From Aquilaria yunnanensis (lineage: Eukaryota; Streptophyta; Magnoliopsida; Malvales; Thymelaeaceae), in NCBI GenBank assembly GCA_039654915.1, contig CM077593.1, positions 114,005,413-114,069,412 of the forward strand: a stretch of 64,000 bases of DNA, in the 5' to 3' direction. Positions 1-64,000 of this stretch are shown in pieces. The notes below the pieces were generated by a model. It was given only the letters and a program-made list of their open reading frames with translations, was not told the origin of the DNA and made no database searches. Made by a program: the position numbers and the translations under genes. The stretch's first letter is position 1. Each line of letters begins with the position of its first letter.

Positions 1-2645
1 TCAATCTTCACCGTTTTTCTGTTATCACCCGTTTTCCGGCACTAAACGCTGCCTCGGATAAGACGGTCGATACTAGAACGGCAAGAATCTCTTGTGCGAT
101 TATCGACAAGATCGGAAATCTTGATCTCTTTTGTTTCCACCACTCCAAGATGTTGAGGTCACTTGTCTCGAATGATGTGTTGAGATAGTCATTGACCTCA
201 GCTAATTCCGATGTCATCGGTCGGGGTCGTTTGAGCATTTGGAGCGCCGGGTTGAATCTTGAAGAGATTGATCTCCTTGGAGGCTCGGTTTGAGGAGCTT
301 CGGATCTTACCTTATCCGAATGCCACTCACAATATAACTTGTATAAAGAATGCAAGTACTCGGAAGCAGAAGCAGACATAGCCAAAACATTTATATGAGA
401 CATTTCTAAATAAGTATAAAAAATTCCTTCAAACAGTGTTGTTGTGCCCGTTAATTTTACATACGAGTCAAGTAAAGAAGCGACTAAAAAGATAGGTGGA
501 ATGTTTGAGAAATATTGAAGCCACTTAGCCCGCATGGCTTCGACAGTCGATTTTAACAACTCATCATTTTTAAACTGATGTAAAGCATATGTGATGTTCA
601 CTAAATGAAACAAAACTTGATGACTTGTTGGGTAGTAAACACCAGAGAAAAATTCAGTTGCCTCGTAAAAAAACTTAAGAGCAATTCACCGGTTTTGGAA
701 CATTTTTCCCAAATTTCAGTCGTAAGAAATTCAGAACCCATTTTTAAATTCATGAAATGTGACAACAAATTTGTATACAGTAATGCATCTTGCAACATAA
801 AAAATGTGGAGTTCCAGCGGCTTGAGTAATCCAATTTAAACCGTTTCCAAGAAAATGGTTTTTGATTTTCAATACAAAAGCTTTTAAATTCACGAAAAAT
901 AGTAGGTCTGGACATCAAATATTTTAATGAGTTTCGAATAGGTAAAATCTCATTTTGGAGAACTTCTAAACCCTTTTGCACACAAATGTTCAAAATATGG
1001 CACATGCATCTAACGTGAAAAAATGCACCGTCGAGCGGTGGTTTTAAGTTTTGACTCAAAAGGCGAGTAGCAACATCATTATTTGAAGCATTATCAAATG
1101 AAATGCACAGAACTTTATCAGTACAGAAATAAGCACGGAAAGTTTCTAAGATACAATTAAATATTTAAAAACCAGTATGATCTGTTTCAATAACCTTAAA
1201 TGACAAAATTCATTTTTCCATTATCCAATCAGAATCAATCCAATCAGAAGTAACACAATAGAATGATTGACCTATAGGTGATGTCCACATATCAGAAGTA
1301 AATGCCATACAATGAGCAAGAGCAGAAAAATATGCTTGCAAATCTGATTTTTCGGCTTCAAATTGTCTAAAGCTTTCTTTCCTAGCAGTTTTCCTAGATA
1401 CTTTTCTAAATGCAGGATTTAATTGTGATTTTATCTAAGATTCTAGGTAGACATCTTCAGCTTGTGAAAAAGGTTTTTCGGTAAGCATCATCCAATTTAC
1501 CATACATTCTCTACAAAATTGTTGGTTAAAATGAAATATACCTGATCCGCCGGCGCCGGTTGTAGACCCAAGTTGTGTTTGTCCTCCAGAACTAGTCCCG
1601 GTACTAGGGAGGACGTTAGCATGTTGATTTTCAATATGCCGCTTTAGCGTTCCAGTGCCGGAATTCTTTCTATGCACAAATTTTTCCCCGCAATGTTTAC
1701 ATTTTCCATATCTCGACTCCCATTCGTTTATGAGCTCATAATGCTTCCAAACCCAAGCAGTTAGTCTCGTGGATTTACCTTGTGCTTGAGTTTCCTCCAC
1801 GCCGGGTTCATGACTTGTAGGCATCGATTCTGTTGACGGATTCCCGAACGCCATCGCATCTAACTCTTTCACTTCATCATCGGATAATTGATTGTCGAGA
1901 CCCAAATCGTAATTCGTCATATCAATTTCGGCATCATCGTCGTGAAACTCTTGAATTGAAATGCCTTTATCGGTGGGCCGAGATCGGCGATAGAACAAGG
2001 CTCGGAGGGTGGTGTTGCGGGAAGATGAACTATCTGTTGATTTGCCCTTTCCTTTTGAAGCCATGCCTCACGTACTAATAGTAGTGATTAATGAAAAATC
2101 AAGAGAGGATTATGAAGATATTAGGGAGAGATTAGTAAGAAATATGGAAGAGATTAAGAAAATAAGGAGAATGGTTGAGAGAATATAGTAGATGAAGAAG
2201 AGAGATTGAGTGATTGTGTGAGGATTGAGTGAAAATGGCATTGGTATTTAGAGGGGGAGGGGAAAAATTAGTTTGACCAAAAAGTCCTTGAAATTTAGTT
2301 GTTGGGAGGGGCAAAAATGAAATTTTGGGGGCTAAAATGGAGCAGAAAGCTGTTGGAGGGCATGTTGTGTAATTAGTCCTTTTTTTAAAAAAAATCGCAA
2401 GTTTACGTTATATGCAGCAGGGAGCCGTTGTAGCGCGGTGGCGGGGCGGGGCAGTCCGGGCCAGGCCGATCCGGTTTGGGGGGTTCGATTGGTCCGGGCC
2501 GGTCTTTTTTTGGTCCCCTTCTTCCTATTGGGCTCATACTCGGCCCATAATATTGCGGGCTTCTCCCGGGGCGGTCCAGGGCGAGTTTGACAGGTGGGGC
2601 GGCCCCGGTTCGGTCCGGGCCAACCCGGCCCACCTCCCACCTCTA
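1..2645 (-). mobile_element. hAT-superfamily DNA transposon, right part (left end lies outside the window)
   Basis: The element runs leftwards from a terminus at 2645. Its outer end reads, outwards in, TAGAGGTGGGAGGTGGG. This matches the terminus TAGAGGTGGCC of the complete hAT copy at 24245-25873. Inside the terminus lies a GC-rich block (about 2425-2645) full of GGCCCGG-type motifs, the subterminal repeats typical of plant Ac-like hAT elements. The bases just outside (2646-2653, cacatgta) would be the 8-bp target duplication, but the partner copy is off the window. A decayed transposase gene fills the interior. Small open frames in the GC-rich block are composition artefacts. Confidence 0.85.
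8..2064 (-). pseudogene. hAT transposase (BED finger plus C-terminal dimerisation domain), decayed
   Basis: The start is the ATG at 2064 (reads MASKGKGKSTD). The N-terminal part (2064-1435) has an acidic segment with DLGLDNQLSDDEV, then a BED zinc finger with CKHC and a paired HIENQH. The middle part (1059-601) shows FHVRCMCHILNICVQKGL and SRWNSTFFML, conserved in plant hAT transposases (RICESLEEPER/DAYSLEEPER-like). The last part (613-8) ends in the dimerisation motif LSEAAFSAGKRVITEKR, immediately followed by a TGA where an arginine codon is usual. Several other stops and frameshifts separate the parts, so no full transposase can be made. The true C-terminus lies beyond the window edge. The family assignment is firm. 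Confidence 0.88.
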
Positions 2646-2776
2646 CACATGTATACATGGAAAAATTTGCAAAAGAGGTGATGATTATATTGTTTGATAT
2701 GAGTTAACATAAATTATGCATGTTGGCATTTTAGCACATTTGTGTTTTACAGTGCATTGATGGTGGAGATGTTGGA

Positions 2777-5700
2777 ATGAGTAAAGATGATGATAATGTT
2801 GTAAAGGATAAGGTTGAGATAGTTGAGCATGCAATGGAGATGGATGAAGAGGGGGAAAGTACTGATGGTGTGTCTAGGCAGGAAGAGAAAGAAGGTGAAG
2901 AAGAAAAGTTGCCTGTAAGGGGTTTGGCTCAGAAAGAGAGGCCTCACAGAGTGGTGAGGGTATTGGAAGAGATTGAGGCTAATGTGGCACAGTTGAAAAT
3001 CGATGTTAGAGAGTTGCGGACGGAGACAAGAGCTATGTGTGCAAACCAAGAGAGCATGAAATTGTTGATGGAGTAAATGGTAAAAAATGTTTCAGCAGTA
3101 ATGCTTTTGATGAGTAAGGGGCATGTTAAGGAAAATATGACTGACACACGTGCTTCAAACGTACCAAGTCCTCCAATGATGCTGTTGGAATGTGAAATAA
3201 GGGACGATGTGAATGTAACGAAGAAGGCAAAAGTTATGGGTGATAGGGTCGATGATGAGAAGGTGGAAGTAAAGGAAACTGGTGTAGGTGTGAAAGATGA
3301 TGTAGGGCTGAAATCACTTACCATGCGGTTGAGGAAGTGCGAAGAGGAGAAGGTGTGTTCTCCTAAAGAGGCTGGGCAACAACCGGAGAAGAAAGAGATA
3401 CTTGATTTTGCTGGGCAGAGTGCGAACATGGTTAAGTAGTTGTTCGCAAATACATGCATGAAGAAAGACTCTGCGGAAGAGGTAGAAAAAAGATATAGGC
3501 TTCCAGAAAAGCATTTACATTGTAAAAAAATGATCGCTTTTCACAAAAATGATATGTTTTCTATAAAAAATGATGGTTTTGTTAAAAAATGATTGTTTTT
3601 AATATTAATTGTCCAGAAACTTGATATTGTTTCATATTGATAGGTTAAGAACACAGGAGTTGGCAATATAAGGAGAAGGTATGAACGACTACCAATGCCA
3701 TCCCGGTTAAAAAAATCTCTATATATGGCCATCTCAAATAAGGGGGCGCATAGTAAGCTAGTTTACGATGGATCTTATTTGCGTACCCTGAAGAAATTCT
3801 TTGGATGAGAAAAGTAAAAAAATCTTGTAGTATGCGTTTGACCACATGTCAAACTCGAAATGGTAAATAATGTTTAATTACATTATAAGTTATGTTACAT
3901 GGGAATGGTTATTAGTTAACTAAACTTGTTGTTTATATGTTATAGTAAGGCACTTTGCATGTCACCATATGGGTTATTCCTTGAAAGGATGGAGCTTATA
4001 AAATACTTATGGCTTGATGTGTGGTTGAATGAAGGACTTATAAACTATTGGGTTGACGTGTTTGTTGGGTTTCGGGAGCTAAACAGTGCAGTGGAATTTA
4101 ACCGAAACCCTCTACGATCCAAGTGAAACGGGGTAAACTGGGTGTTCGAAAATTTTCATACCTAATTTTCGGTTGAGATCTCTCACTCAACTGTAGAGTC
4201 AAATTACAAAACCTGAACAGTTGACGTGTTCAAGCTCTCTATGGTATCCACACGAGCCTCTCGGGATCACAACGCTTCCACCACGTCCCGGCAGAGGCGT
4301 TTCTCTTACGCTCGCAGTGCTAGCTTGCGTCCTTCAAGAAATTGCAAGAGAAGAGTGCGGCTGTCCTTTTGGGAGGCTAGGGCAAGGAGACCTACGAATT
4401 TCTCACTAAAAGTTGTATTTATAGTGAGACTCAACTTCCATGCCTAATGAGTTTCAAAGCCCTAATCCAATTAGGCTTTAATGTTGGGCTTAATATTGGC
4501 TCAACTCTTGGGCCCATTATTAATACGAAATTAAAGTGAAACCATAACCCAAATAATTAGCCCATGCACTCTAATGATCCAAATAGCTCTATGTGTGTGA
4601 CCCAATAGGCTCTTACCACACTGGCAATGATCATAAATCACATTTATAATCATAAGTAATGAGCGGTGTCTAGCAACACATCATTGCTACCTAAGTGACA
4701 AGATTGTCGGTGATTCGACTAAACCTTTATGATCATCACCGATATATGTCATTGTCCCTCTGTCCAAGATATCAAGACTAAGCATGAGACATGGAATGTG
4801 TCACTCTCGTATAGCTCAATCTTTGGTTTCTTGATTACCGAGTAGACCAACTTAAACTGATGACATTGATATCACTCCCGTTACATAGGAGGGACAAATC
4901 TCATCTTGATCATACAAATCCCTCCGCATGATATGTGGCATACCCAATGACCTCCTTCAAGTTCACTTAGTTACGAGCAACAAAGGAAAATATCAAAGTA
5001 TGTGACTCACATGTAGGGAACATTGATGATTTTAGGTCGAAGGACTACATATACCATGATCACTAAGAGAATCACTTATGACACTCATATAACGATCCAT
5101 GTAGTGTTCTCATGGTGGGTCGGTCCAATACACAAGTTCTCTAACTTGTACCCATATGTAGACTACACATCTCATATTAGTCTTCACATATGCTAGTCAT
5201 TATGTATTATTGCAACCCGCTCCACAATAATACTAGATCGGGGACATTTGAGACTATCATTATTCTAGGGTTACAATTATGTTTATTACGTTATGCAGAA
5301 ACAAAACAACAAACATAATTGCTGGATTAATGCCTTAATAAAATATCATAACTCAATGTGCAAAAAATACAATCATCTCATGATTGGCTTTTTGGGCACA
5401 ACACTAACAATGTTATGTGCAAGAGAACGATGCAAAATGGTGAATGCGGAGAATAGGTTCTTCCCAATTGATTTTGTGGTAAGTGTTTCTCATTATCTAG
5501 ATTCAATATCATAATCCATATTTGTGTAATCTTATGTTTCACGTTACTATCTACAGAGAGCAGCAAAATATGGGCCCAATAATGCTATTGACAAGTGTGC
5601 ACAACATCGATGGGCAGAGACTGATGTAAAAGATATCAAAGACATAAGGAATGTGAGCATAAAAACTGTGAGTACAGAATAAGTAATTATGTAGCCTTTT

Positions 5701-6300
5701 TTTTGTTAATATGTGGATTATTGTTGTTGTTATTTATTTTGGCAAATATTGTCCATCGATTGCATTACCACTTGATTGTTGTTAACGTGGTTAGCGGGGT
5801 CGTTGAAGTATGGGATACACTTGAGTCCCATTTAGAGATCTCGTACTATCAGGAATTATTGGATACTGGAGCATGTGTTTTTTTTTTTTTTTGTGTAGTC
5901 CATTTTGGTAACATGTTATAATCATCGAGACTTACTGCAATTGATTGTGTAGTTAGGGGCATTTGATATGATTGTTAGTTCACGAGGCCTACCATTTATA
6001 CTTTTACCATAGGCAACGGACGAAGGTAACAGAGCAGCCAAATTTCAATGATTTTGGTGTGTTTACATGCTTGTTCATGGAGAGGTCAAATTTGATGAAC
6101 ACATACAACTGTACTACGGTGTGTAGGCCAAATAAATTGGTACCTTAATGCACCTACTTATTGAATGTAATTTTGACTAATCTTACTTCATGGCTGTGCA
6201 ATGGAATTCATCGGATCAGCGTTGCAAGTTGGCAATCAAGTTCCTAATAGCTCCAGAGAACATAGAATTGGTGAACATTGAGGAGAAGGCTAAATAATGG
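2777..6300 (+). pseudogene. Ulp1-like (C48 cysteine protease) gene, split by a solo LTR and decayed
   Basis: An acidic, charged N-terminal frame (2777-3439, one in-frame TAA at 3074) is followed by pieces of a Ulp1/SENP-type protease domain in exon-like blocks. They are WLNEGLINYW (about 4010-4055), a block ending at 5480 before a GTAAGTG donor, AKYGPNNAIDKCAQHRWAE (about 5567-5625), and the His/Asp block LHYHLIVVNVVSG...VWDTLES (about 5755-5830). The Cys block follows (about 6030-6085) and reads NDFGVFTCLFMER, where the family has NDCGVF, so the catalytic Cys is replaced by Phe. The last homologous stretch ends near 6295 with a stop. Such proteins are widespread in plants, both as host genes and inside Mutator-like elements, and the sequence does not say which this was. 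It is inactivated by the LTR insertion, stops and loss of the nucleophile. Confidence 0.7.
4063..5295 (-). mobile_element. Solo LTR, copia-like, inserted in the Ulp1-like pseudogene
   Basis: On the minus strand this stretch has LTR architecture: a long U3, a TATA box (CACTATAAATACAAC, about 4417-4431), and a 3' end reading TTCCACTGCACTGTTTAG...CCCAACA that stops at 4063 (tgttggg on the plus strand). It holds no internal coding region and no second LTR, so it is a solo LTR left by recombination. It falls between two blocks of one protease domain: WLNEGLINYWVDVF ends at its left edge and the domain resumes with MQKQNNKHN at its right edge. The right boundary is uncertain by about 20 bp and I could not find a clean 5-bp target duplication. 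Confidence 0.6.
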
Positions 6301-7208
6301 TTCAAACAGAAGCTTGCACGCATAAAAAAAACTGGCCATGAATGTACCACTTATCATGAATTTAAGCTTCTAATATTATATTTTGTCTTCACCAATCACT
6401 AATCATAGATAAGATCATAACAATTGTTAATGTTGGTTCACAGCTGTGGTAGCTATGCACTTAAAAAATAACTCCAAAGAGAATTATGTTTTAACAAAGG
6501 TATTAACTAGTGGAGAGTTAGGTTCATCTTCTTAGGCTAAGAAAGCGGTTGGGCTTAAACTTTTTCTTGGGTTACTAAAGGTTGTGGTTCAATTTGGATT
6601 AATTGGGTTTTAAAATTAAAACATGAACTGAACCGTACGTATATCGATTTTCTATTTTTATAACATGAACCACACCATAACCCGTATCAACCTGCATAGC
6701 CATTGAATTTATTTAGTTCAGTCCATATGGTTCCATGAGTTAAGCGGGTTGGAATTGTATTTGTCCTTCCCCTAATCCCTGATCCCTTATCAAGGCAACA
6801 CAATGCCTTTTCCTCAAAACAATTACCAACCAAACTTCACGCTAAAAAAATTTAGTAACAGGGCATGGAAAGTATTACACCCTTACAAAATAACCTACAT
6901 GCATGGGCATTATTAACACACATTTTTTACTTATGTTACGTCATACGTGGGCTAGGAAAATTCCAACTTTGAACTAGGTTTAGTTCAAAGTAGTTTCCCA
7001 AGTACAAAATTGTGTTTGATTTTCTTGTTTGCTTACAAAGACAAGTAAAATATTTCATTAAGCTTCAAGATTGTAAGCATTAATCTCAAGTAGGTTTTAA
7101 GGTGAATTCAACTTTTCTTATTGTCTTGTATTGTCTTGTTAAGATTACACTTCACACATATATGGTTCTAGAAATTGCATTGGTTTTCTAACATGGGTAG
7201 TCCATATT
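6301..7208. other. Intergenic DNA, no gene recognised
   Basis: AT-rich sequence with no long open frame and no recognisable motif. The stretch around 6540-6760 (tggttcaatttggattaattggg, tgaaccgtacg) resembles degenerate borders of small plant DNA elements, but no paired ends were found. Confidence 0.5.
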
Positions 7209-7622
7209 AGAGATGCCCACGAGCCAGGTTTAAGCCAAATACAGTTAATCCCAAATCTTCCTTATCAGCAATTCAGTTTGGGTATTACTCATCTTGCTAT
7301 TGGGCGGGTACTACATACCAACCCATTTTAAGACATATATTTGATTTTTTTAGATTTTTTTATTTATTTACATATAATGTCAAAAGAATGCGTATATGTA
7401 TAATTAATCAATACCTAATAAGTCATAAATTAAAATAATATATAATAATTTGTTAAATTATAATTTTATTTTAAAATAAATCATAGTTTGAATATAAATA
7501 TATTAATTTAAGAGGGGGCTGATAGGGTCATTAGTTAAACGTGTACTATCCCTATAAATTTACGGGCAGGGTTGAATTGAAGCAGGGTAAAGACAAGTAG
7601 GTATTTTTTAACATCCCTTGAA
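7209..7622. mobile_element. Possible short hAT-like non-autonomous element
   Basis: The left end reads agagatgcccac and the right end, reverse-complemented, reads aagggatgttaa, a weak inverted match of about 10 bp. The interior is AT-rich with GGGCGGGTA-type motifs near the left end. No matching 8-bp target duplication was found, so this is a tentative call. Confidence 0.25.
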
Positions 7623-8956
7623 TAGGCTATCAAATAGTTATTAAATAGGTTATTAGATAGTTTACTAAATAGATTAAATAGATTATTGGACAATAGCAGA
7701 TAGATAATTACTGACGGGATAAACTAAAATTTTTCTCAACTATGTTTTCCCACCTATTTTAGCAGAAATTGTCTTGACTAATGTTGAAAGATAGTAAAAT
7801 GGAAGCAACATGTTTGAACCATTGAAGTGGAACTGTAATTTTGTGCAAAGCTTGAGGGGAAAGTTTAATTCACCCGGAAGCATAATTCCTTGTTTTTCTT
7901 GTGTTTTCTCAAATTCCAACAATGTAGAACAATTTTGAACAAATGAGAATATAATAAAATGTAATCCTGATTTGTGACACATTGAACCAAGAAGAAAATT
8001 ACATAAGAAGCTAATTTGAAACTGCTATAGATATTATGGACATATATTTAATTAGACACAATGGTTAATTTACAATTTCACCCTTAAAAATTTCCTTTTT
8101 CAATCTACCTACCTATCTATTTATCTATATCTCTCTCTCTCTCTCTCTCTCTCATCACCATGGCTCTTCTACCTTTTTCCTTTCGACGATTCACCGCTGA
8201 TCGCCGCCACTATTCATTTTAGATTGAGTGCCGGTGATCGAATCGTGCCACCACCACTTCAATAACATCTTCGACGAATGAGCCATTGTAAATGATGAAG
8301 GTGCTAGATCTAAATATTTTTCGGTTTGGTTGAGGTGGAGTAAGGGACTCGACTGCAACTCGGCAAAACAACGATTGTGTCAAAGGCTTTGGCGGTGATT
8401 GGTTTAAACCAAAGATATTGTGAGACTATTGTTTTCCAGCCCCCTCATGATGTTGATGATAGAAGAGAAATGTTAAAGGTGCAATGCAGGCGAAAGAAAT
8501 TTAGTTCAAATCAATTGGGAACTGTTTTTCTCAACAATGTTTCATCCAATGAAAAATTCCTATTACAAACTTTTCACAGAATCTATTTGAACACAATTCA
8601 ATTTTAACACCTCAATTTACTTTTTGAACTAAAAAATAGGATTCAAATAATGATGGTTTTCATTCATTTACTTGTAAATTTATACATTTTTGTTACATAC
8701 TTTTATACATTTGTTCAGACATTTTTATATATTAATTTCGACATTTTAATTTATCTTTCTAGATATTTTTTATTTTGAAGATGACAAAATTTCTGCTTAT
8801 TATTATAGTCATTCTTATATTTTTCGTCACACACTTTTACATAGTCATTCAAACATGTTTACTTATTGATTTAAACGCTTTCATTTTTAAGATAATAAAT
8901 TATTTACATATTACTCAGACATTTTGACATATTTCTATAGACATTTAAACATATTT
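7623..8956. other. Intergenic DNA with a TC microsatellite
   Basis: No convincing gene. An uninterrupted CT dinucleotide run lies at 8131-8153. The following 450 bp are less AT-rich and contain short frames (for example 8377-8607) that match nothing I recognise. From about 8660 the sequence becomes a degenerate series of 'cagacattttta' motifs spaced roughly 25-35 bp. The series is interrupted by the element at 8965-9835 and resumes after it to about 9990. Confidence 0.5.
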
Positions 8957-8964
8957 ATTCAAAT

Positions 8965-9835
8965 CAAGGTTGTCAAGATTGAGATCCTACCTTAGATCAT
9001 TTTTTACCGTGTAAGACTGGGATTGCAAAATTAGATCATGGATCATAAGATCCCATTAGAGCATAAAATTTCTTATTTAAATAATATTATTCATGTAAAG
9101 ATCAATTATATTAGATACTTATCTAAAACTTGAGTATCATAACAATGCAAAATCCTCATTTTTGTTTCCTTTTTTTTTTTTTACTCTTGCTTGGCTCTGT
9201 TTTTCTTCCCATATGGGCCATATCAATATTTATTGTGTCTTAAAATTTGAAAAAAAAAAATAAAATACTAATTAAAGAGAAGGAGTACTTTGATAGCCCT
9301 TTTCACTCATTTTATTTCCTGTTTCTCTCTCCTTCTCTCACAACTCTCTCTATCTCATCTTCCCCCCCCCCTCTATCTACTCTTGACCGTGTTCCTTTCC
9401 AATCTTCCTCTCACTCATCTTTAGTTTCTTTGTTTTCCTCCTTCCCTTGCTCCTCTGTTCATCTCATCTTCTTTTCTTTCTTTGACTCTTAACCACTGTT
9501 TCTTTCTCCTTTCCATCTCTCTTATCTTATTTCCCTTTTGTCCTTCCCTTTCTTGTGACTTTCCCTCAAATCCCAACTTTGGCTCATTTGTAAAGACCAC
9601 AATTTCCTTCTGGCGACATGGATCTTCAGACCTCATCTAGGACGGCAACCTTCCAGTGATATGGATTTTCTAGCCTCTTCTTACAAGGATTAGTGAGATC
9701 TTTTTTTCCTATGGTTTTATGATTCTGAACGTGACCCCACCACCATCATATTGCAACATCGATCCTACTAAGAGTCAGATAGGTTTTTTAGATCTAAATC
9801 ATAGGATCGTGTAATCCTACAACTTGACAACCTTG
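8965..9835. mobile_element. Non-autonomous hAT-like element (871 bp) with 8-bp target duplication
   Basis: The left end reads CAAGGTTGTCAAGATTG and the right end, reverse-complemented, reads CAAGGTTGTCAAGTTGT, so the outer 13 bases are identical inverted repeats. Further in, gatcctaccttagatc on the left is mirrored by gatctaaatcataggatc on the right. The flanks are attcaaat (8957-8964) and attcagat (9836-9843), an 8-bp duplication with one mismatch, as hAT elements make. There is no coding capacity. The interior has pyrimidine-rich stretches (9300-9560). The element sits inside the 'cagacatttt' repeat tract, which continues on both sides. Confidence 0.75.
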
Positions 9836-9843
9836 ATTCAGAT

Positions 9844-10374
9844 ACTTTTATACGTTTATATATCATTTTAGTACATAGCAAATAGTTTGTATATTATTGA
9901 AGAGAACAAATATTTTGCATATTATTTCAAACATTTTACATACTTCATACACTTTTCCTAATTATTTCAGACGCTTTGCATATTTGTCTTTGATACTTAT
10001 GCAAATGTGAATAATGACAAAAGATCAAAGGCAGCAATGGCGAAAATGAGGTAGGATTTCTGAAGGGACAGAAAAAGTTTTGATGAGCATTAATTTTGTT
10101 AATTTTTTTATGGAGATGGATTATACATGGAGTGTTAAAAGTGAGTTGGTATGTCTAATTAAATATAAGTGCACAGTATAATAATTAATTCGAAATCATT
10201 CAAGAGGAATCCTGAAGTTGAACGACATCCTCCAAGGAATTTTGATGATTGCTCAATATGCGAATCCAATAACACCGGTTATAAAACACCACTAAATACA
10301 GCAAGGGAAAGGGCATCCATATTATAAATACCAAACACGAAAAACTGTTGCATCCAACGAACATAGCAGATTAT
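9844..10374. other. Intergenic DNA downstream of the TSPO relic
   Basis: The end of the 'cagacatttt' tract (to about 9990), then AT-rich DNA without recognisable features. The last ~150 bp, next to the TSPO stop codon at 10375, could be the former 3' untranslated region of that gene. Confidence 0.4.
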
Positions 10375-10910
10375 TCACAGATAAGCAAGCTTAAGGGTTA
10401 CAATAGAGACAAACGCTACCCAAGCCAAACACGGCTTTATCAATTCACCCGCCATCGGATGCACCTCCTTGGACATTTTCAAGCACCCTAACAAAGCCCC
10501 AACCATCCCCGCACATGACCAATCCCGCCCGACTCGATCCGGCCCACAAGACGATTGGGTCCCATCGCAAGCTTGCCCAAGTATAGCCCTAAGGCCCCCG
10601 GATTCTTATGGAACGCACCTTCAACCAAAATGAGCTAGGCCGATAGGCCCATCAACCGGGTGGATGTTAAACACGCTGTATGTAGGAGCCACAGCGGCGA
10701 TAAACTTCCAGCCTTAAAGTCTGAACCCCGATCGAATAAGTAGATGTCGACAAGAGTGAGCAGAACCGGAAATAAAATCGCCACCGAAAGTGACCTGATG
10801 CCACATTTTGCCATCGTAATTCTCCTATCGTTCTTCTTGGCTTCACCTTTTTCCTCGGGCTCTGCCCTGACCTCACTGCTGGCACGATGTTTAAGGTTTT
10901 GGGATTCCAT
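10375..10910 (-). pseudogene. TSPO: TSPO (translocator / tryptophan-rich sensory protein) pseudogene
   Basis: TSPO is a five-helix membrane protein that binds tetrapyrroles and, in plants, acts in the secretory pathway under stress. The start is MESQNLKHR at 10910, followed by a charged N-terminal extension as in plant TSPO. Helix 1 reads SLSVAILFPVLLTLVDIYLF, then comes LSPLWLLHTACLTSTRLMGLSA, which is cut by a TAG where the family has a conserved Trp. After further substitutions and at least one frameshift, the family C-terminus is readable near 10375-10500: CLKMSKEVHPMAGELIKPCL then AWVAFVSIVTLKLAY and a TGA. The family's protein is about 190 residues, so the whole gene is present. It is intron-less, as plant TSPO genes generally are, so it may be an ordinary duplicate rather than a retrocopy. 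It cannot make TSPO. Confidence 0.82.
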
Positions 10911-11103
10911 TAAGGAAGATGATAAGGGGGATGAACCTATACTAAGTTAAACAACTATGACTGTGATCCAAGCTATACAATAGATGCATGTATATGCTCA
11001 AATGGAGCATTTAAGTAGACGAAACTGACGAGAGTGGGGAGCAAGCCAGCCACTTAATAATCCATTTATTGTTGTTTCCTGAAGATACAGAATAGATACA
11101 ATT

Positions 11104-12270
11104 AGTTTAGAATGAAATGAAAACATTCACAACTTGTTTGAAAAAAAATGGAAACATTCACAATTTATTTGGAATGAAATGGAAAGATTCACAACTTGTT
11201 TGGAATGAAATGGAAGGATTCACAACTTGTTTGGAATGAAATGAAAAGATTCACAACTTGTTTGAAATGAAATGAAATGAAAACATTCACAACTAGTTGA
11301 TAATGAAATGAAAATATTCACAGCTTGTTTGGAATGAAATAGAAACATTCACAACTTGTTTGAAATAAAATGAAAGCATTCACAACTAGTTTGGAATGAA
11401 TGGAAACATTCACAACTTGTGTGGAATGAAATAGAAACATTCATAACTAGTCTGGAATGAAATGGAAACATTCACAACTTGTTTGGAATGAAATGGAAAC
11501 ATTCACAACTAGTTTAGAATGAATGGAAATATTCACAACTAGTTTGGAATGAATGGAAACATTTACAGTTTATTTGGAATGAAATGGAAACATTCACAAC
11601 TTGTTTGGAATGAAATAGAAACATTCAAAACTTGTTTGGAATAAAATGAAAACATTTACAACTAGTTTCGAATGAAATGGAAGCATTCACAATAACTTGT
11701 TTGAAATGAAATGAAATGGAAACATTCACAACTAGTTTATAATGAAATGAAAATATTCACAACTTGTTTGGAATGAAATAGAAAAATTCACAACTTGTTT
11801 GAAATGAAATGGAAGCATTCACAACTTGTTTGGAATGAAATGTAAACATTCACAACTTGTTTGGAATGAAATGGAAACACTCATAACTTATTTGAAATGA
11901 AATGAAAATATTCACAACTAGTTTGGAATGAATGGAAACATTCACAACTTGTATGGAATGAAATGGAAATTTTCACAACTAGATTAGAATGAAATGGAAA
12001 CATTCACAACTTGTTTGGAATGAAATGGAAACATTCACAACTTGTTTGGAATGAAATGGAAACATTCACAACTTGTTCGGAATGAAATGGAAACATTCAC
12101 AACTTGTTTAGAATGAAATGGAAACATTCACAGTAATTTGTTTGGAATGAAATGGAAACATTCACAATAATTTGTTTGGAATGAAATGGAAACATTCACA
12201 ACTAGTTTGTAATGAATGGAAACATTCATAACTTGTGTGGAATGAAATGGAAACATTTACAACTAGTTTA
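11104..12270. repeat. 31-bp minisatellite, about 37 copies
   Basis: The unit is GGAATGAAATGGAAACATTC followed by ACAACTTGTTT. Copies vary by point changes (for example ACTAG for CTTG) and by duplication or loss of GAAAT. Each unit contains the short inverted repeat GAATG...CATTC around an A-rich loop, so single strands could form serial small hairpins. It is non-coding in all frames. Confidence 0.9.
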
Positions 12271-12439
12271 AAATATTGATTCTCATTCTTTAAAACTTGA
12301 ACCCTTAGAATTAAATAGGATTCATTCTGAAGGGGGGAGGCGAGGTCCAATAAGAACTTTTAAAACTTGGAACTAGAATATAAATCATCCCTATGCTTAG
12401 ACAAAGCCATCCTCAGTTGATATAAGATTACCCATGGAT

Positions 12440-13325
12440 TATACACCTTATGCTTTTGTGAAATGTAAGGGAGAGTCAATTCAAGAATGGAATATAGATG
12501 GCCTTTCAGAATACCAAATCAAAAACACCATCTCTAACATATGATTATGCATGGAGTAGTTGCCAGAAAAGGAGTTGATAATACGGACCCAGAAATTGCA
12601 GAAATGCTAATAACTGGTTTTACAGGTCAGTAAAAAAATTGGTGGGATAAGTTTCTATCCGAACAAGGTAGACAAGAAATAAGAAATGTAAGAAAAATTC
12701 TCACGGTCCAACAAGGTAATCAATGGATTCATACAAGTGAACCTGATGTTGTGAATACTTTGCTGTGTACCATTTATTCTCACTTCATAAGGGATGCAAC
12801 AAGTAAACAAAATAAAAATTGTGATTTATTGTTGAACCTAAGATGTAGAACTTTGTCTGACTTAGAATGGTATAAGGATACATTCCTTACAAGAGTTTAT
12901 GAAAAAGAAGATTCCAGGTCTTCAGTCTAGAAAGAAAAATTCATAATAGGATTACCAAAACATTTTGAACAATTAGTCATGGACCATCTTAAACAGAAAA
13001 ATCAAGGAGTTCATCCTAATTTAGAAAATTATACCTATGGCCAAATTATGTTAAAAGTAAATGAAGTTGGTCTAAAAATGTGTCATGAAATGAAATGGCA
13101 GAAACATGTTCAAAGAGAAAGACTAGCAGGAAGAAAAGAAATGGGAAAGTTTTGTTCCCAGTTTGGATATGATATCCCAATACCTTTTTCTGAAAACAAA
13201 CCCAGAAAGCAAAGAGGACATATATCCTATAAAAGATATAGGAGAAGAAGATTTGAAAGGTTGGAAGAAAAACTAGAATCGTCTAAAAAGTATAAAAGGA
13301 TGTTAAAAATTTACCTTCCAAGCAA
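12440..13325 (+). pseudogene. Pararetrovirus-like capsid/gag region, broken by stops
   Basis: The reading begins near IQEWNIDGLSEYQI and continues through a conserved block of the plant pararetroviral/gag-like family, with WWDKFLSEQG, DLEWYKDTFLTRVYE, EKFIIGLPKHFEQLV and LENYTYGQI. It ends in a basic, Lys/Arg-rich tail (RYRRRRFERLEEKLE) at the position where a CCHC zinc knuckle would follow. The knuckle itself is missing because the sequence jumps into the RNase H remnant. In-frame stops interrupt it, for example in FTGQ*KNWW and SSV*KEK. The longest intact frame is 12979-13362. Confidence 0.6.
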
Positions 13326-13329
13326 ATTT

Positions 13330-13537
13330 TTGTTTCATGGCAAGCTATTTTGTCTGCTTTGATTTTGATATTGAATACATCGCTGGTGATATAAACTCAT
13401 TGCTTGATTTCTTGACTAGAGAATTTTTGCAGGGGAGAGTAGATGGCCAAGAACTTGAACCAGAAAAACAAATCTGTTCTCTGTCAAAAGGACGAAAAAA
13501 CAATGATGGAGGTCAAATAGAGGTCAAAGCATGTTAA
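13330..13537 (+). pseudogene. RNase H C-terminal remnant of the pararetrovirus-like copy
   Basis: The segment reads FDFDIEYIAGDINSLLDFLTREFLQ. This is the ending of caulimovirid and gypsy RNase H domains, where IEYIxGxxN is followed by xDFLxRE. It is joined out of frame, with no intervening protease or reverse transcriptase, to the capsid-like region. That junction marks a large internal deletion near 13325. The rest of the frame to 13537 is not recognisable. Confidence 0.6.
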
Positions 13538-14972
13538 GAGATTGACCTATAACTAACCGGAGTACTTCTGGCTCAACATCATTATCTACTAAAAATCCCT
13601 GAAATAGAAGAAAAGTCTTTCTAAGAAATAACTTATAAAAGGACAAAAACTAATGGAGAACCCTCCAAGAAAAGAAAATGAAATTCAGGGAAAAATTTCC
13701 AAGAAATGAAGCAGAAAAATATTCATTAAAGGCCTTCAAAGCCCTAGGACATTTCACTTTACAATTTAGGTGTACCATCTACATTCCAAGAAATAAATAA
13801 ATAAAATGCTTAATTTCCCCAAAAGATAAAGATTTTAAACATTTCTCAGTCATCGAACTAGCAGAAAAATATTGACCTGACTACCAGAATTCTCAGTGGC
13901 AATTACAGTCACTTAAGAAACCTCAATTTTTTGAGTTAATACTTCAAGAAATTGGTTCCGTTGAAATTGAGTACAAACCCAGAAGAACAAAGTCACTACT
14001 AAAAATAGTGATGGAAAATCAAAAGAAAAATATATAACGGAACTTGGAATTTCCTCATTTAAGGTCTTAAAGGTCTGGACATTCGAAGAATAGGGAATTC
14101 CGTCTGGATAAAGAAGAATATTGACCAAAGGCAAATATGAAATTATTTTCATCTTGGGACTACATTAAAGCTTGGGATGAAGTTTTTCATATCCAGAACC
14201 ATGATCATTAGCACTCATGGATGGTCCTGTTCAAAACCAAGCAAAGGAGGTTCCCAAACTAGTTCCACAAATGGTACATGTGGAAGGGTTTATTCAGAGA
14301 CTCTTTCCCAGAATAAATCATGAAATCTTTTGAAGGATTCCACATGTTCCAATAACAGTTTCTTTAGAAGAACCAAAAAATTCCATTTCTAGACTTTTAT
14401 TTTGTGATCATGAACCACATCCCCTGGATTTTGCAATGGCATTATGAAAAATAAGAAGTGGTTTATGATACCCACTTTACTCCATGTCTAGAACGTGTTT
14501 AGGAAGTGGAATGATGGGACAAACACATTATTAACCAATATCTTCTCGAGAACATAAGATTAGAAAAAATTAATATAGTTGAAGAAGGAGAAAATCCTAA
14601 TGAAGATTTTCTTGATGTAATGCTCAACCGATTTTACCAAGAAGGATAATTTTGAGATAGCCAAATTCCTATGGCTATAATGAAAAAAAGAATTTTAAAA
14701 TTGGCACAGAAACAGTTACATAAAGGACAAGAAGATAATGGATCCTTATCCGGCAAAGATGACTCAGGAAAATCACGGAAGCAATAATAGTAGCCAGCTG
14801 TGCAAGTGTCGGCAGAAGCAGACAAAGAAGAGAAAGCAGCCAGATTGCCAACTGACAAGAATAATTGCCCACTAGCACCAACCGATCATAATGGAGTATG
14901 GCCCCAGATTCTCTTGCAACCTGGTTGGCCAAAGACAACTCAGCCTTATCACTAAGGCTATGGAACTCTGCC

Positions 14973-15250
14973 TATATAAGGATGCACCCTGCCATAGGCT
15001 AGGCATATGAAAAAACACACATACTCTCTCTCTAGTGCATATGCTGGACATTCTTTCTTCCACCAGAAATTAAGTTCTATAGTCTAATATTCAAGTGATG
15101 TGCCTGTAGCTGTAAAATAATCATGTGGATCTTGGTGAACCTTGAATTTCTGGTTCATCAATTCAAGCTTGTAATCATTCTAGTATTCCTCCTTATTGTG
15201 TGGTAAACTAGTACTCACTAGTTTCTGTAAGTTCTGTTTATTAAATAAAT
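14973..15250 (+). promoter_or_regulatory. Pararetroviral-type promoter and poly(A) signal
   Basis: TATATAAG at 14973-14980 is followed about 25-60 bp later by a CT-rich leader start (actctctctctag). AATAAA lies at 15244, about 270 bp downstream. A compact TATA-to-AATAAA spacing of this size is typical of plant pararetroviruses, whose pregenomic RNA reads through its own terminator once. The tRNA-Met-type primer site follows at 15513. Activity is unknown. Confidence 0.5.
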
Positions 15251-15686
15251 ATTGTGTGATGAATTTCAGTACATATGTATGTTTATAAGATAAGTTTGAA
15301 TTTCAAGTAAACAAATCATGTTTGTGTTTGATCAAACCTTTATCTTTCTTAAAATATTAAAACTACTAATTTTGGGATTTGGTATATCAGCTGGAAACAC
15401 AGCTTATGCCCTATAGGCAATCTGATTGATCGGGTCTACTATGATGAACAACACACTATGCCAATCTCACCAAAAGTTTTATTAAAATATATAACTACCT
15501 ACCTGGGCATTTTGGTATCAAAGCCATTAAGATTATTGTCTTCATGCTGAAACTAATGTTTTATTAAATGCTTTAAAAAGAAAGGTCATTCTTTGTAACT
15601 TTTAAGAAATTTTGAGGAAATTAAAAAACAACGGCACCGGTACTCTTCCTGTATCGAAGAACGATCTGAGAACTCACAAAAACTTA

Positions 15687-16487
15687 GGGCTAGTTCGGTT
15701 CCAATTAATCCAATTAATTGGTTAATGGGTAAGGCCGGTCAAAAAAGGGCGTTTGTGGGAGGGTAATGAAATGGGGGCAGGATTTTGTAGAAATTACAAG
15801 ATTGTGCCACTAGGATAGGTGGTAAGAAAAAACCTTCTCCGCAAACCGTCGCCCCTGGTTTTGCATCCTTGCTCACTGCATAAGTCCGTAAACCACCGTG
15901 CAATCTTTATCGCTCGTGACTAGTAGTTCCCGATCCGATTCCCAAGCACTACCCCCTTGACCTCATCACTGGTATTCAAGCACGTCTCACCCCCAATTCA
16001 CAGGTATTCAAGCACACCTCACCCTGTCCAAGAAATTGTTGGTATTCAAGCATGCTTTACACCTGATTCGCTTTCCTTCACTAGATCTTGGACCTTGCAT
16101 CTGTCAATGTTGACTCCATACAATGCCTCACCCCCAATTTGCCTCAACTTTGGCCATCAACCTCATTAACCTTCTTAGAGAATTTGAGTAACGAGAAGAT
16201 TTGGAGTGGTGGATCTGGCCCTTGACAACCTGATTCATTGACGGCGATTGCTGGATGGTGATTGATCGAACTCAGCCGGTGATGCTTCGACGAAATAAAG
16301 AGGCTTAAGCAGATTGTGCTTGATGTGTGAAAGCGAATTGGTTGTGTTTGACTAAAAATGGAGAGAGTGGTATAGGGTGTAAATAACTAAAAAATTGGGG
16401 ACATTTTTCAATTTTGCCTGTTAGTTTTCTTGGGCTGGTGAATAATGCACCCCAATTAATCTTGTTTAATTCAAAATGAACTCCCCC
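15687..16487. mobile_element. PIF/Harbinger (Tourist-like) non-autonomous element, 801 bp
   Basis: The left end is GGGCTAGTTCGGTTCCAATTAA. The right end, reverse-complemented, is GGGGGAGTTCATTTTGAATTAA, and both share GGG..AGTTC and a distal AATTAA. Both flanks are TTA (15684-15686 and 16488-16490), the 3-bp target duplication of this superfamily. The interior has no coding capacity. It does contain three copies of a 'ggtattcaagca' motif followed by a CTCACC- or CTTTACACC-type run (15970, 16005, 16042). Confidence 0.6.
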
Positions 16488-16490
16488 TTA

Positions 16491-18130
16491 AATATTAGTG
16501 ATTTTAAACAAGATAATAATCCTAGTAATTTAGGAACTATATAGATACATCTTACCTTATGTGTCCTTATCCCAAATATTACTTTTCTACCTTCAGTCAA
16601 ATATAATAATCCCACACGTGTCATTTTCCCTCATCCCTAACAATGGTAGTCACATCATCATCAATTGCACGCTTCTCTTCAATTCGTATGCTTGAAGAAA
16701 AATTGCAATGATCAGATGTCTGGGCTTGGTGGCAATTGCGTAGGCAGTTCTTAGGTGGTGTGGCTAGGGTTCTAGCAATGACTAAAGGTAGCAAGATTGG
16801 CGCTAGAACGTGGCAAGGATGGAGGTTACAACTCATGAGCGGGTGTCTTGTCTTCCTTGATTTGACAGTGAATAGTGGAGATATTTGCTTAGGGGACGGT
16901 TGCAGCGGCATCTGGATGAAACAAGGACGATTGGTGTGGAGCAGTTGTGGCAAACCGAAAGGTGGAGATGACAATGATTGGGCTAGATGTTGGAAGCTGC
17001 AGGAGGTAGAAAAAAATAAAATTTAGGTTAAATTTTAATGTATCTCCGTAAGTATTTGTTTATATCAATTTTACATATATACCTATATGTCACACTGTTT
17101 ATACATATGTACATCTATCTCACGCAAATCATACATATTTCTTGCATTCTTTAGATATCAAATTTATAATATTTATCACTCAACTTACAAACATATCTAA
17201 TTTTTGGCAGAAAACATGTTTGGGCATTTTTACTCTTTTTATAGTTTAAAATCAATTTTGTGCTCTTTCTTTCTTTCTTTTTTTAACATATGTCTTACAT
17301 TATTGGTGCATGTCTCTAACCTGATTTGTATACCGAGTATATACACTGTCATTAATATGTTGTTATTCAATTGTACATATCACTACCGTGTTGATATTAA
17401 TTGACTTTTTCTTTTATTTTTTTTGGAAACCTTAATTTCTATTTCATATAAGAAAATATAAATTTATGCATAATTAAATTGTAATGAAAATATAAATAGT
17501 ATGTTCAAATAAATAAAAATTTATGTTCACATAACAAAAAATTATATGCATAATGAAAATAATGCATATAAAAATATTTTGAAAGGTTGAAGTCAGACAT
17601 ACAGTTTAGTATATAAACAATTTTTAGGATTTTATTTGTGCATAAACTCATCAAGATTTGTACATATCTTTCACTGTGTTTTTTTTTATTAATCATATGT
17701 CTCACTTTTTTATATATCAGATTCGTACATATTTGTCATACATATATATATATGGCTGGAAGCATGTTTTGATGCATCCATATTTATTTTTACGATGAAA
17801 GTTTGATTTCGTATATACAATTGAATATATTAATAATAATTCTATGATCGCTTTATATATATGTCTCACATGATTTGCACATATCTCTCATTTTCTTTAT
17901 AAATAGAGTTTATATATATTTGGTGTCTAATTTGTACATTTATCTAATTTTGGTGTGCATATTACACTTACCTAGTAATCTGTCCTTATGACTAAGTAGG
18001 GTATTGTTGTTTGACGATCGGTGAGTAATTAGAAAAAGTGAAAAATAAAAAATATAAAAATAGAATTTGTAAGAAAATAAGTACCGACATGAGTTGGGCC
18101 ATGTTGAACATGGATGTATTAATGAAATGG
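16491..18130. other. Intergenic, AT-rich from 17030; no gene recognised
   Basis: 16736-17026 is open on the plus strand but matches no family I know and has no good start context. From about 17030 to 17970 the DNA is strongly AT-rich with recurrent 'cacatatatct' and 'gtacatatctctca' motifs at irregular spacing. The last few hundred bases approach the H2A.Z promoter. Confidence 0.5.
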
Positions 18131-18690
18131 GTCAAGTCATCTACAACCCATTAAACCTAGCGGGCCTTAATAAATTCAGAATAGTCTTCTCTTCTCTCCG
18201 GTCTCCAAAATCTTTCCGCTAAACGATATCTTGTTGGTCAAATTTTGGCGAAAACTTTTGAAACCCCTGTGTCCCTACGTCCGATAATTTCCCACCCGAA
18301 CCAAACCGCCAACTGTTTTTTTTCCCGATTTCTTTTTTCGTTTTTGAATTATCTTTTCTCGAGTTCAAACTCCAAAATCCACCGAACTGAAAGCCCAAAC
18401 TCTCACTTCGGCGCTTCTCAGTTCGGTTTCGGCTTCTCACATCCTTGCAGGTGCTTTTCGTAACCACTTTGTATTTCGAAATTTTAGTTTGAAAACCCTT
18501 CCTCCGGTTTAATTTGAGGAATTTCTCTTGATTCTTTAAATGGGTTTGTTTGAGCTTTGAGATCTCTTAGCGTAGCTGGTCTGCTTGATTCATATAGGTC
18601 TGTTCCTGAATGGTTCTGTCGCTTGAGTTTTGCGTGTTCTGTTCTAATTTGTTTTCGTCTTTTTTGGGTAGGAAAAGAGTTGGCTGCAAA
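18131..18690 (+). promoter_or_regulatory. H2A.Z core promoter and 5' untranslated region with leader intron
   Basis: A TATA-like taataaattc (18168) follows a GGGCC element. A pyrimidine-rich leader starts near 18186. A donor-like CTTGCAG|gtgctt (about 18451) and an acceptor ttttttgggtag (ends about 18671) bracket a probable leader intron, about 20 bp before the ATG. Leader introns of this kind are common in plant histone-variant genes and usually raise expression. The splice sites are inferred from the sequence only. Confidence 0.5.
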
Positions 18691-20012
18691 ATGGCCGGGA
18701 AAGGTGGCAAGGGGCTTTTGGCGACGAAGACCACAGCAGCAAACAAAGACAAGGAAAAGGATAGGGACAAGAAGCGACCAACTTCTAGGTCTTCTCGTGC
18801 CGGTATCCAGGTGACTGTTTTCTGTTTATGTTTTAACCTGTGCCTTTTTACCTTGGCCTATCTGTATTCGGAAGATATATGGTGTTTTTTTCAGTTGCAA
18901 GTAGGAACATCGATTGAAATTCTGGTCATCTGGTGTCATCATAATGTATGTTGTTCTGTTTTGTGGGGTTCCTGTGGAAGAAGAATGCAGTTTGTAACAT
19001 GTAATGCCAGTGTATTTTACTCGAAATTAGCTAGTGTAGTCATTATCAAGAAAATGAGGGGCGGTTACCTGTTGTTGCTTAGTCTTGAAATTAGGATTAG
19101 TCGAGAGCTTTTCATGGGATGTATTGCTTTATTGTGGCATTGCAAAGAAATGAATCCAATTTGCTTGGAAGTAGAGGGTGTCGTTTTGATACTTAAATCA
19201 TGCTCACTTCAACAGTTCTTGCGTCAGTTTGGTTGCTTCTTGAATACCCAAAGGTTCATTATCCATAAGGATTTAAAAGTTGAAGAAAATTTATATAGTT
19301 TTTCTAACTATCTGCTGTCATGTTTCTTTGAAGCAATTATGTTCCAAGTTAGTGCAAGAAATTCTGCATTCTCCTTGTATATGGGCTATTGGCTCATTTC
19401 ATATCGGTGGGACTGTTCTAATTCTCTAATCTAGTATAACACTAAGTAGAACAGATATAAATGAATGCTTTTGAAAATATGTACTGGTTGGGTTGCTTCT
19501 TCAATACCCAATCCTTCTTTATTAAAACGGATATAAATGTTGAAGAGAATTTCTATATTTTTTTTTCCTCTATGGTACACTATATCTGCAGTCAGGTTTC
19601 TTTGAAGCCATTATGTTCCAAGTCGGTGCAAGGAAGTATGTTTTCTTGTATCTGGTCAATTGGCTCAGTTGGTATCGGTGGGATGGTCCTAGTTATGTAT
19701 ATTTGGTGGTTTCAGTTCCCTGTGGGCCGGATACATCGCCATCTCAAGGCCAGGACGTCTGCACATGGGAGGGTTGGGGCTACTGCTGCTGTGTACTTGG
19801 CCTCAATTCTTGAGTACCTTACAGCTGAGGTTCTTGAGTTGGCTGGAAATGCAAGCAAAGATCTGAAAGTGAAGAGAATCACTCCAAGGCATCTGCAGCT
19901 TGCCATTAGGGGTGATGAGGAACTCGATACATTGATCAAGGGTACCATTGCAGGTGGCGGTGTTATCCCACACATTCACAAATCACTTATCAACAAAACC
20001 AACAAAGAATAA
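18691..20012 (+). CDS. H2A.Z: Histone H2A.Z (coding exons 18691-18810 and 19716-20012)
   Basis: H2A.Z replaces H2A in nucleosomes near transcription start sites and in gene bodies of responsive genes. It is deposited by the SWR1 complex. Exon 1 encodes [20 protein letters not shown]... to RSSRAGIQ, and exon 2 resumes exactly at [11 protein letters not shown]. Together they encode 138 residues, the usual length. The fold is intact: [34 protein letters not shown] and [19 protein letters not shown]. The H2A.Z docking-domain signature [19 protein letters not shown] is present and the end is TNKE. The N-terminus fits the Arabidopsis HTA8/HTA11 subgroup better than HTA9. One phase-0 intron of 905 bp (gtgact...ttcag) separates the exons. 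No frameshift or stop is seen. Frames through the intron are artefacts. Confidence 0.96.
19229..19700 (+). repeat. Imperfect tandem duplication inside the H2A.Z intron
   Basis: About 19229-19430 and 19489-19700 are two diverged copies, offset by 260-270 bp. Shared blocks are ggttgcttct-t-aataccca, gttgaagaaaattt/gttgaagagaattt, gtttctttgaagc-attatgttccaagt and ttggctca...tatcggtggga. The second copy ends 15 bp before the acceptor of exon 2, so the duplication involves the branch-site region. Confidence 0.75.
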
Positions 20013-20467
20013 AGCTGTTACTCCTGTTCCAAGTGGATGTTACCTTGAGACACTTCATGTTTGTGCCATTGTTGGTCTCGTAGGGTCTCTGCCATAGTTT
20101 CGTTAGAGCACTTGCCTGGTGTATATGGTATATCTGGTAGGTTTAGAGTTGGCATCTCTGTTGGCTAGTCTTAAGCTTTAACCATCATCATCCTTTGTAA
20201 CTTGTGTGTTTGGATTTACTTGATTGCGGTTTCATGCTTGTCATTTGTTGCTTTGCAGTTATGTTCGCTCAGTATATTCCATATGCTGACGTTAGTTTGT
20301 GGTAGTAGGGTGGTGTTACTTTTTTAGGTTGATGTCATTAAAAGTTTCTGCTTGACCTGTGTTGTGCTTATGCCGCCCTTGAAATGTTCTCCTAGTATGA
20401 ATTGTCTAACCAGGTATCATTTCATTCGTATGCGTATAGAGTGTAACAAGCACTGTAATAGATTTTG
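20013..20467 (+). other. H2A.Z 3' untranslated and downstream region
   Basis: T-rich sequence following the TAA, with no other gene. The transcript probably ends between 20180 and 20460, where several weak T/G-rich elements occur. No canonical AATAAA was seen, which is common in plants. Confidence 0.45.
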
Positions 20468-20640
20468 AAGGGGCCCAAAGCCCCTTTTGCGCCTCAAACT
20501 TTTCCAACTCAAACACTCATCCCTCAAACTTTAACTTGCTCCGTGAACTTTGTAAAGTGGGACACTTGACCCCACCAACTAAGGGAAGCTTGATACATGT
20601 GATCATGTGTCTGACTTTTGTTACAGAAATGATATTTTTT
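20468..20640. repeat. Dispersed repeat, related copy at 28380-28560 in opposite orientation
   Basis: It begins with the hairpin GGGGCCCAAAGCCCC, then CTTTTGCGCCTCAAACTTTTCC and CATCCCTCAAACTTTAACTTG, and later has gatcatgtgtctgacttttgttacagaaa. The reverse complement of 28380-28560 shows the same order: CCCCTTTTGCCTC, ATCTCTTAAACTATAACTCG, then catgtgtgatcatgcgac...ttctgtactgaaa. It is non-coding, and no target duplication was established. Confidence 0.5.
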
Positions 20641-21147
20641 GTTATGATAGGACTGAAACGAAAGAGATATTCAAGTTGAAGTAGCTAAATGGTTATTTTT
20701 TCACAGGATCTCGGGCTTTTTCCTCCTCCAGGACAATGGCGAGCAAGTGATAGTCTCTAGGATGTTGGTGGGTCAAAAGATGGTGTTCCCACATTCAATC
20801 TATTGTATGTCCATCTGTATACTACCCATCACTTATTAGGCGGATAGTTTTGGATTCATATTCTATCCATTTTCATGTGGGTTGAGTAAGGTAAAATTTA
20901 TCTATTTTCTATGCTTCCCCAAATACAAATGTTCTTATGCTTTTGATTTTCATCTTCTTTTTAGTGCACCGAGCAAACACAAATTTAATCAAATATAACA
21001 TATAAGCATTTTTGTTTTTTGTTTTGTGAATACAGTCTATAATGATTGTTGAATTGATCAAACCGACCATTAAGCTAGTCTCGCTTTTGGAGTTAGAGCT
21101 GCTTTTTTTAGTGTCCTTCCCTTTTTTGCCAGTTGTAGGCGAGGAGG
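20641..21147. other. Intergenic DNA, no feature recognised
   Basis: Mixed-composition sequence with no open frame of note and no repeat partner seen in the window. Confidence 0.5.
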
Positions 21148-21880
21148 GAAAAAGTTAAATATTGCGGTATACCGCTTACTGTGGGTATGTGGTATAAATA
21201 TTTTTATATTTTATTATTTTACTGCACGGTATATCACGTTATTTTGCAAACCGTTCACTTTTTGTGTACGTTTTGTTTGAAAACTGGTGTATACTATGAG
21301 GTATGTACCGCGATATTTTATTTTTTGTGGTTGTGTGTGAGATATTTTTTTTTATCATTTTACATCAAAATATCATAAATATATGAAACATTAAAATATA
21401 ATTAATATACATATCATAAAACAAATATTTACTTTTAGTCTTTTGGTTGCTTTTCTTAGTTAACATAAAAATTTAATAGTTACTTTAAGCCACTTAGAAT
21501 TAAAATATGGTAGTGGAAAATGTATTGTTATTATTAAAGTATTATTTTTCTTCTCTTATATCAATAAATTAGTTTATTTTTTTAGTGTTATTTTTTTTGC
21601 TCTTTCTATATATATAACATTTTTTTTATGTTTTGTATTAAAAAAATATTTTCTATCATATATATTTTATTTATATTTAACAAATTAGGATGAGAAAATT
21701 AGAATACATATAAAATGTACAAAAAAAATTATTAAATTTATGTCATCTCAAAACAAATATTTTAACATTCATTTTTATGCAAAAATAGTAATAGTATGCA
21801 GTGTGCTATATCATGTAATATACCTTAAAAATTTGGGGTGTAATATACCTAACGGTAACAGTATTTAACACCTTGCATAT
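21148..21880. mobile_element. AT-rich MITE-like element with imperfect inverted ends
   Basis: The left end gaaaaagttaaatattgcggtata pairs with the reverse complement of the right end, caaggtgttaaatactgttaccg. They share GTTAAATAxTG and an adjacent GGTATA. The interior is very AT-rich, with GGTATACCGC / TATACCTAACGG motifs near both ends. No matching target duplication was found. Frame 21181-21378 is not a gene. Confidence 0.35.
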
Positions 21881-22229
21881 AAGTACCATATAACAAAAAC
21901 TTAAGCGAATACAAATTTTTACTTCAGTTATTAACACAATGTAGGATAATAATAAAGAATAGTCTGAAGGGTCTTTTTATTTCTTGATCAGCTGAAAGTA
22001 AAGTTGGTAGATAGATACATCATATGCATAGAGGCATATGTTTATACTTTATTTCATTTCATTCTTGCTGTTATATATAGTATTATTACAAACTCAACAT
22101 AAGTTCAAAAGTTCTTACAAATTTAATTTTTAGAATGATGTTATTGCTAATGATAAATACTCATAAGTGTATAGCTATTAAGAGTTTAAATTATCATTAT
22201 ACACTTTAAGTATAATTAATTTCTTTATT
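21881..22229. other. Intergenic AT-rich DNA
   Basis: No gene, RNA or repeat recognised. Confidence 0.5.
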
Positions 22230-23480
22230 TTGAACATTTATTCCATCGGGTTACTATTCACGTATATTTACTGTTCATACACGGTTTACTATTCACACAC
22301 AGGTTACTGTTTATTAATATTAAAAATATATTAAATAATTATTTTTTATGTAGGTAGATAAAATCATTACTTGGCGACCATTTATGAGAAAAGTCATATC
22401 TGGAGCTGTTGATGTCGGAACTGATTGATTCTAAATTCATTTGAAAGCTTATACATAGATTTTCAACTTTACTTCATTTCGAGAGCTAGTTTAATCGTTT
22501 TCATTGCCAAAATCTAATTATAGATAAGATCATTTGTTTTTCTGTGTGTTGAAGAGTAGTTTTAGTAGAAAAATGTTAACTTGAGCTATAGACATCTAAT
22601 TTGAATGATTAATCTATCGTTTCGAAGTTAAAGAAGAGATCTATAAATCTCGTGCTTTGAGGACGAGCTGAATTGATGTGTATGGTGTTCGAAAAAATTA
22701 AAAGAAGTTTGTACCGTCTTTGTTGACTTGTATTCACCTGCCTTGACTATTCTAGCATACCATTTACTATCTCACTCACCCGAAAATTCTATAAATAGAC
22801 ACCTTGTGGGGGAGAATGAAATTAGGCTTGTCTTTAGGCCATTTTCATGTCCTTGTATCAAACTTAGTTATCTTTTTCCTTCTTTAGTTTTATTCTTGTT
22901 TCCAATACCGAAGCTTTGTCCAAGTGTTTTTCTTCTTGTTCTTCCTTTGATCTTTCAATGTATGTTTGTTTTATCTTTATACATGTTTTTTACTCTTATC
23001 ATAACTAACTAATCACTTTTTTGCTAAGGTAAAATGGTGAAGTTTTTGGTATAAAGATTATAATTGATTTAAACGGATTTCAAAGTTAACGGTATTTACT
23101 TTCTTAATTGATTTAACTACCCTCCTTGTTAAGTGGGAGTCCTAATTTATCACAATTGAATTATTGGTACAAAGGCTACTTGATTCCCTCTATAAAACAT
23201 GGCTATGCTGACTATATTGGAATCTTGAGTTATTGTGTTCAAAGGTTGACATGATGGATACTTGAATCCATTTGCAAGTGTTGGCGTTATAAGATCAATG
23301 AAAGTTAATACTAACTTATGCTAACATTTTTTAAATTTGATTACTAAATTCCCTAATTGGGATCTCTTTTATGTGTTGATCCCAGTTAAGTGGTAAGAAT
23401 GGCTAAAATTAATCATAACAGATATACTAAAAGTGGATCCCCTAACCTTAGCTATTTTCTTGAAATTAAATTTTTGAACA
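22230..23480 (+). repeat. Non-coding LTR-like repeat, related to 62368-64000
   Basis: It begins with short iterations of ttactattcac / ttactgttcat (22250-22315). It then has a long AT-rich body including tcgtttcgaagttaaagaag followed by agatctataaatctcgtgctttgag (about 22615-22665). A near match to that block occurs at about 62805-62855. A TATA-type tctataaatagacac (22788) is followed by a T/C-rich leader, as in LTR promoters of plant retroelements. There is no coding frame. Whether it is a solo LTR or a leader fragment cannot be settled here. Confidence 0.45.
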
Positions 23481-24236
23481 AAATTGTTTATATCTTTTCA
23501 TCAAATCATTCTTCATTTCTGTAATTTGTATTTTTTAATTTACTTCCCTATGGTTTAACACTTAGACTCCTGAGATTTTACTACTTGTGACAACTTATAT
23601 TTGAGTTACAACAGCTAAAGTGCAGCAGCTAGTAAATGAAACTCATGTAATTCTAAAGTTATTTTTTTTACGAATTAATTCACTTATTTTGAACAGAGCA
23701 CAAAAGGAACTATCTAAACAAAGAACACATCAACTTTAACAAATTTCAATATCCTTAACCTTTTCAATGCCTTAGAATTTTAATGCATATATATGAAATA
23801 ACACATATGTATACAAGTCAATTATGGGTCGAGTGAAGCCTAAGCTCATACCATACAAAACCTTATGGATGAAAAGAAAATAAAATTCATATCTCACCCA
23901 TATTTCTTCAATTGGAAAAAACCAAACAATATTCATTGACATCCCAAATAGTTGTATGACTCTTGGACCATAATATCTTCTTCACTCTGCAATTCTTAAA
24001 ACCAAAATGAGCTTTCAATAATGATTTGCTTTTCCTTTTAACCCATGAACTCCTTCAACTCTTTTTGTGTTTCCTTTTTCATTGAGACCGAGTTCTCTGA
24101 AGATTCCTTGTTTTTGAAGAACAATTGATGTCTTTGAACTCTAACTCATCTTCTGTTTCAAGCATTGCAATGATAAACGATTTGCCAAATGATTTGAGGT
24201 TTCACAATGGCTTTCATTTCTAAATGATTCAAAGGC
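23481..24236. other. Intergenic DNA, no gene recognised
   Basis: No supported open frame on either strand. The right end is the insertion site of the hAT element that follows. Confidence 0.5.
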
Positions 24237-24244
24237 GGTTGACT

Positions 24245-25873
24245 TAGTGGTGGCTGGTGGGCTGACTAGGTCGGGCCTGGGTTAGAGTTTCCGTACCTGG
24301 GCACGGCCCGCGTCAAAGCAGGGTAAGCCTGGGCCAGGGTGAGTCCAAGCTGGGCCGAGTTAATCTGATTTTTAAAAAATGTGTTTTAATATGTTTTCAA
24401 TCGTTGTTTGATAGTAATTTTATGAAATATATAATTTTTTAGAAAAAACACCACCGCCGGTGTAGTTTTTATTAATAAAAAAGCCAAACAGCACTTATAT
24501 AATTTTACTTGAAAATGGCAAAATGTTCCATAAAAAAAAATGAAAAGGTAAAACTTAAGATCTATGCTTAACAACATAAACAGATCAATTACATTCTTTA
24601 AATTGTAATGAAAACCTACAATTTACTCTTGTTGGTCATCATCAGAATGGATCTCATCATCGGAGCTTTTAATATCTTGTTTCCTTATAGTAGCAAACGC
24701 CCAATCTCGGTTATAGACGCAAACCTCAACGGCTTAAGGTGTAAGCCTTGCTCATTTCTCCGAGATGACTCGTTTCCCTGCACTAAAGGCGGCCTCAGAT
24801 GCGTTTATCCACCGAAAATGCCGCCAATGTCTCTATGGACTTTGCTCAAGTGTCTCGTAAGGGTGTCCGTCCTGGAGTTCAATTTGTGTGCAAATTTGTT
24901 GTCGTAATGTTTGTACTTGGTATACCTCATTTTGCTTTCCCAAGCTTAATCAAAATGCGCCCAAACGGAAGCCTTCAAATTCCCGCTTTTCACTTGACTC
25001 CGCTCAGGTTGCTCACTTTATGGCATCGGTTGGGACCTCTTGGCATTGAGTTGGGTTTGTGGAATTTCCTCAATATCATCATCAGAGAGTTGATCGTCAA
25101 GGCCAAGGTCGTATGCTGCCATGTCGATGTTTGGATCATTGTCGGCAATTTCTTATGAATGCGAGCCTCGATTTTTGTGGAACAAACGTCTTGGAAAAAT
25201 GAACCGACCCCTGTGCCGGATGAGGAGGAGACAACACTCTTGTCCTTGCTGGAATTCTTCCATCGTGAAGCCATTAGTGGAAGAAAATAATTGAAGAGAC
25301 GGAGAGATGATTAAGAGATAATTAAGAAAATATCAGTAAAAGATTAAAAAACTTGGAGAGAGATAGTAAAGAGAATGAGAGAATATTGTAAGAGATTGGA
25401 AAAGAGAATATTGGTGTGATGAAGTGTGGGAAGGAGGCTGCCTATTTATAGGAGAAGAAAAAATTCATTTTACCTAAAAGGCCATAAAAAACTAGCCGCT
25501 AGTAGCTGTTGATTGAGGGTTACAAAGTTTGAGGGTAAAAAAAAAAATTCTGGAGTCGTTTAGGGGGGGGGGGAGGGTGTAATTTTACCATTTTTCCAAA
25601 AATTTTGAAATCTGCCAACGGGAATGCGAGTGGTTGACTCGGCCCGGGCCCAACTTGGCTCGGTCGGGTCATGGGCTTGTTTGGGTTCGCGCGGGTCCAT
25701 GGGCTGATCCATCTGCTTTGGGCTTACTTATTCTCCTAGGCCCAAACTCGCCCCGCCATCTTCCGAGTCCAATTTGTGCTGGGCCAAGCCGGGGTTTGAT
25801 TGTGCCGAGCTGAGTTTGACCCAAGCCGAGTATGGGTCAGGCCCGGGTCAACTCGGCCCAGTGGCCACCTCTA
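24245..25873 (-). mobile_element. Complete, internally deleted hAT element (Ds-like, 1629 bp)
   Basis: The ends are TAGTGGTGGCTGGTGGGC (left) and TAGAGGTGGCCACTGGGC (right, reverse-complemented). The flanks carry a perfect 8-bp target duplication, ggttgact (24237-24244 and 25874-25881). Both ends have GC-rich subterminal blocks full of GGCCCGGG, GGGCCGAG and GGCCGGGC-type motifs. The interior keeps the two ends of a transposase gene and has lost the middle. Boundaries are certain to the base because of the duplication. It is non-autonomous and could have been moved by a relative such as the element at 1-2645. Confidence 0.92.
24640..25274 (-). pseudogene. hAT transposase remnant: N-terminus fused to C-terminus
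   Basis: The start is MASRWKNSSKDKSVVSSSSG at 25274. After a frameshift the sequence reads MAAYDLGLDDQLSDDDIEE, matching MTNYDLGLDNQLSDDEVKE in the copy at 1-2064, so both belong to one family. A degenerate BED finger follows, reading KYKHYDNKF where CKHC is expected, so the zinc ligands are lost. Near 24800 it joins directly to the hAT C-terminus (ASEAAFSAGKRVISEK, then ARLTP and NRDWAFATIRKQ). The whole catalytic region is deleted. It cannot produce transposase. Confidence 0.82.
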
Positions 25874-25913
25874 GGTTGACTCATTCAATTTAGCTTTCCA
25901 CCAGCAAAGCTCC

Positions 25914-26485
25914 TTGGTGGCCAGAGCGTGTTATGGATCTAACCCAGATGTGAATTTCAAGCTCAATTGGAAGCCTTGCTCTTTCTTTTATAGAGGATTT
26001 TGTAAAAATGCCAGTGCTTGTAGGCTTCTTCAAATAGATTGTTTAGAGACAATAGGGAACATTGTTGCTTTTGCTGTTTTTTACTGCATAAGTGTTTGAA
26101 TCTTTTCTTACAGGAACAAAATGAGTCTCAAAGGTATGTATAATTGGAGATTTGGATGGTCTTTACTTTTGTTTTCTTTTCTTTGTGCATAATTTTACGG
26201 TGTTGAATTTTCTTTTCATGCCTTGGCCAATTTAGAAAATATCAACATCATCAGCAACAACTTTGCTTTAGTCTAACTGGCATTGATTCTAGAGAACCAT
26301 TTGCTCTATGACTTATTATGGCCCATACAAAAAAGTGAACTTTTTTGTTTGATTTTCTCATATGCTTGGAAGTTTCATGTTTGGTAAGTCTTTTTTTTTC
26401 CTTGTTGCAATTTAAGGGTGATAATGTTTCACAACAACATGGAGACAGTGTTGAGAATAAAATTGGAGGAACAAGCTCCTCTTAA
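25914..26485 (+). pseudogene. CCCH zinc-finger protein gene fragment
   Basis: LNWKPCSFFYRGFCKNASAC (about 25955-26014), continuing RLLQ, matches the C-x7-C-x5-C-x3-H finger of plant RNA-binding CCCH proteins, which typically read WKPCxYFxRGFCKNGxxCRFLH. The final zinc ligand His is replaced by Gln. The text after it drifts from the family (a following stretch reads LETIGNIVAF). A further exon-like block, cag|GAACAAAATGAGTCTCAAAG|gtatg (about 26114-26133), encodes EQNESQR, a motif I associate with the same family. Another open block, aag|GGTGATAAT... to a TAA near 26484, may be a last exon. There is no N-terminus, and the hAT element inserted just upstream. It is a fragment, not a working gene. 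Confidence 0.42.
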
Positions 26486-26639
26486 TTCATGTTTTGCTCA
26501 ACAGTGTTAAGTGCATAATTTGTTAGTTAAACTCGTTGATTTTTTTATGAACTTCGACATTCAATTTCTATCAACTCAAGCCATATTTTCATCATTTCTT
26601 GATTTATTCATTATTTATGTTCGTTGGAAAGTGTCATGG
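26486..26639. other. Spacer between CCCH fragment and LTR-like repeat
   Basis: No feature recognised. The open frame 26511-26951 that starts here matches nothing known and is probably fortuitous. Confidence 0.4.
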
Positions 26640-27830
26640 AAGTACCAAAACAAAGCGGGGGCAAGTCAAGCAAAATTCGGGCGTGAAAGAGTCAACACAG
26701 CAAAGTGTCTATGGCGACGCATCGCCAATGTTGTCAATCTTCTAAAGTCCACATTTTTCTTGGTGATGTGTCACCTCCATTCGATATTACAACGACAAGA
26801 TGCCATTCTTTTCCTTTGTTTTGGCGACGCGGCATCATTGCATTCAAAAATAAGGTCACTATTCCCATATTTGAATTCTAGCTTGTTAGTGGATGAGAGA
26901 TTTTATCTAAAAAGTTTGGTGAGACAAAAAGACATTGGGAAAGGATCTTAAGCAAATTTTCTCTGCAGCTAAAACTTGAAGAAGTGCTAGGGTTTGCATA
27001 ATCTTCATCTTCATCTTGCATCTTTGGATCCACCATTGATGCTACTTGGAGGAGCTTTTGAATCACCAATTTGAGGAGCTAGAAAGCTAGTCTTCAAGGG
27101 GGTCTTCTTGGGTTGTTCTTCTATCTTTCCATTTGTATTTGTATGGATATTGTGTTTATCATTTCCATGGATATTTTTAGCTTGATTATAGAGTAGTTTT
27201 CTTGGTTTCTCTAGGATGTACTCTTAACATTTGCTACTTAATGTTATTTTGAGGAAATTTATGGAAGTTCCTCTTGTGTTGTTGTATTGATTTTATCCAT
27301 GTGTGTGATTGATCACCTCATGCATGTATCAAAATCACATCTTTGTTTTGATATAGAAGAGATTGTGGTGGAACTAGGGATGAACATAGTGGGTTAACTA
27401 GATTAGAGACAATCAAGCTACTCATTAGGTGTTATTGGAGGGTTAGGTCCTAATCCACCTTAATTTAACTTGTGAGCTTGAAAAAACTCATAATTAGATT
27501 ATAAATGAGCAAGCCTTAGTCTTGAGAAAGAGAAACCTTGAAATTAGAGTCCCTACACCACACTAAGCAGAGACAACCATAATTCCTCAACTTCACTTAG
27601 GGAGCAAGGTTGAGTTGTGCCATCCTAGAAAGGTTGCTAGTTTATAAGTTAGTCCAATCTAAGTTAGCTCTAGTTGGTGTAGTTGCACTTTCATTCATTT
27701 TGTTTTCCCATTTTACATTTACATCTTTACTCTTCCCCATATCAATCTAGGATTCCCCACACTTGCTCTTTAATTAAGATAAGTTAATTGAGTTATTGGG
27801 ACTTGTGTCTAATTTGGAATCCACCACTAT
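26640..27830 (+). repeat. LTR-like fragment, possibly gypsy/Athila type
   Basis: It carries GGCGACGCATCGCC and GGCGACGCGGC motifs (about 26712 and 26823), which are characteristic of LTRs of some plant gypsy elements. A long non-coding leader-like stretch follows, with regular T-rich lines and gattgatcacctcatgcatg. No coding region, primer site or paired LTR was found. The call rests on resemblance only. Confidence 0.3.
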
Positions 27831-28379
27831 TTTTTTGGACAATACTCAAATTCACCACATGTACACAACATACCGTACACTTGTGGGTGAATTGAGAGTT
27901 TATAAATTTAAAGCTCCTGTGTTCACAACAAACAACAAGGTATTTCATTTGCTCTACATTGAAAGTTTTGAATAGCACTCTCTCATACAATTCTTGTTAG
28001 ATGACCATTTTATAATATTGGCATGGAGTAGAAAGGGAAAGATAATAATTACATGATCAATTTTCTTGTAAAGGTTACCTTCTAAGCATGAAACAAAGGG
28101 CATGCGGGTGGCAGGGGTAAGCATGGCTGACTAAGAGGAGGTGAGCCGATTGGAGCAGTTGGATTCGGATTGATAGTTGCTATCGGAGCAGTCGAATTGG
28201 GACGAGCATGGCCAATGAAGAGGGGGTGAAACGATCGGAGCGGCGATAAGCTTTTGGATGGTTAGGATCTGCGTGTTTGCTTTGTTTTGTTATAGCATGT
28301 TAATGAATTTAATGAGAAATGCTTATTTAAGTGCTTCATCTTTCTTTTATATTTCTTTTAAGTCATCTAAGAACCAAAT
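27831..28379. other. Intergenic DNA, no gene recognised
   Basis: Contains a G-rich stretch (28090-28260) with a twice-repeated 'gatcggagc / gattggagcag' type motif and no open frame of note. Confidence 0.45.
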
Positions 28380-28560
28380 TCTCTAGTTTCAGTACAGAAA
28401 ATAGTCGCATGATCACACATGACACATTTTAAACGGTTGAGGGGGTAAATTATCCTGAGTTGCAAAGTTTGGGGGGTGAATTTACCCGAGTTATAGTTTA
28501 AGAGATAAAGGTGCGAGTTAGCGAGTTCGAGAGGCAAAAGGGGTTTTAGGGAGTTTTGAA
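28380..28560. repeat. Dispersed repeat, inverted relative of 20468-20640
   Basis: The reverse complement shows CCCCTTTTGCCTC, then repeated CTCxAAACT units and catgtgtgatcatg, in the same order as at 20468-20640. G-rich homopolymer runs (gggggg at 28470) give C-rich reads on the other strand. Non-coding. Confidence 0.5.
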
Positions 28561-29348
28561 GCTCCATGATGTTCTTGCCTTATTGGAAGGGAAAGGTTGT
28601 TTCATGTTTGGTAAGCAAAATTTGGGGTACATGCTCGCTTGCTTCTCCTGTTTCCTGACGATCTACTGGTGGGGTTTGATGGGTCATATGCTTCTTGAGG
28701 GGGTTGAATTAGACATTGCTGATAAAACAAAACACCATGCTTCTTACTCATTTACAATAAATTCAAGTATCTTGTCTTATTGACGTTTTCCTTGACATGA
28801 AAGACGAGTACGGTAAAGTATAATTTTAAATTTATCTATTGTATAAATCAGGGCGTAAGAATTATTTTAGATATGGAATAGGATGGTACGAAAATATACT
28901 TTGATGCTTAGTTCGATCGAGCAGCCATTAATTCTTGGTTTATTGGCAATAAACCAACAGCAGCACTGTCGAAATGCATGTTGAGATGCGGAATTTACAT
29001 TTCTCTTTGAAATCATTGATGAGCGGCGAATTATAAACTGTGATGTCCACTTGTATGCCTACGCCATCAGTTCTGCGTGGGAACAAAAGCTTGCACCCAA
29101 AAACAATGTTTCATGGGGAAATAATTACTTTCTTTCTTTCTTTCCCTGTTTTTTTTTTTTTCGGTAAACAGAAAGAATGGCTCTTTCAAGTCTCCATAAT
29201 GGTTCCAAATACAAGAATCTCCAACTTAATATGCTCAGCACACACCTAAATTCTTTTATGCATAAATAAACTATTAGTAATATATGCTCTCTGTCTTTCA
29301 AACGAAAGGGCTTCTTTCCTTCAGTTCCCTCTCTTTCAAACTCCTCCA
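28561..29348. other. Upstream region of the D27-like gene
   Basis: No independent gene. A long T run (29149-29161) and AT-rich DNA precede the D27-like start. A TATA-type tataaac occurs at 29032 and aataaactattag at 29264, but a transcription start cannot be fixed. Confidence 0.4.
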
Positions 29349-31230
29349 ATGATGGACATGTGCAGGCTTCACCCACAGGGGAGGAGCCTTGTCAGGAACC
29401 AAAGCTGGAGTTTTCCTGAGAAGCCAAGCAGGAGGTCCACAGTGGCGGTGCTGATAAGGCCGGCAGATGGAGGAGCAGCCAGAGTTATGAGAAAAAATCT
29501 CAAAGCAAAGCCTGGACAGATCAAGACTGGAGCAGCAGATTATGGAACCTGCAAAACTGCTTAAAAGGACAGCTGGTTGGAACTGATAGCCATCAACCAC
29601 TTGTCTAAGAGCCTCCAAGCAGCTGCAGGTTTAGTATTAGATGATTGAACCGTTTTCTTGTTAGCCGGGAAATGAATATAAAAGAGAAAAAAGCAACCGT
29701 ACATCTGTGCAGGAATGAGAAGCAGGAAGAGTGGATATGAGAGCTTGTTGGAGGCAGCAAGAATTGTATGGGAGAAGTTTAATCCGAATAAGCAGAGGGA
29801 GATCATAATCGAGGCCCTCCATGGCGTCATCCCAGGCTTCATCCTTTACATGGGAAGTAGATTAACGAGAGGAAAAACTAAAAGAAGATTGGCAAAATGC
29901 ATTTGGCGTTTTCAGCGCCTGACATTTGAAAATGCATTTTGCATTTCTGCTGTATTTTAAGATTTTGATTCAGACAGAGAACCGTTTAATTGAATTCATT
30001 TGGTTTTGGAACTTCTTCATCTTTCCCCTCTTTTTTTGGTGTGATGACATCGTTGGTAAGAATCAAATTCCTGGAAAATTGATTACTTAGCGTTGTTTGC
30101 TGAAGTTTGTGATGAAATTGCAGGTAAGAACATTCCTACCCCAATCTCTGCTTGCAAGGGAATATTTTGCCGCCTTCACCACTGTTTTCTTCTCCTGGTT
30201 AATCGGACATTCTGAGGTATTCCTTTTGGTTTTTTCCTCCTTAAAAGAAATAATTTCTGATATCATAGCTCATTAGTCTTTATATAACTTGTATGACTAG
30301 CTATAGACAATTGCTGTGATCTTACCGTTAATCTTTGGATGCAAGCTAACTCCTGTCTAAATTCAATCCCAATCAATCAGGTAAGGGAATCAGAGTTCAA
30401 TGGAACCAAAGAAAGGAATGTAGTATACATAAGGAAATGCAGGTATTGCCTTTGATTTTGAAAAAGTAGTCAGGATTAAGGTGTAATATGATGAAGACAA
30501 TGACCTTGTTGAGCCCCAAAATTCTGCAGGTTTCTAGAGCAGTCCAACTGTGTGGGAATGTGCACAAATCTATGTAAGATGCCATCTCAAAAATATATCA
30601 AGGACTCCCTTGGGATGCCAGTCAATATGGTCCCTAGTAAGTATCCTCCAACCAGAAATACAAAATTTTTGGAACATGATTTTGCTGACAAAGGCCAAGC
30701 ATACAACAGAGTGTGGTGGACAGAGTAATAATACCTGCACCGCAAGGTGGAGGCCATGCTCACATATCAAGGATCTACGTAGTCACCACTCACACTCAGC
30801 CAGCAAAAAACTGCAACTAGATGCATATACAAACTCAGTTTGCACCGTAACATACTTATAATGAAAAAGGAAAAGCATATATTGGATTCCTGGTGAATCT
30901 ATAATCATTAACATAAATGTGGTAAATGGCAATTTGAGTTCTCATGTCTTATGAAACCCAGCAGGAATAAGATTGTTCATTCTAACAGTTGGAATGATTG
31001 TAATGCTTCATTCATATGCAGATTTTGAGGATATGAGTTGCCAGATGATATTTGGTCAGGAACCTCCATCACCAACAGATGATCCCGCATTTGCGCAGCC
31101 ATGCTACAAATTATGTAATAGTAACACAACGATACACCATCTTCATATATTCGCACACAGAAATAATCTTCGTCACCATGCGAGTATATCATCTTGTTCA
31201 AGGCAGCTAAATGTTATCCCAGTCACATGA
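29349..31230 (+). pseudogene. D27L1: D27-like (beta-carotene isomerase family) gene with two inactivating lesions
   Basis: D27 proteins are plastid iron-binding carotenoid isomerases at the start of strigolactone synthesis. D27-like proteins share the fold. Readable exons: 29349-29628 (basic transit-like N-terminus, then KDSWLELIAINHLSKSLQ), 29713-29852 (SGYESLLEAARIVWEKFN), 30124-30216 (AREYFAAFTTVFFSWLIG), 30381-30442, 30530-30636 ([28 protein letters not shown]) and 31022 onward ([31 protein letters not shown]). All phases agree. Two lesions stand out. Codon 29562-29564 is TAA where relatives have Tyr (YKD). The donor after 29852 reads GG instead of GT, with no usable in-frame alternative nearby. 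After PCYKLC the frame runs on to 31230 without family similarity, so the end is uncertain. Closest by memory to Arabidopsis D27-like 1. Confidence 0.85.
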
Positions 31231-32410
31231 TTCTGTTGCACATAGTAACAAAGCTTCAAATACAAAGCATCTTTATGTGGCGCGGAACTACATTTACAGT
31301 AACTACTGATGTCAGTAACAGACCATCACATGCTTTTAGTAAAATAATGCTAGCATTCACATTCTCATGCAGGCAATACAAAGAAAAGGCACGATATGAC
31401 ATCTTCTGGTTGATGCAGAGGAATCTGATCAAAGGAAGTTCAGGGAGAACCTGCTATCAACAACATTTCAACAGAAAGTGTTATACCACTGTGCTGATAT
31501 TTTTAGATTTTGAAGACATGATCCAAATAACTAATTTCAGGCACCTGTGGTGCATATTCAGTGCATGCACGCCAATAGATTAATCAATGCAACATACATT
31601 TATATGCATGGTTCGCTTAGTATTTTGAAATAGGCTTGCTCCTCACTTGATAAATGAGTTCACTTCAAAATCATCAGCTGGTTCATTCAGCCTTCTAGGA
31701 ATGAAGATACGTTTCAAGGCAAGGACCTGAACCCTCTAGGTGTCCTTTCTAGAGCTAGTAAAGCTTTTCTGAGCTCTTAGGTATGGTGCACGCCCACTCG
31801 CAAAATCTAGAAGAAATAAAACACATGTATGATTGAATAACTTGACCCATGGACGAATTTTCGTTTCTGAGGCCAACAAAATGTAGGCTTTTTGTACCAA
31901 GCCAAAGAGTGCAGAATTTAGAGCTGATAAGGTATTACCAGACTACCTTGATCTTCATCCACTGCTACTGTCTGAACCAATTTTAGGACAAACATAAGTG
32001 AATAGCAAAAAATATAGCCACCATCTCCTCTCTCTCTCTCTCTCGTCTACAACACACCTTTCCTATATCTGACTTCCAAAACTTCATTACATGTGTCTGA
32101 AATGTTTCCTGATAACAGAAAAATGTAAGTTGATTTTGAGACCACAAAAGACACTTCTATTGTATCCCTTGAATTGAGAAGCACTGAGAGGACAATCACC
32201 AGCATCAAACCCTGCAAAATACCAAACTGATAAGGATGAGAAGGCAAAAATTGACCAAATACCTTGAGAGCAGTGCTACATGTATTTGAGCGCTACAAGC
32301 TTATTGTATGAATAATATGTCAAACATTTAATCGACAATCTGAATTTGAGTGGCATTGCCTGAAATTCTATTTCTAATCAGCACCTAGCATGCATAAAAG
32401 AATTAAGATA
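31231..32410. other. Region between convergent D27-like and LYR-motif genes
   Basis: It holds the 3' ends of both convergent genes. An exon-like open block at 31371-31583 follows tctcatgcag (QYKEKARYDIFWLM) and could be a D27-like terminal exon, but the family match is weak. A CT dinucleotide run lies at about 32026-32045. No independent gene seen. Confidence 0.4.
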
Positions 32411-32735
32411 TTAAGTATGTTCAGCCTCGTACAAAATTTGAAGTCCATGAAAAGACAAGCACCTGACACTATTCTTGGGTATTTCACCCTTTCTCAGGCG
32501 AGAAAGACAGTACTCGGCAGTCTCAATCAGGTCCGCAATGTTGTGAACAGATTGTTCTTCAGAACCCAGCATGAAGATGGTTCGCGCCTCTGCCTTCTTC
32601 GCCAGTCTTGCAGCTAAGCTTAGTTCCAACTTTGGAGAGTTCAGGCTTCTCAATATCTGCCGATACAAAGAAAGAACTCTTCCCCTGTTTCTGGCCAAGT
32701 CTTCTGCAGTGGCCCAGATTAGACCTTTTGACATT
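32411..32735 (-). CDS. LYR-motif (Complex1_LYR) protein, LYRM9-type
   Basis: LYR proteins are small mitochondrial adaptors that help assemble respiratory complexes and iron-sulfur proteins together with the acyl carrier protein. The start ATG is at 32735, 6 bp inside an exon after the acceptor ttggcag. The protein reads MSKGLIWATAEDLARNRGRV, LSLYRQILRS (the LYR motif), AARLAKKAEARTIFMLGSEE, NIADLIETAEYCLSRLRKGE and IPKN. This matches the plant protein family I know as LYR motif-containing protein At3g19508, about 90 residues long. After IPKN (about 32472) the frame continues to a stop at 32411, but a donor at TGTCAG|GTGCTT may splice to a short last exon, so the true C-terminus is uncertain. 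No lesion is seen. The 5' UTR exon lies upstream at 33316-33560. Confidence 0.85.
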
Positions 32736-32774
32736 CTTAACTGCCAACGAAGCCACAAGAAACTCACTAAAACT

Positions 32775-33097
32775 GACGTAAGAAACCTTTAATTACTCAT
32801 TCTTGCAACATTTCGCAAACCAATCCACTTACAGCTATGTTTAATACATAAGCTCTGTCCTAGATGTCGTCAAAGTAAAGTCACACTTCTCTACTTTTAT
32901 TGCTTTTAGAGTAGAATTCCACCACCAACAATACATCCACCTTTTGCATCTAGCTTTACCTGTTCTGGTATTTATCTCAGAGCTACATTACTGAAGACTC
33001 ACTCTATCCTAGACGAATGATATTTTCTCACATTCATAAAGTTCAAGGACATACCACATCATAGATATAATTGAGTTCTTCTTCTACACTTTGATCC
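32775..33097. repeat. Left arm of a 0.33-kb inverted repeat (inside the LYR-gene intron)
   Basis: It runs from gacgtaagaaaccttt to ctacactttgatcc and is inverted at 34183-34515. The arms align over their whole length with only scattered substitutions and a few short indels, by eye well above 90% identity. This arm begins only about 40 bp from the LYR coding exon and lies wholly inside its leader intron. Confidence 0.92.
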
Positions 33098-33315
33098 TAT
33101 ATGGACCTATGCTACATGATTGTTGAAACAAATTGCAAATGCCCCAGAAACTTCCAGGTCTTCTCAAAATTGAACTGATAAAATGATCATTGAAACACAA
33201 TAATAAAAGAATCATAAACAAATCCAATTAGCAGAATTTACTTCAGAAACAATCTGGAAATTTGAATAAGTGATATTAAGGAAACCTGAAATGGGTATGT
33301 CATTAACAAAAACCT

Positions 33316-33560
33316 GAAATGGGTCAGAGACCGGTTTTTGACATGGTGTGGTCAGTTGAAGCTCCTCGAAAGCCCTAAGCTTGGGGGAGATGAAGAGAAA
33401 AAGAGAGCGTTATTAATTTGTGGGTAGTCTGGGAATTAGAAGATTTGGAACTGTGGAAGAAGCAGGGGAGGAGAGCACACTGGTGGCGACCAAAACTGAG
33501 AGCAGTGCCTGCTCGTGGCTGTGGACCTGTCTGTGGTTACCAAGTTATTGTTAGATTTCG
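33316..33560 (-). promoter_or_regulatory. 5' UTR exon and likely promoter-proximal region of the LYR-motif gene
   Basis: On the minus strand this reads as a leader rich in CTCTCTTTTTCTC and CATCTCCCCCAAGC, then GGGCTTTCGAGGAGC, ending at TTTCAG|GTTTTTG near 33316. The intron to the coding exon (acceptor at about 32742) would be about 570 bp. Just upstream (33560-33800) lies the presumed promoter. The motif aacctgaaatgggt is directly repeated across the donor (33291 and 33312). Confidence 0.5.
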
Positions 33561-34182
33561 TATTTAGTCCTTCAACTCCTTTGTGTTTCATCAATGTCTT
33601 AAACTAACCAGCTACACAGGTCTCGATTTGAATGAGGTTTTTGCCCCTAAAAGAATATTAGCCTATCATCTCACTTCCCAAGTATTATTTGGAACATTAG
33701 AATTTGCACACAAATTAAGGAAGGAAAAAAAAGTCTCTGTATTATTTTCACTCGTTCTATTTATTTTTTGTAAGTCAATCAAGAAATTTTTTTAATATTT
33801 TAAATTATATAAAAGAGGATTTGCTCAAACAGTAGCTGTTCAAAGATTTGGACGTGTCAAAGTATTAAGTGTTGCAAAGAATGTTGTGGAGTAGGATTTT
33901 TTTTGTTAACAAATAAGTTGGGTATTCGTGAGGAGAGAAAGACAATACATTTTGAGTAGGCTTTGCATGACCGTGACTCACGTGTACGTCTTTCTTCTTT
34001 TACTGGTTTTATATGTTCTTTTTTATATTTATTTTTTTGTCAGTTTTATCTGTTTTTTTTATCAGTTCTTATTTACTCTTTTAGTACGTTTGTTCTTTTA
34101 CAAATACTGTCTGTTCTTTTATAAATTTTTATTTATTCTTTTTTCATATTTGTTCTTATTTTTCCATTCGTACACAAATAAA
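33561..34182. other. LYR-gene upstream region and T-rich tract
   Basis: 33900-34170 is a long pyrimidine-rich stretch with recurrent 'ttcttttatatttgttc' blocks. The frames in it are artefacts of composition. No gene recognised. Confidence 0.45.
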
Positions 34183-34515
34183 GGATCAAAGTGTAGAAGA
34201 AGAACTCAATTATATCTATGATGTGGCATGTCCTTGAACTTTATGAATGTGAGAAAATTATCATTCGTCTGAGATAGAGTGAGTCTTTAGTAATGTAGCT
34301 CTGAGATAAATAATAGAACAGGTAAAGCTAGATGCAAAAGGAAGATGTATTGTTGGTGGTGGAATTCTACTCTAAAAGCAATAAAAGTAGAGAAGTGTGA
34401 CTTTACTTTGACAACATCTAGGAGAGAGCTCGTGTGCTAAACATAGCTGTAAGTGGATTGGTCGTGACTTTGCGAAATGTTGCAAGAATGAGTAATTAAA
34501 GGTTTCTTATGTCAC
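34183..34515. repeat. Right arm of the 0.33-kb inverted repeat
   Basis: It is the reverse complement of 32775-33097, from ggatcaaagtgtag to ggtttcttatgtcac. It contains a few extra bases (for example gtcac inserted in gcaaa-ccaatcc). The 1085-bp spacer holds the LYR 5' UTR exon and promoter. This arm is probably the copied one, because the other sits inside a structured gene. Confidence 0.92.
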
Positions 34516-35497
34516 ATATAAGTCAAGAAAGAAATAGAGAGAAATATGCTATTTTATGAAAAATGCAAAGATGAGAAATAGAGAGATGGATACCAATTGA
34601 TGAGAGATAAGCAAAAAAGGGAAAATAAAACTCTATGTTGTATAATATATGTTAATTTTGTCCCTGCAAAAAATATGCTCCTGTCCCACAACAACAGCCA
34701 AAAAAGAAAAAAGAGAGAAATATGATGTAGTGGAGAAGCATTCCTAGTCAGGTCATGCATGAGACAAATTAAAATGATTAAGCATACAGTTAAGCAATCA
34801 ATTTTGGCCACTAACAGGGATAATCATTTTAGCTTCTAAAGATGATAAACGAAGTGAACATGAAAAGAAAAGGAGATAGGTGAACAAATTTAGCACCAAA
34901 AAGCCCAACTACTAATAACCTGGGAACGGGAAATTGTAAACAGTTATCTAGCATATCAGGTTACTCAGGAACAAAGCTAAAGCATTGCATTTAATGTTAA
35001 CGCACAAACACAAGCACGAACATATTTCTACATACACAGCTGCTAGCTTTTGACACATTACTAGACTCTCCACTGAAATATATGAAAGATCTGGATGGAC
35101 AACAACCACAGATTATTACCCAATAAACGATTGAGCTTCGAATACCTAGGCATAACAGCAATTTGCCACATGAAATGAACCCATAGTATGACTACATACT
35201 GCATAAATTTTCAGGTAATCCGTCATTATTCATTCTATCAACATTCGAAATCAAGTCCACTGCTAACACCAAAAAAAAAAAAAAAAAAGCACTTTGTTAG
35301 CAACAAATGCACAGACAAATATCATATCAAGGCAAGCAAACATTGGTGTCAGCCAATTTCGAAGACACGCAATTGAAGAATTCTTAGAGTCTAATGAAAC
35401 CCTAGACAGCAAAGCAGAGCATCGAATACCTAACGGAAGGAAGAAACGGATTAAAAACATAAAAATTAGCATAATAGTGAAGCAAAGGGGGACTCAC
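34516..35497. other. Probable first-intron remnant of the UPL fragment
   Basis: It follows the donor of the UPL exon on the minus strand, so it should be intron. It contains an A run (35271-35288). No second UPL exon (expected to read near IPLSGFRWEY and NFHHWRPLF) was found on the minus strand down to the LYR gene. Confidence 0.45.
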
Positions 35498-35593
35498 TGC
35501 CTCTGAGTCTATCTTGATTGAGGGACGAATAGCACTTTCACCAGACAAAAGCTGGCGCAGCCTCGAGGGCAAGCTTGATCTTATGGTCGCCAT
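35498..35593 (-). pseudogene. UPL1: First coding exon of a UPL1/UPL2-type HECT ubiquitin ligase (gene fragment)
   Basis: The exon encodes 32 residues starting MATIRSSLPSRLRQLLSGES, continuing AIRPSIKIDSEA, and ends at a consensus donor (GCA|GTGAGT). Plant UPL1/UPL2, giant (~400 kDa) HECT E3 ligases, begin with an almost identical segment encoded by a short first coding exon. A leader acceptor (CAAGCAG) lies 25 bp before the ATG, as in a spliced 5' UTR, and more leader and promoter sequence extends to about 35870. The next exon is missing and a different gene on the same strand follows 2 kb downstream. This is therefore a detached 5' end, not the ligase gene itself. A very long first intron cannot be wholly excluded. 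Confidence 0.68.
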
Positions 35594-36019
35594 CTCAACT
35601 CAACTTCTCTACTTAGACCTGCTTGATATCAGCCCCAAACGACAAAAACATCATAACCATTAGCAGAACCCCAGAACCGATAACAATCAAAGTCCAGAAA
35701 GCCGCCGCAAAATACCCAATTTTCTGATTCCAAGAAAACCCAAGAAACGTAACCAATACCGGATCAGATTACACAGCGAGAACGAAAAGGGGTTGTTTGT
35801 GGGTCGCTGTGTTTGTGTTTGTGGTGCCTGTTTTATAATTTGCGTCCTGTGAGGTTTTCTTTGGGAAAATCATCAAACATGGCACGCACGCATATGATAT
35901 CTGCCTTCCGCTTTTGTATTTTCCACTTTCCATTCGCTATCAAGCAATTACCCTCTCCTTTACTTATGGCGATGAAGAATTTTAAGTCATTCAAATTATT
36001 TTTGGTGTACCAAACTGAA
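35594..36019 (-). promoter_or_regulatory. UPL-fragment 5' UTR and upstream DNA
   Basis: The minus-strand leader exon joins at 35618 (acceptor CAAGCAG). An upstream leader exon probably lies within 35700-35830. No TATA box could be assigned with confidence. The stretch 35870-36019 shows nothing. Confidence 0.4.
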
Positions 36020-37065
36020 ATAACTAAATTGATGGTAGAAACCGAATAAGAACCGAACCAAAATATTTCAGTTCGATTCGGTTCCAACCGAATTAACCGA
36101 AAAAATTAACTAAACATTCCTAAACCAGGAAAAGTCATGGGCACGGAAAATTTTGAACTTGAGCACTGCCCTAACACCTGAAGAATGAGAAAGAGCATTC
36201 AAATGAAGTAATCCTAGGAAAAGAGGAACCTATTAGCAGCTGGAAGAAACTAATTAATTTTCTTGGAATTATTAGCACGAATTAGAACCGACAACTAACT
36301 GGTATACTCAATTTGCATAATTCCATTGTTCTCTCTCTCTCTTTGTTTTTGTTGTTCGTTTATGACTAGAGATTAGAGGAAATTATTGAAATCCAAGGGA
36401 CGGAAATGGAAAGAGAGATGGGAAAGTTCGAACCTTGGGGACTCCAAATAATGGCGTCAAGAAGCTTGAGAGCAGAGGAAGAGAAGCTCAGAAGCAGGAA
36501 GGGTTGAAGGCCGTGAATCGTGACAACTGACAAAGAGAAGGCTGCCACGAGAACGCCGAGAAGGACAACCTGCTGTCTGATTGCCGCCGGACTCCAGGAG
36601 GACGAGCAGAGGGAGAACGCGAGGGACAACCTGCTGTCTGATTGCGGCGACGACCAGTGGGAGCTGGGGCCGACGACGGCGAGTGGGGGCTGGGGCGAAT
36701 CTGATGGGAAACTGAGGTGAGGGAAGGGCAAGGTCAGCAGCGCCAGGGGCAGGGAGTGGGTGACACGACGGTCGCAAACGATAAGGGGGCAAGGGGGTAA
36801 CCGGGGGGGTAGGTAACTAGGTAAGGGGGTAAGGGTTTGGGCTTGGGAAATTGGATTAGGTAGTTGTGGATTAGCCCAACATTAAACAATAAATGAAAAG
36901 GTGGGCTAAAGCCCAAAACTTTAATTCAGTTATTTCGACAATCGAAATAATTGATTCACATAACAAAAATTGAACCGAAACAGAAATTTTCTTTATTTGG
37001 TTTTGACCAAAACTGAGCCAAAATACCAAATAAATCGAGCTGAATTTTTGAAATATTTCAATTTT
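36020..37065. repeat. Interspersed repeat with CCGAACC-rich borders
   Basis: The left border has repeated aaccgaa / gaaccgaacc / ccgaattaaccgaaaa motifs (36030-36110). The right border has attgaaccgaaacag and ttggttttgaccaaaactgagcc (36965-37020). Such borders are common in plant non-autonomous DNA elements, but the terminal repeats and target duplication could not be fixed. The interior (36480-36720) is GC-rich and holds a ~61-bp tandem duplication with ggacaacctgctgtctgatt at 36563 and 36624. Open frames there (for example 36366-36731 minus) match nothing. Confidence 0.3.
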
Positions 37066-37789
37066 TTTATTTTTTTTGTTTTATCTAAATAATGATCACT
37101 CCTATGGGTAGGAACGCCACAAGAAACCATGGTAGAGCTAAATGGCACCAGCCCGTTGTAAAGCAAACCACTTATTCTGTAATTGCTTGATTAGAAAATT
37201 TTTGAAATGCATATTATTATGTTAAAATGTATATTATTTTTTTGGAGTAGTTTAAATTTTTTTTATTTGATATTGGAAGTTGCGAAATCTTTCTTTGCTA
37301 GGGACGATCACCGGTGATCGTGAAACGTGAAACTGAAGGCGTGATCGTTATCAACAACTCTCTAGCCTCCACAAATATTGTAAAGATTTAGCACATTAGT
37401 TGGATTCACCTGTTGTTCCCTATAACATAATATGACCTTGACTAGGCAATTTCACAAACACCTTGCAAGCAACTAGTTTTCCCACCATAACTAGCCTGTA
37501 TGTAAATTCTATCCACTGCTCACTAAAAAGTTGTCGTTAAGCAAGGCAATCTGGTATCTGGAATAATTCTACGGTGAGGCCAACAAAGTCAGCCTCACCA
37601 TGTGGCTAACACCCACCGTAGCTGATTTGGCTTTATACCCAGCTAGTTCAAATATATTTTTTTAATACTGATTGTAAAACATGAGATATTAATCTGTTAA
37701 TTAAAATAAATATGATCGTTACTACTGAACAAATTAATTTTACTATTCCTTACTATTAATTTTTAAAGGCCAGTAATCTTGTGAAAATA
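37066..37789. other. Intergenic DNA with a nested palindrome
   Basis: No gene. At 37569-37621 an outer pair ctacggtg / caccgtag encloses, and partly shares bases with, an inner pair ggtgaggc / gcctcacc (37573-37580, 37592-37599). The same stretch can therefore form two alternative hairpins. The rest is AT-rich. Confidence 0.6.
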
Positions 37790-38977
37790 TGAATAAAATC
37801 TAATAAATTTATGTATTTACTACTCCTCATAAAGTAAAATTATAATAATTTGAATCCAATTTAAAGCTTGGTGTATTTACTACTCATTATTGTAATTTTT
37901 AAGGACATGGGTAATCTCTTGAGAAATTGAGAGAAACTTAAAAGGCTGCATATTGGCTAGCTACTAGTTACTATTATTTTTTTAAGAGCTAATAATTTTA
38001 TAAGAACGAGAGTAAAACTTAAATAGTTTTTATATTTACTGCTCTTTATTATTGTTTTATGGGAGTGGGTAATTTTATAAGATGTCAATAAAACTTAAAA
38101 TTTTGTATATTTGCTACTTATTATGTTATTTTTATAAAAATTCTTAATTTCATAACATTGCGAGGAAAACTTAAGAGATTTGTGTATTTAATACTTCTTA
38201 TATTATAGTTATGAAAGTTCATAAGTTCGTAAAAATTAAGGTAAAACTTATTAGGTTTACGTGTTATTTTTATTGTTTTTATTGTTATGAAAGTTAGTAA
38301 TTTAGAAAGACTAAGAGTAAAAGTTAAAAAGGTGATGTATTTACTACTATTTATTATTATTTTTTGAAAGTAAGAGTAAGAGTAAAAATTAAAATTTTGA
38401 ATTTATAAAAATTAAAAATATTTGTATTTACTGCTCATTATTATTATTTGTATGAGTGTAAGTAATTTTGTAAGATTTTAAGTAAACAATAAAAAGCTTT
38501 TGTATTTACTGCTTCTTAATGTAATTTATGAAAATTTAAAATTCTATGAGAACGAGAGTAAAACTTAAGAGATTTTTGTAGTTATTGTTCATTATATTAT
38601 TTTTATAAAAGTCTAAAATTTGATAAGAATGAAAATAAAAGTTAACAGTTTGTGGATTTACTAATCTCTATTATTATTTGTTGAAAAGTTAGTACTTCAT
38701 AAGTGTTAGAGTAAAAGCTTGAAAAAGTGTTGTAATTACTACTCTTTGTTATTGCTTTTTTTAAACTTAGTAAGTTTGTAACACAAAGAGTAAAAGTTAA
38801 AAGGTTTGAGTATTACTACTTAATTATTATTATAATTTGTATGGGAGTGGGTAATTTTGTAAGATTTTAGTAAAAGTTAAGAAGTTTATGTATTTACTGC
38901 TTGTTATGATTTTTTTGTGAAAGTTTGTAATTTTATAAAAATGATAGTAAAAGTTAAAGGTTTGTGTGTTTAGTAGT
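37790..38977. repeat. Degenerate ~77-bp tandem repeat array (left part)
   Basis: Units follow the pattern tgtatttactactc-ttattatt, then tatgaaagttagtaatttt, ataagaacgagagtaaaact and taaaaggttt. Starts are near 38032, 38106, 38182, 38336, 38427, 38503, 38580, 38655, 38733, 38811 and 38888. The array is interrupted at 38978 by the retrotransposon and resumes at 58707-58915. It is heavily mutated and AT-rich. Confidence 0.75.
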
Positions 38978-41774
38978 TGTTGACACCCAATTTCGTCCGA
39001 CCCTTTTTAAAAAAATAAAAAAAAATTTAATTAAAAATTAAAAAAATAATAATTAAAAAAAATATTAAATTAATTATTATATAAATAGAAAATTAAATTA
39101 AATAGTTTTGGAGGAGAGGCATTTTGTTAAGTTAATATCTATGTGTGTATATCCAAAAAAATTAAAATTAAAAATTAAAAAGAATTAATTATTATTATTA
39201 TTAATTAATTATTATTATTACTGAAAAAAATTTTAATTAAGTTAATTAGTTTAAAATACATTTTTTTTATAAGGGTTTAGTTAAAAATGATATATGTGTG
39301 TATATATGCATGTATGAAATACAAAAGAAAACTCCATAAAAAATGACAAAATTGAAAAGTTTAGAGTAAAAATGACAAAATTAAGAAGTTTTGGGAAAAT
39401 TTGACAAAATTTGAAAGTTCCAGGAGCATTTGGTAATTTTTCGCATCAATTTTGGGCCAAACAGACGGTTCTTGCTCAAATTAACAGAAAAAGACAAAAT
39501 TGTCTCAATCAGAAGTTTCAGGAACATCCCTAAAGTCAAAGAGATGTAAATGACTGAAACTGTCATTTTACCAAATTAAGAGATAAGTCTGTTTTTAATT
39601 AAATTTCAATTTTTTTTTAATCATAGAAATTAAGGCCTCCTTCCCCTATAAATAGGGGTGGAAATATGTGAATAAACCAAGAAAAAAATGAAGATTAGTG
39701 CCGTTTTAAAAAAAAGAGAAAACTGTAGAAAAATCCCTAGTCTCTGCCTCTTCACTCAAAAAAAAAAAAAACTGAACTTTCATTCCTAAACTCTTTTCGC
39801 CGTTAGCCTCTCTCGCCATTTTCGCACGTTTTCGCGCCTGTCACCCTACGTACCTCCCTCCTCCGCTCCAGCAGCCGTCTCGCCGCTTCCGCCGCACGCC
39901 GACGCCGTCTCCCCCTCTCCTCGCCTTCCACCGAAATTCTCTCTCTCTCACCGTTGTTCTCCTCTCTCTTTCTTCCCCCTCCCCTTGCTACCGACGCCAT
40001 CTCCCCCTCCTCGCCGCTGTCGTCATCTCTCCCAGACGCTCCAGCCGCCGTTTCGCCACCTCCATCGCTCGCCGGCGCCACTCTTCCTTCTCTCCTCCGC
40101 TCTCTTCTCTTCCCTTCTTTTTTTTCCATTCTTCTCCTCCGTCCACCCCTAGCTCGCTGCCCACGCCATCGCCGCTTCCAAACTTCCCCTTGCTCGTCGT
40201 CGTCGTCACCTCTCCTGCACGCCTTCGCCGCCGCTTCTATCTCCCGTCGTCCAGGAAGTTTAAAATTTTACTCTTTAGGTAAAATTCTGTTTTAATCATT
40301 CATCTTTTTATATTCTTTCATTCAAGTCACTAACCTTTTTATTTTGCAAAATTAACACTAACTTTTGTGTGATTTATTTATTTGTTCTTATTTTTTTAAT
40401 TTTTTTTTTCATGGAAGGTTATACCTCCTAATTTTTAGTGGATGACCAAAAAGTCCCACTTTTCTTTATTTATTTAATTTCTGTAATTATTTAATTTATG
40501 CACTTTTATTTTTATGGAAGGTTATACCTCCTACTTTTTATTTTTTTTAGTGGATGGCCAAAAAGCCCCATTTTTCCTTATTTATTTAATTTCTGTAATT
40601 ATTTAATTATGCACTTTTATTTTTTTATGGAAGGTTATATCTCCTACCTTTTTATTTTTTAAGTGGATGGTAAAAAGCTCCACTTTTTCTTCATTTATTT
40701 AATTTCCTGTAATTTACTTTATGCAATTATGTGGATGATTAAACTTATTTCACTTATTTCACTTTTAGCCATAAAAGATAATAAATAAATAAATAAAATA
40801 AGAAATAAGATTTTTTTTATGTGAATAATTAACCTTATCTTACTTATTTTTAGTGCTAATCAAGAATCCATTTTTTACAACAAAGCCCCCATCCTTTATT
40901 ATTTCGGAACACATATATTTAAAAAAAAACAATAAAAAAAGTTAACCTTTTATTCCTTTTATTAAAAATAAAAATTAAAAAAAATCATAACCAGACAATA
41001 AAAAAAATCAATTTTTAAGTATATATTTTAAAAAAAAATGTTTCATCAAACAAAAAAGAAAAGAATAAGAAAGAAAAGAGTAAAAAGAAAAAGAAGAAAA
41101 AAAAAGAAAATAAAAAAATAAGAAAATAAAAATAAAAGAACAAAAAAAAACAAAATAATTTTTTTTTTAAAAAAAAATTAAAATTAGTTAACATTAAGGT
41201 TGTTAAAAATCCAAAAGTTCACAAAAATTTATGACAAATTAAGAATTAAATTTTTTTTAAGTTAAAATCCATGTTCGAGTAATCCTATAGGATTCATGGC
41301 TTGGAGAAAACATAAATTTTTAAATGAATAAAATTAAGTATCAGAATAAAATTCATATTTTGATAATTCGGCAGAATTTATGATATGGATTATTAATTAA
41401 TAATTAACTAAAATTTCGTTAAATTCCGTGTCTGGGTGATTTGACAGAATCCATGGTTCAGAAATATCAAGTTTGTTATAAAATTGTGCAAATTAATTAT
41501 CAAGATTTTTTTAAATCCACATTAATTCATTAATCCACATCTGGACGATTTCAGTTAAAATTTCTAGTTTTGAAAATTAACTGAATTTATTGAAAAGCAA
41601 AGCAAAACAAAATTGAAATCAACTAAGGTATCAATTTTTGGGCGCTATAACAAAGTTGTTTTAGCATAACCGTACTTCCGAACCTTTGAACTCTCGTAGA
41701 CCATTTTTAGATATCCAATCGACCTGAGCGAAAACCGATTGGTCGCATCTCCCAAAATCACGCACGTTGTCACA
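38978..41774 (+). repeat. 5' LTR of the Tat-type element
   Basis: It runs from TGTTGACACCCAATTTCGTC to CACGTTGTCACA. A promoter TATA box CTATAAATAGGGG lies at about 39648. Beyond it a GC-rich stretch (39790-40260) gives misleading open frames on both strands, and then comes very AT-rich DNA with internal duplications (for example 'ggaaggttatacctcctactttttatttttt' units at 40410, 40515 and 40628). An A-rich tract lies at 41040-41170. Confidence 0.95.
39648..39660 (+). promoter_or_regulatory. LTR promoter TATA box
   Basis: CTATAAATAGGGG in the 5' LTR; the equivalent in the 3' LTR is atataaatagggg (about 56616). Transcription would start about 30 bp downstream, before the GC-rich leader. Confidence 0.65.
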
Positions 41775-41777
41775 GCC

Positions 41778-41795
41778 TAGCGACTCCACTAGGGA
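41778..41795 (+). promoter_or_regulatory. Primer-binding site, tRNA-Arg type
   Basis: TAGCGACTCCACTAGGGA, three bases after the 5' LTR. It matches TGGCGACTCCACTGGGGA, the Tat/Ogre-type primer site complementary to the tRNA-Arg 3' end, except for two G-to-A changes. Confidence 0.75.
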
Positions 41796-42600
41796 CATAA
41801 GTCAGTGAGTCAGGCCTAAGAGTTGATTTCTTTTGTGCTGCTTTGCTTATTTTTATGTGGATTTATATGCTATATTTACTTATTATAAACATGCATAATG
41901 CATTCACGACATAAAAGCTCTATACCCAAGTTTCCTCAATTCGAACCCGTTCTTTCAAAGTGGAATTGGTGTTGTTGTCCTTGTGAGGCCATGGTCTCCA
42001 AGTCTTCACCGGTTTCAAGTAGAAAAGTAGTGTATTGCCTCCTGAGACGGATAGTCTCTGCATGGGCCCACAAAAATCTACGACTCGAATTAATCATTTC
42101 CTTACATAAACCCTAGAGGGTAAGGAATTGGGCCATCACTACAATTTAGTGATGGGATTCGGGAACTACCCTCGGCCTTTTGATAAACCACCTTATGCAT
42201 ATAGAATTCCCCACTTAAACATAGAACTGATCGTAGAATTCCTATCATTTACCAACGCTATAAGCATGTCGTTGTTATGCTATGTTGTTACTCTATACTT
42301 TTGTCTTCTTCGTGTCTTATATTTATGGCTTTAACTCATTTTTCCATAATAGTTCATGAGTTGTTAATTGCTATTTAACTTGTTAATAACCTTATTTTTC
42401 TTTTGTTATACTTTTGTTCTGTGCAATTATTCTTCATGCATCAAAAACACGCATCAAACTATGCTAACTTTTTGGTCTTTCTAATAATAACTAGAAGTCT
42501 TAAAGTTCCACGATAGTAGATAATCAAACTCACTCATTGCATGCATACATTACATCAATCACATACATGTAAAGTCTAATAAAATAAATCTTACTTTAAA
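41796..42600 (+). other. Untranslated leader of the Tat-type element
   Basis: Lies between the primer site and gag. Short frames (41898-42116, 42128-42334) match nothing known. Ogre elements have an ORF before gag, and no convincing counterpart is seen here. Confidence 0.6.
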
Positions 42601-42603
42601 AAA

Positions 42604-44097
42604 GGTAAAATTGGACCTCAACACCGATATTCAACTCGGCTCCAAACAAGACAAGTGGCAGAGCAAACTGAAGGTCGTCTCATAGATATGGAGTCCAAGA
42701 TAGAAAGTATGGTCAAACAAATGAGACAATTGATGGAGCTAATCAAGGGGAAAGCAACTCAAGTTCCCATCAAAGAAGCACAAGATCCCACTTATCCTCT
42801 GAGATTCACCCCACAACGAGTCTCAGTTCAAAAAAATCTGTTTCAGGAATCAGGTCCGTCCGCTAGCATTCACCTGAAACAAGACACTGTATATGAAGAG
42901 AAGAAAACACTACCAAAGGAAGAAGGAGAATCTCAAAAGTTCGAAACAATAGAGAAGAGACTTCAGGCCATTGAATGAGGCACTATATTCGGATCTCTCT
43001 CAGTGGATGACCTCTACTTAGTGCCAGATGTCGTAATCCCCTCAGACTTTAAGGTGCCAGACTTTGTGAAATATGACGGAACAAGTGATCCCATCACTCA
43101 CATCACGTTGTTTCTAAGAAAACTACAACCACTCACAAAAGACGAAAATGTGTGGATTGCACTTTTTCAAGAAAGCCTTACAAAATCAGCATTACAGTGG
43201 TATCTAAGTCAAGGTCCAAGAAACATTAAAACATGGAATGACCTTGCTCAGGCCTTCATCAACAATTACAAACATGTTATGGACTTGGCCCCAGATCGCC
43301 AAACTCTCCAGAGTATGGAAAAGAAAAGGCAAGAAACCTTCAAGGAATACGCTTAAAGGTGGAGGGACTTAGCTGCACAAGTTTAGCCACCCATGACGGA
43401 AAGAGAAATGGTTACTTTATTTGTTCAAACACTAAAGTATCCATATTACGACAAACTCATTGGCAATTCGGCAACCAATTTCTCAGACATTGTCATGTCT
43501 GGAGAATGAATTAAGCATGAGATTAGAACCGGAAAAATCATTGAGTCCTTTAATGATGCCATGAAAAGAGGAGAACCATCCAGAAGAAAGGATGATGAAG
43601 TACAACAAATAGGACGCGGAAGAGGGATTCCCCTCGTGGGTACTGTGGCTACCGGGCCTCGCCTATCCTATTCTGCCAATAGGCCCAATGATTATCCTCC
43701 CAATAGGCCTAACAATTATCCTCTCAACAGGCCTAATCAATTACGGCCACCTGTTCTGACCCCTACAGTACCCACACAAAGACCAAGAGAAGTCTTTGCG
43801 CCAATTCCTATGACTTACACTGAGTTGTATCCAAAACTCATTGAAAGTCAACTTATCCGTTCAATTCCTACAAAGCCATTCGAACCCCCGTATCCAAGGT
43901 GGTATGACCCCAACATAACTTGCCCATATCATGAGGGCGTTGCAGGCCATGGCTTGAAAAATTGCATAACATTGAAACGTATAGTCCAACAATTAATTGA
44001 TTCAAAGTGGTTGGACTTTTTCGATGAACCAAACGTCACTCACAATCCTTTGCCGCCTCATCAAGCTAAATCAGTCAATATGATAGAAGAACACTAG
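42604..44097 (+). pseudogene. gag: gag of the Tat-type element
   Basis: A single reading frame opens with YSTRLQTRQVAEQTEGRLID and a coiled-coil-like stretch. It goes on to the Retrotrans_gag core: FKVPDFVKYDGTSDPITHI, LTKSALQWYLSQGP, TWNDLAQAFINNYKHVMDLA. It ends with the Tat zinc-knuckle-like segment CPYHEGVAGHGLKNCITLK. The start codon is not clear; ATG is absent and a GTG lies at 42655. In-frame stops at about 42976, 43354 and 43384 and at 43506-43511 (E* before IKHEI) interrupt it. The same frame continues, apart from a TAG at 44095, through the linker into protease. Confidence 0.88.
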
Positions 44098-44937
44098 CTG
44101 ATAAAGAAGTCAGTCAACGATATCATAACCCTTCTTAAGCATGTATATTCATGCCTTCTGAAAGAAGGGATCATTATTCGGAAGTCTTCTTTTAAACATG
44201 AAGAAGTCGAAGATGAGGGATGGTACGATTTTTATGACAGTAAGAGTCATTCTATCCAGGAATGCTTAGAATTCCGTGAGAATCTATAAAGACTCATAGA
44301 CTCATCCCAACTCATCATTTTTATGTCAGATAAAGATGATGATGTGAATGTGATCATTAAAGAACAAGAAGTCAATGCTATGCCAAGACCACTAGTCATA
44401 CCAATTTCAAAACCTACTCTTAAGCCTTTAAGAATTCAAGTCCCGAGGCCATTCCCCTACAAATCAGACAAAACTGTTCCATGGAGCTATGATTACACTT
44501 CCACCATCACATCAACTCCATTAGAAGTTGGGAGCATGACTAAAAGTTGTCGGTGTTATTCTTCGGAGCAAATGAACAAGCTCCAACAAGATAAGAACGG
44601 TACAGACCCAACAAGTGGACCTCTTGATACAAATACATCCAAAGAGCAAGAGATGCCTCGAGCGGTAACAGATGAATAAGCTACTGAGTTTCTCAAACTC
44701 ATAAAGTAAAGCGAGTATAGCATAGTGGAGCAATTAAACCGCCTGCCAGCAAAGATTTCCATACTTTCATTACTCTTAAACTCTGATGCTCATCGAGAAG
44801 CCCTCCTCAAAGTCTTAAATAAGGCATATGTTGAGCAAGATATTTTTGTGAATAATTTTGACCACCTCGTCAACAACATCACGGCATAGAATCTCATCAC
44901 ATTCACTGACGATGAGATACCAGCAGAAGGAAAGGGT
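44098..44937 (+). pseudogene. Tat polyprotein linker between gag and protease
   Basis: Same frame as gag. It includes the Tat-typical DEGWYDFYDSKSHSIQECLE block and VPWSYDYTSTITSTPLEVG, then a low-complexity acidic/polar stretch. Stops lie at about 44287, 44677, 44707 and 44887. No catalytic motif. Confidence 0.7.
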
Positions 44938-45552
44938 CACTCTAAGGCTCTACATATTTCGGTTAAGTACAAAGATCGAATTATAGCTAGAGTTCTTATT
45001 GATAATGGATCAGCTCTAAATGTAATGCCACTTGAAACCTTACACAAGCTTGGTATAGACCCATCATACCTCAACAATAGTCATATCATCGTTCGAGCGT
45101 TTGATGGGATGAAGAGAGATGTTGTTGGAGAAATAGAGCTGCTAATAGGGATTGGCCCTCGTGTCTTCCACATCACATTCCAAGTTATGGATATTAATCC
45201 TTCTTATACTTGTCTGTTGGGAAGACCATGGATCCATATGGCAGGAGCAATCCTCTCTTCATTACATCAAAAACTAAAATTCATCATTGAAGGAAAACTA
45301 ATAACAGTCTTTGCTGAAGAAGACATTCTGCTATCTCGACCTGCGGATGCTCAGTATGTCGAGGTCAATGAAGATATACCTGATTGCTCCTTCAGGTCTT
45401 TTGAAATCGTTAATGCTACCTATGTCGGCGAATATGGAGAAGAACCCGTGCCTAGCGTCTCTAAAACAAGTCGCATGATCGCCAAACTCATGATGAAAGG
45501 AGGATACTCACCAGGGTTAGGTCCCAAAGCCATTGAAAATCTCCACAAATGA
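44938..45552 (+). pseudogene. Aspartic protease of the Tat-type element
   Basis: The protease processes the Gag-Pol polyprotein. The catalytic region reads RVLIDNGSALNVMPLETL, where DNGS (family DxGS/DSGS/DTGA type) carries the active-site Asp. The flap-side partner motif is TCLLGRPWIHMAGA. The downstream segment SKTSRMIAKLMMKGGYSPGL is a G-patch-like tail typical of Tat proteins. At about 45545 the frame shifts by one: the text continues in the next frame (KYGLGFTLTRQDKMKAI) toward reverse transcriptase. Confidence 0.85.
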
Positions 45553-46333
45553 AGGGAAATACGGCCTAGGTTTCACACTGACAAGGCAAGACAAAATGAA
45601 GGCGATAGCTGAAAAGAGAGAAAAGAGGATTGCATGATTAACAGGGCATCCTTTCGAGGAAAGAAATCTGGATATCCCTGACATCATTGAAACATTCGTG
45701 AGTGGTGGCTTAATTCCTAAAAATGACAATAAAGGCGCGTTGACCATCAACATCAATAAGTCTTTTGAAAGTCTTTCTATTCAGGCAATAATCAGTGATT
45801 CACCTGAAGATGAGAAGCTCGTTTAACCCTGTAGCCCACGGGATGTGCTGAAAAATTGGGAGGCGATAGAACTACTTGTTATAATCAAGAGCTTTTCAAA
45901 GTAATTTAATAGTAAAAACCTCCTAAAGAAAGGTTCAATCAATAGGGTGTAGTCTTTGCTTAAGTGAACCTTTTAGTTATTGCTTTTCATTCCAATAAAG
46001 TTGTGATTTATGCACACTATAAATAAAGTGCCAATTTGCATCCATCTCATTCTTACCATTTTCTCTTCTCTCTCTTTTCTCTCTGGTTAATGCAGACCTG
46101 AAACTCTCTTTGATGACAATGAAATAATGAACTTTGATAATCCTGTAAACACTACCGACTCGGATGGTGAAGATCTTCAAATATCTCCTGAGCTATTAAA
46201 AATGATCAAGCGAGATGAAAAAGAAAGAGCAACAAGTCAGGAACCAACTGAGGCATTCAACTTGGGAGATAGTCAGGATGTAAAAAAAGTCAAGATTGGC
46301 ACTCTATTTCCTCCTAAAGAGAAAGAAGAATTA
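45553..46333 (+). pseudogene. Tat polyprotein, protease-RT connector
   Basis: This is the frame after the shift at 45545, with stops at about 45640 and 45823. It contains GLIPKNDNKGALTINI and PCSPRDVLKNWEAIEL. Then comes an acidic segment (MNFDNPVNTTDSDGEDLQIS) like that preceding RT in other Tat elements. Confidence 0.65.
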
Positions 46334-47119
46334 GTCCACTTATTGAAGGAATATGTGGATGTATTTGCTTGGTCATACCAAGATATGCCTAGCTTAAGCT
46401 CAAACATAGTGCTACAGAAAATACCCTTGAAGCCTAGGGCGAAGCCTGTCAGACAGAAGTTACGAAGATTATAGCCGGATCTAATCTTGAGAGTAAAAGA
46501 TGAGATTCGAAAACTATGGGATGCAGGATTCCTTGGGGTCACTGAATATACAGAATGAGTTGTTAACATAGTTCCAGTCGAAAAGAAAGAGAGTGGGAAA
46601 CTAAGAGTTTGTCAGGACTACCGGCCCTTGAGCAAGGCCAGTCCTAAAGATAACTTTCCACTTCCTCACATTGATACGCTGGTGGATAATACCGCAGGAA
46701 ACTCCTACTTTTCCTTCATGGATGGTTTTTCTGGGTATAATCAAATCAAACTTGATCCAGATGATATGATAAAAACTGCTTTTATTACCCTTTAGGGTAC
46801 CTTCTACTATAAGGTGATGCCTTTTGGGTTAAAGAATGCTGGTGCTACATATCAAAGAGTCATGGTCGCGTTATTCCATGACATGATGCATAAAGAAATT
46901 GAAGTATATGTAGACGACATGATCGCCAAAACTTTCACTGCTGGGGGGCATCTAAAAGTGCTAAGAAAACTATTCGATAGACTTCGTAAATATCAACTAA
47001 AGTTGAATCCTGCCAAATGTACTTTCGGAGCCTCTTCAAGAAAGTTATTGGGTTTCATGGTAAGCAAAGATGGGATTCGAGTTAACCCAAGTAAAGTTAA
47101 GGTTATACAAGAAATGTAA
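46334..47119 (+). pseudogene. Reverse transcriptase of the Tat-type element
   Basis: RT motifs are in order: LRVCQDYRPLSKASPKDNFP, then FSFMDGFSGYNQIKL (first catalytic Asp), MPFGLKNAGATYQRVMV and EVYVDDMIAKT (YVDD catalytic pair), then LRKYQLKLNPAKCTF and LLGFMVSKDGI. Stops at about 46472, 46556, 46793 and 47117 break the frame. By family knowledge each replaces a Gln, Trp or Arg/Lys codon. Confidence 0.92.
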
Positions 47120-47770
47120 CCTCCGAAAACTCCTAAACAAGTAAGAAGTTTTCTGGGCAGAATCAACTTCATAGTAAGATTCATATCACAATTGACGTCC
47201 AAGTGTGAATCTCTTTTCAAATCACTAAAGAAGAACAATCTGATCGAATGGAATAACGAATGCCAAGAAGCATTCGAGAAAATCAAGCAATATCTATAAA
47301 ATCCACCAATCTTGGTACCACCTCGATCTGGAGAATCGTTGATTCTATATTTATCCATACAGGATTCTTCATTAGGATCTGTATTGGGTCAACGTGATAA
47401 GACAGGCAAGAAAGAGTACGCAATTTACTATTTGAGCAAGAAGCTTACCACATATGAAGCGAAATACTCAATAGTAAAAAAGTCCTGTTGTGCCCTTACA
47501 TGGGTAGCACACCGACTACGACACTACATGCTTAACAACACCACATTGCTGATCTCCAAGACTGATCCCGTTAAGTACATTTTTGAGAAACCCGCTTTAT
47601 CAGGCAGGATTGCAAAATGGCAAATGCTGTTGTCTGAATACGACGTACAGTATGTCACCCAAAAGGCTGTAAAAGGGAGTGTGATTGCTGAATATCTGGC
47701 TGATAGAGCATTGGATGATTATGAGCCAATGAGAATGGACTTTCCTGATGGAGATATAATGACGATAGAA
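47120..47770 (+). pseudogene. First RNase H domain of the Tat-type element
   Basis: It follows RT with the connection RSFLGRINFIVRFISQLTSK. The RNase H core reads LILYLSIQDSSLGSVLGQ, with KEYAIYYLSKKLTTYEAKYS, LRHYMLNNTTLLISKTDPVK and LSEYDVQYVTQKAVKGSVIA (then EYLADRAL). The family's catalytic acidic residues appear at D (SIQD), E (YEAKYS) and D (LLISKTDPV). A stop lies at about 47297 and another ends this segment (about 47771). Confidence 0.88.
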
Positions 47771-48190
47771 TAGGAAGTCTCTGAAGATGATGAAACATGG
47801 AAAATGGCATTCGATGGAGCATCTAATGCTTTGGGACAAGGGATTGGAGCTATACTCATCTCTTCAAGCGGAGAGCAGTTTCCTCTCACAGCAAAAATTA
47901 CATTTCATTGTACCAACAATATAGTAGAATATGAGGCATGTGCTATGGGACTCCAAATGTCACTGGAATTGAAAGTATGAGATCTCTGAGTTTATGGGAA
48001 TTTCGCATTAATCATATATCAAATCAATGGAGAATCGGAGACAAGGGATTCAAAATTGATCCCTTACCAAAAGCTCATACTAGACTTGGCTCGAAAATTT
48101 AATAGTATAAGCTTCCATCATCTTCCAAGGGAAGATAATCAAATTCCGAACGCTTTAGCTACTTTAGCTGCTATGTACAAGATAAGCGAC
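47771..48190 (+). pseudogene. Second, archaeal-type RNase H (aRNH) of the Tat-type element
   Basis: WKMAFDGASNALGQGIGAIL, then NNIVEYEACAMGLQMSLEL and HHLPREDNQIPNALATLAAM. This extra RNase H is the hallmark of the Tat lineage. The first Asp (FDGAS), the Glu (EYEAC) and the late Asp (REDNQIPNA) are present. The segment before LIIYQ reads VYGNFA, where active relatives have VYGDSx, so a catalytic Asp appears changed to Asn. Two stops lie around 47980-47990. Confidence 0.88.
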
Positions 48191-49525
48191 CCTGAGCATA
48201 CTCCTGTGTTCGAAATGAAAATAATAGATTCCCCAGCTTATTGCATGAGCATCGAAGAAGAATTGGATGGGAAACTGTGGTATCACGATATCAAGAAATA
48301 CCTCAAAGAACGAGTGTATCCGACAGAAGTATCAGAAAATGACAAGAAATTTTTACGAAGACTGTCAATGGGTTTTCTTTTAAACCTAGACATACTTTAT
48401 AAGAAAACCCCAGACTCGATGCTACTTCGCTGTGTAGATGCTCATGAAGCACGAAAAATCATGGAAGAAGTTCATTCTGGAATGTGTGGAGCACACACTA
48501 GTGGTCATACCATGACAAGACAAATAATGAGGGCTGGCTACTATTGGCTCACATTGGAAAGTGATTGCATCAATCATGTAAGAAAATGTCACAAATGTCA
48601 AATATATGCCAACAAGATCCAGGCTCCACCTGCTCCTCTTAATGTAACAGCAATACCTTGGCCTTTTGCCATGTGGGGAATTGACGTCATTGGAGCCATT
48701 ACCCCCAAAGCTTCTAATGGTCACAAATTCATCCTAGTGGCAATAGACTACTTCACTAAATGGGTAGAAGCTGTGTCTTATGCAAATGTAACTCAAAAAG
48801 TGGTATGTCGGTTCATTCAGAAAGAAATCATTTGTCGCTATGGGCTACCAGAGTGTATCATCTCAGACAATGCCACGAACTTGAACAATGCAATAATGCA
48901 AACTTTGTGCCAACAGTTCAAGATCAAGCATCTCAATTCGGCACCTTATCGACCGATGATGAATGGTGCAGTAGAAGCGGCCAATAAAAATATCAAGAGA
49001 ATTATTGAAAAGATGATCGTCACTTACAAGGACTAGCATGAGATGTTACCTTTTGCACTACATGCTTATAGAACTTCTACCCGTACTTCTACTGAAGCAA
49101 CACCTTTTTCTCTGGTATATGGTATGGAGGCTGTATTGCCCATTGAAGTTGAAATTCCTTCATTAAGGGTACTAATGGATACTCAATTAAGAGAAGCAGA
49201 ATGGGTCAAGGCTAGATACGAGCAATTAAACCTAATTGATGAAAGAAGAATGATAGCCCTCTGCCATGGGCAGCTTTATCAAAGGAGGATGATTCGTGCT
49301 TACAATAAAAAGGTTCGCCCACGGCAATTTCACGAGGGTGACATAGTGCTCAAGAAAATTCTACCCATTCAGCATGATTCTAGAGGAAAATGGACACCAA
49401 ATTATGATGGGCCATATGTCGTGAAGAAAGCATTTTCAGGAGGGGCTCTAATTCTGACAGAAATGGATGGACGAGAGTTACCAAAGCCAGTAAATTCAGA
49501 TTCAGTAAAGAAATACTTTGCATAA
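48191..49525 (+). pseudogene. Integrase of the Tat-type element
   Basis: Integrase inserts the cDNA into chromosomes. It has an HHCC zinc finger (HSGMCGAHTSGHTM ... CHKCQIY) followed by the DDE core: GIDVIGAITPKASNGHKFIL (first Asp), CIISDNATNLNNAIMQ (second Asp) and MNGAVEAANKNIKRIIEKM (Glu). The C-terminal part reads VRPRQFHEGDIVLKKILPIQ and NYDGPYVVKKAFSGGALILT, the GPY/F-type module. One TAG (49034) replaces the Trp of KDWHE-type sequences. Otherwise it is open to the TAA at 49523. Confidence 0.93.
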
Positions 49526-50790
49526 TGAAGAAATTTTCGGACAGAAGGGAAGAAGTTGATACAGGGTTACCAAAGTTTATTTGATCAAAGTTGTTAAAGA
49601 AAGCGTTCTTCCCTCACACTTTCATTGTTATTCATCTGTACCCAAGACTTTTATATTCTCTTACCTATAAATAAAAAGCCAATTCTCTTTAGCTTTCCTT
49701 TGATTCTCACGTTCAACTTTTATATTCCATTGTTAAAAAAAAATGATGAAGTCATTTCTATCCAGTTCTTTTCCTTCAAATCTCACATTCCTACTAGCCT
49801 TAAGTGTGCAATAAATTGTGACATTTGTAGGAAGAATAGAAATATTTAAAACTCAGAAAAAGCAAAGACCGTAGATTACTTTGATAAGCTTTGTGAATTA
49901 AAATAGGTAAGATTGAGGTCCTGCTTTGCGAACGGCACAGAACATATGCTAACAAAGAAGAAGGAGTAACAAATCTTCGGGAGATAGCCTTGGTAGTTGC
50001 CTGGATGATCGCTTCAGAAGCCTTAGCATGATCATGTCAGCAAGAAAGAATCATACTCACGAATATTTCAACAGGGACAATTATGTAGAGAGGCATAAAG
50101 TGTGAGGCGGGCGAACATTAAAGAAATTGAGGCCAAAATTCAAGAACAAGTCAAGGAAAGAGGATTTTGAAAAGAGTTGGGCTTTCAAGGCAATGGACAA
50201 GAGTTGGGAAGCATAAAGAGATTCAATGATAGTCCAAGAAGGCAATCACAAAGAGGATCCAGTAAAACAAAGACATGAAGGACTAAATCCATCCAAAAAT
50301 TCAAAAAAAAAAAAAAGAACCATCAGTTACACATGTTCTGCATTCATGCATTTCACGTAATGCATGCATGGCCTTTGCATAACAGGAACTAAATGGGAAG
50401 CACATCCACGGCATAGTTACAGCATTATAAGCCGCGATTTCAATAACATCAGCTCTTACCAGTCTACCACTGGATGCACAGCTAATACGCTGGACCCAGC
50501 CCCATCAGGGATTCAAGGATAAAGTAGACAATATTGTCAAAAACCTGGCAATCGTTTCAATAATCGAGGCTACACCTGGAAGAACAGGATTGACGCTAGC
50601 TTAGTAGTATCCAAGATAAAAGATAGTTATGGTCAAGGATAAGACAGACGTCAAGAAATATTGTCATTGATAATTTCTCAAAAGCTGGCAATGGATTCAA
50701 TAATCGAGGACTGGATCGACGTCAGTTCGATGGAATATCAAATATAAGAAATATCTATGACATCAAAATAAAGTAGGATCCACTTTTCCG
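49526..50790 (+). other. Post-integrase spacer of the Tat-type element
   Basis: No recognised gene. At about 50530-50750 a ~130-bp stretch is duplicated imperfectly, with aatattgtca...ctggcaatcgtttcaataatcgagg followed by a second aatattgtca...gctggcaatggattcaataatcgagg. The short frame 49625-49849 is not supported. Confidence 0.5.
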
Positions 50791-50794
50791 GTTA

Positions 50795-51626
50795 AGTGGC
50801 GGATACGGTACTCCGTGACTCTCAAGTCGGTTCTCTCAGTTGCCCATAATAACTGATTCCTTCTTCCCTTCTTTCTTTTACTTCCCGCTAGAAAATGGAT
50901 CCTACTCTTTCTCCCTTGTGAAAATATTTTCCTTCTCTCCCAATGAACATTCTCAAAAAGATCTATTGAGTTCGCTGTGAACGATTAAGAGTTTTAATAC
51001 ACAAAGGAATCCCTGAAGATGTACGGTGCTTAATCGAAGCTAAGGTTCGTCTGGCAGGCGAAGCCCCAGATGCATTTACGTCTCACATGCCTGGCATAGG
51101 CAAAAGCTCGTATGCCAAAAAGTGAAGAGCGAAAAGGTTACAAGTCTGTCATAAATGTGGTCGATGGACTTGTAATACTAAATGTCGTTCTTTAGGAATG
51201 ATCTCCAATAATCGAGAAGATAAAATACGGTTCATCAAGAATGACCTGAGTAAGGATTCGTTGGATTATATCCGATTGACTTTTGAGACGCATTCTTGTG
51301 GATCAGTACAACGCGAACTTCTTGGTTTATGGAGTGTTTTTCATGAAGAACGAGAGTGTTACAGTCCCGGGAATCTGACTTTAAAAGACCCTATTTGCCA
51401 GTTTGTAAGAAAACTGGATGGGAAGCAAATCCCCGACTCATAAAAGGCGTTGAAGCCGTTACTGGACGTAAAACCAGTGGAAGATGTGAGCCACAATCAC
51501 AATCACTGTACATACAATTTGTCATATTTGAAAATTTACATTTTTCTTTTGAAAATAATGTACTTGCTCCCGTAAGCGTAATTAATACATTATTCTTTCA
51601 TCGCTATAAATGCGTGTTCTTCTTCC
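50795..51626 (+). pseudogene. Accessory ORF cassette, copy 1 (unknown Cys-rich protein)
   Basis: First of three tandem copies of a ~0.8-kb cassette. It begins ccggttaagtggcggatacggtactccgtgac, then a leader and an ATG at about 50895 (MDPTLS), but frameshifts follow at once. The readable part has RFIKNDLSKDSLDYIRLTFE, SCGSVQRELLGLWSVFHEE and LKDPICQFVRKLDGKQ. It shares with copy 2 a TGA right after the AYAKK/SYAKK position. No function is recognised. There is no TATA-like box upstream of this copy. Confidence 0.6.
51604..51610 (+). promoter_or_regulatory. TATA-like box before accessory ORF copy 2
   Basis: CTATAAA in tcatcgctataaatgcgtg, 128 bp before the ATG at 51732. The same context recurs before copy 3 (52420) and before the LOG copy (53411). 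Promoter function is inferred from position and repetition. Confidence 0.4.
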
Positions 51627-52440
51627 CGATTAAGTAGCGGATACGGTACTCCGTGACTCTCATAGTCGGTTATTTCAGTTTCCTACAATAACTGATTTCT
51701 TCCTCTCTTCTCTCAAATTCTTCTCTCATCAATGGATTCTACTCTTTCCGCCCTGCGAAAGTACTTTCCTTCCTTCCCAATAAACGTTCTTAAAAGGATT
51801 TACCAAGCTAGATGTGAAAGAATCAGAGTTTTTATACACAAGGGCATTCCTGATGATGTGCGGTGGTTAATTGAAGCTAAGGTCCGTTCGGCTGGTGAAG
51901 TTTCAGATGCATTTATGCCCCGTATGCCCTGCTTAGGTAAAAGCGCTTATGCCAAAAAATGAAGAGCAAAGAGGCTAAGTGTCTGTCATAAATGTGGACG
52001 ACGGAATTGTGATACTAAATGTCGCTCTTTAGGATACATCTCAAAAAATTGTGAAGATAAAAGAAAATTCATTAAGAATGGCTTGCGTAAGGAATCTCTG
52101 GAAGATATCCGAGAGACTCTTGAAACGCATTCTTGTGAAAGAGTGCAAGGTGAAATTATCGGTTTATGGTGGACTTACCATAAAGAACGATACTGTTACA
52201 GTCTTGGGAATTTGACTTTAAATGACCCTGTTTGCCAGCTTGTAAGAAAACTGGATGAGAAGTAAATCCCCGACTTATAGAAGCCGTTACTGGACGTAAA
52301 ATCAGTGGAAGATGTGAGCCACAGTCACAATTACTGTACATAAAGTTGTCATTTGTCTTTTCTTTTGACAATAATGTACTTGCTTCTGTAAGCGTAATAA
52401 ACACGTTATCCTTTCATCGCTATAAATACGTGTTCTTCTT
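51627..52440 (+). pseudogene. Accessory ORF cassette, copy 2 (unknown Cys-rich protein)
   Basis: The ATG at 51732 opens MDSTLSALRKYFPSFPINVL, then IHKGIPDDVRWLIEAKVRSA, GEVSDAFMPRMPCLGKSAYA and KK followed by TGA. Beyond the TGA the same frame continues with VCHKCGRRNCDTKCRS (a four-Cys CxxC-x4-C-x3-C cluster, possibly zinc-binding), RKFIKNGLRKESLEDIRETL, CERVQGEIIGLWWTYHKER and LTLNDPVCQLVRKLDEK, then TAA at 52263. A complete protein would be about 190-200 residues. I recognise no family. It could be a Tat-specific accessory protein or a captured host sequence. Confidence 0.65.
52420..52426 (+). promoter_or_regulatory. TATA-like box before accessory ORF copy 3
   Basis: CTATAAA in tcatcgctataaatacgtg, about 116 bp before the ATG at 52536; same context as the boxes at 51604 and 53411. 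Confidence 0.4.
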
Positions 52441-53215
52441 TTTGGATACGGTACTCCGTGACTCTCAAAGTCAGTTATTTTTGTTTCTTACAATCACTAA
52501 TTTCTTCATTTTTTCTCTTAAATGCCTCCTTCATCAATGGAGTCTTCTCTTTCCGCCCTATGAAAGTATTTTCCTTCCCTCCCAATAAATGTTCTTAAAA
52601 AGATTTATCAAGCTAGATATGAACGATTTAGAGTATTTATGCACAAAGGCATTCCTGATAATGTGCGGTGGCTAATCGAAGCTAAAGTTCGGTCGGCTGG
52701 TGAAGTTCCAGATGCATTCTTCCCCCGTATGCCCGGCTTTGGTAAAAGCACTTATGCCAAAAAGAGAAGAGCAAGAAGGCTAGGCGTCTGTCATAATTGT
52801 GGATGGTGGATTTACGGCACTAAATGTCGTTCTTCAGGGATAATCACCAGAAATCGTGAAGATAGAAGAAAATTCATTAAGAATGGCCTGCGTAAGGAAT
52901 CTCTGGAGGATATTCTCTTGAAGTGCACTCTTGTGGAATGGTGCAATTTGAGATTTTCGGTTTATGGATGACTTTCCAAAAAGAACAAGATCGTTACAGT
53001 CTTGGAAATCTGACTTTAAACGACCCTGTTTGCCAGTTTGTAAGAAAACTAGAAGGGATGCAAATCGCCAATTCATAGAAGGCATTGAAGCCGTTACTGG
53101 ACGTAAAGCCAGTGGAAGACGTGAACCAAAGTCACAACTACTGTACATGCTAGCTGTCGCTTTTGAAAATTTTCCTTCTCTTCCAAGAATAATGTACCTA
53201 TTTCTGACGTGAGCC
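52441..53215 (+). pseudogene. Accessory ORF cassette, copy 3 (unknown Cys-rich protein)
   Basis: The ATG at about 52536 (MESSLSAL) is followed by an early stop, then MHKGIPDNVRWLIEAKVRSA, GEVPDAFFPRMPGFGKSTYA and KKRRARRLGVCHNCGWW. Here the codon after KK is AGA, so this copy lacks the TGA shared by copies 1 and 2 and is ancestral at that site. A ~7-bp loss in the stretch matching DIRETLETHSC shifts the frame (reads DILLKCTLVEW). Later text (YSLGNLTLNDPVCQFVRKLE) is in another frame. Confidence 0.65.
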
Positions 53216-53390
53216 ACAGTCACGACTACTGTACATGCTAGTTGTCGCTTTTGAAAATTTTCCTTCTCTTCCAAAAAATAATGTACCCATTCCTGACGTG
53301 AGCCATAGTCATGACTACTGTGTATAGCTGTCATTTTGGAAATTTTCCTCCTCTTCCGACAATAATGTATCTACTCTTAAAAATATAATT
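53119..53390 (+). repeat. ~88-bp tandem repeat, three copies, between accessory ORF 3 and LOG
   Basis: Units start gacgtgarccamagtca at about 53119, 53208 and 53296, each with ctactgt, tagctgtc / tagttgtc, ggaaattttcc / gaaaattttcc and aataatgtac / aataatgtat. The first unit is the tail of cassette copy 3, so only the tail was amplified here. Confidence 0.75.
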
Positions 53391-53410
53391 ATTACATTAT
53401 CTCTTCATCT

Positions 53411-53417
53411 CTATAAA
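53411..53417 (+). promoter_or_regulatory. TATA-like box before the LOG copy
   Basis: CTATAAA within attacattatctcttcatctctataaatac. This resembles the sequence before accessory copies 2 and 3 (attaatacattattctttcatcgctataaat) and places the LOG copy where a fourth cassette would begin. The LOG ATG is 49 bp downstream. Confidence 0.4.
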
Positions 53418-53459
53418 TACATCATCTTTTCTTCATTTCTCACAAGGTTAAGGAAATGA

Positions 53460-54089
53460 ATGGAGAAAACCTCAACTCGTAAATTTTGAAGTATTTGTGT
53501 ATTTTCTGGGGCTTTTCCTGGAAAAAATGAATAGTACTTAAAGGCAGCCAACCATTTGGGTAGAGTATTAGCTGAGCGAAAAATACATTTAGTCTATGGA
53601 GGAGGTAGTGTCGGATTAATGGGAGGTGTAGCATCAGTAGCATCTTTAGGAGGAAGTCAAGTTCTGGGCATTATCCCTGGATCTTTGAAGTTTATTTCTA
53701 GGGGCACGATTGGAGAAGAATTAGTGATTAAAAATCTGCAAGAGCGTTTGTTACAAATGCTTTTTAATGTTGAAGCTTTTATTGCTCTACCAGGTGGTTT
53801 TAGCACATTGGGAGAAGTCTTTCAAATTGCTTCCATGGCCCAACTTAATTTGCATAAGAAACCCATTGGGCTGTTGAATGTTAACAATTTCTTTACAGGT
53901 CTGATAGCTTTTGTGGACTACGCTATGCAGAAGAATTTTATATCAAGAGTAGCACGACGAATCCTAATATCCGCAACAACTGCTGAAGAATTGCTAGATA
54001 AAATGCAAGCTTTTGTTCCTGAACCAGATCCAGCGATGATCCAGATAGACTGGACACGACAGTCTTTCCTGACCAGTTTCATCCCATAA
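53460..54089 (+). pseudogene. LOG: LONELY GUY (LOG) cytokinin-activating enzyme, intron-less copy inside the retrotransposon
   Basis: LOG enzymes release active cytokinin bases from riboside 5'-monophosphates. One frame runs from the ATG at 53460 to TAA at 54089, 209 codons, the usual LOG length. It is broken only by TGA (53487) and TAG (53532). It reads SICVFSGAFPGKNE, YLKAANHLGRVLAERKIHLV, YGGGSVGLMGGVASV, QVLGIIPGSLKF, LQERLLQML, AFIALPGGFSTLGEVFQIAS and HKKPIGLLNVNNFF. The LOG motif PGGxGTxxE is PGGFSTLGE: the Glu is kept and one Gly is Ser. The Arg of the QxR helix is present. The Cys of the usual VFCGS is Ser. Plant LOG genes have several introns and this one has none, so it looks like a copied mRNA. 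It lies between integrase and the polypurine tract, in the element's sense. Confidence 0.9.
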
Positions 54090-54640
54090 TTGTCCTTTAC
54101 CCGGCCTGTTGAAGCATTGTGGAAACAGAAGCGATCCGATCTGTTCTTCTTGTCCTTTAGTTTTATTATCAACATTTTTTTTTGTGTTTTTGGTTTTTCT
54201 TTTCAGAGAATTTCTTTTTTTTTTTATCTTGTACGATAGTTTGGTTCATTCTGATATTAAAACCATAGGACAAAGCCTTTAGTTTGGAATGGCTGAGTAA
54301 GGAGTAATTTTGTTTACTCTTGAGACCCATCCTATTAGGTCCATTAGTCAGGACATTTTTGGGTAGCTAAGCTTCAACCTTATTTGGATGACATATCTCA
54401 CAAGGGAATTTATATTTTCTGAAGAAAATATTAGATGAAACCTTGGATATTGATTCCAAACATCCATACCCTTTACATAATTTGTCTGTTTTATTTCACA
54501 TCATCAAGATTCACTCATCTCATGGAAGTTTAAATTCTTGCACTTGCCTATTATGAAAATTCACACTTCCAATGAAACCATTCCAACTTCAATTGCCTTC
54601 ATACAAATTTCGCTTGAGGTACTCAAAAAGGAGAAAAGGG
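54090..54640 (+). other. Region after LOG, before the minisatellite
   Basis: No gene. Contains T-rich stretches (54166-54225). It could include a former 3' untranslated region of the captured LOG transcript, but no poly(A) tract or target duplication marks an end. Confidence 0.45.
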
Positions 54641-54644
54641 TTTT

Positions 54645-55860
54645 CCTTCATCAATCAATTTTCCTTCAACGGTAGGACAGCTCCTATCGCCGAGGTTTTA
54701 AGGATGGAACCTTTGCCTCGAAAATCAATTAATCAATTTTCCTTCAATGTTAGGACTGCTCCTATCGCCGAGGTTTTAAGGATGAAACCTTTGCCTCGAA
54801 ATCAATCAATCAATTTTCCTTCAACGGTAGGACTGCTCCTATCGCCGGGGTTTTAAGGATGGAATATTTGCTTCGAAATCAATCAATTTTCTTTCAACGG
54901 TAGAACTGCTCCTATTGCCGAGGTTTTAAAGATGGAACCTTTGCCTCGAAATCAATCAATTTTCCTTCAACGGTAGGATTGCTCCTATCGCCGAGGTTTT
55001 AAGGATGGAACCTTTGCCTCGAAATCAATCAATTTTCTTTCAACGGTAGGACTGCTCCTATCGCCGAAGTTTTAATGATGGAACCTTTGCCTCGAAATCA
55101 ATCAATTTTCCTTCAACGGTAGGACTGCTCCTATCGCCGAGGTTTTAAGGATGAAACTTTTGCCTCGAAATCAATCAATCAATTTTCCTTTAACGGTAGG
55201 ACTGCTCCTATTGCCGGGGTTTTAAGGATGGAACATTTGCCTCGAAATCAATTAATTTTCCTTCAATGGTAGGAGTGCTCCTATTGCCAAGGTTTTAAAG
55301 ATGGAATCTTTGCCTCGAAATTAATCAATTTTCCTTCAATGGTAGGACTGCTCCTATCGCCGAGGTTTTAAGGATGGAACCTTTGTCTCGAAATCAATCA
55401 ATTTTCCTTCAATGGTAGGACTGCTCCTATCGCCGAGGTTTTAAGGATGGAACCTTTGCCTCGAAATCAATCAATTTTCCTTCAACGGTAGGATTGCTTT
55501 TATCGCCGAGGTTTTAAGGATGGAACCTTTACCTCAAAATCAATCAATTTTCCTTCAACGGTAGGATTGCTCCTATCACTAAGGTTTTAAGGATGGAACC
55601 TTTGCCTCGAAATCAATCAATTTTCCTTCAACGGTAGAACTGCTCTTATCGCCGAGGTTTTAAGGATGAAACCTTTGCCTCGAAACCAATCAATCAATTT
55701 TCCTTCAACGATAGGACAACTCCTATCGCTGAGGTTCTAAGGAAAGTTCCCTAACCTTAATCTCTATCAATCAATCAACTTTTCTTCAAATGGTAGGAAG
55801 GTTCCTATCGTAGAGGTTCTAAGGAGGATTCATTAACCTCAGGATTTAGGCGGCAAGAAG
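54645..55860 (+). repeat. ~74-bp minisatellite, 16 copies, in the 3' untranslated region of the element
   Basis: The unit is ttttccttcaacggtaggac followed by tgctcctatcgccgaggttt and taaggatggaacctttgcctcgaaatcaatcaa. Copies begin near 54657, 54737, 54812, 54885, 54961, 55033, 55107, 55184, 55259, 55331, 55404, 55478, 55551, 55623, 55698 and 55786. Some have an extra atcaatc (+4). Tandem repeats before the polypurine tract are a known habit of Tat/Ogre elements and a source of satellite DNA. Confidence 0.92.
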
Positions 55861-55932
55861 GTTCCCAATGACTAGCTAAGTCGGACGAAATTTGGTAACG
55901 ACTTTGCATACATCATGTCCCATGAAGCATGC

Positions 55933-55945
55933 AAAGGGGGGCAGC
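55933..55945 (+). promoter_or_regulatory. Polypurine tract
   Basis: AAAGGGGGGCAGC immediately before the 3' LTR: the primer for plus-strand cDNA synthesis. Confidence 0.8.
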
Positions 55946-58701
55946 TGTTGACACCCAATTTCGTCTGACCTTTTTTTAAAAAAATAAAAAAAAATTAATT
56001 AAAAATTTTAAAAATAATAATTAAAAAAAATATTAATTAATTATTATACAAAGAGAAAATTAAATTAAATAGTTTTGGGGGAGGGGCATTTTGTTAAGTT
56101 AATATCTATGTGTGTATATCCAAAAAAATTAAAATTAAAAATTAAAAAAAATTAATTATTATTATTATTAATTAATTATTATTATTACTGAAAAAAATTT
56201 TAATTAAGTTAATTAGTTTAAAATAAAATTTTTTTTTATAAGGGTTTAGTTAAAAATGATATATGTGTGTATATATGTATGTATGAAATACAAAAGAAAA
56301 CTCCATAAAAAATTGACAAAATTGAAAAGTTTGGAGTAAAAATGACAAAATTAAGAAGTTTTGGAAAAATTTGACAAAATCTGAAAGTTCCAGGAGCATT
56401 TGGTAATTTTTCACATCAATTTTGGGCCAAACAGACAGTTCTGGCTCAAATTGACAGAAAAAGATAAAATTGTCTCAATCAGAAGTTTCAGGAACATCCC
56501 CAAAGTCAAAGAGATGTAAAGGACTGAAACTGTCATTTTACCAAATTAAGAGATAAGTCTGTTTTTAATTAAATTTCAATTTTTTTTAATCATAGAAATT
56601 AAGGCCTCCTTCCCATATAAATAGGGGTGGAAATATGTGAAGAAACCAAGAAAAAAATGAAGATTAGTGCCGTTTTAAAAAAAAGAAAAAACTGTAGAAA
56701 AGTCCCTAGCCTCTGCCTCTTCACTCAAAAAAAAAAAACTGAACTTTCATTCCTAAACTCTTTTCGTCGTTAGCCTCTCTCGCCGTTTTCGCTCGTTTTC
56801 GCGCCTGCCACCCTCCGTACCTCCCTCCTCCGTTCCAGCCGCTGTCTCGCCACTTCCATTGCACGCCGACGCCGTCTCCCCCACTCCTCGCCTTCCGCCG
56901 AAATTCTCTCTTTTTCACCGTTGTTCTACTCTCTCTTTCTTCCCCCCTCCTCTTGCTGCCGATGCCGTCTCCCCCTCCTTGCTGCCGTCGTCATCTCTCC
57001 CAGACGCTCCAGCCGCCGTTTCACCACCTCCGTCGCTCGCCGACGCCGCTCCTCCTTCTCTCCTCCACTCTCTTCTCTACCCTTCTTTTTTTTTTTCCGT
57101 TCTTTTCCTCCGTCCACCCCCAGCTCGCTGCCGACGCCATCGCTGCCTCCAGAGTTCCCCTTGCTCGCCGTCGCTGTTGCTTCTATCTCCCGTCGCCCAG
57201 GAAGTTTAAAATTGTACTCTTTAGGTAAAATTCTGTTTTAATCCTTCATCTTTTTATATTCTTTCATTCAAGTCACTAACCTTTTTATTTTTCAGAATTA
57301 ACACTAACTTTTGTGTGATTTATTTATTTGTTCTTATTTTTTTTTTATTTTTTTTTTCATGGAAGGTTATACCTCTTAATTTTTAGTGGATGACCAAAAA
57401 GTCCCACTTTTCTTTATTTATTTAATTTCTGTAATTATTTAATTTATACACTTTTATTTTTATGGAAGGTTATACCTTCTACTTTTTATTTTTTTTTAGT
57501 GGATGGCCAAAAAGCCCCACTTTTCCTTATTTATTTAATTTCTGAAATTATTTAATTATGCACTTTTATTTTTTTATGGAAGGTTATACCTCCTACCTTT
57601 TTATTTTTTAAGTGGATGGTAAAAAGCCCCACTTTTTCTTCATTTATTTAATTTCCTGTAATTTACTTTATGCAATTATGTGGATGATTAAACTTATTTC
57701 ACTTTTAGCCATAAAAGATAATAAATAAATAAAAAAAATCAGAAATAAGATTTTTTTTATGTGAATAATTAACCTTATCTCACTTATTTTTAGTGCTAAT
57801 CAAGAATCCATTTTTTACAACAAAGCCCCTATCCTTTATTATTTTGGAACACATATATTTAAAAAAAACAATAAAAACGTTAACCTTTTATTCCTTTTAT
57901 TAAAAATAAAAATTAAAAAAATCATAACCAGACAATAAAAAAATCAATTTTTAAGTATATCTTTTTTAAAAAAAATGTTTCATCAAACAAAAAAGAAAAG
58001 AATAAGAAAGAAAAGAGTAAAAAGAAAAAGAAGAAAAAAAAAGAAAAGAACAAAATAAGAAAATAAAAATAAAAGAACAAAATAAATTTTTTTTTTAAAA
58101 AAATTAAAATTAGTTAACATTAAGGTTATTAAAAATCCAAAAGTTCACAAAAAATTATGACAAATTAAGAATTAAGTTTTTTTTAAAGTTAAAATCCATG
58201 TCCGGGTGATCCGTTAGGATTCATGGCTTGGAGAAAACATAAATTTTTAAATGAATAAAATTAAGTATCAGAATAAAATCCATATTCTGATAATTCGGCA
58301 GAATTTATGATATGGATTATTAATTAATAATTAACTAAAATTTCATTAAATTCCGTGTCCGGGTGATTCGACAAAATCCATAGTTTGGAAATATCAAGTT
58401 TGTTATAAAATTGCGCAAATTAATTATCAAGATTTTTTTAAATCCACATTAATTCATTAATCCACATCTAGACGATTTCAGTTAAAATTTCTAGTTTTGA
58501 AAATTAACTGAATTAATTGAAATGAAAAGCAAAACAAAATTGAAATCAACTAAGGTACCAATTTTTGGGCGCTATAACAAAGTTGTTTTAGCATAACCGT
58601 ACTCCCGAACCTTTGAACTCTCGCAGACCATTTTTAAATATCCAATCGACCTGAACGAAAACCGATTGATGGCGACTCCCGAAATCCCGCACGTTGCCAC
58701 A
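55946..58701 (+). repeat. 3' LTR of the Tat-type element
   Basis: Begins TGTTGACACCC and ends CACGTTGCCACA, colinear with the 5' LTR. Differences are scattered substitutions and homopolymer-length changes. The internal GC-rich stretch (56760-57200) again produces spurious open frames. Confidence 0.95.
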
Positions 58702-58706
58702 GTAGT

Positions 58707-58915
58707 CCTTATGTTATTTCACTGAAAGTTAGTAATTTGATAACAATGAAAGTAAGACTCAACAAGTTTATGTATTTACTACTATTTCTTATTATTTGTG
58801 TAAAATTCAGAAATTGTAAGTATGAGAGTAAAAGCTAAAAATGTGGTGTATTTATAACTCTTGGTTATTACTTTTTAAAAAATTACTAATTTTGTAATAC
58901 TAGAAATAAAAACTG
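58707..58915. repeat. Degenerate ~77-bp tandem array (right part)
   Basis: tatgttatttcactgaaagt, then two further units with tgtatttactactatttctt (58771) and tgtatttataactcttggtt (58848). It continues the array at 37790-38977, so both parts were one array before the insertion. Confidence 0.75.
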
Positions 58916-58935
58916 TAAGTGGCCAAGAAAATACC

Positions 58936-59312
58936 ACTCCCTCGTTTTCTGATTACTTGACACACTTTTGCAACAATATAAAAAAACCACTATTCACCAT
59001 TTTCCTTTTCTGTAAAGGCACAAAAAGACAGGTCTTTCTAAAATTACAAGAAAATTTTTATACATATTAACGTCATTATAAAATGTAAAAAATTTATAAA
59101 ATATAATTTGTACATATTATAAAATGTAAAAAATTCAACTTATTATCAACAAAGTATTTCTCTATACTTTGTGACGCACAAACAATTTATACATATTATA
59201 TGTACAACAATGAAAAATAATTTTTACATCTCATTGTAAATATCTCATTGTAAATATTAATTATACTAAAAACCGTTGAGGTGTTGCCAAAAGTGTGCCT
59301 TGATTATGCTGT
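58936..59312. mobile_element. Stowaway (Tc1/mariner)-type MITE, right end degraded
   Basis: The left end ctccctcgttttctgattac, continuing ttgacacacttttg, matches the usual Stowaway start CTCCCTCCGTTTC. The right side ttgccaaaagtgtgccttgatta is its inverted match (taatcaaggcacacttttggcaa), but the final CGGAGGGAG part is not recognisable. There is no coding capacity. Confidence 0.5.
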
Positions 59313-61759
59313 TCACCATTACAGTGCTCATCTACACAGCACCTTGCCAGCAGTTTCTGTTGGCTTTTTTATCTGGGTAATGACGCTGCTTAATTAGGCT
59401 AATCTTCAAACAAATATATACGTACGTGTTGAGCCCCATCCATGAACAAGTAGCACAAATTGTGAGGTGATCTGTTTTGTTAGCAAGAATTTGACGAGTT
59501 GTTTTCACTGCAATTGATCAATGACTTGTTTTCACATACAAACAGTTCTAAGAGCTTCAGTTTTTAGTGAGCGGTTAAGGTCAAGAATCTGGGGTGGTTA
59601 AGTATAAATCTGCTATATGAGATAAAAAAGCTTGTTAGGACAAAATAAAGTTACATGATTTTAATAAGACAAGAAAATAAGTTAAGGGACCTACCATGGA
59701 ATTTACTCGATTATCATGTGTTGTATTGTACCATGTAACTATATTTCTAAGTGGTTGTATCGAATTGTTCAGTTTACCTTCGTAGTACTGCCTAATTATG
59801 TCCAAGATAACTTGTGAAAAGTGCCTACATTGTGTGAGTGTGACTAGAAAGGAAAGACAAAGTGGCTGCTGTTGTGGATAGTGTATGAAGTGTTTTGCAA
59901 TTAAGGTGACTACAAATGAGCTCTTAGCTTGGATCTCAGTTTTGTAAGGACTTGAGGCCTTAGTATTAGCTGGTTATTATGATCCTTTATGTAGTGAATT
60001 ATGGTTCTATAAATTGACTTTGAGCCTAATTTGTTACCATTATTTTGTCACTTGTACAATATGATTTTAGATTATGTTGGAAGTTTTAAAGAATTTTTTT
60101 AGTATCTTCTAATTTGATCAAGTAAGAGCCAGTCTAAATATTTGTTTTTTTCTTTTTACAAGAATTCATGGATTTATGTCAGGGAAGTCAAGTGATTTGC
60201 CTTCATGTTTACGTAAAAATGAAAAGGTCAACATGATTTTAATGAAACTTGAAAATTTTTCTCTGATATCTCAATTGACCTTGAAATTCTATAAGACCCC
60301 CCTAAACAAACCAAAACATGTTGTTTTATTGATTTATTCTTCAAATCCCATAATACCCCTGAACAAAAATATTATTAAAGTGTTTTTAAGTTTCTTAAAG
60401 GGTATGGCCACAATTGATGTATGATTTAGATAAATAATTAATATATAAATCACCAAAAAAAGTTTTTTTTAATCTCTATTGATTATATATTTTATGTTAG
60501 TTTGAGTTAGAGTCTGTTTATACCGGGTTTGAATATTAGAATTTTTTGGGCTCTGACTGTATTAGGTTTGGATAATTTTGGTTTGAGTTCAATTTTACAA
60601 GTTTTACTTAAATTATATACGGATTCCAATCAGGATTAGGTTATTGCCTTTTCTAGTAAAATTGCGTCATGTAGAACTCAGGTTGGGTCAGGTTTATTTT
60701 TGGCATTATTGGCAGCAAGCGTAGACTGCAAATGGGGCAATAATGTAATCCAATTGGTTTGGGATACCTCAGCGTACCGAGCTCATGATACAAAGCACCC
60801 CCCCTCCTCCGCCAGTTCTCTCCTTTACGCTTGAAGAGTATCATCTCTGGAAACTGCACTCCTTCATGGCCCCAATTCTCTCTACTTAATTGTAGAGTGC
60901 TTACTTTTAGGAATTTCACGCAGCAGAATTGATTTAGCGGGAAAAAGGAGGCTTTGAGGTTTTCTTGTTAAATTATCTCTCCACTTAATTCATAAATCTT
61001 TAAATGTATTGGCTGATAATTAAATTTGTGGTAATTATAGGAAGGCTTATCTTCACAATTTTGAACCATAAATAAATGCATTATTTTTCCAGAAAAAAAA
61101 AAATATGCATGGCACACGTATCAGTTCTCTTCCGATGTCTCCAAACTTCATTCTTATTACAAGAGGAGTAAGGTCAGGACTTCATAACAAAGGGTGAGAG
61201 GCATTTCCCCCTTGTCATGGCTTGAATTCCGGGCTTCACTTGGGCCTCAGCCCAGGTCCCTAAAAACTTCATTCTTGATCTGTAGGACACTTGTGTTGGT
61301 GTTTAGCTAAGGTATAAATTTGAGTTTATAAATTACCAGATTGGGGGTGGGGCTGTGAATTCTGAGGAGTCAGAAAGTCTTTGGTAATGAGCTGCATATA
61401 AACTAAGCAAGTATTCACAGAAAATGGACAAGGCCAGGAATGGTAATTTTGCAAAAAATCTTGAGGATTAGACAAGGAAGACTGTAATTTCTACAACATT
61501 GCCAGGGTGAGGACAGTGTTTTCAAATCAAGAAACATGTGAGGGGCCACGCTGCCGCTGCAATCAGCAGAATATCGTTTCCGAATTCCAATCCATTTGTA
61601 TTGCTGGGGAGAGAAGCATATCCATGCTTTTCAAAAAGAAAAATGGCACGCCAAATCTCTTATATATAGACCTTTTTGGAAATGTAACCTGTTCAAGTAG
61701 AAGCCTAATTAATTCCTCTTATGCTTGTGTGGAGCCTCTGCTCTTTCCACTCAAATAAC
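59313..61759. other. Intergenic DNA and presumed GH3 promoter region
   Basis: No gene is supported. Frames at 60176-60424 (+) and 60653-60919 (-) match nothing. A TATA-type tatatatag lies at 61662, about 100 bp before the GH3 ATG. One auxin-response-like TGTCTC lies at 61136. A single hexamer may be chance. Confidence 0.45.
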
Positions 61760-62306
61760 ATGAACAATAAATTGGAATATAAGGGTGAGGAGGCTTTGAA
61801 GATGATTCAAGAGCTGACGGAAAAGGCTGACCAAGTTCAGCAAGGCATTTTGAGAGAAATCTTAGAGCAGAATGTTGGCACAGAGTATTTGCGTACTTAC
61901 ATGCAAGGATCCACGGATATTTTGAGATTTAAAAACCATGTCCCCGTCATTACATTACCTACAGGAGCATCTATCCCTATGTCAATAGGATTGCTAATGG
62001 AGAAGATAGTACTCTTATTTCTGGTTACCCAATCACTGAAATGCTGTGCAGGTCTGTTTTCTCCTTAACCACTAATCCCCAACCATTTCTTTCTCTGAAC
62101 ACCCACCCACATTAAAAATATATAAGCATCACATGTTTGTTTCTCTGATTTTGTTTGATCAGCTAGCTGTCTGAAGCTTATGTGCCTGCATTTGCAGCTC
62201 AGGGACATCTGGTGGGGAGTGCAAATTAGGGCCATCGATTGCAGAAGATGTTGACCGCCGAACTTTTCTTTATAATCTCATCATGCCAATCGTGAACCAG
62301 TTAGAA
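61760..62306 (+). pseudogene. GH3: GH3 acyl-acid amido synthetase, 5' part, frameshifted and truncated
   Basis: GH3 enzymes adenylate auxin or jasmonate and join it to amino acids. Exon 1 (61760-62051) reads EALKMIQELTEKADQVQQGI, TEYLRTYMQGSTDILRF and NHVPVIT. Five extra bases at about 61958-61968 (acattacctacagg where acatacagg is expected) shift the frame. In the new frame the family text continues: SIYPYVNRIANGEDST, LISGYPITEMLC. Exon 2 (from 62198) restores SSGTSGGECKLGPSIAEDVD (the ATP-binding SSGTSxGE motif) and FLYNLIMPIVNQ. After that, from about 62306, family similarity stops at LEHS and a TGA. A repeat begins 60 bp further on, so the rest of the gene may lie beyond it or be lost. 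Confidence 0.88.
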
Positions 62307-62367
62307 CACAGCTGAATCTCCTTTCCTTTCTGCACTGCTTGTTCAATTTCTTTACTTTAATAATTTC

Positions 62368-64000
62368 TGATAAGTTTATATTTATTATATTTATTTCTCT
62401 AATATTTAGTATATTTTAATATATTTTGAACCTTAAAGATATATTTTAAGTATGTTTTATAACTTAGAGCATATTTGGACTCAATTGATTGAAAGTGCAT
62501 TTAATTTGTAATTTTACAAGTTTTAATTTGGTTGTGTTCTTTCAGGATTTTGACAGATTGACGATGTTCCAGTAGAAAAATCATATCTTGAACTAAAAAA
62601 ATCAGAATTAAGTGATTTTTGATTCATTGGAAAGCTAATATTTGGAGCTACAAATCATATGCAGATTATAAAACCCAGTTAGACGTTAAGGGGGGTCAAA
62701 TTTAGCTTTAAAGTCGTCATTTGCGCGTTATCGCTGGTTCGGAAGAAGTTGTGATATTTTGGGCATATCTTTAGCTGTAGATATCCATTTTGTGTAATTC
62801 AAGTGTCGTTTCGAAGCTAAGAAAGAGCTCTATAACTTTTATGCTTTGAGTTTTGAGAAATAATGACTGCATCAAGGTCGAATCTCAGCTTGAAGTTGCT
62901 ACTGTTGTTCTGGAGCATTTCTTGGTTACAACTTCGAAACTTTCTAGTTAGTTTGAATCTTTTTATTTGTGTGGGATACTTTTGTAAAAATACAGAAAGT
63001 TTAGGAAGAGTTTATTAATTTTGTACACTAGGTTAGCTTTATTGGAATTGGAGCACAGCAGCTCGTGGGTCTCTCTCTCTCTCGGCTGGACGCCTTCTTC
63101 TCCTTTCTCTCTCTCTCTTTTTTGCAATTTTAGTTTTTTCTTTCTATTATTATTGTTCTTTGTTTTTCTTCCAATCATGAGTAAGTAATTTTCTGGTTCA
63201 GTTCAAGGAGACGATTTCCATTGCCAACACTAGTTTTGAGGATTGATTTTTCTTATTAAAACTTTCTTTAAATTCAAGTATTTACTTATTAGTTATTAAG
63301 AATTATTACAATTAATTTTTCTGTTCTCACTTGTTGGATTGGTCATATAATTGCAAATCTGCTTAATTTTCTTTTCACCTGCTTAGATGAAAAATTTGAT
63401 TTAGAAAAAAAGTGAATTGACTGGGATTACTTTTATTTCTGGTTAGTTTATACAGAGAAGGAAGACATGTTAAATTGTTCAAGCTTTTGGATTATTGACT
63501 AGAATAAACTTTTTTTCATTGTTCTTAATGTTACATTTGGGTTTATTAGAAATTAATTTGAAACTTTTTCTAGTTAATTTTATTGTTGAATTCTTTGGGT
63601 TCTTTTTAGCTTTAAATAGAGTCTTATTTATTTGCTTGGATTGAAAAAATATTTTCTTTCGATAATCAACAGCGTAACTGGAATGGATAATTAATCCTGA
63701 ACTGAGCGTTTTTAGTATTGGTTAATTTTATTTTGATTCTATAATTAATTTATTTCAACATTCAATTCAAGAAAATTTCCCAACCTTTTATTTTAGTTTG
63801 TTTACAGTAAGTTTTCAGTTAAAAAATTTCCCTTAAGATTCGACTTGATTTTTACTATTATATTACAAATTTATTTATTCTGAGTTATCGGTGATACCAA
63901 AATTATTTTTTGTGGTTTCAACGACCTGCCAACTTCTTTCATGGTGACTCCACTGCAGTTTATATGTGTTTGCACGTAGATAAACATACAATATATATAT
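62368..64000 (+). repeat. Non-coding LTR-like repeat truncated by the window edge
   Basis: A TG start at 62368 (tgataagtttatatttatta) opens a long AT-rich body. It includes tcgtttcgaagctaagaaag then agctctataacttttatgctttgag (about 62805-62855), closely matching the block in 22230-23480. A CT-rich leader (63070-63120) follows, then leader-like DNA to the edge. No coding frame. It begins just after the GH3 similarity breaks off, so it may have inserted into or next to that gene. Confidence 0.45.

Follow-up and report, generated by a model that had tools for sequence, protein, structure and literature searches.

A YgdH/LOG domain (LOG, LONELY GUY, is a cytokinin-activating enzyme) has been reported, in the available portion of PMC9289625, from the consensus sequences of Gypsy elements in two Citrus species and, when a looser filter is applied, in Populus; the paper calls this result 'in line with' Steinbauerova et al. 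2011. LOG in plant Gypsy elements is thus already published and is not new; the statement in a first-pass annotation of the present locus that no Tat element with a LOG gene had been described is overtaken by the same source, at least for Gypsy elements in general. Extra ORFs are also carried by Tat elements, with a plant mobile domain in Ogre and Transposase_28 in Retand according to excerpts of PMC6317226 and PMC11963269. As far as its excerpted text goes, a 2019 survey of Tat extra ORFs counted frames of at least 250 codons; genes of 182 and 209 codons, as found here, therefore fall outside that survey. A nucleic-acid-binding protein of viral type (NABP), the second component of the locus, is unmentioned in the available parts of three extra-ORF reviews and surveys (PMC7264820, PMC6317226, PMC11963269), and no paper joining NABP and retrotransposons was among the best matches in the open-licence literature. 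A flexivirus replicase-like sequence has been described in cucumber (Chiba et al. 2011, in the part available).

The window, which is the whole 64,000 nt stretch of Aquilaria yunnanensis DNA analysed (contig CM077593.1, positions 114,005,413–114,069,412), contains a 5′ LTR at 38978–41774 and a 3′ LTR at 55946–58701, defined by alignment to each other and flanked by an exact target-site duplication, GTAGT, at 38973–38977 and 58702–58706. A polypurine tract is located at 55933–55945. The LTR pair, duplication and tract together identify an LTR retrotransposon, and all of its parts are on the + strand. Pfam matches occur in the order gag (Retrotrans_gag, 42979–43356, 1.5e-07), RNase H-like (RVT_3) and integrase (zinc-binding and core, 47990–49036 with RVT_3); aspartyl protease matches at 44890–45552 are below curated cut-offs, and reverse transcriptase lay outside the scan. 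The RVT_3 match is immediately before the integrase and does not separate types of RNase H. The integrase frame continues over 49037–49525, as indicated by position and by conservation in copies, with no Pfam family above cut-off. Tandem repeats with a unit of approximately 73 bases, apparent by self-repeat, are located at 54650–55844. The end of the integrase frame at 49525, the tract and the duplication are as the first-pass annotation had described them. The LTRs are 93.2 % identical (125 mismatches in 2814 aligned columns); thus, the window copy is not a fresh insertion.

Between the integrase and the repeats, translation of 53460–54089 gives a continuous frame of 209 codons, with stops at codon 10 (53487) and codon 25 (53532) in addition to the terminal stop. 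The open part, 53535–54089, matches Pfam Lysine_decarbox (PF03641) at 3.6e-27 (95.6 bits against a cut-off of 27) and AtLOG3 (2a33) at 7e-42. With this domain, a LOG fold and the catalytic residues Arg99 and Glu122, the product belongs to the LOG family. Translation, Pfam, the LTRs and the duplication thus bear out the broken LOG frame inside an LTR retrotransposon that had been proposed. The two stops fit decay of the element. Both had been described as one C-to-T or G-to-A step from sense codons; alignment with an intact relative does not bear out such an origin for both. An upstream ATG at 53456 overlaps the LOG start in another frame and would give a short upstream frame in the window copy.

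Ordinary plant LOG genes have introns, and a continuous, intron-free frame is what a host LOG retrocopy inserted later by chance into one element would look like. The copies refute this. In a DNA search of the 842-Mb genome, the best 40 LOG copies scored, from 2416 first-look candidates, were all full length and comprised the window's own and 39 others at 94–96 % identity; chance is ruled out by these 39. In the 20 of the 39 for which flanks were examined (L009–L028), the third NABP gene lies upstream and the 73-base repeats downstream in every case, with the integrase end in 17 and the tract or LTR start in 17. The same neighbours in 20 of 20 copies, together with the many further copies, leave a later retrocopy insertion with a negligible probability, and this explanation was rejected. 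The first-pass annotation had named two findings that would count against its reading, an absence of LOG from other copies of the family and a LOG source of like structure and flanks outside the element; the 39 further copies contain LOG, and in the copies fetched the flanks are those of the element. Its view that the LOG travelled with the element therefore agrees with the shared neighbours and with the intact LOG copies found elsewhere. The capture of a LOG mRNA by template switching that it also proposed is hypothetical.

Of the 21 older copies, the window's included, 3 have an intact LOG, 2 are frameshifted and 16 carry one to three stops, one of these 16 also lacking the start. When rows are aligned to window columns, 4 of the 21 appear without a stop, since one frameshifted copy reads open. 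The codon-10 stop occurs in 7 of the 21 and the codon-25 stop in 2. With 18 of 21 older copies broken and a stop present in 7, broken copies may have been mobilized, or the site may have been hit repeatedly. A LOG protein search, whose ranking favours intact copies, scored 150 places of 3613 candidates, of which 148 were without a stop and approximately 90 had the same score. A fragment search with AtLOG3 scored 150 of 3327 candidates at 46–52 % identity, 147 of them without a stop; these matches look like element LOGs rather than the host's own genes, and NABP adjoins LOG in all four of the loci opened (L084–L087). A corresponding NABP search, likewise ranked by protein, scored 150 places of 10028 candidates, 131 without a stop in the matched stretch. 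One 11-kb region (G000 C2:12329308–12340187) has six NABP matches, several of them 806 bases apart, forming a longer tandem array of the unit. By the first-look counts (2416 to 3613 for LOG and 10028 for NABP, unconfirmed), candidate places in the genome may number in the thousands.

The first-pass annotation had included neither the TATA boxes described below nor NABP, of which three tandem genes are located between integrase and LOG. Copies 1 and 2, at 50895–51290 and 51732–52130, are decayed and were placed from the repeat unit and the copies; copy 3 is located at 52537–52990 (all three ends being approximate), with 52564–52971 open. This open part matches Viral_NABP at 27.5 bits against a curated cut-off of 23, and Carla_C4 at 26.1 against 20.9. 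Among 17 NABP relatives, 15 match Viral_NABP and 17 match Carla_C4 at E 0.01 or better, an E criterion rather than the per-family cut-offs. The likeness to viral proteins is at the level of Pfam, with a best value of 1.8e-08. No named virus is among the NABP relatives listed from single-sequence and profile searches, and none of 61 pattern matches in viral contigs was confirmed as an NABP relative. The fold model of NABP is poor (pLDDT 60.5), too poor for a structure search. In the one young copy examined for this unit (L043), four tandem NABP frames are each intact at 182 codons and are accompanied by an intact LOG.

A TATA box, CTATAAAT, precedes all three later cassette genes of the window, at 51604–51611 (NABP copy 2), 52420–52427 (NABP copy 3) and 53411–53418 (LOG, 49 bases upstream of the start); likewise, it precedes all four later genes of L043 (NABP copies 2–4 and LOG). 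The first cassette gene is without it. Apart from these, the motif scan found a single site, at 49665; the opposite strand has none, against an expectation of 0.17 per strand (300 resamplings, with at most 2). Short non-coding blocks also flank the NABP genes, GGATA..CGGTACTCCGTGACTC before and CCGTTACT.GACGTAAA.. after, located at 50801, 51639, 52444 and 51456 in the window, at 1514 and 2169 in L043, and at 1682 and 2360 in L046, a distant plant contig considered below; they are thus conserved between the source genome and that contig. These blocks may be RNA or promoter elements. An Rfam scan of window positions 49500–54700 gave no match at E 0.5 or better.

L043 (the same young copy as L031) was first picked by protein score. 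Further young copies were therefore sought with 517 bases of non-coding DNA from downstream of its LOG, so as to avoid the bias of a protein score. Of 1560 candidates, 40 copies were scored, L043 included; all are 100 % identical (rounded) to the query and 20 share the top score. LOG is intact in all 40 (37 together with L043, L033 and L035), in 23 DNA types and 11 proteins. The first-pass annotation had asked whether copies without the two stops exist; LOG is intact in 3 of 21 older and 40 of 40 young elements. This young copy, L043, has an LTR stretch identical at 762 of 762 positions (L045 compared with L044). The LOG and integrase end of L043 are approximately 94 % alike to those of the window, unlike the LTR: the LTR start of L043 (from 7817) has only a patchy match, of 71–80 %, to window 55946–58701, which looks like either rapid evolution of the LTR or its exchange among subfamilies.

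Distinct point differences from L043 among the young LOGs are 35 nonsynonymous (N) and 40 synonymous (S) (p 1.4e-5 against a neutral N share of 0.705; this share, computed on a real copy, is 0.705 to 0.753). Variants shared between copies, counted by codon, are 2 N vs 12 S (p 2e-5 against 0.705), and singletons 26 N vs 24 S with 7 multiple changes. One copy, L062, has 52 differences from L043 in LOG, yet its downstream stretch is almost identical and the gene is still intact; it looks like a recombinant. Without it, singletons are 7 N vs 7 S and the shared variants are the same as before. An earlier dN/dS set (L031–L042), chosen by protein score and biased low, was replaced by one ranked by DNA (L033 and L035 are common to both). 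Against the 21 DNA-ranked older copies, the LOG of L031 has dN/dS of 0.12–0.31, with Fisher p <1e-3 in 21 of 21 comparisons, which are not independent and in which the older copies also hold neutral changes gained since insertion. Six NABP paralogue pairs within L043 give 0.19–0.40. Constraint within the older group is weak: shared variants are 25 N, 18 S and 5 stop for LOG, 32 N, 19 S and 2 stop for NABP copy 3, and 11 N vs 14 S for a part of the integrase. LOG singletons among the older copies (78 N vs 32 S) look neutral, as expected after insertion.

LOG is therefore a conserved extra ORF, present in most copies and under coding constraint, among copies that were all found through LOG or its adjoining DNA. 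These data bear directly on whether LOG and NABP are passive passengers, swept in once and merely copied along. The 18 broken older copies, some with stops in common, and the weak constraint within the older group are what such passengers would give. Against this stand the 40 of 40 intact young LOGs, their 2 N vs 12 S shared variants, the dN/dS values between young and older LOGs and among NABP paralogues, and the joining of both parts in gene models of other orders. The passenger-only model is accordingly very improbable, and was rejected on copy number, position and constraint. With LOG still intact in the young copies, the extra genes are probably instruments by which the element acts on its host, and not a gene picked up by accident.

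A model of a 91 %-identical relative (P0001; pLDDT 84.6) superimposes on AtLOG3 with a TM score of 0.94 by target length and 0.80 by query, at 1.5 Å. In the LOG of Corynebacterium glutamicum, the available text of PMC4979012 proposes Arg99 and Glu122 as catalytic, places Met96, Lys100 and Glu121 at the adenine site, and lines the prenyl pocket with Met96, His97, Lys100, Glu125 and Trp129. Among the best 120 relatives of the element LOG, 115 have Arg99 and 118 have Glu122; both residues are also kept in the element's own family, and the first-pass annotation had noted them in the window copy. Elsewhere in the pocket Met96 is kept in 101, His97 in 43, Glu121 in 112 and Trp129 in 113 of the 120, with Lys100 and Glu125 kept in 2 each. 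Of the 118 relatives with Lys100 replaced, 117 have Leu, Ile or Met instead, and of the 118 with Glu125 replaced, 112 have His or Gln. All ten positions compared are conserved in four canonical LOGs, two from plants and two from bacteria. L043 is without Met96, His97, Lys100, Glu121, Glu125 and Trp129, and so keeps none of the five prenyl-pocket residues.

If the element simply carried a normal cytokinin-activating LOG, expressed copies would raise active cytokinin and favour dividing cells. This reading is consistent with the LOG fold, the motif PGGxGTxxE in 105 of the best 120 relatives, and the catalytic pair. In addition, a mycobacterial LOG with a different pocket is proposed to make other cytokinins (PMC4979012, in the part available), so LOG activity may survive a change of pocket. 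However, Lys100 and Glu125, which all four canonical LOGs have, are each replaced in nearly all of these relatives, and Met96, His97, Glu121 and Trp129 are also changed in the source plant's family. Three of three proteins score 91–123 bits against the 300-bit cut-off of the NCBI cytokinin LOG model, a prokaryote model used here with no canonical plant LOG as control. The changed side-chain pocket makes cytokinin doubtful as substrate, and an ordinary cytokinin-activating role is rather unlikely; given the loss of pocket residues, the protein is not assigned to the cytokinin-activating class, despite its LOG fold and catalytic pair. Of the mobile hormone-gene carrier suggested by the first-pass annotation, the carried LOG with its catalytic Arg and Glu stands, and the hormone is in doubt. 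Wheat LOGs with the same key residues differ in activity, according to the available portion of PMC11593424; residues therefore predict substrate poorly.

The LOG relatives number 5514, of which the best 120 were listed; 100 of these 120 are 215–218 residues long, and several genomes, for example those of Reevesia, Diplodiscus, Populus and Orobanche, contribute many rows. A LOG tree was built from 75 sequences: 67 of these 120 relatives, 4 own rows, AtLOG3, AtLOG8 and 2 bacterial. In it, the 71 candidate element-type rows cluster together (SH-aLRT 98, quick method), separate from AtLOG3 and AtLOG8. NABP relatives number 48 by single-sequence search; a profile search yields 836 with an E value of 10 or lower, the best 120 of which were listed. 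NABP and LOG parts occur together in gene models of Acer (P0165), Diplodiscus (P0167) and Orobanche (P0268), by Pfam, and of Citrus (P0161), by eye. Diplodiscus belongs to Malvales and Orobanche to Lamiales; Citrus and Acer are Sapindales. These models may be annotation joins of adjoining genes, and their presence in other orders suggests, from sequence, that the association is old. Two LOG/NABP pairs from the same source, P0007/P0172 (longest contig 8723 for each) and P0028/P0181 (4511), suggest shared contigs. Public genomes name some of the relatives as LOG, which may matter for annotation.

A second lineage is indicated by L046 (DAIEQH010000041.1), a contig of 3330 bases with an integrase 35 % identical to that of the window, presumably Athila-type by its motifs, followed by an intact NABP. 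The contig, assigned to a bacterial genome bin (Candidatus Nomurabacteria), looks like plant retrotransposon DNA and is evidently of plant origin. Over 746 bases, its NABP unit with flanks has 74 % identity to L043; LOG was not found in the remaining 983 bases. This fits a putative exchange of the NABP unit between element lineages. It is conceivable, though held at somewhat less than even confidence, that the whole is an ancient two-part counter-host cassette of tandem viral-type NABPs and a neofunctionalized LOG, with a promoter for each later gene, selected in rosid and asterid retrotransposons and swapped as a module between lineages.

The window copy is best explained as a decayed member of a recently active Tat-like LTR retrotransposon family, jointly with the reading of its extra genes as a host-interaction cassette. 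A cassette with a modified LOG, kept as it helps the element to spread, is probably a better account than a plain hormone carrier. Young family members carry tandem NABP genes and then one LOG-derived gene between integrase and 3′ LTR, and these genes would be transcribed from internal TATA promoters. Cysteine-rich proteins of flexiviruses are thought to blunt silencing; the basic, Cys-rich NABP could likewise bind nucleic acid and do the same. The LOG-derived enzyme may still cleave a nucleoside 5′-monophosphate through its Arg/Glu pair, with the changed pocket admitting nucleotides other than, or in addition to, those used by an ordinary LOG. Altered nucleotide use would then affect physiology in the cells where the element replicates, and the cassette would be retained because it aids the element's spread. 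A more specific role against host defence, in which LOG acts on a nucleotide-type signal of immunity or stress, by destroying or altering it, and NABP acts against RNA silencing, would suit the catalytic pair within a changed pocket, the viral-type neighbour and the constraint; argued from analogy alone, it is improbable. Should the host-interaction cassette work as proposed, some plant retrotransposons would carry host-manipulating genes of their own, of an RNA-virus protein type together with an enzyme derived from a hormone pathway. The replaced pocket residues are a clean biochemical prediction.

Overall, the observation is real, not unique and partly known. The window element resembles the Citrus and Populus elements in carrying a LOG domain in plant Gypsy; NABP, promoters, a selection test and the pocket change are unmentioned in the available portion of that account (PMC9289625). 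In Phalaenopsis, giant Gypsy elements likewise have an extra enzyme gene, but there the enzyme is an AlkB RNA demethylase and was assayed in vitro (PMC9289625, same portion). Tat elements such as Ogre and Retand also harbour both additional genes and tandem repeats on the stretch from pol to the 3′ LTR, but their extra ORFs encode other proteins and are antisense in Retand (excerpts of PMC6317226 and PMC11963269). Four points are new to the author: the joining of NABP and LOG in a cassette, the likely promoters within it, its constraint in a family that is active, and the altered pocket. NABP copy 3 has a Pfam likeness, above curated cut-offs, to the nucleic-acid-binding and cysteine-rich proteins of flexiviruses (PF05515, PF01623); the plant family differs in being mostly of approximately 182 residues, tandem here, and inside a retrotransposon. 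Finally, the element LOG has the fold, the PGGxGTxxE motif and the catalytic Arg and Glu of AtLOG3 and AtLOG8, but differs from both in being carried by an element and in the replacement of Lys100 and Glu125 in its pocket.
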